DNA from: Dehalococcoidia bacterium
Lineage (GTDB): Bacteria; Chloroflexota; Dehalococcoidia; Tepidiformales; Tepidiformaceae
Assembly (NCBI GenBank): GCA_009839725.1
Contig: VXPF01000013.1
Span: 1-34,985, forward strand
Length of the DNA: 34,985 nucleotides
Reading direction: 5' to 3'
Every line of letters starts with the position of its first letter. Position 1 is the first letter of the stretch. The position numbers and the translations under genes are program-made. Under the pieces are notes generated by a model, which was not told where the DNA came from, ran no database searches, and was given only the letters and a program-made list of their open reading frames with translations. This document shows positions 1 through 34,985 of the stretch, piece by piece.

Positions 1-125
1 GCTGGGCCGAGGGCGACGCCGTCGAGGTCCTCGCTCGCGGCCACGGACGCTGCGCGGGCTGGCTGCTGGCGCGGGCCGACGGCGTCGCCTCCTGGGTGCG
101 CGAACAGTACCTGACTGCGCCGTAG
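1..125 (+). CDS. C-terminal end of an SH3-like domain protein (5' truncated by window edge)
   Basis: An open frame enters from the left edge (first full codon at 3) and stops at TAG 123-125, giving 40 residues. The pattern VEVLAR then GWLLAR then WVREQYL matches the last strands of bacterial SH3 (SH3b-type) domains, which often end secreted or cell-wall proteins with a GW-V-YL signature. Only the tail is visible, so the role of the whole protein cannot be given. It is followed by a 222-bp gap before the giant exoprotein gene on the same strand. Confidence 0.55.
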   Translation, partial: WAEGDAVEVLARGHGRCAGWLLARADGVASWVREQYLTAP

Positions 126-154
126 CGGACGCCCGGCGTCCGCTACCACTCTCC

Positions 155-199
155 GAGTTGAAGCGCTGCGCGCAGGGTCTCGGCGTGGCGGCACTCCCG
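155..199 (+). pseudogene. Short relic of the giant exoprotein's C-terminal module
   Basis: Positions 162-195 match positions 5965-5998 in the last module of the downstream giant gene at 32 of 34 bases. In translation it reads LKRCAQGLGVAAL, the same as the ERCAQGLGVAAL segment there. No start, stop or remainder of the module is seen around it. I read it as a scar of a deleted paralogue or of a recombination between tandem modules. The rest of the 126-347 gap holds a C-run near 288-298 and nothing else I can support. Confidence 0.5.
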
Positions 200-347
200 C
201 GCCATCTGTGGACCGGTTGCGCCTTGTACCGGAGAATACGCGCCGCCCGCCCGGCCGCGATGCAGCGGCGCACAAGGATGTACGCATGCCCCCCCCCCGC
301 ACCTGTCGGCGACGGACGCATCCCGTAGGGGCCGTGCCGGGGGCGGC

Positions 348-3300
348 ATGCCGGTGCGGCTGACGTTCGCGCTCGTGGCGCTGGCGGCTGCGCTCACAGT
401 CCTGCTCCCCGGCGCGCCGCTGGGTGCGCAGTCGCAGGCGAGCGCGAGCCGCGCGGTGGCCGAGAACCAGCCCGCGGGGACGGCCGTCGGCGCTCCCGTC
501 ACGCTCGCCGATCCCGACGGCGCGGTGACGCATACGCTCGGGGGCGCCGACGCCGCCACCTTCAGCATCGTCGCGGCGAGCGGCCAGTTGCGAACGACCG
601 GGCCGCTCGACCACGAGGCGCGCGAGCGCTACGAGGTGGTGGTCACGGCCGAGGACGACAACGGTCCCACCGCGATCACGGTCACGATCAGCGTGACCGA
701 CATCGAGGAGCCGGGCGTCGTCTCGGTTTCCGCGGCGGCGCTGCGGGCGGGGACTGTGATCCGCGCGCGGCTCAGCGATCCGGACGGCGGGGTGGACCCG
801 GCGAAGGTGATCTGGCTGTGGAGCGTGTCCGAGGACGGCGAGCAGTTCAGCAGCGCCGGCGGCGGGTCGCGGGTCGCCTACACGCCCACGGGCGCGGACG
901 CGGGCAAGTACCTCAAGGTCAGCGCCGCCTACGTCGACGCCCGCGGCTCGGAGGACGGGCCGTACGGGAAGTCCGCCGAGTGGGTCTCCGGCGCCGTCAT
1001 CGCAGCCGCGACGGAGCCGCCCGCGCTCACGGTGCGCACGCTCCTCTCCGGGCTGACCATCCCCTGGGACCTCGCATTCACCCCGGACGGCGCGATGCTC
1101 GTCACGGAGCGGAGCGGCACGCTGCGGAGCAGGCTGCCCGACGGGCGCATGCAGCGCGTGAGCGCGGACTTCAGCGACCTCTTCGTCCGCAGCGAGGCCG
1201 GGCTGATGGGCATCGCCGTCGATCCCTCGTTCGCCAGCAACCGGCGCTTCTACACCTGCCAGGCGCACAGCGGGCCGGAGGTGCAGGTCATCGCCTGGAC
1301 CATCGACGCCGCCTACGGCGCGGCCGTGCGCGTCGCCGACCCGCTGGTCGGCGGGATTCCCCTGCGCGCGCAGTTCGGGCGCCACGGCGGCTGCCGGCTC
1401 GGGTTCGGTCCCGACGGCTACCTCTGGATCACGACGGGCGACGCGGAGACGGCGAGCGTGCCGCAGGACCTCGCCTCGCTCGGCGGCAAGGTGCTGCGCG
1501 TCGACGCCTCGACCGGCGCGGCCGCGCCCGGGAACCCGTTCGGCACGCGCGGCTACAGCTACGGGCACCGCAACCCGCAGGGGCTCGCCTTCCGCCCGAA
1601 CACCACCCAGGTCTGGGTGGTGGAGCACGGTCCGGCCTGGGACGACGAGATCAACCTGCTGGTCTCCGGCGGCAACTACGGCTGGGCGCCCGGTCCGGGC
1701 TACAGCCAGCGCGTGCCGATGACCGACCTGCAGGCCTTCCCCCAGGCGATCGAGGCGCGGTGGTCGTCGGGCTACCCGGCGATCGCGACGAGCGGCGCGG
1801 CCTTCCTGGAGGGGGCGGGCTGGGGTGCCTGGAACGGGCGGCTGGCGGTGGCGTCGCTGAAAGACTCCTCGCTGCGCGTCTTCGAGTTCGACGCGGCGGG
1901 CGCGCTGCTCAGCGAGACGCTCGCGGTCGAGCTGGACGGCGCCTACGGGCGGCTGCGCTCGCCCGTGCCCGGTCCCGGCGGGGCGCTCTACCTCACGACC
2001 TCGAACGGCGGCGGCCGGGACCGCGTCCTGCAGGTCTTCGGGCCCTCCACGCCGCGGCTGAGCGGCCCCCGGGCCGTCTCCTACGGGGAGCACGGGACGG
2101 TGGACGTCGCCTCGTTCAGTGCGCACCACCTCGGCTCATCTCCGGCCTGGAGCCTGGCCGGGCAGGACGCAGGGGCCTTCGAGATCGCGGGCGGGGCGCT
2201 GCGCTTCCGCAGCGCGCCCACGTTCGCGGAGCCGGGCGACGCCGACGGCGACAACGTCTATTACGTCGCCGTCGAGGCCTCCCATGGCTCGGAGACGGCC
2301 CGCAGCGCGCTCACCGTCACCGTCACCGCCGGCACGCGCAACAGCGCGCCCGCCTTCGCGGGCGACGCCACAACGCGCGCGGTGCCCGAGAGCGCCGCGA
2401 TCGGGGCGGCGGTGGGCGCACGCGTAGCCGCCGCCGACCCGGACGCCGGGGACGCGCTGAGCTACCGCATCGCGGGAGAGCACGAGCTGTTCACGGTCGA
2501 CGCCGCGACGGGCCAGCTGCGCGTCGCGGCGGCGCTCGACCACGAGACGGCGGCCGAGCACGCGCTCACCCTTGAGGTCACAGACGGCGTCGACGCCGGC
2601 GGGAACCCCGACCCCGCGATCGACGACGCGATCGCCGTGACGATCACGGTGAGCGATGTCGACGAGCCCCCGACGATCAGCGGAACCGCCGCGTACGCCG
2701 TCACGGAGGGCGACGCCACCGCCCTCGGCAGGTACGCGGCCAGCGATCCCGAGGGGGCGGGCGTCAGCTGGCTCAGCCTGGCCGGTCCCGACGCCCGCTT
2801 CTTCGCGTTCGACGCGGACACGGGCGAGCTCGGCTTCCGGGAGACGCCCGACTACGACCGCGCGACCAACGGCAACCACGGCCCCGAGTACCGGGTCAGC
2901 GTGCGCGCCTCCGACGAGGGCGACCGCGTCGCCGCCCTGCCCGTGACCGTCACCCTGACGGACGTCGACGAGGGCCCGCTCGTCAGCGGGCCGGCCGCGG
3001 TCACCCTCGACGAGGTCGTCAACCCAAGCCCGGGCCAGGTCGTCGCGGTCGGCACGTACGCGAAGCGCGACCCCGAGGGGGCGACCTCCAACTGGGGGCC
3101 GGTCGGCGGAAGCGCGGCGCTCGGCGGCGCGGACGCCGCCGCCTTCGTCTTCGACCAGACAAGCGGCAGGCTGACCTTCGCCAGCCCGCCCGACTACGAG
3201 GAAGGCGGGGCCCGCTACGAGGTCACCCTGAGCGCCAACGACGGCTCCCTCAACGGCGCCCTCGACGTGACCGTCACCATCGCCAACCTGGACGAGCCCG

Positions 3301-6134
3301 GCACCCTGAGCTTCGACCGCCGCAGGCCGGCCATAGGCCGCGCGATCACGGCCACGCTCACGGATCCCGACGACGTGGTCAGCACGGCGTGGCGGTGGCA
3401 GCGATCGAGGAGCCGCACGGGGGGCTGGGCGGACATCGCGGGCGCCGCCGCCGCGAGCTACACGCCCGTGGCGGGCGATCGCGGTTACTGGCTGCGCGCG
3501 GGGGCCGCGTACGAGGACGGCCACGGCGCGGGCAAGTCCGCGCGGCTGGTCACGGAGTTCGCGGTCGCGAACGACCGCGACGCCAACACCGCGCCGGTCC
3601 TGCCCGACGCGGTCGCGGAGATCGCGATCCCCGAGCGCAGCCGCCCCGGGCGGAGCGTCGGCGCGCCCGTGCGCGCGAGCGACGCCGAAGGCGACGCGCT
3701 CCTCTACTCGCTCAGCGGGGCCGGCGCGTTCGTGATCGACGCGCGCACGGCCCAGATCAGGGTGGCGCCCGGCGCCGTCCTGGACTTCGAGGGGCAGGAG
3801 CGCTACTCGCTGACGGTGAGCGTCGACGACGGCTTCGGGGGGTCCGACAGCGTCGCCGTTACGGTCCGCCTGACGAACGTGAACGAGCCCCCGCAGGCCG
3901 CCGGCGACGCCCCCGCCGCCTTCGACGAGGACACGGCGGCGACGATCGACGTGCTCGCCAACGACAGCGACCCCGAGGACGATCGGCACGCACTGGCGAT
4001 CCGCATCCAGCGCCGGCCCGCCCACGGAACGGTCACGGTGAACGCCCCCCAGCAGCCGGGCGAGCGCCCCACCGTCACCTACACCCCGCGCGCCGACTAC
4101 AGCGGCCCCGACGCGTTCAGCTACCGGGCCAGGGACAGCGGCAACCTCGACTCCAACGTCGCGACGGTCGCCCTGATCGTCAGGGCCGTGAACGACGCCC
4201 CGGCGTTCCCCGCGGCCACGGCGCGGCGCAGCGTCGCGGAGCGCGCCGCCGAGGGAGCGAGCGTCGGGGCGCCCGTGACGGCCACGGACGCCGACGGCGA
4301 GGACCTCGCCTACCGCCTCTCCGGGCCGGACGCCTTCGCCTTCGAGATCGACCGCGTGAGCGGCCGGATCACGGTCGCCGCAGGGACGCGCTTCGACATC
4401 GCGACGCAGGACACGTACGAGGTCACGGTCGAGGCCGACGACGGCAACGGCGGACGGGCGAGCATCGAGGTGACGATCACGGTCACGACGCGCCCGGCCG
4501 GCTCTCCGCCGATCTTCGCCGGTGGCGGCGGTGGCGGCGCGCCCGGCGGCCCCACACCCAGCACGGTGGACTTCGAGTGGACGGTGAGGCGCGACATCGA
4601 GCGGCTCGACCCCGGCCACGACACCCCCACCGGCATGTGGTCCGACGGCTCGGCGCTGTTCGTGGCCGAGAACGGCTCGGGCGCCGACGACGCCGTCTAT
4701 GCGTACGACCTCGCGAGCGGTGAGCGTGACCAGGAACGCGAGTTCGCGCTCACCGCCACGAACCGCGCCCCGCGCGGCGTCTGGTCGGACGGCGCGACCG
4801 CCTGGGTCTCGGACAGCGGACGCGAGCGCCTCTTCGCCTACGACCTCGGCAGCGGCGAGCGTGACGAGGAGCGCGAGATCGAGCTCGCGCGGCGTAACGC
4901 CGATGCCCGCGGCATCTGGTCCGACGGCGCGACCATCTGGGTGCTCGACGGCGCCAGGGACAGCCTCTTCGCCTACGACCTGGAGATGGGCGTGCTGCTG
5001 GCCGAGTACGGTCTCGCGGGCCGCAACGCCGACCCGCGCAGCGTCTGGTCCGACGGGGTGACGGTCTGGGTCTCGGACCACGGCCTCAAGCAGCTCTGGG
5101 CCTACCGCCTGCCGGTCCCGCCCGAGGCCCCCGGCGATGCAGACGCCGAACCCCTACCGCTGGAGCGCAAGGCCGATGAGGACTTCACCCGGCTGTCCAG
5201 CGCGGGCAACAACAGCCCGCGCGGCATCTGGTCGGACGGCGAGTACATGTACGTGGCGGACGAGCACGACGACCGGGTCTACAGCTACAACATGCCGGAC
5301 GCGATCGACGCGCGCCTCGCCAGCCTGAGCCTGGGCGGCGTCGAGATGGGCGAGTTCGACCCGGCGACCGGCGACTACGAGGGCGTGCCCGGCGAGGGCG
5401 TCACGCGGACGACCGTCGCGGCCTTGCCCGCACAGCCCGGTGCGGAGGTCGGCATCGATCCACCCGACGCCGACGAGGGAGTTCCCGGCCACCAGGTCGC
5501 CCTCGGCGGCCGCGATGAGATCACCGTGACGGTGACCTCGCCCGACGGGACGCGCAGCCGCGTCTACCGCGTGCGCCTGCCGCACGGCGACGGCCCGACC
5601 TGCCTGCGCGGCGAGGTCGGCGCGGGCTTCAGCCTCGTCGTCTACGAAGGGGGGAACGTCGAGGAGCTCGCCGCCTGCGCGCAGCGCCGGGGCGCGACTG
5701 CGCTGTACGCGCTCCACGAGGGCGAGTGGCTGTCATACATCCTGAGTGCGCCCGCATTCGCGAACGCAGCCTTCGCGGAACGCTTCGCGGTGGGCGTGCC
5801 CGCCTGGATGGCGCTGCTCGCCGCGATCGAGGGCCCGCCCTCGCCCGAACCCCACGCCGCGCCTGCGGGAGGGCCGGAGGAATGGCCGCGCTGCCTGCTC
5901 GGGGAGCTGCACGACGAGGGCTTCAGCCTCGTGGTCTACGAGGGCGGGAGCGTCGACGCGCTGGAGCGCTGCGCGCAGGGCCTCGGCGTGGCGGCGCTGT
6001 ACGTCCTCAGCGAGGGCGAGTGGCTGTCCTACGTTTTGGACGCGCCCGCGTTTGTCAACCGCTCCTTCGCGGAGTTCTATCGGGACGGTCTCCCCGCCCT
6101 CACGCCCCTGATCGCCGCTTCCGCGCCTCGCTAG
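348..6134 (+). CDS. Giant secreted cadherin/Ig protein with embedded PQQ-type sugar dehydrogenase domain
   Basis: The protein has 1928 residues. The N-terminus is a Sec signal peptide (hydrophobic stretch to about residue 27, likely cleavage after GAQ). Order of parts: cadherin-like repeat about 35-125; Ig-like segment 125-220; a glucose/sorbosone dehydrogenase (GSDH) six-blade propeller about 227-568 with its hallmarks RHGGCRLGFGPDG, YGHRNPQG and EHGPAWDDEINLL; several cadherin/Ig repeats 570-1390, including a tandem-95-like module (LANDSDPEDD, about 1185-1285); a Gly-rich linker near 1390; five WSDG propeller-type repeats 1408-1651; a cadherin-like beta-sandwich 1653-1745; and two copies of a module with SLVVYEGG, CAQ and EGEWLSY (1751-1822 and 1849-1921). 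Sugar oxidation with PQQ is known for the GSDH family; activity here is inferred. It is probably a surface or matrix protein. The start has only a weak G-rich RBS. Confidence 0.85.
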   Translation: MPVRLTFALVALAAALTVLLPGAPLGAQSQASASRAVAENQPAGTAVGAPVTLADPDGAVTHTLGGADAATFSIVAASGQLRTTGPLDHEARERYEVVVTAEDDNGPTAITVTISVTDIEEPGVVSVSAAALRAGTVIRARLSDPDGGVDPAKVIWLWSVSEDGEQFSSAGGGSRVAYTPTGADAGKYLKVSAAYVDARGSEDGPYGKSAEWVSGAVIAAATEPPALTVRTLLSGLTIPWDLAFTPDGAMLVTERSGTLRSRLPDGRMQRVSADFSDLFVRSEAGLMGIAVDPSFASNRRFYTCQAHSGPEVQVIAWTIDAAYGAAVRVADPLVGGIPLRAQFGRHGGCRLGFGPDGYLWITTGDAETASVPQDLASLGGKVLRVDASTGAAAPGNPFGTRGYSYGHRNPQGLAFRPNTTQVWVVEHGPAWDDEINLLVSGGNYGWAPGPGYSQRVPMTDLQAFPQAIEARWSSGYPAIATSGAAFLEGAGWGAWNGRLAVASLKDSSLRVFEFDAAGALLSETLAVELDGAYGRLRSPVPGPGGALYLTTSNGGGRDRVLQVFGPSTPRLSGPRAVSYGEHGTVDVASFSAHHLGSSPAWSLAGQDAGAFEIAGGALRFRSAPTFAEPGDADGDNVYYVAVEASHGSETARSALTVTVTAGTRNSAPAFAGDATTRAVPESAAIGAAVGARVAAADPDAGDALSYRIAGEHELFTVDAATGQLRVAAALDHETAAEHALTLEVTDGVDAGGNPDPAIDDAIAVTITVSDVDEPPTISGTAAYAVTEGDATALGRYAASDPEGAGVSWLSLAGPDARFFAFDADTGELGFRETPDYDRATNGNHGPEYRVSVRASDEGDRVAALPVTVTLTDVDEGPLVSGPAAVTLDEVVNPSPGQVVAVGTYAKRDPEGATSNWGPVGGSAALGGADAAAFVFDQTSGRLTFASPPDYEEGGARYEVTLSANDGSLNGALDVTVTIANLDEPGTLSFDRRRPAIGRAITATLTDPDDVVSTAWRWQRSRSRTGGWADIAGAAAASYTPVAGDRGYWLRAGAAYEDGHGAGKSARLVTEFAVANDRDANTAPVLPDAVAEIAIPERSRPGRSVGAPVRASDAEGDALLYSLSGAGAFVIDARTAQIRVAPGAVLDFEGQERYSLTVSVDDGFGGSDSVAVTVRLTNVNEPPQAAGDAPAAFDEDTAATIDVLANDSDPEDDRHALAIRIQRRPAHGTVTVNAPQQPGERPTVTYTPRADYSGPDAFSYRARDSGNLDSNVATVALIVRAVNDAPAFPAATARRSVAERAAEGASVGAPVTATDADGEDLAYRLSGPDAFAFEIDRVSGRITVAAGTRFDIATQDTYEVTVEADDGNGGRASIEVTITVTTRPAGSPPIFAGGGGGGAPGGPTPSTVDFEWTVRRDIERLDPGHDTPTGMWSDGSALFVAENGSGADDAVYAYDLASGERDQEREFALTATNRAPRGVWSDGATAWVSDSGRERLFAYDLGSGERDEEREIELARRNADARGIWSDGATIWVLDGARDSLFAYDLEMGVLLAEYGLAGRNADPRSVWSDGVTVWVSDHGLKQLWAYRLPVPPEAPGDADAEPLPLERKADEDFTRLSSAGNNSPRGIWSDGEYMYVADEHDDRVYSYNMPDAIDARLASLSLGGVEMGEFDPATGDYEGVPGEGVTRTTVAALPAQPGAEVGIDPPDADEGVPGHQVALGGRDEITVTVTSPDGTRSRVYRVRLPHGDGPTCLRGEVGAGFSLVVYEGGNVEELAACAQRRGATALYALHEGEWLSYILSAPAFANAAFAERFAVGVPAWMALLAAIEGPPSPEPHAAPAGGPEEWPRCLLGELHDEGFSLVVYEGGSVDALERCAQGLGVAALYVLSEGEWLSYVLDAPAFVNRSFAEFYRDGLPALTPLIAASAPR

Positions 6135-6242
6135 CCTCCGCGCTGGCAGCGGCCCGGGGAAGCGTCGGCCGGGAGCGGCCCCAGGAGCCGTGACAGGATC
6201 ACAGCACGTACGTACGCTAAAGGTGCATGCGGGGGCACTATT

Positions 6243-8231
6243 GTGGAACCGAGACTGGCCGACGCCATCGGCGACTACCTGCGCGCGCACATCGAGCGCC
6301 ACGGCCGCAAGGCCACGGCCGCGGCGTTCGGCGTCTCGCGGCATACGCTGTGGCGCTTCCTCGAGCGCGGCCAGGCGGGCCGCGCGCTGCCGCAGGCCGT
6401 GCTCGAGCGCGTGGGCCCGGACCTCGACGCCGTCGACGCGGCCACGCAGGCGCTGCTCGCCCGCCCGGCCCCAGCTCACGAGGCAGCGCCGCCGCCGCAC
6501 CGCCTGCCCGAGCGCCTCGGGGAGACGCTGCTCGACCTCTGCGCGACGCCGCTCACCACGGTGTCCGAGCTGGCGACCTTCACGCGCGAGCCCGTCTCCA
6601 GCCTGCGTGACCGCCTCGACCGGCTGCGCCGGCGTGGGCTCGCGGACTGGAGACCGCACCAGCTCGGCGAGTTGGGCGAGCGCCCGCAGCGGCGCTGGTT
6701 CCCCACCCCGGACGGTATCGCCGCCGCCGAGGACGCGAACGGGAGCGGTGACGACCTGCTGCGCACGGCGCCCGTCTCGCGCCAGTGGTTCCGCCTGCTC
6801 GCCGAGCGCCTCGACTCGGTGGCGATCAGCTACGCCGTGGCGGCGCGCATCGCCGAGGCCACACCGGATGCCGGGCCGCTGCGCGTCGACCACTACCGCA
6901 GCGGCCCCTACGACGCCCTCGTCACACTCGCCGACGGGCGCACGCTCGGGCTGCTGCGGCAGGGGCCGCTGCTGACGCCCGCGAACCTGCGCTACCGACT
7001 GCGCAGCATCGAGCGCATGGACCACGCCGACCGCCCGCACCTCACGCTGGTGCTGGCGGCGTCCGACCAGGACGCGCGCCGCGCCCTGCGCGCGCTCGGG
7101 CACCCGACGGACCACGAGACAATGTTCGTCGCGAATACGGGCGAGGTGCTGGCGGGAACGACCGACGCGAAGGTCTGGCAGCAGTGCGGCAACGGCGTCG
7201 ACATGGCGACAGTGCTCGCCCCCAGCCTGCGCCTGCCCGACATCCTCGCCTGGCTGGAGGACGACCTCGCCCGGCAGCGCACGCGCTGGGGACGCGCCGT
7301 CCTCCGCCCCGACCGCACGAAGCTCTACGCCAAAGGGGTGCGCGCGAGCCGGCCCCGGCCCGCGGAGCAGCTCGACGCCGCCTCCGCCGTGCGGCTCTCG
7401 CGCACGGACAAGCAGGTGCTGGACCTGCTCGCGGACTGGCCGCTCTGCACGGCGGAGCAGCTGGCCGGCCTGATGGGCGGCGTCGGACGCCGCCGCGTCA
7501 ACCAGGCGCTGCGCCGCCTGCGCCAGCGCGGACTGGTGCAGCGCGACGACGAGGGAGGGGGCTACGTCCTCAGCGACGAGGGGCTGACCGTGCTCGCGCG
7601 GCGCGACCGCGCGGCGGTGGGACCGGTGCTCGACCGCTGGACGCCCCAGCGGCACGAGGGCGTGTACATCGGAAGTTCGCTGCGCTCGCTCGCCTCGCAG
7701 CGAGACCACCAGCGTGGCATCGTTTCGTTCGCGTCCCGCCTCAGCGCCGAGGTGGGGGCGCTTCCGGACGAGTACGAGCTCTTCGACCTGCTCCCCACGC
7801 ACCGCTCGCAGATCAGCTACGACGCCGCGGGGGCGCGTCAGCTCCTGCTCCCGGACGTCTCGTTCCAGCTTGCGCACCTGGGCTACTTCGAGTGGTGCCT
7901 GTTCGAGTACGAGCGGCGGGCGACCACGCCGCGTCGGCTCCCCACGCGGCTACGGTCCTACGAGCGCTACTTCAGGAGTCGCTACGCGGCGAACGACCAT
8001 GGGGGCCAGCCGCCGCTGGTGCTGTTCCTGTTCGAGTCTGAGCGGGCCGAGGCGGGCTTCCTCCACGCCGCCTCCTTCCTGCCCGGCGTGCTGCTGGCCA
8101 GCACGACCACGGCCGTGCTCGAGGAGCGCGGCGTCCTGGAACAGTCCTGGCGTCTGCCGCCTCCCCATGCACCACGACGCCGGTTCCTGGCCGACCTGCG
8201 GATTGTGGCAACGTGTCCCACCGACCCGTAG
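6243..8231 (+). CDS. Replication-relaxation (Replic_Relax)-type DNA-binding protein with extra N-terminal HTHs
   Basis: 662 residues from a GTG start. Residues about 3-55 look like a helix-turn-helix (TAAAFGVSRHTLWRFL). Residues about 95-165 form a winged helix (LATFTREPVSSLRDRLDRLR) followed by a wing-like RRWFPTPDG. Residues about 380-445 form a second winged helix (CTAEQLAGLMG, RVNQALRRLRQRGLV, YVLSDEG). The C-terminal part (about 470-640) has the Replic_Relax pattern: a conserved H in the linker, LLPDVSF, FEYERRA and LRSYERYF, then PLVLFLFES. Family members are known mostly from plasmids and integrative elements and resemble replication-initiation wHTH proteins. Its role here is not known. 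Two separate winged-helix units within one protein suggest an internal duplication of the DNA-binding half. Confidence 0.6.
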   Translation: MEPRLADAIGDYLRAHIERHGRKATAAAFGVSRHTLWRFLERGQAGRALPQAVLERVGPDLDAVDAATQALLARPAPAHEAAPPPHRLPERLGETLLDLCATPLTTVSELATFTREPVSSLRDRLDRLRRRGLADWRPHQLGELGERPQRRWFPTPDGIAAAEDANGSGDDLLRTAPVSRQWFRLLAERLDSVAISYAVAARIAEATPDAGPLRVDHYRSGPYDALVTLADGRTLGLLRQGPLLTPANLRYRLRSIERMDHADRPHLTLVLAASDQDARRALRALGHPTDHETMFVANTGEVLAGTTDAKVWQQCGNGVDMATVLAPSLRLPDILAWLEDDLARQRTRWGRAVLRPDRTKLYAKGVRASRPRPAEQLDAASAVRLSRTDKQVLDLLADWPLCTAEQLAGLMGGVGRRRVNQALRRLRQRGLVQRDDEGGGYVLSDEGLTVLARRDRAAVGPVLDRWTPQRHEGVYIGSSLRSLASQRDHQRGIVSFASRLSAEVGALPDEYELFDLLPTHRSQISYDAAGARQLLLPDVSFQLAHLGYFEWCLFEYERRATTPRRLPTRLRSYERYFRSRYAANDHGGQPPLVLFLFESERAEAGFLHAASFLPGVLLASTTTAVLEERGVLEQSWRLPPPHAPRRRFLADLRIVATCPTDP

Positions 8232-8533
8232 CGAGCGTTTCCTGTAGGGGGTCTTCCCGCCACCGCCTGTGCCCCAGCCTGCCCCATGGAATGCGCCTGT
8301 ACCTGCTAGACATGCGCCGTGCCGATGGGGCAGTTCTACCTACGTTCCTCTTGTTACTACCCTTGTCTGACCTCCCCAGCGTCCGCAGTGCCCAGATGGT
8401 GCAGAACACGCGATCCGCCTGCGACCGGCGGGAGGTGCAGGATGATGCGGGCAGGGGCGGTGCTTGAGGCGATGAACGCACCCCGGCGTGAGGGGGAATC
8501 CAGTAGGATGGGGGTTGCGCGGGAGCGAGAGCG
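8232..8533. other. 302-bp intergenic stretch before the Uma2 gene
   Basis: No convincing gene. A -10-like TAGGAT lies at 8504-8509 with no good -35. A GGGAG ribosome-binding site at 8521-8525 belongs to the next gene. I see no terminator hairpin with a T-run after the Replic_Relax gene. Confidence 0.3.
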
Positions 8534-9133
8534 ATGACGACCACGACGACGACCGAGGCGAAGCTGCTGACCGCCGATGACCTCCTGCGGTTGTACAGCG
8601 AGGGCGTGCGCGGCGAACTGATCCGGGGGGTACTCTGCGAAACCATGCCAGCGGGATACCAGCACGGCAAGATTGTGATGCGACTGGGACTGCGCTTGGG
8701 CACCTTCGTCGAACCGAGGGGTCTGGGCACGCTGGTCGGTTCCGACTCGGGCGTCTGGCTGGAGCGCGACCCGGACACCGTGCGCGAGCCGGACCTCGCA
8801 TTCACGTCGGCGGAGAAGATCGCCCTTGAGGCGGAGATCGCAGGCTACGCAGATGTGGTCCCCGATCTGGTGGTCGAGGTTGCCTCGCCGAGCGACAGCC
8901 GCCGCGAGGTACACGACAAGGCGCGCATGTGGCTCAGTCACGGGGTGCGGCTCGTCTGGGTCGTACATCCGGAAACGCACACGGTCGATGTGCACCGCTC
9001 CGGTGTAGCAGTATCGACGCTTGCCGAGGACGACGCGCTCGACGGCCTGGATGTGCTGCCGGGCTTCAGTTGCGACGTGAGCGCCGTGTTCGGCCCGCGC
9101 CCCGAGCCCGCCCAAAGTGTGACAGAGGGCTAA
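8534..9133 (+). CDS. Uma2 family (DUF820) restriction-endonuclease-like protein
   Basis: 199 residues, ATG start with GGGAG eight bases upstream. After a run of Thr codons it begins with TADDLLRLYSEG, followed by GELIRGVL, then VGSDSGVWLERDPDTVREPD and the core PDLVVEVASPSDSR...DKARMW, ending with VRLVWVVHPE. This is the PD-(D/E)XK-fold pattern of the Uma2 family (acidic residue of EPD, the D and E of PDLVVEV, then a K). The family is abundant in Cyanobacteria and Chloroflexota and often spreads with mobile DNA; its biological role is unclear. Length is typical. It stands alone, followed after 37 bp by a small gene on the same strand. Confidence 0.85.
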   Translation: MTTTTTTEAKLLTADDLLRLYSEGVRGELIRGVLCETMPAGYQHGKIVMRLGLRLGTFVEPRGLGTLVGSDSGVWLERDPDTVREPDLAFTSAEKIALEAEIAGYADVVPDLVVEVASPSDSRREVHDKARMWLSHGVRLVWVVHPETHTVDVHRSGVAVSTLAEDDALDGLDVLPGFSCDVSAVFGPRPEPAQSVTEG

Positions 9134-9170
9134 ACGCAGTTCGACCGAGCCGGGCTGAACGGAGCGCACC

Positions 9171-9539
9171 GTGGCGCAGGGCCAGAGCCAGGGGCCGGTC
9201 TTCGGGCGTCTGGTCTCCTTCAAGGAGGCGTTCCCGGACGTTGAGCTCGCTGAGTTCAGGTACACGGAGTGGCCCGTTGAGCATCCCAACTCCGACGACG
9301 GTCGCCGCTATCGGCGGAATCCTGGTGAGTTCATCCGCTGCGGCAATCCACGCTGCCGGAACGAGTGGGGGAGTGGGCTGCCTGCCGGACGCATCCTGCG
9401 CGAGATGGTCGAGAGCAGGGCGATGACGTTGCAGACATCAGCGATCTGCGAAGGAGTGGAGAGGGGCCGCCACGCTCGGCGCTGCCTCCTACACTTCGAG
9501 GACATCCGCGTCAGCGTCCGTTACCGGCCTACCGAGTAG
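9171..9539 (+). CDS. Small hypothetical protein with two Cys pairs
   Basis: 122 residues from a GTG start, with GGAGCG at 9161-9166 as a plausible RBS. I do not recognise the family. The sequence has IRCGNPRC in the middle and an ICEGVERGRHARRC segment near the end; the four cysteines could bind a metal, which is an inference. The amino-acid composition is ordinary and the frame is uninterrupted. It sits between the Uma2 gene and the recombinase on the same strand. After it (9540-9772) no further gene is seen. Confidence 0.5.
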   Translation: MAQGQSQGPVFGRLVSFKEAFPDVELAEFRYTEWPVEHPNSDDGRRYRRNPGEFIRCGNPRCRNEWGSGLPAGRILREMVESRAMTLQTSAICEGVERGRHARRCLLHFEDIRVSVRYRPTE

Positions 9540-9697
9540 GGACGCGCCTCTGTGGAGGTGTGTGACTGCTCCCGGCCGACATGCTGACTCGCGACCCCGG
9601 TCTGGTGGTACCAGCGCGCGCGTGATGACTCCGGGGAGTTCCAAGCTGCGACCGGTGAGATGGTCGTGGGTGGACTCCGAGTGTAGACGTCATGCCG

Positions 9698-9703
9698 TAC
9701 AAT
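9698..9703 (+). promoter_or_regulatory. Possible -10 element of the first recombinase gene
   Basis: TACAAT lies 70 bp before the recombinase start, in a 233-bp gene-free gap. No clear -35 sits at 17-bp spacing, so this is weak. The RBS AAGGAG at 9759-9764, eight bases before ATG 9773, is strong and favours that start over the out-of-frame ATG at 9766. Confidence 0.25.
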
Positions 9704-9772
9704 CGTTCTAGCAGAAGACGCCTCCCGGCTGCCCGGTAGGCGAGAAGCGCCGGAGCCCAAGGAGCATGACCG

Positions 9773-11431
9773 ATGACCGACCGCACCGACCCCATGCCCG
9801 TCGCGCTGTATGCTCGCGTCTCCAGCGACCGCCAGGACGTCGACCTCTCCGTGGCCGCCCAGCTGCGCGCCCTGCGCGAGCACGCCGAGAAGCACGGCTA
9901 CATCGTCGTGCGCGAGTACGTCGACGAGGCCGAGAGCGGCCGCGTCGCCGACCGCCCGCAGTTCCGGCAGATGCTCGACGACGCGAGCGGCGCAGACGCT
10001 CCGTTCGAGGAGATCCTCGTCTGGAAGTTCAGCCGCTTCACGCGCAAGCGCGAGCACGCCGTCGCCTTCAAATCGATGCTGAGGAGGCGCGGCATCCGCG
10101 TCGTCTCCATCACCGAGCACGCCGACGACTCCCCCACCGGCAAGCTCATGGAGGCGATCATCGAGAGCGTCGATGAATTTTACTCGGAGAATCTCGCCCA
10201 GGACGTTGTTCGCGGGATGAGGGAGGCCGCCTCAAGGGGCTTCTTCCTCGCCTCGCGCGCCCCGTTCGGCTACAAGAGAGTGAAGGTCGCTGATGGTGGC
10301 AAGGAGCGCCCCACGCTCGAGGTCGACCCCGACTCCGCTCCCGTCGTGAAGGAGGTCTTCGAGCGGGCGCTGCACGGGCAGGGCCTGAAGGAGATCTGCC
10401 GCGACCTCAACGAGCGCGGGGTGACCAACCGGGGACGGCGCTGGCAGAAGAACGCGCTCCACTACCTGCTCACCAACGAGGCCTACACGGGCACGGCCGT
10501 GTGGGGCAAGACGAGCCGGGTCGGCAAGACCCCGAATCCGGTACGGGTGGAGGGCGCCTGGGAGCCCATCGTCACGAGGGAGCTGTTCGAGGGCGTGCGC
10601 AAGGCGCTGCGCAGCCGCGCGCCCAACGTCCAGCGCCCGGCGAGCATCGGGAGCAAGTACCTGCTGAGCGGGCTCCTGCGCTGCGGGCTGTGCGGGAAGG
10701 CCTACGTGGGGCAGGGGGCGAAGGGCGGCCGCTACGGCTACTACGTCTGCGCGACATTGCAGCGCGAGGGCGCGGGAATGTGCGAGGCGCGCTACCTCAA
10801 CGCCGAGAAGGCGGAGGGCTTCGTGGTGGAGAAGATCCGCGAGCGCATCCTCACCGATGAGACGATCACGGAGCTGGTGACGCTGGTGGCGGAGGAAATC
10901 GACGCGCAGGCGGGCGAGCTCGACGGGAAGCTGCATGTCGTCGAGGCGGAGCTCCAGGACGTGCGCAGCAGGCTGGGGAAGCTCTACGAGGCGCTGGAGA
11001 AGAGCGACCTCACGCTGGAGGCGCTCTCGCCGCGCATCCTCTCGCTCAGGCAGCGCGAGGACCAGCTGGCGGCGGCGCGCGAGGACGCGGCGCGGCGCCT
11101 GGAGGAGCGGCGGGTGGAGCTGCCGGGCTCGGAGGAGATCCGGGCGTACGTGGCGGACCTCCGGGAGTTTTTCCAGGAGGGGACGTTCCCGGAGCGCAAG
11201 GCGCTGCTCCGCCACTTCGTGCAGGGCATCGAGGTCACGGGCGACGAGGCCGAACTGACGTACACGATCCCGATGCCGGCGGGGGGTGTGACGAGCGAGC
11301 GTGCGGGAGTTCTTGATTTTGTCCAGTCCGGCCCACCAGACTTGACGGTAGACAGTACCGGCGCAGCGAGAGCTACCTCCTCGGCCTTGCCGCCGCGCAG
11401 CGGACTGTCCTTCGGCATCGGGATCGAATAG
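9773..11431 (+). CDS. Large serine recombinase (integrase), copy 1, with altered C-terminus
   Basis: 552 residues. The N-terminal resolvase domain has YARVSSDRQ (nucleophile Ser17), then FEEILVWKFSRFTRKREHA and SVDEFYSENLAQ (about 10-150). A recombinase domain follows (PFGYKRV, GVTNRGRRWQKNALHYLLTN). Then comes a zinc ribbon (CGLCG...YYVC...CEARYL, about 300-345) and a coiled coil (about 380-450). This is the large serine integrase architecture, which joins short att sites without extensive homology. Up to about residue 516 it follows the family. The last ~36 residues after GVLDF are read from DNA that is antisense to the neighbouring recombinase's 3' end, so its native end was replaced. The start is set by AAGGAG at 9759. 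Confidence 0.9.
   Translation: MTDRTDPMPVALYARVSSDRQDVDLSVAAQLRALREHAEKHGYIVVREYVDEAESGRVADRPQFRQMLDDASGADAPFEEILVWKFSRFTRKREHAVAFKSMLRRRGIRVVSITEHADDSPTGKLMEAIIESVDEFYSENLAQDVVRGMREAASRGFFLASRAPFGYKRVKVADGGKERPTLEVDPDSAPVVKEVFERALHGQGLKEICRDLNERGVTNRGRRWQKNALHYLLTNEAYTGTAVWGKTSRVGKTPNPVRVEGAWEPIVTRELFEGVRKALRSRAPNVQRPASIGSKYLLSGLLRCGLCGKAYVGQGAKGGRYGYYVCATLQREGAGMCEARYLNAEKAEGFVVEKIRERILTDETITELVTLVAEEIDAQAGELDGKLHVVEAELQDVRSRLGKLYEALEKSDLTLEALSPRILSLRQREDQLAAAREDAARRLEERRVELPGSEEIRAYVADLREFFQEGTFPERKALLRHFVQGIEVTGDEAELTYTIPMPAGGVTSERAGVLDFVQSGPPDLTVDSTGAARATSSALPPRSGLSFGIGIE
10001..10204 (+). repeat. Left arm of a ~200-bp near-identical inverted repeat (recombinase 1)
   Basis: The segment encoding PFEEILVWKFSRF through SENLAQ is almost base-for-base the reverse complement of 12489-12685 in the second recombinase. 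Only scattered third-position changes are seen. The arms are about 2.3 kb apart, so homologous recombination could invert the interval and swap the two C-terminal halves. Confidence 0.75.
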
Positions 11432-12915
11432 CGGATCGTGGCGGCGCCCGGGGCGACGGCGATCTCCTTCACGAACGAGTGGAGGAAGGCCTTCGACTCG
11501 GTCAGCTCGCTCGTCCCGAGGAACTCCCGCATCTCCTCCGCGTAGGCGGTGATCGTCTCCACGTCGTCGAGGACCTCGCGCCGCTCCGCGAGCGCGGCCC
11601 GCGCCTCCGAGGCCGTCTGCTCCAGGCGCCCGCGGCGCTCCTTGTGCTCGCGCACGCGCGGCAGCACGTCGCTGATGTCCAGCTCGGTCGTCTCCATGAG
11701 GTGGTAGAGCCGGTCCAGCCGGCGGCGCACGTCGGCGATCTCGGACTCGATCGTCTCGAGCTGCTTGCGGCGCTCGCTCGCCACGGCGTCCATCTCCTCG
11801 GCGACGAGGCTGACGAGGTCGCGGATGTTGGACTCGGTGAGGACGTTGGCCCGGAGCTGGTCGACGACGAGTGACTCGAAGCGCCGCGCGTTGAGCCGGG
11901 GCGCGTCGCAGGACCCGCGGCCGCGCTTCATGAGGGACTGGCAGACGTAGTAGGAGAACTTGCCGCTCTTCGAGTCCTGCCCGGTGAGGGCGCGCCGGCA
12001 GCTGCGGCACTTGACCAGCCCGCTCAGCAGGTAGGAGCTGCCGACGCGGCGCGGGTGGGCGCGCTTCGGAGCCCGTGAGCGCATGAGCGACTGCACGCTC
12101 GCGAACAGCTCCTTCGAGACGATCGCGGGGAAGGCGTCCTCGACGCGCACCGGCGGCGCGCCGTCCTTCGCGCCCGTGCCCCACTGCAGCACGCCCGTGT
12201 AGACCTCGTTGGTGAGCAGGATGTGGACGCCGTTCTTCGACCAGGGACGGCCCGTGGGGTTGGAGATGCCGTCGTCGTTGAGGGTGCGGGCGATCTCGGT
12301 GATGCCCTTGCCCTTCTCGGCGAGCGTGAACATGCGCTCCACGACGGGCGCGGTCTCGGGATTCACCTCGAGCACCGGGCGCTTCTTCGCGCCGTCCTGC
12401 ACGTAGACGCGGGTGTAGCCGTAGGGCGTGCGGCTGGCGACCCAGAAGCCGCGCGAGGCGGCCTCGCGCATCCCCCGCGCAACCTCCTGCGCCAGGTTCT
12501 CCGAGTAGAACTCGTCGACGCTCTCGATGATCGCCTCCATGAGCTTGCCGGTCGGGGAGTCGTCGGCGTGCTCGGTGATGGAGACGACGCGGATGCCGCG
12601 CCGGCGCAGCATCGACTTGAAGGCGACGGCATGCTCACGCTTGCGCGTGAAGCGGCTGAACTTCCAGACGAGGATCTCCTCGAAGGGCGCATCGTCGGCG
12701 CTCGCCTCGTCGAGCATGCGCCGGAACTGCGGTCGGTCGGCGACGCGCCCGCTCTCGGCCTCGTCGATGTACTCGCGGGTGACCAGGTAGTTGTTCTTCT
12801 CGGCGTAATCGCGAAGCGCGCGGAGTTGGGCGGAGACGGAAAGGTCGACGTCCTGACGGTCGCTGGACACGCGCGCGTAGAGAGCGGCCGGTGTCGGGTC
12901 GGGTCGTTCGCTCAT
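10984..12915 (-). CDS. Large serine recombinase (integrase), copy 2, reading through into antisense of copy 1
   Basis: 643 residues as read from ATG 12915, which has GGGGAGAG about ten bases upstream; longer N-terminal extensions look non-coding. YARVSSDRQ gives the nucleophile Ser17. FEEILVWKFSRF and SVDEFYSENLAQ complete the resolvase core; TPYGYTRVYV starts the recombinase domain. The zinc ribbon is KCRSC...YYVC...SCDAPRL, followed by a coiled coil. The family-like part ends near residue 532 at VKSGGPDWT. The remaining ~111 residues are the antisense of recombinase 1 (11320 down to 10984) and are unlikely to be native. Probable integrase of an element lying to the right. The N-terminal half is nearly identical to recombinase 1, the C-terminal half clearly different. 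Confidence 0.88.
   Translation of the reverse strand: MSERPDPTPAALYARVSSDRQDVDLSVSAQLRALRDYAEKNNYLVTREYIDEAESGRVADRPQFRRMLDEASADDAPFEEILVWKFSRFTRKREHAVAFKSMLRRRGIRVVSITEHADDSPTGKLMEAIIESVDEFYSENLAQEVARGMREAASRGFWVASRTPYGYTRVYVQDGAKKRPVLEVNPETAPVVERMFTLAEKGKGITEIARTLNDDGISNPTGRPWSKNGVHILLTNEVYTGVLQWGTGAKDGAPPVRVEDAFPAIVSKELFASVQSLMRSRAPKRAHPRRVGSSYLLSGLVKCRSCRRALTGQDSKSGKFSYYVCQSLMKRGRGSCDAPRLNARRFESLVVDQLRANVLTESNIRDLVSLVAEEMDAVASERRKQLETIESEIADVRRRLDRLYHLMETTELDISDVLPRVREHKERRGRLEQTASEARAALAERREVLDDVETITAYAEEMREFLGTSELTESKAFLHSFVKEIAVAPGAATIRYSIPMPKDSPLRGGKAEEVALAAPVLSTVKSGGPDWTKSRTPARSLVTPPAGIGIVYVSSASSPVTSMPCTKWRSSALRSGNVPSWKNSRRSATYARISSEPGSSTRRSSRRRAASSRAAASWSSRCLSERMRGESASSVRSLFSSAS
11321..11338 (+). 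other. tRNA 3'-end-like sequence at the recombinase junction (candidate att fossil)
   Basis: GTCCAGTCCGGCCCACCA fits the last 18 bases of a CCA-encoding tRNA: the end of the T-loop, T-stem strand CCAGT, acceptor strand CCGGCCC, discriminator A and CCA. No 5' part of a tRNA precedes it. Both recombinase reading frames pass from family-like sequence to foreign sequence at this spot. From memory, related recombinases often end in a peptide read from the antisense of a tRNA-Ile gene. I infer an att core left by integration into a tRNA gene. Confidence 0.5.
12489..12685 (-). repeat. Right arm of the recombinase inverted repeat
   Basis: Reverse-complement partner of 10001-10204. See the left arm. 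It encodes the catalytic-core segment of recombinase 2. Confidence 0.75.
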
Positions 12916-13353
12916 CGGTCTGGCTCTCCCCTTCGCTTCTCGTTCAGCGTACCGAGCCGTCTCCCCTACAGGCGCGCCCTTCGGTGAAGATGTGGCCGAC
13001 CCGTCACATCGGAGCAAGCACGTTCGCTGTTGGTGCCAGAAGCGGACCCCTGGCCGGTTTCGCTTGCCTCTGGCGACACATGGCTCAGAACGTCCGTTCT
13101 GACAAGGAGCATACCTCATGCCCAGGCGCTTACGCAGCCTGGCCGGCGCCCGGAGTCCCTGAGTCGTCTTCAGCCACTCCCTCCCGTGCAGCCTGATATC
13201 CTCGCGCGTCCCCGGAGGGAAGCACATGAGTAGCAAGAGTGCGACTCGTGGTTAGGCGACTCTTGACACCTCTCCAGCCTGTCCCGGCCGGTGTAGGCAC
13301 TGTGCATCGCGGCGTTCGGCTCGTCAGCGCCTCCCGAGGAGGGGAAGTGGCGG
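12916..13353. other. 438-bp intergenic region between recombinase 2 and the defence island
   Basis: No gene supported. It holds the RBS of recombinase 2 (reverse strand, about 12922-12932), an 18-bp palindrome (13085-13102) listed separately, and a spaced inverted repeat CAAGAGT (13234-13240) / ACTCTTG (13259-13265). It also holds the GAGGAGGGG ribosome-binding site (about 13336-13344) of the TIR gene. A reverse-strand extension of recombinase 2 stays open across much of it but lacks family-like sequence. Confidence 0.4.
13085..13102. promoter_or_regulatory. 18-bp palindrome with a GAAC-N4-GTTC core (SOS-box-like)
   Basis: TCAGAACG-TC-CGTTCTGA is a perfect inverted repeat. Its core GAACGTCCGTTC (13088-13099) fits the GAAC-N4-GTTC form of LexA boxes known in Gram-positive bacteria. 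It lies 170 bp upstream of recombinase 2 (reverse strand) and about 250 bp before the first TIR gene, so it could serve either. LexA control is an inference from the motif only. Confidence 0.4.
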
Positions 13354-13728
13354 GTGGCTAGGCTCAACGTCTTCGTCAGCTTCGAGTTCGACAAGGACGA
13401 GAACCTCAGGGGGAGCTTCTACGCGCAGGCGAAGCGCCACACGCGGCATCGCATAGGGGACTACTCGCTGAGCGAGGCTTACAAGGCCCGGGAATGGAAG
13501 GCGAAGGCGAAGGCCGCCATTCGCCGGTGTGATGCCGTGGTCGTCCTCATCGGCGAGGACACGCACAATGCTCCCGGGGTCAGGACGGAAGTGGACATCG
13601 CCCAGAGCCTCGGGAAGCCAATTCTCCAGGTAAGGCCGCAGAAGCGAAGCTACCCCGGCCTGCATTGGCTCGACGACCCGATTCCATGGAAGTGGGAGCG
13701 CATCGAGGACTGGCTGGACGAGCTATGA
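13354..13728 (+). CDS. TIR-like (MTH538/ThsB-type fold) protein, first copy
   Basis: 124 residues from GTG 13354, with a strong GAGGAGGGG RBS. It opens with RLNVFVSFEFDKDENLRG and has AREWKAKAKAAIRRCDAVVVLIGEDTHNAPGVRTEVDIA, then GKPILQVRP. These are the beta1-alpha1 and beta3-alpha3 parts of the TIR-like MTH538 (DUF1863/ThsB) domain. Such proteins act in Thoeris as cyclic ADP-ribose-type signal makers, and related ones occur in other defence operons. Its stop overlaps the start of the next gene by ATGA, so the two are translationally coupled. Catalytic competence cannot be judged by eye. Confidence 0.75.
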   Translation: MARLNVFVSFEFDKDENLRGSFYAQAKRHTRHRIGDYSLSEAYKAREWKAKAKAAIRRCDAVVVLIGEDTHNAPGVRTEVDIAQSLGKPILQVRPQKRSYPGLHWLDDPIPWKWERIEDWLDEL

Positions 13729-14141
13729 ACTCGGAAGCGGCGCGCATTGAGCACCTCAAGCTGATTCAGGGAGTCGTGGACCGGCTGAGCCGGAACTCCT
13801 TCGCCGTCAAGTCAGTGGCGACGGCAGCGACGGCGGCGTTGGTGGCATTCACGGCCGGCACCGAGGCACCCGTGGCGGCTCTTGCTGGCGTCACAGTACT
13901 TCCCCTGTGGGTGCTCGATGCCCTCTTCCTCGATCGCGAGCGTGGCTTTCGCCGGCTCTACGACAGCGTGCGACGGGGCGCTCCCTTGGAGCACGGGCAC
14001 AGTGACTACTTCACGATGGGTGTTCCCTCAGCAGGGCACCGCCACAGCCTCCTGAGAGCTGCTTCAAGCGCGAGCCTGTCCCTGTTCTACGTCTCTCTTC
14101 TCGTGCTGGTCGGGGTGTCAGCGCTCGTCACGCTGGTCTAG
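13725..14141 (+). CDS. Membrane protein paired with the TIR-like protein
   Basis: 138 residues; ATG 13725 overlaps the upstream TGA. It starts with a soluble helix (IEHLKLIQGVVDRLSRNSF), has a hydrophobic pair (about residues 27-65, ending in LPLWVLDALFLDRERGFRRLYDSV), then a polar loop and a last hydrophobic helix (about 113-137). From memory, the pattern of a helix with IQGVI-RL--NSF followed by LDA-FL--ER-FR-LYD recurs in membrane proteins encoded next to TIR-like genes. A pore-forming or membrane-disrupting effector driven by the TIR partner's signal is plausible but inferred. Its end faces the convergent TIR/ubiquitin-like operon 23 bp away. Confidence 0.65.
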   Translation: MNSEAARIEHLKLIQGVVDRLSRNSFAVKSVATAATAALVAFTAGTEAPVAALAGVTVLPLWVLDALFLDRERGFRRLYDSVRRGAPLEHGHSDYFTMGVPSAGHRHSLLRAASSASLSLFYVSLLVLVGVSALVTLV

Positions 14142-14164
14142 AGCCCTAGGACGCGGGGGTGCAC

Positions 14165-14722
14165 CTAGCCCAGGAGCCGCGAGAGCCAGCTCCTGCCAGC
14201 ATGCTCGCGACGGACCCTCCGGCGCTCTTCAGCGTTCCTGACGGCTAGCTCGACCCAGTCTTCGATGTCGTCGGCAATGCGATGGTAGGCGCGCTGGCTG
14301 TCCTTCGTTCGGGGATCGTGGACCTTCACATGGTCAGAGAGTCGTACACCTTCCACCTCGATGTCGAACGGATTCCTCCCCTTGCGGGACTGCTTCCCGT
14401 GCTGGTCCTGCAGGTTGTGGATGTAGATGCCGATCAAGCCCTTCCCCTCGACCCAGGCCTTCTCGATCTCGTATCTGACCCACTCGCGATCAGCCGTCTC
14501 GCTGCCGACCAACACGACGACGCACGAACTGCGCGCGATCCGCGCGTCTATCCATTCCCTAATGGCGGACTTGCCTCGACGCTTGACCTCCTCCCAGGCA
14601 TTGGAGTCAACCGGCCTGCTTCTTTGGATCACACCGATGTTGCGCACCTGTGACGTGCGCCAACTGTCGCCGTCGTAGTGGAAACTGAAGAAGACTCGTC
14701 GCCTGGGACTCTTGGCTGGCAT
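14165..14722 (-). CDS. TIR-like (ThsB-type) protein, last gene of the ubiquitin-like operon
   Basis: 185 residues. It begins RRRVFFSFHYDGDSWRTSQV, a strong signature of ThsB-type MTH538 TIR-like proteins, followed by AIREWIDARIARSSCVVVLV and ADREWVRYEIEKAW. A C-terminal extension carries a charged helix (VRNAEERRRVRREHAGRSW). ThsB proteins are known to make an NAD-derived signal in Thoeris; no ThsA partner is present in this window. The gene starts six bases after the DUF6527-type gene in the same direction, so it is almost surely co-transcribed with the ubiquitin-like genes. It is much closer to ThsB than the first TIR copy is. It could act as the effector of the conjugation system or as a passenger. 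Confidence 0.85.
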   Translation of the reverse strand: MPAKSPRRRVFFSFHYDGDSWRTSQVRNIGVIQRSRPVDSNAWEEVKRRGKSAIREWIDARIARSSCVVVLVGSETADREWVRYEIEKAWVEGKGLIGIYIHNLQDQHGKQSRKGRNPFDIEVEGVRLSDHVKVHDPRTKDSQRAYHRIADDIEDWVELAVRNAEERRRVRREHAGRSWLSRLLG

Positions 14723-14728
14723 GCTCCT

Positions 14729-15085
14729 CTATCTCCAGGGGATGCTGAGTCGCCACTGAGCGACCCGCCGCCAAAGAGGCAAGCGCCGCGCAGGCTTGGC
14801 CTCCGCGAAGGAAGGCAACCAGATCACCTTGTTGCGCCGGACGTAGTAGTGCGACTGGCACTCGAAACTCCTGTTGCCGACGGATGGGCAGAGGGAGATT
14901 GACTCACCGTCAAAGGTCATGCTCCAGTCGTTTGGGTTGAGCGGCGTGACGACCTCGCGGCCGCATCCGCAGCAACAGCTGTGCAAGGCCGTCGCGAAGG
15001 CGACGGAGACGTACAGCACCCCATCGGCAAGGTGTTCCGGGATGTGATGGACGAACTCGTGATCGAGCGCCGTCCTACGGCTCAT
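14729..15085 (-). CDS. DUF6527-type Cys-rich protein of the ubiquitin-like operon
   Basis: 118 residues from ATG 15085, whose ATGA overlaps the stop of the E1 gene; a longer upstream extension is not needed. The sequence has EFVHHIPEHLADGVLYVS, then HSCCCGCGREVV, NDWSMTFDG, SLCPSVGNRSFECQSHYYV and RRNKVIW. I recall this pattern as DUF6527, found next to ThiF/E1 genes with ubiquitin-like partners. The CCCGC cluster plus the later C and H residues could form a zinc site, perhaps treble-clef-like. A ligase-type or adaptor role is only an inference. Confidence 0.75.
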   Translation of the reverse strand: MSRRTALDHEFVHHIPEHLADGVLYVSVAFATALHSCCCGCGREVVTPLNPNDWSMTFDGESISLCPSVGNRSFECQSHYYVRRNKVIWLPSFAEAKPARRLPLWRRVAQWRLSIPWR

Positions 15086-16254
15086 GGCTGGCGCTCGTTG
15101 ACCAGGTGGTTGCCGTCGATCTGGTAGCAGCTCGAGTGCTCCCGGCCCAGATCGAGGTAGAACCCCATGAGCTTCTTCCACTTGACGACGGCGAGGGCGG
15201 CGTTCAGCGCGTTGAGGTCTGCGATCTGGATGTTCTGGGAATAGTCGTCATCCGTGGGTCGCTCTGCGAGCGGGATCGTCGAGTGAACGTGATCGCGGTC
15301 GCCAGGCGTCGCAGACGTTACTCGCAACTGCCCCAGCAACGCCCCGTCAACCTCGTTGACACCCATCCCTACATCGACGAACGGCACGCCGGCGTCGAGC
15401 AGCGTCTCGACGGCCAGTCGCCTGGCAGCGGCGTCATCCACGGCGACGAAGGCGAAGTCCACCGAGGACAGGATGTCAGCCGCGCCGTGATCGAGGTGGT
15501 CATGGCTGACGATGTTGCGATGCATGTTGGAATAGATGCCGCGGAAGTAGTCGGACTTCCTGGGTCGTGCTCTGAGGTCGTCAACCGACGGCGCGCCGGG
15601 AGCCCGGAAGGCGTTGTGCTGGCCGAAGGTGTCGCCGTCGAACAGGTGGATCGCATCGACCGGCGTCTTCGCTACGAGATCGAGGATGTACGAGCCGGTG
15701 CCGCCGAGCCCAACGATTGCCACTGCGCTGAGCCGGAGCTTCTCCGTGATCGCGCCGATCTCGGCCCTGCTCGAGGCTGTATCAACGTACTCGAACACCG
15801 AGCTTGTGTTCTCCTCCGGGGCTACCAGGAACGTCCGAGCTGTGGCTGCGGGGTCGATCGCCTGCGCATAGCCGGACAGGATCTCCGCGTACGTCGACAT
15901 CTTCTCGTAGTAGTCCGCGTAGCCACCCTCCGGCTTGCTCGAGAACTTGTGCTGAGCGATCAGGCCGTCGCCCAGGTCCCACGAACCGGCAGAGTTGATG
16001 ATGTTGCTGAGAGGCGTCCCCTCGCTGTTGCACGGTGCGCGCCCGGTGAACATCACGACATGATTGCTCGGGCGGGCGGCGACATCCCCTGCGAGGTCAA
16101 GTTTGGAGACCAGCGAGGCGCGCGCGACGACGCGATCCTCGGTGACGTATGGGACGTGCTTCAGTAGGAGGTAGCCCCCGCGCACCTCGATCTCATAGCC
16201 CTCGTCCGCGAGCCGCTGGAGATCGGGGCTACGACTTATCAGTTGCGGTGGCAT
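15082..16254 (-). CDS. E1-like ThiF family adenylyltransferase with N-terminal accessory domain
   Basis: 390 residues from ATG 16254. Residues about 1-165 form a domain typical of this subfamily (I recall it as DUF6791), with GYEIEVRGGYLL, a Cys at 75 in FTGRAPCNSEGTPL, and GGYADYYEKM. The ThiF/E1 Rossmann domain follows: nucleotide loop VAIVGLGGTGSYI (about 178-190), FDGDTFGQHNAFR (about 204-216), and VDVGMGV. E1-like enzymes adenylate the C-terminus of a ubiquitin-like protein. Only two cysteines exist (75 and 376), and none lies where a classical E1 crossover-loop Cys would be. It overlaps the ubiquitin-like gene by 26 bp and the next gene by 4 bp. Confidence 0.85.
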   Translation of the reverse strand: MPPQLISRSPDLQRLADEGYEIEVRGGYLLLKHVPYVTEDRVVARASLVSKLDLAGDVAARPSNHVVMFTGRAPCNSEGTPLSNIINSAGSWDLGDGLIAQHKFSSKPEGGYADYYEKMSTYAEILSGYAQAIDPAATARTFLVAPEENTSSVFEYVDTASSRAEIGAITEKLRLSAVAIVGLGGTGSYILDLVAKTPVDAIHLFDGDTFGQHNAFRAPGAPSVDDLRARPRKSDYFRGIYSNMHRNIVSHDHLDHGAADILSSVDFAFVAVDDAAARRLAVETLLDAGVPFVDVGMGVNEVDGALLGQLRVTSATPGDRDHVHSTIPLAERPTDDDYSQNIQIADLNALNAALAVVKWKKLMGFYLDLGREHSSCYQIDGNHLVNERQP

Positions 16255-16516
16255 TGAAGACGGTGCCGTCCTTGACCTTCACTTCGCCGCCGGGGCGGAG
16301 GCTGCCATCGGGCGGGCGGCCGGCGCCGTTGCGGTAGGTGACGGTGAACTCCCAGTTCGAACCCGAGGGCACCGGGTTGAAGGCGAGCTCGAGCACCTCC
16401 TTGAAGGAGATCTCCTCGGACGTGACGATCCGCTCGCGGCCGTTCACGATGATGGCTATTCTGTCCTTGTCGTCGGACCTGTCCTTGTCGCCGAGCTTGT
16501 CCTTGTCGTCAGGCAC
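16229..16516 (-). CDS. Single-domain ubiquitin-like protein (multiubiquitin family)
   Basis: 95 residues from GTG 16516, which has a strong RBS (AGAGGAGGG) ending four bases upstream. An ATG at 16540 gives eight more residues but has a poor RBS. After a charged tail of DDKDK/DDKD repeats come RIAIIVNGRERIV, EISFKEVLELAF, WEFTVTYRNGAG, then EVKVKDGTVFNATATDKS. This matches the multiubiquitin beta-grasp family, whose members usually carry several repeats; here there is one. The C-terminus is TDKS, with no diglycine. It is the first gene of the operon, followed by the E1 gene with a 26-bp overlap, so it is the likely E1 substrate. Confidence 0.8.
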   Translation of the reverse strand: MPDDKDKLGDKDRSDDKDRIAIIVNGRERIVTSEEISFKEVLELAFNPVPSGSNWEFTVTYRNGAGRPPDGSLRPGGEVKVKDGTVFNATATDKS

Positions 16517-16547
16517 GGGGCCCTCCTCTGAACCATACATTGAGATG

Positions 16548-16565
16548 TGTACCGTCTCCGGTACA
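16548..16565. promoter_or_regulatory. Operator-like palindrome in the divergent promoter region
   Basis: TGTACCG-TCTC-CGGTACA is a perfect 7-bp inverted repeat. It lies just before the ubiquitin-like gene (reverse strand). A related element sharing GTACCGT lies at 16615-16630. The reverse strand has TTGACA at 16600-16595 as -35 with a weak -10 (TAGCGT, 18-bp spacing), so the palindrome would cover the transcription start. The XRE protein encoded divergently is the natural candidate to bind it (inference). Confidence 0.5.
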
Positions 16566-16614
16566 GCAACACGCTAGCGCACGGCTTCCGCTTGTGTCAA
16601 ACTGGGGTGGTGCG

Positions 16615-16630
16615 GCGTACCGTTTTACGC
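16615..16630. promoter_or_regulatory. Second operator-like element
   Basis: GCGTA-CCGTTT-TACGC, a 5-bp-arm inverted repeat that shares GTACCGT with the palindrome at 16548. It sits immediately upstream of the RBS (AGGGAG 16633-16638) of the XRE regulator gene, fitting autoregulation (inference). Confidence 0.4.
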
Positions 16631-16643
16631 ACAGGGAGCGTGC

Positions 16644-17114
16644 GTGGCTGACGGCAGCCTCGATCTCAGCGAATTGGGTCGGCTCTTCGCGGCGGAGCGG
16701 AGTCGCCGCGGAATGAGCCTTCGCGAGGCCTCCGATGACGTCGGGATTCCATTCAACACCCTTGCCCGAGTTGAGAAGGGCCACGTTCCGGACCTACCGA
16801 AGTTCAAGCGACTCGTCGAGTGGTGCGGAGCCGACATCGGTCAGTTCTTCGAGCCTCACGAGAAGGCCACGGTCACGACCGACGTGATTGCGGAGCATCT
16901 TCACTCGGATCGCAGCCTCTCGCCCGAAGCGGCTGATCGCATTGCGGCCATCGTGAACGAGCTCTACGAAGCGCTGGCTCGCCCCGAGAGGGTATCCGCG
17001 GTGCACCTAAGGGCAGCGACAACGTTCAGGCCCGACGCGGCCCACGCCCTCGGAGAACTAGTCGACGATCTGCACCAAGCGCTCTTGAGAGAGTCGCGAG
17101 ATGGCCCTTCGTAG
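16644..17114 (+). CDS. XRE-family HTH transcriptional regulator
   Basis: 156 residues from GTG 16644, with AGGGAG five bases upstream. Residues about 8-60 are an XRE helix-turn-helix: LGRLFAAERSRRGMSLREAS, then GIPFNTLARVEKGHVPDLPKF and LVEWCGADIGQFF. The remaining ~95 residues are helical and not recognised. It is divergent from the ubiquitin-like operon (103 bp apart counted from the ATG at 16540), with two palindromic elements between. Its 3' end overlaps the metallopeptidase gene by 14 bp. XRE plus ImmA/IrrE pairs are known regulator/anti-regulator modules in ICEs, phages and defence loci, so this pair probably controls the divergent operon. Confidence 0.85.
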   Translation: MADGSLDLSELGRLFAAERSRRGMSLREASDDVGIPFNTLARVEKGHVPDLPKFKRLVEWCGADIGQFFEPHEKATVTTDVIAEHLHSDRSLSPEAADRIAAIVNELYEALARPERVSAVHLRAATTFRPDAAHALGELVDDLHQALLRESRDGPS

Positions 17115-17679
17115 GGGCTTCAAGTCGGAGGCGGAGAGGATTGCAGCGAGCCTGAGAGCGGATCTCGGGGTGGGGCCGGCGCAGCCGGTCACGCCCGACA
17201 ACTTGGCGGAACTCCTGGGTGTCGAGATCCGATCAGGAGATGACCTGATTCCGCGTAGTCGATTTGTCGCTCTCGACGAGCTTCAGCCGGATGCCTTCTC
17301 AGCCTGCACCTTCCGTCCTTCACCCGATCGCGTGGTGATCGTGTTCAACCCCTTATCTGCGCCCTCGCGCCGGACGAGCGACCTCGCGCACGAATTCGCT
17401 CACATCCTGCTCGACCACGACTTGAGCCGAATCGAGACGCTCGGCGACATCACCTTCCTCTCCTGTGATCCGATTCAGGAGGAGGAGGCCGCGTGGTTGT
17501 CCGGGTGTCTCATCCTTCCTCGGCCGCTACTCCTAGCGGAGGTCCGCCGAGGGGCGACGGCGAGCGATATCGCGAAGCGCCACGGTGTCAGCGAAACCAT
17601 GGCGCGGTACCGCCTAAACGTCACCGGGGTGGCGAGGCAACACGCGGCACGCAGGAAGAGAAGGGCCCGGGCAGGGTAG
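17101..17679 (+). CDS. ImmA/IrrE-type zinc metallopeptidase
   Basis: 192 residues. The motif LAHEFAHILLDHD (about residues 97-109) carries the HExxH zinc site, with a downstream EEEAAWLSGCLILPRPLL typical of ImmA/IrrE (COG2856) proteins, where the third ligand is an E. The C-terminus has an HTH-like SDIAKRHGVSETMARYRL and a basic tail. Family members cleave or inactivate an XRE-type repressor after a damage signal (known for ImmA/ImmR and IrrE/DdrO). Here the partner is the overlapping XRE gene. A triggered derepression of the ubiquitin-like/TIR operon is the natural reading (inference). Confidence 0.88.
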   Translation: MALRRGFKSEAERIAASLRADLGVGPAQPVTPDNLAELLGVEIRSGDDLIPRSRFVALDELQPDAFSACTFRPSPDRVVIVFNPLSAPSRRTSDLAHEFAHILLDHDLSRIETLGDITFLSCDPIQEEEAAWLSGCLILPRPLLLAEVRRGATASDIAKRHGVSETMARYRLNVTGVARQHAARRKRRARAG

Positions 17680-17777
17680 GTGGCACGCCCTACGCGCGGG
17701 CTGGCACGTGTGGAGTACAGGCGAGCCGCGAATCTGCAGGTGCTGCGCACCCACCTCATGCGGCTCTCCCGCAGGCG

Positions 17778-17791
17778 GGGCGGCGCCGCCC
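17778..17791. terminator. GC-rich palindrome after the metallopeptidase gene
   Basis: GGGCGGCGCCGCCC is a perfect 14-bp palindrome in the 228-bp gap before the toxin-antitoxin pair. There is no T-run, so termination is only possible. The rest of 17680-17907 stays open in the antitoxin frame but shows no gene-like features. Confidence 0.25.
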
Positions 17792-17907
17792 GCCGCGCCC
17801 ACTGCATCCTCTTGAAGTACCGCGTTGGCTGCCGCAAGGCGGAGGCGAGGCGGCCCCGGCCGCTGTCGAGGCGGTACGATAGGAGCGGCGCGCCGGGAGG
17901 ATCAGCC

Positions 17908-18180
17908 ATGACCACAACTGTGAAGGCCACGTACGCCAACGGCGTGTTCACGCCCCAGGAGCCCGTCGACCTCGAGGAGGGCGCGGAGGTCATGGTCTCG
18001 ATGGACGGCACGCCGCGTGAGTCGTCGGGGAGGGGGGAGGAAGGCGGAGCCTCCCTCCTGGACCTGATCGAGGAGCTGCACACTTCGGCGCTCGTCGGTG
18101 AGCCTGACGACCGGCCCGCTGACCTCGCCGAGCACTACAAGCACTACCTGTATGGGCACCCGAAGGACGACGCTCCGTGA
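17908..18180 (+). CDS. Antitoxin, AF2212-like (DUF104) type
   Basis: 90 residues from ATG 17908; GGGAGG seven bases upstream fixes this start over a longer frame. MTTTVKATYANGVFTPQEPV followed by LEEGAEVMVS is the classic DUF104/AF2212-like antitoxin N-terminus (a small beta-barrel DNA-binding fold). The C-terminal part (SLLDLIEELHTSAL, DLAEHYKHYLYG) is the likely toxin-binding tail. The next gene starts within its stop codon (GTGA), the usual arrangement for a VapBC-type module. Confidence 0.85.
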   Translation: MTTTVKATYANGVFTPQEPVDLEEGAEVMVSMDGTPRESSGRGEEGGASLLDLIEELHTSALVGEPDDRPADLAEHYKHYLYGHPKDDAP

Positions 18181-18596
18181 GCGAGGTCTTCGCCGACACC
18201 GGGTACTGGGCCGCGCTGCAGGACAGTCGGGACAGGCTGCATGAGAGGGCACTCGCTCTGACGCGTGGGCTTGAATCTCGCCGCGTCGTGACTACCCAGA
18301 TGGTGCTGGCCGAGGTTCTCAACATGTTTGGGAGCCGAGGAGAACAGCAGCGGCGCCTGGCCGGCGAGGTTGTTGAGCGAGCGGAGCGCAGTCTCGATGT
18401 CGAGATCGTGCCGCAGACGGACGCGCAGTTCCGCGCAGCCTTGGAGCGCTACACCGAGCGGCCGGACCAGACGTGGAGTCTCACGGATTGCGCCAGCTTC
18501 ATCATCATGGAGGAGCGCGGCATCACCGATGCCCTCGCCCACGACCGCGACTTCGAGCAGGCTGGCTTTACCGCCCTGCTCCGCCCAAGCGATTGA
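18177..18596 (+). CDS. PIN-domain toxin (VapC-like ribonuclease)
   Basis: 139 residues, GTG start in GTGA overlap with the antitoxin stop. The acidic PIN residues are visible: D7 in FADTGYW, E46 in LAEVLNMF, D104 in SLTDCASF and D123/D125 in AHDRDFEQAGF. VapC toxins are Mg-dependent RNases cutting tRNA or rRNA; the target here is unknown. Length is typical and no motif is missing. The module lies between the XRE/peptidase genes and a decayed TIR copy, as expected for an island stabiliser. Confidence 0.88.
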   Translation: MSEVFADTGYWAALQDSRDRLHERALALTRGLESRRVVTTQMVLAEVLNMFGSRGEQQRRLAGEVVERAERSLDVEIVPQTDAQFRAALERYTERPDQTWSLTDCASFIIMEERGITDALAHDRDFEQAGFTALLRPSD

Positions 18597-18612
18597 AGAG
18601 ACTCCACGCGAC

Positions 18613-18875
18613 GCACGATCCGCGCGCGATCCGCGCGTCTATCCACCCCCCGATAGCGGCCTTGCCGCGACGCTTGACCTCCTCCAGGCGTTGGCGCTGA
18701 CCGGCTTGCTTCTGTGGATCGCGCCGATGTTACGCACCTGTGACGTGCGCCAGTTGTCGCAGTCGTAGTGGAAGCTGAAGAAGACTCGTCGACCGGGAGT
18801 CTTGGCTGACATGCCCGCTCACCTCCAGGGGATCCTGAGTTGCCACTGAGCGACCCGCCGCCAGAGAGGCTAGCC
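18613..18875 (-). pseudogene. Decayed second copy of the TIR-like/DUF6527 junction
   Basis: The stretch corresponds to 14517-14784 in the same orientation, with mostly single-base differences. It contains the last ~15 codons of the DUF6527-type gene (18817-18875), the short spacer, and the 5' end of a ThsB-type gene from ATG 18812 (GRRVFFSFHYDCDNWRTSQV). A single-base deletion in CCTCCAGGCG (CCTCCCAGGC in the intact copy) shifts the frame after about 45 codons, and the copy stops near the segment for IDARIAR. The upstream E1 and ubiquitin-like genes are missing. This is evidence of an older second copy of the operon. Confidence 0.8.
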
Positions 18876-19240
18876 GAAACCGGTGCTGGCCCGCGGGCTC
18901 GAATCCCAGCTCGCGCAGAAGGCGGGCGGGCAGCGTTGTGCCGGCGGCGGCTGTACCCGACCGACAGTGGCTTCGATGTCCCTCGACAGCCTGCCATCCA
19001 TCCCCGAGACCCGGAAGGGTCAGTTTAGCGTCCCCATGGGCAGCCCGATTGCTCGCAGGTGTGAGCCGCCACAGTCCACCAGATTCCCTTCGGTACCCAT
19101 GCAATCGAGGTCGAGAGGACTGCGGTGGTGGATGAGCGTCTAAGCCGCGTGGGTGCGCCGCGCCGGGCCCCAGACCCTCGGAGGGAGGGTTGCGAACTGC
19201 CCGCGGCACGTTGCAGGCTTCGATTCTAGAGGGGGCATCT
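18876..19240. other. 365-bp stretch without a supported gene
   Basis: Nothing convincing beyond open frames without family-like sequence. The RBS-like AGAGGGGG at 19228-19235 belongs to the protease gene. A TTG at 19190 could lengthen the protease by 17 codons but its GAGGGAGGG abuts the codon with no spacing. Confidence 0.3.
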
Positions 19241-20704
19241 GTGGAGCCATTTCAGGAGGCTGCCGCGCGTGTGCAAGCCAGTACGGTGAAGGTCTGGCGG
19301 GAGATTGGGGAGGGACTCGGAACGGCCTTCTACATTGGAGAAGGCCAGTTCGTGACGGCGGGTCATGTCGTCGCTGGCGAGACGCATGTGCTCTTGACGA
19401 ACGCCGTACACGACTACTCGGCGGTCGCGCGTGTGGTGGGGTGGCTCTCCGAGGAAGGTGGCGACCTCGCCATCATCGCCGTGACGCATGTACCCCAGCC
19501 CCGAAGCAAGGCTCACTCACCGCTCGCACCCCTGAAGTTGGCGGGAGTGTTAGACGCGGGGCAAGAAGTTGGGGTGGCGGGGTATCCATCAGGCTTCAAC
19601 GAAGCCGATCTTCGGAATCCGGCGGCCGTGACCCGGGGTGTGCTCTCACGCCACCATAGAGAGGGGAACATCACGTACGTTCAAACAGATGCTGCGGTGA
19701 ACCCCGGGAACAGCGGTGGCCCGCTCTTTGACTTGAACGGCCAGGTGGCAGGAGTCGTGACCTGGAAGTTCATCTCGTCAGAGGGGGTGGGATTCGCAGT
19801 TGCTGAACCAAGCCTCAGTCGGCTTCTCGGGAACATTCGCACGATGGCGGCTAAGAATCTGTCGTGCATGGTGTCCCAGTCGGCGGTACAGCCGGCGGGT
19901 GTCGCAGGCATTGTGTGCACCGTTACTGACGATGCTGGATGGCTCGTAGCAGGCATCGCGGTGAGCGCCGACATAGTTCAGGGCGATGGTCGGTTCGCGG
20001 ACATTGGCAAGGTGGCGACCGACGAGCGAGGACAGGCAACTTTGGCCTACTTGGCACCCTCGACGGCGGGTCTCGCCGTCATCGAGATTCGAGCCGGCGC
20101 GCTCCGTGCGTTTGCCGAGGTGGCTATTGCTTCGAACGTATCCATCGTATCGAGTGATGCTCCGGAGTGGGTTGAGATGCTGAGTGAGAGCCGCATCACC
20201 GTCACAGTGACGGACGACGAGGGCGTGCTTGTCGGTGGTGTGCCTATCAGCATTGAGAAAATCGAGGGCGGCGGCTTGGTCGATGCACCGGGCGAGATGA
20301 CCTTCGACGGGCGGGCATCGTTCACCTTCTACGCTCCAAACGACACTGGCAAGGCAGTGTTTCTAGTCCGCGCCGGGGACGCAGCGAAGGGTCAGCAGAT
20401 CCAAGAGACCATAACCGTCCTAATCGGTGACGCGCCGGCTCCAGCACTGCCCTCGCGTCGAGATGAGCCGCCCGCTCGACAAACCTCATGGAGTGAACCG
20501 CTGACGCCCGGCACCTGGAATCTGGTCTGGAATGGTGCGGATGATGCGGCACCTTCCGATGGAGTCACCGCGGGTGTGGTCGCCATCTCCTGGTGGAACG
20601 GTGAGGCATGGGACAGCTACTTCCCTAGTGCTGGAAATGTTCCAGGTCTGAACACGCTCGCCTCGCTCAGCAAGGGTGCTGCGTACTGGGTCGTGGTGGA
20701 GTAG
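19241..20704 (+). CDS. Trypsin-like (S1C/HtrA-type) serine protease with two Ig-like domains
   Basis: 487 residues from GTG 19241. The protease domain (about 1-205) has the triad in context: His in VTAGHVVAG (about 40), Asp in EGGDLAIIAV (about 75) and Ser in NPGNSGGPLF (about 157). It is followed by two invasin/BIG_1-like repeats (about 210-310 and 310-405: IVCTVTDDAGWLVAGI..., ITVTVTDDEGVLVGGVPI). Last comes a C-terminal domain ending SLSKGAAYWVVVE, with a WNLVWNG start, of a kind I recall at the ends of Chloroflexota proteins. No signal peptide or transmembrane segment is seen, so it may act in the cytosol, which is odd for Ig repeats. It lies 308 bp upstream of the Qat operon on the same strand; a functional link is possible but unproven. 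Confidence 0.8.
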   Translation: MEPFQEAAARVQASTVKVWREIGEGLGTAFYIGEGQFVTAGHVVAGETHVLLTNAVHDYSAVARVVGWLSEEGGDLAIIAVTHVPQPRSKAHSPLAPLKLAGVLDAGQEVGVAGYPSGFNEADLRNPAAVTRGVLSRHHREGNITYVQTDAAVNPGNSGGPLFDLNGQVAGVVTWKFISSEGVGFAVAEPSLSRLLGNIRTMAAKNLSCMVSQSAVQPAGVAGIVCTVTDDAGWLVAGIAVSADIVQGDGRFADIGKVATDERGQATLAYLAPSTAGLAVIEIRAGALRAFAEVAIASNVSIVSSDAPEWVEMLSESRITVTVTDDEGVLVGGVPISIEKIEGGGLVDAPGEMTFDGRASFTFYAPNDTGKAVFLVRAGDAAKGQQIQETITVLIGDAPAPALPSRRDEPPARQTSWSEPLTPGTWNLVWNGADDAAPSDGVTAGVVAISWWNGEAWDSYFPSAGNVPGLNTLASLSKGAAYWVVVE

Positions 20705-21012
20705 CTATCGCGCTTCACGCCTATGCGGGGCGCTGCGTACAGCCCGCAGGCGAGGGCGCTACGCCGGGCTGCTCCTTTCGGTGGAGAATTCGCGATTCAG
20801 AGGATTCTTCCCAGACCAGATCGAATCTGTTTCGTCGACCGGATCTTCGGGGCGGGGCCGGCTAGAGCCGGAGCACCACCTCCTCGCCGTTTCCGGCTGA
20901 CCCGGTTCAGTCTGTCGGGAGCACGTGGGCGGCGACGAGGTCGCTGGGTCGCGCAGTCGGCGTGCTAACATCGTTGGGCTCCCCCACCCACAGAAGGTGA
21001 ACCCACGGATCA
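20705..21012. other. 308-bp gap before the Qat operon
   Basis: No gene. CCGGCT-AG-AGCCGG (20858-20871) is a palindrome that could form a short hairpin after the protease gene; no T-run follows. A -10-like TAACAT lies at 20966-20971 without a clear -35, and AGGTGA at 20995-21000 may be the RBS for qatA. Confidence 0.35.
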
Positions 21013-22839
21013 GTGTGGCCAGATAACGAGACCGCAACCGACTTTCTGAACTTCTCGGGCATCGCTGACACAGTCGCTGAGATCGTTGTCCAAGCTGACG
21101 GAAGGCCTATTTCGATTGGCGTATCCGGCGCGTGGGGCGTCGGAAAATCGTCAATGATCAAGCTGATCCGCGCTGCACTGGCGCAGCGAGACGATCCCCA
21201 GAGCCAAGGGTTCGTGTTCGTCGAGTTCAACGCGTGGCTCTATCAAGGCTACGACGATGCACGAGCGGCTCTGCTCGAGGTGATCGCCAGCAGCCTCGTC
21301 GAAGAGGCGGAGAAGCGGAAGAGCGGAGTTGACCGGGCCAAGGAGCTGTTGAGCAAGGTGAACTGGCTTCGGGTCGGTGCTATGGCGGCTAGTTCCGTCG
21401 GTGCGGCATTCGGCGTTCCGCCGGTTGGCCTGGCTGGTGAAGCCATCGAAGTCGGTAGGAAGCTAATCGCAGGGAAGGGCGAGAGTCCAGAGGGCAACGA
21501 CGCATCCGGATCGATAACGCGGTCTCCCGATGAGTCCTCTCCCCCGAAGCAAATCCATGCGATCCGCGAGTCGCTCGAATGCACCCTATCGGAAATGAAC
21601 GTAACCCTGGTCGTGCTAATTGACGACCTCGATCGGTGTTTACCGCCTACTACGATCTCAACACTCGAGGCGATACGGCTGTTCCTCTTTTTGCAGAACA
21701 CTGCATTCGTCGTCGCCGCCGACGATACGATGATCAAGCACGCTGTACGTCGCCACTTAGATGACGTCGGCGAGGCGCTCGCGACGAACTATTTCGACAA
21801 GCTAATCCAGGTCCCTATCCGGGTTCCGCCGTTGGGAACGCAAGAAGTCAGGGCATACATGATGTTGCTGTTCGTGGAGGACAGTAGCCTCTCAGTCGCC
21901 GAGAAGGAGGGAATTCGGGCGAGCGTCTGCGAGCAGCTGTCTCGGACTTGGCGCGGGCATAGGGTTGACCGTGCGTTCATGGAAACGCTACACGACGACC
22001 TGCCGAATGAGCTTCGAGGTCGGCTCGATACTGCCGATCGCCTTGCCCCATTGATGACTACGACTTCACAGATCGGCGGCAACCCACGTCTGATCAAGAG
22101 GTTCTTGAATGCGCTGGCGGTCCGTATGGCCATCTCAAGAGCACACGGTGTGGGGGTGGATGAGGCGGTTCTGGCAAAGATACTACTGTTCGAACGTTGC
22201 GCCGCTGCCCCGGCATACGATGCGTTGACGAAACAGGTCAACGACGACGCGGAGGGCAAGCCGCGCCTCCTGGGCTCTTGGGAAGAGGGCGCCCTTGCAG
22301 GCCGGGAGGTGGAGCTAGGCGAGCCCTGGGACGACCCCTTCATCCGTGAGTGGCTAACAGTGTCTCCCCCGCTTGCGGACACTGATCTTCGGGGCGTCCT
22401 CTACGTCAGTCGGGAACATGCGCCGCTCATTACGGCGGAGGATCGATTGTCGTCGGAGGGAGCGGAACTCCTGAACGCCGTCCTCGAGCACCCTGACATG
22501 GCGGGCGAGTTGCATGAACGACTCACAGCACTGCCAAGGCCTGAGACGACGATCATTATGGACAGGATCCTCGAGCGAGCCTGGCAGTTTCAGGAATGGG
22601 GCACGCCTCCGATTCTGGATGGGGCACTCGCGATCGCGACCGCCGATCCCATCCAGGGTCAGCGACTCGCTGCGTTCCTCGGCGAGCGCCCGGTTGTACA
22701 AATCAGACCGAACATCGTCCCGAAGATTGGTGACCAGCCTTGGGCAGGCCCAGTGCTTGATGCCTGGTATGACTCTTCAGTTGCCAGCCCAGTGAAAGCG
22801 GCTATCACACGAGAGCGAAAGAACCGTGGGCACCTCTAA
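21013..22839 (+). CDS. qatA: QatA: KAP-family P-loop NTPase
   Basis: 608 residues from GTG 21013 (AGGTGA 12 bases upstream). The N-terminus DFLNFSGIADTVAEIV leads to Walker A SGAWGVGKSS (about 38-47). Walker B is VVLIDDLDRC (about 200-209). Between them a hydrophobic stretch (about 115-145, MAASSVGAAFGVPPVGLAG) fits the membrane-helix insertion typical of KAP NTPases. GGNPRLIKRFLNAL near 360 is the sensor-type region. In QatABCD, an anti-phage system, QatA is the ATPase. The gene order ATPase, unknown, QueC-like, TatD-like downstream confirms the assignment. It overlaps qatB by 14 bp. Confidence 0.9.
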   Translation: MWPDNETATDFLNFSGIADTVAEIVVQADGRPISIGVSGAWGVGKSSMIKLIRAALAQRDDPQSQGFVFVEFNAWLYQGYDDARAALLEVIASSLVEEAEKRKSGVDRAKELLSKVNWLRVGAMAASSVGAAFGVPPVGLAGEAIEVGRKLIAGKGESPEGNDASGSITRSPDESSPPKQIHAIRESLECTLSEMNVTLVVLIDDLDRCLPPTTISTLEAIRLFLFLQNTAFVVAADDTMIKHAVRRHLDDVGEALATNYFDKLIQVPIRVPPLGTQEVRAYMMLLFVEDSSLSVAEKEGIRASVCEQLSRTWRGHRVDRAFMETLHDDLPNELRGRLDTADRLAPLMTTTSQIGGNPRLIKRFLNALAVRMAISRAHGVGVDEAVLAKILLFERCAAAPAYDALTKQVNDDAEGKPRLLGSWEEGALAGREVELGEPWDDPFIREWLTVSPPLADTDLRGVLYVSREHAPLITAEDRLSSEGAELLNAVLEHPDMAGELHERLTALPRPETTIIMDRILERAWQFQEWGTPPILDGALAIATADPIQGQRLAAFLGERPVVQIRPNIVPKIGDQPWAGPVLDAWYDSSVASPVKAAITRERKNRGHL

Positions 22840-23632
22840 GTCAGGGTCGGGTCCGGGCTCGGGCGTGCCTCTGGTACCCCCTTGGGTCCCCGATCTTCCC
22901 AGCTCACCGGCCGAGCCCGACCCGCAACCAGGAGATGATGGGCGACTCCGTCCGGCGCCAGCAGGGCGATTCGGCCCGGCACGCCGTAGTCTGGGCAGCT
23001 TCGCGCGACAGGGTGCGACGCCGGACATGCGGAGGGGGCTCGGTCACTACGTTCGACGAGGATACGGGGGATCTCGCACCGCAACCCAGCGGATGGGCGG
23101 CACCGTTCGTGCGGCTGGCGCACTCTACGACGCTCTGTCCTCATCAAGAGCAGCCGACGAAGCCGAACCTGGCAGCGGCTGGGACCTCTCCGATCTCGAT
23201 GGACGGTCGGCTGACGAGATAATGGATGCAGTGGCAGAGGCAGTGCGGCCCACTGATGGGACGCTCGACGCGGAAGCTGGGCGAGAGGCCGTACGAGACG
23301 CCCTCTCTGAACTCCTTGGTCGCTTCCCGGATGCAGACCTCCTTAGCCTGTCGGAAGGCCAGCGCGTCTTCGCTGTCGAACGCTACATTGCGTTCGACGT
23401 CTACAACCTGTTCCGCCTCGACGTCGGGAAGACCATCCACGACAAGGCGTTGAACGCGACGGAAGCGCTTTCGCGACTTAGGGAGGTCAAAGACTATCTC
23501 GTGGAGTCCGTTTCCTCGCGATTCCGAGCACTGAGGGGCGCGCGCGAACAGCTGACGGGACGACGGGTTGCCGAGCTGGCGACCCGTGCTCTGCAAGAGA
23601 CCTTCGAGGTCTTCGAGGCGTATGTAACGTGA
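22826..23632 (+). CDS. qatB: QatB
   Basis: 268 residues from a GTG that overlaps the end of qatA. The first ~60 residues are a Pro/Gly/Ser-rich, probably disordered region (GTSKSGSGPGSGVPLVPPWV). The rest is helical: MRRGLGHYVRRGYGGSRTAT, then SADEIMDAVAEAVRPTDGTL, and a C-terminal helical bundle with FAVERYIAFDVYNLF. QatB proteins have no known enzymatic motif; the glycine-rich start and this VRRGYGG segment fit what I recall of the family, and position between qatA and qatC is diagnostic. Its stop overlaps the qatC start (GTGA). Confidence 0.85.
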   Translation: MGTSKSGSGPGSGVPLVPPWVPDLPSSPAEPDPQPGDDGRLRPAPAGRFGPARRSLGSFARQGATPDMRRGLGHYVRRGYGGSRTATQRMGGTVRAAGALYDALSSSRAADEAEPGSGWDLSDLDGRSADEIMDAVAEAVRPTDGTLDAEAGREAVRDALSELLGRFPDADLLSLSEGQRVFAVERYIAFDVYNLFRLDVGKTIHDKALNATEALSRLREVKDYLVESVSSRFRALRGAREQLTGRRVAELATRALQETFEVFEAYVT

Positions 23633-24906
23633 AAGTAGCATGTGCACCCGCTAGCGCTCTGACGCGTGCCGGGGCGCGTGACTTAGACCTAGTCTTGTAT
23701 GGGCCTGCAACGACACCGAAGCAGATCTCAGCCGGAGGTCAGATCCTCCGCGTGATCCAGAACCAGCACCTGGCACCCGTGCCCCGTGCCTGGGATTTGT
23801 TGTCGATCGCACTCTCAGTGGTCGCGGCAGACTTGAACGTTCGACGGGATCTCAGCCCAGACGGGTGGACTCGCCAAATCGATCTCCGTATCGCGGTAGG
23901 CGAACCTGACTTCTGGACCTCGCAAGTCCCAGCTCTCCGACAGCAGCTGTGCTTTCTGACTACTGACGTGTGGAATCTGACGTTCTTCGACGGGGCTGCC
24001 CCCTCCCCGTCAGGGACGCAGTTGACCTACCCCAAGCAGGACTCCGTTGTTCTGCTCTCGGGTGGACTCGACAGCCTAATCGGTGCGATCGACATCGTCA
24101 GCGCCGACGAAGATAGTCCCTACGCAGTGAGTCAGGTCTCTCAGGGAGACAAGCAGACGCAGCAATTGTTCGCCTCGAGGATTGGGGGCGGCCTCAAGCA
24201 CTTGCAGCTCAACCACAATACAAACTACCTAGGGCCGGCTGAACGGTCGCAGCGTGCGAGGTCGCTAGTGTTCCTCGCCTACGGGGTCCTTGCAGCCACC
24301 GCCTTAGCACATCACTTGGAGGGCGGGGAGGTCCCCCTCTATGTCTGCGAGAACGGGTTCATATCCCTGAATCCCCCGCTGACTGGCTCGCGTCTTGGGA
24401 GCCTCAGTACCCGGACGACCCACCCGGTCTTTCTCCGGCTCTTTCAGGAGCTTCTCGAAGCAGCGGAACTGCGCGTGCGCCTAGAGACCCCATACCAATT
24501 CGCTACGAAGGGGGAAATGCTCCGGAGATGCAAGGATCAAGGACTTCTGCGCGAGACAGCTCCGCTCAGTACAAGCTGTGGTCGCTATGCGCGGCACGGT
24601 TACCGGCACTGTGGGCGCTGCGTCCCATGCCTGATTAGACGAGCAGCATTCCATGGATCCGGGCTAACTGACGTTACTCAGTACGTGTATGCCGACCTTT
24701 GGCGAGATGACGAGTCGCACGCCCGCCACGATGACGTACGCTCCGCGGCGATGGCTGTAGCTGAGGCGGACGCACGGGGGACGGCCGAGTGGGCACGGCG
24801 GGCGGTGAGTCACAGCGCATTGGACGCTCCGGCGACCTACGCGGATGTCCTGGAGCAGGGGATCCGCGAGCTGGGTGAGTTTCTAGGGGTAGCGGGCGTA
24901 GCGTGA
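23629..24906 (+). CDS. qatC: QatC: QueC-like PP-loop ATPase
   Basis: 425 residues, GTG start in GTGA overlap. The PP-loop motif VVLLSGGLDSLIGAI is at about residues 139-153. The C-terminal zinc site SCGRYARHGYRHCGRCVPC (about 315-334) is that of QueC-family enzymes. QueC proper makes the deazapurine preQ0 nitrile; QatC has a longer N-terminal domain (about 135 residues) and is a defence-specific branch. Here it lacks QueD/E/F neighbours, so a queuosine role is unlikely. Its stop overlaps the qatD start by four bases. Confidence 0.9.
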   Translation: MKVACAPASALTRAGARDLDLVLYGPATTPKQISAGGQILRVIQNQHLAPVPRAWDLLSIALSVVAADLNVRRDLSPDGWTRQIDLRIAVGEPDFWTSQVPALRQQLCFLTTDVWNLTFFDGAAPSPSGTQLTYPKQDSVVLLSGGLDSLIGAIDIVSADEDSPYAVSQVSQGDKQTQQLFASRIGGGLKHLQLNHNTNYLGPAERSQRARSLVFLAYGVLAATALAHHLEGGEVPLYVCENGFISLNPPLTGSRLGSLSTRTTHPVFLRLFQELLEAAELRVRLETPYQFATKGEMLRRCKDQGLLRETAPLSTSCGRYARHGYRHCGRCVPCLIRRAAFHGSGLTDVTQYVYADLWRDDESHARHDDVRSAAMAVAEADARGTAEWARRAVSHSALDAPATYADVLEQGIRELGEFLGVAGVA

Positions 24907-25628
24907 TCGACTTTCACTGTCATTTGGACCTCTACCCAGATCCGGAGGAGGTCGCTCGGGGATGTGCCCGCAACAACGTTCGGGTGCTGTCCGTAACCAC
25001 CACTCCTAGTGCATGGCGCGGGACGAGGACGTTGACGGGGATTGGGAGTTGGACTGCTTTGGGCCTGCATCCCCAACTGGCACACGAGCGCAGCGAAGAA
25101 CTCGCGCTCTTCGACGAACTCCTGCCCGGTACGCGCTTTGTGGGCGAGATTGGCCTAGACGGTGGACTAGGCTTTCGGGATCACCACGGGGACCAGCTTG
25201 CCGTGTTCGACCACATACTCCGTGCCTGCAAACACGTCGGCGGGCGGATCATGTCCGTCCACAGTCGCCATGCCGCTGGTCCTGTGCTCGACAGAATCGA
25301 GGCTTGCCCGGGCGCCGGACCAGTCGTGCTCCACTGGTTCTCGGGCGGAATGCGCGAACTCAAGCGCGCAATTGACATCGGGTGTTGGTTTAGCGTCGGA
25401 CCAGCGATGTTGAATGGGGAACGAGGAAGGGAACGAGCACGGCTGATCCCGCAGGACAGGATCCTCACGGAGTCGGATGGGCCGTTCGGCCGGATCGGTC
25501 GCGAGCCCCTCCTGCCTTGGCAAGTGGGCATAGCGGTGAGCGCCCTCTCTGAGATGTGGTGTAGCGACACCGAGGAGGCCCAGGCGGTGTTGGATGAGAA
25601 CCTTCGGCGTCTAGTTGGTTCTCTCTAG
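24903..25628 (+). CDS. qatD: QatD: TatD-like metal-dependent DNase
   Basis: 241 residues from GTG 24903, overlapping the qatC stop. TatD metal ligands are visible: the HCH pair (H5, H7 in DFHCHLDLY), E in VGEIGLDG (about 81), H in SVHSRHA (about 119), H in VLHWFSGG (about 143) and D in TESDGPFG (about 191). Length is slightly shorter than housekeeping TatD (~260). It is the last gene of the Qat operon, and all motifs are intact, so the system looks functional. Confidence 0.92.
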   Translation: MIDFHCHLDLYPDPEEVARGCARNNVRVLSVTTTPSAWRGTRTLTGIGSWTALGLHPQLAHERSEELALFDELLPGTRFVGEIGLDGGLGFRDHHGDQLAVFDHILRACKHVGGRIMSVHSRHAAGPVLDRIEACPGAGPVVLHWFSGGMRELKRAIDIGCWFSVGPAMLNGERGRERARLIPQDRILTESDGPFGRIGREPLLPWQVGIAVSALSEMWCSDTEEAQAVLDENLRRLVGSL

Positions 25629-25723
25629 AGAGATGGCCGCGCAGCCAACACCTGCGGTACGCGGGTTGGATCGGATTGCGGCCAGAGCTATCTTCTACGT
25701 GACCCGGACCGGAGGAGACCGAG

Positions 25724-25993
25724 ATGGTGCCGCGCCGTCCCTCTGAGGAGGTCGCTCGCCTCGGTGACGAGATCTACGAGCGCGACATCCGGCGCCAAGT
25801 CGAGGCCGAGCATCACGGAGAGGTCGTCGCCGTCGACGTGGAAAGCGAGACCTGGGCCATCGGCGACACCGTGATCGTTGCGCGGGATCGCCTGCGTACG
25901 AAGCGTCCGAACGCGATCGACGTGTGGCTGCTCCGGGTGGGGCATCGGGCACTGGATCACTTCGGTGGTCGCCCACTGAGTAACCCCAAGTGA
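25724..25993 (+). CDS. Small hypothetical protein preceding a clan AA protease relic
   Basis: 89 residues from ATG 25724 with GGAGGAG about six bases upstream. The sequence starts PRRPSEEVARLGDEIYERDI and has HHGEVVAVDVESETWAIGDT, ending LRVGHRALDHFGG. From memory, small proteins of this type lie directly before clan AA aspartic protease genes in Chloroflexota and Cyanobacteria. That matches here, since the decayed protease frame starts in its stop codon (ATGA-type overlap at 25990). No function is known. The frame is intact although its partner is broken. Confidence 0.65.
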   Translation: MVPRRPSEEVARLGDEIYERDIRRQVEAEHHGEVVAVDVESETWAIGDTVIVARDRLRTKRPNAIDVWLLRVGHRALDHFGGRPLSNPK

Positions 25994-26349
25994 TGGGAGG
26001 CGTGGTGAATGCCGCCCACGAGGCGGTGCTCAGCCCCGCTTTCGAAGGGGCAGCCGGGAGACACGCAACATCGCCAGCCGTGGTCGACACCGGCTTCACG
26101 GGATTCCTGACGGTGACCCCAGCGCTGGCAGTGGAGCCGGGACTACCGCTTGCGGGTACTGCCGCGCGACGCGTGCCGATGGCAGTGAGACGACACTCCC
26201 TTACTATGGCGTGACTCCCCTTCGGGATGGTCGGACGAGATATGTGGAGGCGGATGCCGCCGGCACGATGCCGCTCGAAGGCCACAGCCTGTGCGTCGAA
26301 GTCGAGAACGATGTGCGCGTCGTCATCGACCCCACGGCTACAGGCTGAA
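25990..26349 (+). pseudogene. Broken clan AA (retropepsin-like) aspartic protease
   Basis: The first part reads through VVDTGFTGFLTVTPAL, the DTG active-site loop of clan AA proteases, then stops at 26212-26214. The family's C-terminal part continues in another frame (VEADAAGTMPLEGHSLCVEV, ending DPTATG and a stop at 26347-26349). The middle, which normally carries a longer strand region, is short. I read a frameshift plus internal loss. The upstream small gene overlaps its start codon. Confidence 0.7.
26292..26344 (+). repeat. Direct repeat flanking the aldo/keto reductase, left copy
   Basis: These 53 bases match 27666-27718 at 42 positions (79 percent) in the same orientation. Both encode the end of a clan AA protease (VEVE...IDPTA / VEVEDGGPLAIEPTA). 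The reductase gene lies between them. Confidence 0.55.
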
Positions 26350-26364
26350 CAGCACCTCGAAGGT

Positions 26365-26395
26365 GGTACTGACTACCGTCAAGTTAGGCCCACCA
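26365..26395 (+). repeat. Recombinase-tail relic with GGCCCACCA (possible element boundary)
   Basis: Bases 26365-26384 match the reverse complement of 11340-11359 at 19 of 20 positions. In that copy the bases encode the end of recombinase 2 (VLSTVKS); here they read VLTTVKL. They are followed by GGCCCACCA (26387-26395), the same nine bases that end the tRNA-like sequence at 11330-11338. No other recombinase sequence is left here. It may be the scar of an integrated element. Confidence 0.45.
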
Positions 26396-26469
26396 TATCC
26401 CACGCAATTGACAACTCTCCGCTTCCATCGGCGAGTGCCGTCTACGTCGCCACTGAGTCGGGACGCGCT

Positions 26470-27561
26470 TCAGTTGCTGTGAGAGACCTGGCCCGGGAAA
26501 CCAGGGTTGTCGATGTGCTCCAGCATGCCTCCGGCGGCCATCTGGCGGATGACGCCACTCCCCTCTCCCTGCATGAGGCTGTACAACCAGGGCATTCCTG
26601 CGGCGCTGATCTGGTTGAGCTCATTCATGTCCTCGTCGCTGAGCTCCACTGACAGGCAGGCCAGGCTGTCCACAATCTGGTCCGTCGTTCGCGCGCCCAC
26701 CAGCGGCAGCACTCCACGCTGCTGCACCCAGGAAATAGCGACTGCCGCCGAACTGGTACCCAGCTTGTCGGCAATCTCGTCTACCTTTCGGGCAGCGACG
26801 AAGTCGCGTTCGCTGTAGTCCTCCAACGAACTGAACCAGCCGCCGTCCAGGCGGCTGCCTTCTCGTTCGACACCTCTGGTGTACTTCCCGGTGAGAAAAC
26901 CGCCGCTCAACGGTGAGAAGGCCGTCACGGAGATGCCCAGGGCATTGGCGCAGGGGATGACCTCGAGTTCCAGGTCACGTGAGACGAGGTTGTATTGATA
27001 CTGCAGTGCCGAAATCGGTTCCCAGCCGCGTATCGTCGCTGCCGTCTGCCCTCGCGCCACGACCCAGCCCGGCGTGTTGCAGAGACCGAAGTGCAGCACC
27101 TTGCCCTGCTGCACCAGGTCGTTGACCGCGCGCATGACGTCCTCGATGTCGACCGAGAAGTCCCACAGGTGAATCCAGAGCAGGTCGATGTAGTCGAGGC
27201 TCATTCGGCGCAGACTGCCCTCAACCGACTGGACCATGCTCTTCTTGTGGTTGCCTCCGCGATTGGGATCGTTGGAGATTCGAGGGTCAAGGCCGCTGTG
27301 CATGGCGTTGGTGTACTTGGTGGTGACGACATAGCGCTCGCGATCGGTGTTGACGAACTCGCCCAGCACCTTCTCGCTCTCTCCGTCGTTATAGACCGGC
27401 GCCGAGTCAAAGAAGTTGCCGCCCTGCTCGGCGTACGCTTCCATGATCCGACGACTCTCGAGCGGTCCGGCGCGGCCTGGCCCCTCGGGGCCCATCATCA
27501 TCGTTCCGAGAGCGACTTCGGACACGCGCAGTCCGCTTCGGCCAAGAATCTTGTAACGCAT
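26470..27561 (-). CDS. Aldo/keto reductase
   Basis: 363 residues. The AKR tetrad is in place: D52 and Y57 (FFDSAPVYNDGESE), K82 (VVTTKYTN) and H131 (LLWIHLWD). The N-terminus MRYKILGRSGLRVSEVALGT and the later GKYTRG and VLPLVGART motifs are standard for NADPH-dependent AKRs. The C-terminal ~45 residues extend beyond the usual barrel end. Substrate cannot be told. It stands alone, flanked on both sides by direct repeats of a clan AA protease 3' end, as if it had been inserted as a cassette. Confidence 0.9.
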   Translation of the reverse strand: MRYKILGRSGLRVSEVALGTMMMGPEGPGRAGPLESRRIMEAYAEQGGNFFDSAPVYNDGESEKVLGEFVNTDRERYVVTTKYTNAMHSGLDPRISNDPNRGGNHKKSMVQSVEGSLRRMSLDYIDLLWIHLWDFSVDIEDVMRAVNDLVQQGKVLHFGLCNTPGWVVARGQTAATIRGWEPISALQYQYNLVSRDLELEVIPCANALGISVTAFSPLSGGFLTGKYTRGVEREGSRLDGGWFSSLEDYSERDFVAARKVDEIADKLGTSSAAVAISWVQQRGVLPLVGARTTDQIVDSLACLSVELSDEDMNELNQISAAGMPWLYSLMQGEGSGVIRQMAAGGMLEHIDNPGFPGQVSHSN

Positions 27562-27635
27562 GCTGTCGGGCCTCCGTACTGGGGGCTCCTCACGGTACCG
27601 CTCATGTGTATCAGAGTGAAGTTGGGTGGCCGGCC

Positions 27636-27718
27636 GGTATGCGGCTCCTCGACGGCCGCAGCCAGTACGTCGAAGTCGAGGACGGTGGCCCCCTCGCCAT
27701 CGAGCCCACGGCTAGGGG
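27636..27718 (+). pseudogene. C-terminal relic of a clan AA protease, right of the aldo/keto reductase
   Basis: Reads GMRLLDGRSQYVEVEDGGPL and then AIEPTARG, the usual last strands of clan AA proteases. No N-terminal DTG part is present. The segment 27666-27718 is the right copy of the direct repeat flanking the reductase gene. Confidence 0.55.
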
Positions 27719-27758
27719 CAGTACCGAACTGCCGAGGGCGACCTCCGCTCCCCCCGTC

Positions 27759-28793
27759 CTATGGCTCGAAGCCGGCCTCGCGGATCAGCTCGATGGTGCG
27801 CTCGAGGCTGGTGCCAAGACGGTCGAACTCGCCGAGGTGGATCGGACCGGGCGGCTCGGCGTTGATGCCTTCAAGCTCGACGCCCGTCGCGAGCGGGTAC
27901 TCGAAGTTCGCCTTGCCGAAGTACTCCTGGGCGACCTTGCTGGTGAGGAAGCGGATGAGCCTCTGGGCGACAGCCCTGTCGCCGGAGGCGGTGGCGCCGA
28001 TGGCTGTGGCGATGGTCACGCCGCCGGGGTCGCCGTCCCGGAAACGGTGGTTCTCGCTGGGGGTGGAGGGGTCCTCCACCTGGATGCGGAGGTTGTAGTA
28101 GTGGTTCACGAGCCCTAGCTCGACTTCGCCGCGGGCGACGGCCTGGACGATGGAGACGTTGTTCGGGTAGACGGGCGCCCCGCCGTCGTGGAGGGCCTTG
28201 AGCCAGGCGAGGGCAACGTCGTCGCCGTCGGAGAGGCGGAAGAGAGTGAAGAAGTCCTGGAACGAGCCATTCGTGGGGGCGAAGGCAACACGCCCGAGCC
28301 ACTTCTCATCGGTGAGCTCGTGGATGGAGGTGGGGAGGTCGGCCGGGTCGAACAGCTCCTTGTTGTAGACGAGCACACGCTGGCGCCCGGTCAGCGCGAC
28401 CCAGTAGCCGGATGGGCTGGAGGGGGCGAGCCCGAGCACGTCATCGTCCAGCTCGGCCAGCAGGCCTCGCTCGGCGAGGAAGCCGATGGGCCCGGGGCTC
28501 CGGGAGATGAACACGTCGGCGGGCGTCCGGTCGCCCTCCTCCTGGAGGAGCAGGGCGAGGTCGGTGGAGCCGCCGTAGCGCACCTGAACGTCGACCCCGG
28601 TGTCCTCGGCGAACCGCTCGAGGAGGGGGCCGATGAGGCTCTGGCTTCGTCCCGAGTAGACCGTGATCGTTTCATCGTCATCGGAGCAGCCCATGGCCGC
28701 GAGGGCGCCAACGACGAGGGCGAGCAGGAGGGTGAGGGCAATCCAGGTCCGCCTGATGGGTGCGGGCTGCCGCGAGGATCGGGTTGTCGACAC
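27759..28793 (-). CDS. Iron-type ABC transporter substrate-binding lipoprotein (Fbp/Fut-like)
   Basis: 344 residues from GTG 28793 with GGAG eight bases upstream. A lipoprotein signal ends in LAAMGC (lipidated Cys36). The mature part starts ITVYSGRSQSLIGPLLERF, then TGVDVQVRYGG, PADVFISRSPGPIG, VALTGRQRVLVYN, WLGRVAFAPTN and ELGLVNHYYNLR, the pattern of ferric-iron-binding proteins in which the tandem Tyr pair (HYY) binds Fe. It would capture Fe3+ outside the membrane and hand it to a permease. No permease or ATPase gene is next to it in the window, so it is an orphan or its operon has been split. Confidence 0.85.
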   Translation of the reverse strand: MSTTRSSRQPAPIRRTWIALTLLLALVVGALAAMGCSDDDETITVYSGRSQSLIGPLLERFAEDTGVDVQVRYGGSTDLALLLQEEGDRTPADVFISRSPGPIGFLAERGLLAELDDDVLGLAPSSPSGYWVALTGRQRVLVYNKELFDPADLPTSIHELTDEKWLGRVAFAPTNGSFQDFFTLFRLSDGDDVALAWLKALHDGGAPVYPNNVSIVQAVARGEVELGLVNHYYNLRIQVEDPSTPSENHRFRDGDPGGVTIATAIGATASGDRAVAQRLIRFLTSKVAQEYFGKANFEYPLATGVELEGINAEPPGPIHLGEFDRLGTSLERTIELIREAGFEP

Positions 28794-28811
28794 AGTCGCA
28801 TCTCCGAGAAA

Positions 28812-28835
28812 TTAGTGTCGCCTAAGTCTGTTCAA
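28812..28835 (-). promoter_or_regulatory. Possible promoter with a DtxR/MntR-like inverted repeat upstream of the iron-binding gene
   Basis: On the reverse strand a TTGAAC (-35-like, 28835-28830) is followed 15 bases later by TAATTT. Over this lies TTAGGCGACACTAA (28825-28812), an inverted repeat TTAG-N6-CTAA that resembles half of the iron-regulator (IdeR/DtxR) box. Iron control of the lipoprotein is plausible but the match is partial. Confidence 0.3.
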
Positions 28836-28954
28836 TAGGCGAGACGATATTCTGGACTACGTTCGTACGGGGTGCAAGAGCCTGTGGGAACATTCTAGGA
28901 GACCGGCTCGGAACCATCCGGCGTCGCGAGCGGGCCAGACACGGGCATCGAGGT

Positions 28955-29029
28955 CGTGATCGTCTCCAGGTCGTCCATCACGTCCCGCTGCTCCGCGAGC
29001 GCGCGGCCCGCGCCCGCCAGGCCGCCTGC
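28955..29029 (-). pseudogene. Relic of a serine recombinase coiled-coil region
   Basis: Translates as RALAEQRDVMDDLETIT, against AALAERREVLDDVETIT in recombinase 2. At the DNA level it aligns with about 11549-11614 in the same orientation with scattered changes. The frame is lost upstream and downstream. Together with 26365-26395 it shows that recombinase genes once lay to the right of the island. Confidence 0.55.
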
Positions 29030-29048
29030 TCATCAGCCCACTCTCCCC

Positions 29049-29471
29049 TTACAGCGGCAGGTTCACGGAGACGGGGTCCGCACGAGGATCCGACTGGTTT
29101 TCGTAGGGCCGGTAGCGGGCGGCCAGGAACCGGACCACGCCCGCCCTCGCGTCCGGGCGGCACGGGGCCCAGGTCACCAGCAGGGAGCCCGTGCCGTGGT
29201 GCCCGATGCGCTCGTCCCTGCGGTGTTCGGCGAGGCGGGCGCGAATGGGACCCTGACCGACGCATACGGCTCGCCGCCCCCTGACGAACAGGAGCGGCTC
29301 CCAGATGACGTAGACGCCCGTGGCGTACGGCGGCGGGTCGCAGGTTGTGAGCAGACTCCATTCGCCCTCGCAGCGTTCCCAGTCGAGTTTCAGGTCTGGC
29401 ACTCCGTCGCTCACCTCAACTGCTCGTGTTTCAGGATCGCCGCAGGCCGCTCGACTACTGCTGCCGTCCAC
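29049..29471 (-). CDS. GIY-YIG nuclease-like small protein
   Basis: 140 residues from GTG 29471; GTGs at 29414 and 29402 are alternative starts that would still keep the domain. The core is GVYVIWEPLLFV (GIY-like strand), AVCVGQG (YIG-like strand), IRARLAEHRRDERI, then LLVTWAPC and VVRFLAARYRPYENQ. This fits GIY-YIG-fold proteins, with VCVGQG replacing YxG. The catalytic Arg is probably in RARLAEHR and the metal Glu near the end is not certain. Role unknown. It is monocistronic, and divergent from the kinase gene. Confidence 0.6.
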   Translation of the reverse strand: MDGSSSRAACGDPETRAVEVSDGVPDLKLDWERCEGEWSLLTTCDPPPYATGVYVIWEPLLFVRGRRAVCVGQGPIRARLAEHRRDERIGHHGTGSLLVTWAPCRPDARAGVVRFLAARYRPYENQSDPRADPVSVNLPL

Positions 29472-29501
29472 GGTGACGAGGGGCGTCTCGGGCGGAAGGC
29501 C

Positions 29502-29621
29502 GTGTGGGAAGAGATCACGGAAGGCCTCGTTGAAGGAATAGGACGCCTTAATGACCTACGGGACGAATGCGCCATCCGCGAGCGCGGAGAGTATGCCACT
29601 CTTTCCATTACGGTTCCGTGA
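29502..29621 (+). CDS. Possible 39-residue small ORF
   Basis: GTG 29502 with GGAAGG a few bases upstream; the peptide VWEEITEGLVEGIGRLNDLR continues DECAIRERGEYATLSITVP. It has a protein-like composition (helix then strand) unlike the surrounding frames, so it may be a small gene or the tail of a lost one. Family not recognised. Confidence 0.25.
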   Translation: MWEEITEGLVEGIGRLNDLRDECAIRERGEYATLSITVP

Positions 29622-29635
29622 CCTCTTGCGGATAA

Positions 29636-29653
29636 TTCGTAATGATTTGTAAC
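29636..29653 (-). promoter_or_regulatory. Direct-repeat box upstream of the kinase-regulator gene
   Basis: On the reverse strand it reads GTTACAAATCATTACGAA, two TTAC(A/G)AA units ten bases apart. It matches the box at 32169-32186 after the same gene at 16 of 18 bases. OmpR/PhoB-type regulators bind such direct repeats. It lies 31 bp before the kinase ATG, so autoregulation is likely (inference). Confidence 0.5.
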
Positions 29654-29684
29654 GTGTCGCCATCTGCGGCATGATGCCCCGACG

Positions 29685-32156
29685 ATGTCGATCCCGCGGC
29701 CCGCTCGCGCAAGGCGTGGCCGCACCCACTCATCGAAGCGGGGTGACAGGTTGAGCGCTCCGGACGAGCGTGACCGACGCATCAGGGAGCTGGAAGAGCG
29801 CCTCTCCCGGCTGGGAGAGGCCAGCCTGCGGATCAGCGAGAGCCTGGACTTCGACACCGTCTTGCAGGAGGTGGTGGACAGCGCCCGCGCGCTGACCGCC
29901 TCACGCTACGGGGCGATCACCATCCGGCGCGAGACCGGGCGGCTGTCCGACCTGATCGTCTCCGGATTGTCCAGTGAAGAGCGCCAGGGATTGTTGGACA
30001 TGCCTCAGGGGCCGGCGTTCTTCGAGTACCTGAGCGGGCTCGGAGAGCCGCTGCGGGTTGCCGATGTCGACAGCCACATGAGTGCATTGAATATGCCCAG
30101 TTTCCTGCCTCCCGTGCGCGCGACGTCCCTGCTGGTGGCGCCAATTCGTCACCAGGGGGTCGGGGTCGGGACCATCTACCTCGCTCATGACCGCGACGAC
30201 CGCCACTACACCCGGGAGGACGAGGAAACGCTGGTGATGTTTGCCTCCCAGGCGGCCATGGTCATCGCGAACGCCCGCCGCCACCGGCAGGAGCAGCAGA
30301 CGAGGGCCGACCTCGAGACGCTGATCGACACCTCTCCCGTGGGCGTGGCGGTCCTCGATGCCACCACGGGCGTGCCCAAGTCCCTCAACCGGGAGGCCCG
30401 CAGGATCGTTGACAGCCTGCGTGATCCCGACCAGACGCCGGAGGACCTTCTCGAGGCGCTGACCTTCCGGCGCGCCGACGGGCGCGAGGTCTCCCTCGGG
30501 GAGTTCCCCATGGCGGAGCTTCTGAGTACTGGGGAGACCGTGCGGGCCGAGGAGATCGTCCTCGGCGTCCCCGAAGGGAGGAGCGTCACGGTGCTGCTCA
30601 ACGCGACGCCCATCCGCTCGGACGAGGGCAGGATCGAGTCGGTGGTCGTGACGCTGCAGGACATGGCCGACATCGAGAAGCTGGAGCGCCTGCGGGCCGA
30701 GTTCCTGGCGATGGTCAGCCACGAGCTGCGGGGGCCCCTCACTTCGATCAAGGGCTCCGCCGCTACCGTGCTGGATTCGCCCTCCGAGGTCGATCCCGCC
30801 GTCGTCCGCCAGTTCTTCCGCATCATCGGGGACCAGGCCGATCACATGCACGACCTGGTCTCCGACCTCCTGGACGTAGCCCGCATCGAGACAGGCGAGC
30901 TGGCGATCAGTCCCGAACCGGCCGAAGTCGCCGTGCTGGTGGACCGGGCGCGGAGCGCCTTCCTGGGTTCGGGACGCGAGAATGGCCTCTCCATCAACAT
31001 CGCGCCGGACCTGCCCCTGGTGACGGCGGACCGGCGGCGCATCGTGCAGGTGCTCGGCAACCTGCTCTCCAACGCCGCCCGGCACTCCCCGGAGTCTTCG
31101 GTGATTCGCGTGAGCGCCGTGCGCGATGGCGTTCACGTGGCGGTGTCGGTTGCCGACGAGGGGCGGGGCATCCCGGCGGACAGCCTGCCCGACTTGTTCC
31201 GCAAGTTCTCGAGGACGCAGGCGGAGGAGCAGGAAGGCGACACGGGCCTGGGCCTGGCCATCTGCAAGGGGATCGTGGAGGCCCACGGGGGCCGCATCTG
31301 GGCGGAGAGTGACGGACCGGGACTGGGAGCTCGCTTCACCTTCACCCTTCCCTCGGTGGAGGAGGCGGGGAGCGCCGCTCCCGGCGGGCTCCCGGCCGTC
31401 CCCCTCCCGTCCTCCGCTCGGCGCGGACAGCGTGATGCGGAGGAACCGGTCCGCGTCCTCGCCGTCGACGATGACCCCACCGACCTCCGCTACGTCCGCG
31501 ACGCCCTCACCCAGGCGGGCTACGCGCCGGTGGTGACGGGGGATCCGGCGGAGGCGCTCAATCTGGTGGAGGCGGAACGGCCGGACCTGGCCCTTCTGGA
31601 CCTGATGCTGCCTGGCACGAACGGCATCGAGCTGATGCGGGACATCCTGAAGCGAGCGGACCTGCCGGTCATCTTCCTGTCGGCGTACGGCGGCGACGAG
31701 CTGGTCGCCCAGGCCCTGGAGATGGGCGCCGTCGACTACGTGGCCAAGCCCTTCTCCCCGACGGAGCTGGCGGCGAGGATCAAGGCGGCCCTGCGCCGGC
31801 GCGTGGCGGCCGAGCCCGCCCAGCCCTACGTGCTCGGCGACCTGGCCATCGACTACGCCGAACGCAGGGTCACTGTGGCCGGCCACCGGGTGCACCTCAC
31901 CGCGACGGAGTACGGCATCCTTGCCGAGCTCTCGTCCAGCGGGGGGCGGGTGGTGACCCATCAACACCTGCTGGAACGGGTCTGGGGAGAGAAAGGCGAC
32001 GGTGATGTGCGCCCCATGCGCACCATGGTCAGCAAGCTTCGCCGCAAGCTCGGCGAGGACGCGGACAATCCCCGCTACATCTTCACCGAGCCCCGCGTCG
32101 GCTTCCGCATGCCCAGAGGCAGGGCATCCGATGGGGAGCCGCCCGCCGCTCCCTGA
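29685..32156 (+). CDS. Hybrid sensor: GAF-PAS histidine kinase fused to an OmpR-type response regulator
   Basis: 823 residues. A short coiled coil (RRIRELEERLSRLGEASLRI) leads to a GAF domain (about 45-205), a PAS-like domain (210-325), HisKA with H346 in MVSHELRGPLTSIKG, and an HATPase domain (NLLSNAARHSPES, DEGRGIP, GDTGLGLAICKGIV). Next come a receiver (about 588-705, DDD at the start, phospho-Asp in LLDLMLPG, K in AKPFSP) and a winged-helix DNA-binding domain (about 716-810, TATEYGILAELSSSGGRVVT, RTMVSKLRRKLGEDADN). Kinase and complete DNA-binding regulator in one chain is unusual: phosphotransfer and DNA binding would be intramolecular or within a dimer. There is no transmembrane segment, so it senses a cytosolic cue. 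TTG 29751 is an alternative start. Confidence 0.9.
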   Translation: MSIPRPARARRGRTHSSKRGDRLSAPDERDRRIRELEERLSRLGEASLRISESLDFDTVLQEVVDSARALTASRYGAITIRRETGRLSDLIVSGLSSEERQGLLDMPQGPAFFEYLSGLGEPLRVADVDSHMSALNMPSFLPPVRATSLLVAPIRHQGVGVGTIYLAHDRDDRHYTREDEETLVMFASQAAMVIANARRHRQEQQTRADLETLIDTSPVGVAVLDATTGVPKSLNREARRIVDSLRDPDQTPEDLLEALTFRRADGREVSLGEFPMAELLSTGETVRAEEIVLGVPEGRSVTVLLNATPIRSDEGRIESVVVTLQDMADIEKLERLRAEFLAMVSHELRGPLTSIKGSAATVLDSPSEVDPAVVRQFFRIIGDQADHMHDLVSDLLDVARIETGELAISPEPAEVAVLVDRARSAFLGSGRENGLSINIAPDLPLVTADRRRIVQVLGNLLSNAARHSPESSVIRVSAVRDGVHVAVSVADEGRGIPADSLPDLFRKFSRTQAEEQEGDTGLGLAICKGIVEAHGGRIWAESDGPGLGARFTFTLPSVEEAGSAAPGGLPAVPLPSSARRGQRDAEEPVRVLAVDDDPTDLRYVRDALTQAGYAPVVTGDPAEALNLVEAERPDLALLDLMLPGTNGIELMRDILKRADLPVIFLSAYGGDELVAQALEMGAVDYVAKPFSPTELAARIKAALRRRVAAEPAQPYVLGDLAIDYAERRVTVAGHRVHLTATEYGILAELSSSGGRVVTHQHLLERVWGEKGDGDVRPMRTMVSKLRRKLGEDADNPRYIFTEPRVGFRMPRGRASDGEPPAAP

Positions 32157-32168
32157 GCCGTCCACCCA

Positions 32169-32186
32169 GTTACAAAACATTACAAA
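32169..32186 (+). promoter_or_regulatory. Direct-repeat box downstream of the kinase-regulator gene
   Basis: GTTACAAAACATTACAAA, two TTACAAA units ten bases apart, matching the upstream box at 29636-29653 in 16 of 18 bases but in the opposite orientation. It precedes the small gene at 32398, which may be a target of the fused regulator. Confidence 0.5.
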
Positions 32187-32199
32187 AGACGCCGAAATA

Positions 32200-32240
32200 G
32201 TCACTCAACAGTGACACATGCGTTCGTATAATTCTTGACA
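32200..32240 (+). promoter_or_regulatory. Palindrome and promoter-like elements before the small Cys protein gene
   Basis: GTCACT-CAAC-AGTGAC (32200-32215) is a perfect inverted repeat. TATAAT follows at 32227-32232 (good -10 with a poor -35, as in activator-dependent promoters). TTGACA lies at 32235-32240 with only a weak -10 after it. The 5' leader to 32398 would be about 160 bases. No terminator with a T-run is seen after the kinase gene. Confidence 0.4.
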
Positions 32241-32397
32241 CTGCCCGTGAGTGGGAGGCTCTAGGCGTGCCTCGAGGGGCTCTGGCCTCCACCGGGGATG
32301 GCGACGACGGCGCCCGCCGCTGCGACCTGGGGCAGCGCGGCGGCGCTGAGCTGGGAGCGGCGGGCGGGCGGGTCAATCAGTTCGGAGGCGCGGAGCC

Positions 32398-32655
32398 ATG
32401 CAGCAGCGAGTACCTGCTTCCGCGGCCTACTTCTTCTACGAGAACTACGTGCTCGGCTCAGCCCGCATCCACGCCGGTTGGTGCGGGAACTGCAACGATG
32501 GGCGGGGCAAGTCTCGCGAACCCCCTGGTGACGAGAACGGGCGCTGGCACGGCCCGTTCGCGACGCGGCAGGACGCCCTGCGCCTGGCCCTGGCGACGCG
32601 GAGCAAGGACGTCAGGAACGCCCTCTGCTGCATCAGGGACAGTGGTGAGGCTTGA
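32398..32655 (+). CDS. Small conserved protein of unknown function (YFFYENY/CGNCNDG type)
   Basis: 85 residues from ATG 32398, with GGAGG about 10 bases upstream. It has AYFFYENYVLGSARIHAGWC, GNCNDGRGKS, then NGRWHGPFATRQDAL and a C-terminal CC. From memory, small proteins with this YFFYEN...CG-CNDG-G...GRWHGPF order are widespread and uncharacterised; the Cys pair and closing Cys residues suggest metal or redox chemistry. It sits behind the kinase-regulator gene and its direct-repeat box and may be under that control. Confidence 0.65.
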   Translation: MQQRVPASAAYFFYENYVLGSARIHAGWCGNCNDGRGKSREPPGDENGRWHGPFATRQDALRLALATRSKDVRNALCCIRDSGEA

Positions 32656-32736
32656 GGTGTGCCGGCCGGCTGGCTCCGACCAGGCTAAGGCACGAGGCCG
32701 GCAGCCCCCGGTTACATCCTCACCGAGCGCGGCTGT

Positions 32737-32758
32737 GCCGAACGCCTGAAGCGTTGGC
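32737..32758. terminator. Hairpin between convergent genes
   Basis: GCCGAACGC-CTGAA-GCGTTGGC forms an 8-bp stem with one bulged base and a five-base loop. It lies between the ends of the small Cys protein gene (+) and the small membrane protein gene (-). No T-run on either side, so it is a weak bidirectional terminator candidate. Confidence 0.35.
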
Positions 32759-32764
32759 GCCCTG

Positions 32765-32992
32765 TCAATCACCCTCGGTCGCGACGAGCGCCGCGACGTT
32801 GGCCACCAGCCACGCCGATGCGGCGCACACCTGCAACCAGTCCCCGGGAGAGCCGATCCCGGAGGCCAGCATGCTGCTAATCCAGCAAACGCTGGCAACG
32901 GTTTGGCCGAGCCATGGGAGGCTCCACACCTTGGCCAGCCGCCTTCGCCCCACGCCGGCCCCGACGGCCCTTGCGACGTTTCCCCTCAGCAT
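32765..32992 (-). CDS. Small membrane protein downstream of the flavoprotein
   Basis: 75 residues from ATG 32992, overlapping the flavoprotein stop by seven bases (ATGCTGA). A basic N-terminus (VGRRRLAKV) leads into two hydrophobic stretches (LGQTVASVCWISSMLASGIG and WLQVCAASAWLVANVAALVA). Not recognised. The overlap suggests translation coupled to the flavoprotein and a membrane-linked partner role. Confidence 0.5.
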   Translation of the reverse strand: MLRGNVARAVGAGVGRRRLAKVWSLPWLGQTVASVCWISSMLASGIGSPGDWLQVCAASAWLVANVAALVATEGD

Positions 32993-34116
32993 GCGCACTG
33001 CACCCCACAGCAGGAGAGGTCATCGAGGTACATGCCCCACTGGCGGTACGCTTCCAGCTGTTCCGCCGGCAGCCCCAGCGAGGTCGCCACTGCCTTGGCG
33101 ACTACGGCGAACCGTTGTCGATACTTGAAGATGAAGCAGAAGACGTGGTCGTTATGGCGCACTGCCGGGCCGCAGAGAAATATCCCCGGCACGATTGTCG
33201 ATTCATCGTCTTCGCTCAGAAGCAGGGAGCCATCGTCGCGCCGTTCAAACAGGTCCGCGACCAGCTTGTGACTCCCCTCGAATCCGCCCGCCAGGAGTGG
33301 CGGCACGCAGGTTTGAAACCGGCCCCCGTCCTCAACCGTGACTTCATAGGTGGAGTCAATGTGGGTGACCGACTCGACAGGTGTGTTCGGAAACAGCTCC
33401 ACCTGCCTCATGAACCGGTCGTCACGCATCCGTTCGAGCGTGAACGGGGAGAGCGAGACGCTGGGATCGGAGCTCTCTTCCTCCCACGGGCAGTCCTTGT
33501 CGAACAAACGCACCCGCTTGTCGCAACAGGCCAGGTGGAAGGCCGCGTCGACACCACTCTCGTAGCCACCAACGACGATGAAGTCGTCACCGTCGAGTTC
33601 TTGATAGCTGGGGATGGTCGCGGTGTGGCGACACAGCTGGCTACCGGCAAATCCGGTCAGACGTGGGTACTGGAACTCGCCGGCGGCCCAGATAACGTTC
33701 CTGGCTTGCAGGGTTTCGCGGGCCGTCTTGATGAGAAAGTGGTCGCCAACCTTCGCCACCTGCATGACGTCGGTATCCGGGCGTACCGGCAACTCAAAGA
33801 ATCGTGCGACCGTCCGCAGGTGCGCCGCGTACGCCTCGCCAGTCGGATGCTCGATCCCCAGACTGAACGCGGGTGACGTTCCAATCGCGATCGAGTTCAA
33901 GTCGAGCATGCCAATCGAATTGGTGGCGTACGAGGGTGTGATGAAGCGAGTCTCGGCTGGCCATGCGGCGAACGACGCCCCGACCGTGTGACGCTCGCAG
34001 ATGACGAAGTTCTCGATGCCGGCATGCCGGAGCGCCACCGAGACACCCACGCCTGCGGCGCCGGCTCCTACGACGGCCACGTCGTAGACGACTTCACTGC
34101 TATTGGTGCCCGTCAT
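32986..34116 (-). CDS. FAD/NAD(P)-dependent oxidoreductase with a Cys-rich C-terminal tail
   Basis: 376 residues from ATG 34116, with AGGAGGAG six bases upstream. The FAD site is VAVVGAGAAGVGVSVALRHAG (about 12-32); a second dinucleotide motif FIVVGGYESGVDAAFHLA is near 170-187. The order fits CzcO/YpdA-like flavoproteins, which are monooxygenases or thiol-disulfide reductases. The protein ends CCGVQCAC, four Cys residues in eight, a likely metal or redox site. The gene follows a ZnuA-like gene (221 bp apart, same strand), so a role in metal handling or delivery is a reasonable inference. Confidence 0.8.
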   Translation of the reverse strand: MTGTNSSEVVYDVAVVGAGAAGVGVSVALRHAGIENFVICERHTVGASFAAWPAETRFITPSYATNSIGMLDLNSIAIGTSPAFSLGIEHPTGEAYAAHLRTVARFFELPVRPDTDVMQVAKVGDHFLIKTARETLQARNVIWAAGEFQYPRLTGFAGSQLCRHTATIPSYQELDGDDFIVVGGYESGVDAAFHLACCDKRVRLFDKDCPWEEESSDPSVSLSPFTLERMRDDRFMRQVELFPNTPVESVTHIDSTYEVTVEDGGRFQTCVPPLLAGGFEGSHKLVADLFERRDDGSLLLSEDDESTIVPGIFLCGPAVRHNDHVFCFIFKYRQRFAVVAKAVATSLGLPAEQLEAYRQWGMYLDDLSCCGVQCAC

Positions 34117-34337
34117 GCAGACTCCTCCTGTCGACCTTCAAGTCCGCGTGTTTCGATCTCCCGGGCCCGTGCCTCTTGCTGGCCCACCGGCCCCGGCAGA
34201 GTCGAGAGCCTTCATGGTGAGGCTCCGGTTGGCGCCGGAAGCGCGACCCCTGCGCCACCGCGACGACACGCCCCAGGAGAGCCGTGTGGCCGCGCTGGCC
34301 CCTCGTCAGGCTTCCCTCGGTTGCCAGCGCGGCATCC

Positions 34338-34985
34338 TCACTCGGCGATGCCGTTGGCGATGGCGCGGAGGAACTCCACGTACGTTGGATACTCCTCAGC
34401 CAGCGCCCCGGACGGAATCGTGCGAACGGTCGTGCCGGTATCGCGGGCGATCTGCTCGATGACCCGTGCGCTGAACTGCGGTTCGCTGAAGATGAAAGGT
34501 ATTCCCAGCGCGGTGATGTTCTCCACCAGCTCCGTGATTGTGGCCGCGCTCGGCTCCTCCTCCGGACCCTCCACCACGAAGCCCAGGATCGTCAGCCCGT
34601 AGCGTTCCGCGAAGTAGCCGTAGGCGTCGTGGAAGGTGACGAGGTAGCGTCGCTCCGGCGGAAGCCCGGCAAGCTGCTCGCGGATCTCGTCGTCGAGCTC
34701 CCGCAGTTCCGCGATGTAGGCCTCCGCCCGGTCGCGGTAGTGGTCCGCCCCGTCCGGATCGAGACGTGACAGCTCGTCGCGGATTGCCTCGACGGCCTCG
34801 ACCGCGAAGTCGATGTCCATCCAGAAGTGCGGGTCGAACTCGCCGTGGGCGTGCCCATGGTGTCCGTGCTCGTCTTCGCCTTCGTGCTCGTCTTCGTGTT
34901 CGTGTTCGTGTTCGTCTTCGTGCTCGTCTTCGTGCTCGTCTTCGCCTTCGTGCTCGTCTTCGTGCTCGTGCTCGTCTTCGTGCTC
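34338..34985 (-). CDS. ZnuA-like metal-binding protein of an ABC transporter (5' truncated by window edge)
   Basis: 215 residues are visible; the gene enters from the right edge. It starts in a His/Glu/Asp-rich loop of about 45 residues, followed by EFDPHFWMDIDFAVEAVEAI, then YLVTFHDAYGYFAERYGL, EEEPSAATITELVENI, FIFSEPQFSARVIEQIA and TVRTIPSGALAEEYPTYVEF. This is the cluster A-1 (ZnuA/AdcA) fold: metal His in DPHFW, in TFHDAYGYF and a final acidic ligand. The His-rich loop is known in ZnuA as a zinc-loading site. The permease and ATPase genes are not in the window. Confidence 0.9.
   Translation of the reverse strand, partial: EHEDEHEHEDEHEGEDEHEDEHEDEHEHEHEDEHEGEDEHGHHGHAHGEFDPHFWMDIDFAVEAVEAIRDELSRLDPDGADHYRDRAEAYIAELRELDDEIREQLAGLPPERRYLVTFHDAYGYFAERYGLTILGFVVEGPEEEPSAATITELVENITALGIPFIFSEPQFSARVIEQIARDTGTTVRTIPSGALAEEYPTYVEFLRAIANGIAE
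34863..34985 (-). repeat. Hexanucleotide-type low-complexity repeat coding the acidic His loop
   Basis: Tandem GAGCAC/GAAGAC-type units on the reverse strand encode EHEDEHEH-like stretches. The tract runs off the window edge. Such repeats are prone to length change by slippage, which would change metal-loop length without a frameshift when whole codons are added or lost. Confidence 0.7.

Follow-up and report, generated by a model that had tools for sequence, protein, structure and literature searches.

What arrangement of mobile DNA leaves two recombinase genes running head-on into each other, each read antisense through the 3' end of the other? The question is raised by the window, a stretch of 34,985 bp from a Dehalococcoidia (Chloroflexota) genome in which gene A (9773..11431, forward strand) and gene B (10984..12915, reverse strand) converge and then overlap in antisense over 448 bp (10984-11431), as the first-pass annotation had described. 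Both carry the full Resolvase, Recombinase and Zn_ribbon architecture (Pfam, above cut-offs) and are, by this domain content, large serine recombinases (LSRs): A is the integrase of element 1 and falls in what we call the A-type clade, and B is the integrase of element 2. Their gene bodies form an inverted repeat of 669 nt (80%), and the block common to both at the joint is GGCCCACCAGA (11330-11340, approximately 11 bp) plus the flanking att arms. Beyond approximately 11331 the residues of A are replaced by an antisense reading through B; the native body of B reaches approximately 11338 and is followed by about 100 aa read antisense through A, giving 643 aa in the integrated gene vs 544 aa for the native ORF of the circle. 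The A-B joint restores neither tail. Joints of the same kind were found in contigs G000:C11 and G001:C64 and at approximately 15 independently assembled MAG loci, named as Chloroflexota and Acidobacteriota, and since they recur in independent assemblies the joint is not a product of chance or mis-assembly. From the comparisons below, the window very probably spans the point where two elements, arrayed in tandem behind the 3' end of tRNA-Met(CAT), meet; both are mobilized by tRNA-targeting LSRs, with attP embedded in the 3' portion of the integrase gene itself.

The first-pass annotation had read an 18-bp stretch at the joint as a tRNA-like 3' end, and a tRNA-derived core is indeed there. This core, GGCCCACCA (11330..11338, forward strand), derives from the 3' end of tRNA-Met/Val and is identical in contigs C33 and C42 of the same genome (G000) and at the right att core, the attR of element 2 (26387..26395, forward strand). 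ARAGORN finds no tRNA gene in the window, and the search for a matching tRNA elsewhere, which the annotation had proposed, returned two. In C33, a tRNA-Val(GAC) gene ending in CCCACCA is directly followed by GACTTGACGGTAGACAG and a B-type gene; in C42, tRNA-Met(CAT) forms the same joint with a B-type gene at the contig end. In both, an identical CCCACCA joined to GACTTGACGG connects the tRNA 3' end to the B-type 3' end. The same holds widely among relatives, where almost every B-type gene runs out at a tRNA 3' end and reads the tRNA antisense, the targets including Ala, Val, Tyr, Ile, Gln, Arg, Leu, Lys, Glu, Asn, and Met tRNAs. The database protein tail 'GGIRTPDLL...LSQLSYSP' is one such antisense tRNA.

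On either side of the core lie short att arms, both inside coding sequence. The right arm of the A element, GTTCTTGATTTTGTCCAGTCCGG (11309..11331, forward strand, inside gene A), bears the motif GTTnTnnnTnnnGT...GG that is present at all LSR 3' ends, and is an imperfect inverted repeat of A-type left ends. The left arm of element 2, GTACTGTCTACCGTCAAGTCTGG (11336..11358, reverse strand, inside gene B), is an inverted repeat of the right arm at 26366-26388. The arms of element 2 are palindromic around a 2-bp core, GTACTGACTACCGTCAAGTTAGG-CCCA-CCAGACTTGACGGTAGACAGTAC, in which the core bases are deduced from symmetry: the palindrome would place the crossover at CC (or CT) within GGC-CC-ACCA, and the crossover dinucleotide at the joint would be the CC at 11333-11334.

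An empty site in a related genome gives the chromosomal context. In G002:C41, the sequence found to the right of 26395 in the window lies directly downstream of tRNA-Met, and C42 aligns collinearly with the opposite side of this tRNA-Met in both G002 and G003; the empty site, tRNA-Met plus flank, therefore equals the left side of C42 plus the right side of the window, with support from G003:C4. From 32.8 kb onward, the window matches the region downstream of the same tRNA-Met in both genomes. This match, together with the joints between tRNA and B-type genes, bears out the proposal of the first-pass annotation that two integrative elements share one tRNA-derived att site, and on this synteny we place the joint at the tRNA-Met(CAT) locus of this genome. 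The most likely chromosomal order is tRNA-Met (C42), a first B-type element (B1), Replic_Relax and A, GGCCCACCA, the second B-type element (B2, element 2) with its defence cargo, GGCCCACCA, and flank. The assembly breaks off between C42 and the window, and the A element's left end is hidden in this gap; since C42 carries a B-type end, at least one more element lies between tRNA-Met and A. A search beside C42 did not recover this left end; the sole perfect A-type left-end match in this genome is at tRNA-Val in C74, and a second A-type left end, of CTACCA type, is in C125. The flank (26396..34985), syntenic with G002:C41 and G003:C4, encodes an aldo-keto reductase, a solute-binding protein, a kinase, and an oxidoreductase, and may hold relics of older elements. 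Short stretches at 28956-29155 resemble the interior of an LSR gene (83% to 11549-11622) and C66, and are probably such relics. A 67-bp repeat (82%; 26274-26340 and 27648-27714), part of the dispersed element right end, lies on either side of the aldo-keto reductase region. Elsewhere, locus L074 (G005:C8:165001-177132) has several decayed right ends close together, stacked att relics of successive insertions.

Element 2 (11339..26388) measures 15,050 bp between cores, and its right flank is the one matching the empty tRNA-Met site. Its cargo comprises a ThsB-like TIR protein, a DUF6791-ThiF E1 and a multi-ubiquitin protein (14165..16540, reverse strand; PADLOC, Pfam), and a QatABCD defence operon (21013..25628, forward strand; PADLOC matches to QatA, B, C, and D). 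With a PIN/AF2212 toxin-antitoxin pair also present, the element is a defence island. It contains a direct repeat of 272 bp, 86% identical (14513-14784 and 18605-18874), whose first copy overlaps the ThsB-like gene. On the other side of the joint, the A element carries a Replic_Relax (replication-relaxation) gene upstream of its LSR (6243..8231, forward strand; Pfam PF13814, E=2.6e-11), and its homologues keep this order in the C33 and C155 elements (blastn synteny). A Uma2-family putative restriction endonuclease gene (8534-9133) lies between Replic_Relax and A. Beside the Replic_Relax gene, 348-6134 encodes a secreted-type protein of 1928 aa that combines cadherin repeats with a glucose/sorbosone dehydrogenase domain and may belong to the cargo of the A element.

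Convergence of the two genes was first attributed to insertion in opposite orientation or to an inversion, and the long inverted repeat formed by the gene bodies does invite the idea that recombination through its 80% identity, or opposite att insertions, brought two genes tail to tail and truncated both by accident. The att cores at 11330, at 26387, and at tRNA-Met are nevertheless all in the same orientation, and convergence stems instead from a difference in polarity between the two types of element. In A-type elements the integrase always occupies the tRNA-distal end, in B-type elements the tRNA-proximal one. A-type left ends stand directly after tRNA-Val, Ala, and Met genes or abut another element's right end. 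In G001:C62, the corresponding A-type left arm comes after tRNA-Glu; in G001:C13, an A-type gene leads into GGCCTACCA, beyond which lies the flank that follows tRNA-Glu(CTC) in G005. Left ends at tRNAs and this right end together place the A-type integrase away from the tRNA, and the tail-to-tail pair arises when an A-type element stands between the tRNA and a B-type element. Polarity is a clade trait: on a tree of 137 LSRs, A polarity (46 rows) needs 2 changes vs 38.8 in shuffles, and 43 of the 46 rows group together at 100% SH-aLRT support. An inversion fits badly with a polarity that is the same in all genomes, with joints that recur in independent assemblies, and with the 3' arm of A, which matches right ends (GGCCYACCA) and not left ends. 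In our view the conserved polarity and the match to the empty site already refute it, and we give it next to no credence.

The recurrence of A-B joints in many MAGs could also mean that A and B work as a pair within a single element, their genes converging on attP in the circle and parted to one per end upon integration, and there are two-recombinase precedents in CcrA/CcrB and DsiA/DsiB (PMC3146451). Against it, element 2 is closed on the right by a complete end of its own, which bears the tail of B and no A, the C33 and G048 elements have one LSR each and complete ends, and A is often followed by unrelated flank and not by B. A-type left ends found at tRNAs bear A's own tail, not B, and for this reason we dropped the pair, which we now consider very improbable. 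Two tandem elements of different polarity are the reading that we carry forward.

LSRs of the PhiC31 and Bxb1 type are encoded by complete genes next to attP. In the present family, the ends of the elements place attP inside the integrase ORF, approximately 18-20 codons before the stop, so that with each integration the native C-terminal tail would stay behind at the opposite end. Hence the replaced C-termini noted in the first reading of this DNA are real in both integrases yet are no peculiarity of this junction: with attP inside the ORF, every integrated family member has one. The native C-termini, whose search had been suggested, were found at the other ends of the elements. That of B lies within the window, 15 kb from B: the split-off 3' end at 26338..26394 (reverse strand) continues the B frame across the core and encodes the tail GGPNLTVVSTTFEVLFSL (...GPNLTVVSTTFEVLFSL) and its stop, along with the att arm. 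This right end of the element 2 type, of about 60 bp, occurs in more than 30 places in the genus, and in 26 of the 31 B-type right ends fetched the tail stop is at one position. A-type left ends encode PPDWTKSRTFALRLRLAM and a stop, and the ends of a third (C155-type) family GGPTRTVLRTFRWAVSL and a stop. A TF-x-hydrophobic motif closes the tails, whose stops are conserved.

We joined the ends in silico into five circles: element 2 of the window (15,050 bp), the C33 element (22,148 bp), the C155 element, the G048 element (approximately 37.7 kb, from a closed genome) and a G001 A-type element, whose ends are on two contigs. In every circle the integrase formed a single in-frame ORF, which terminates in T-F-x-hydrophobic-x-hydrophobic. 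Tails of this kind also close four genes that are naturally contiguous and intact (L197, L206, L250, and L251). Contigs C14 and G259:C118 showed no terminal repeat, and a complete circle was not found there. An AlphaFold2 model of the intact L197 protein with 24 sequences (mean pLDDT 73, pTM 0.38) draws the tail as a strand of low confidence (pLDDT ~50).

One can suspect that the far end of about 60 bp is no more than att accessory or terminator DNA, its frame to the stop being incidental and a variable C-terminus being tolerated. The palindromic arm is needed as att DNA in any case, B-type far ends are very alike at the DNA level, and the catalytic and DNA-binding domains of the LSRs are complete without the tail. 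Past the arm, however, the three families have a common TF-x-hydrophobic peptide and stop position despite different DNA, and the distant intact genes L250 and L251 bear the same tail. We also compared single-base codon variants beyond the att arm with the consensus of each family, ignoring relatedness, which makes the p values approximate. Synonymous variants were enriched among A tails (14 of 21 vs 6.9 expected, p=0.0015) and C155-type tails (10 of 15 vs 4.4, p=0.003); B tails alone gave 8 of 16 vs 5.0, short of significance (p=0.09), and pooling all tails gave 32 of 52 vs 16.3 (p=7e-6). These patterns argue that the tails are under coding constraint and not accidental, and make the purely DNA-level explanation unlikely, if less so than the two weighed above.

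The cycle that we propose is as follows. In the excised circle, the integrase gene would cross attP and end approximately 18-20 codons later in the conserved tail. Recombination at the tRNA 3' end, through a core of CC (or CT) that immediately precedes ACCA, would leave the tRNA whole, the element supplying its own ACCA. It would also cut the integrase gene before its tail, which would be left at the far end of the element, while the integrated gene would read into antisense tRNA or into a neighbouring element. An A-type element inserting between the tRNA and an older B-type element would set the genes tail to tail, the insertion order being our deduction, and only a circle, or a tandem of two elements of the same type, would give a complete integrase gene again. 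Insertion itself may therefore change or switch off the integrase: loss of the tail would lower or alter its activity, making integration partly self-limiting. Taken to its end, this describes a bacterial self-splitting serine integrase whose tail is needed for full activity or stability, which integration switches down and which only the circle or a same-type tandem neighbour restores; we put this forward tentatively, rating it somewhat below an even chance.

Within the open-access literature, the closest precedent is dsiB at ssrA in Dehalococcoides (PMC3146451), and earlier reports may exist elsewhere. McMurdie et al., 2011 (PMC3146451) found that dsiB always overlaps attL and left its stop codon unclear; they proposed that the gene might become complete in the circle or through an adjacent island, the 3' fragment not being identified. 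Those islands, in the same bacterial class, likewise have an LSR, at the left end, whose 3' end overlaps attL with a stop outside the island, and form tandems at one RNA gene. They differ in using the tmRNA T-loop at one locus and not many different tRNA 3' ends, and in a second small recombinase, DsiA: no such ORF lies beside A or B, whose neighbours are Replic_Relax, Uma2, and ThsB. In the present elements, unlike in the DsiB islands, the tail is identified and shows coding constraint, and there are two integrase polarities. The 'suicidal' integrases of archaea (SSV, pTN3, pT26-2), self-disrupting recombinases called exclusively archaeal in a review (PMC8371274), also have attP inside the integrase gene, which tRNA integration splits; they are tyrosine recombinases and the cut separates the catalytic part, whereas A and B are bacterial serine recombinases losing only the last ~18-20 codons. 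In the integration-dependent immunity of mycobacteriophage BPs (PMC4557955), attP is similarly within a coding gene and integration changes the C-terminus of the product, but that element is a phage with a tyrosine-type integrase, and the gene that is split encodes the repressor. Domain architecture, palindromic att arms, and a 2-bp core are as in the phage-type LSRs PhiC31 and Bxb1 (LSR catalogue, PMC10083194). According to Islander (PMC4383910), serine integrases are not known to target tRNA genes.

Relatives at E≤1e-80 are present in 94 of 345 genomes and 54 of 205 genera within the class. Named matches come from MAGs of Dehalococcoidia and other Chloroflexota and from a few Acidobacteriota; phage and plasmid records hold only distant relatives (<40% identity), and IMG/VR holds four relatives. 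Loci L148, L157, L171, and L183, named Acidobacteria/Bryobacterales, hold the same LSRs, through either inter-phylum transfer or mis-binned contigs.

A missing 3' end is thus identified for the kind of serine integrase gene left open in the Dehalococcoides islands in 2011, and the role of the tail and self-limiting integration become testable questions. A widespread serine integrase family uses the 3' ends of many tRNA genes, once held to be the domain of tyrosine integrases; its elements carry defence operons in arrays, and the antisense-tRNA peptide ends of many database 'recombinase' proteins are explained. If the self-splitting model is true, element arrays behind tRNA genes would work as a switch, and A-B joints such as that of the window would lock both enzymes off.
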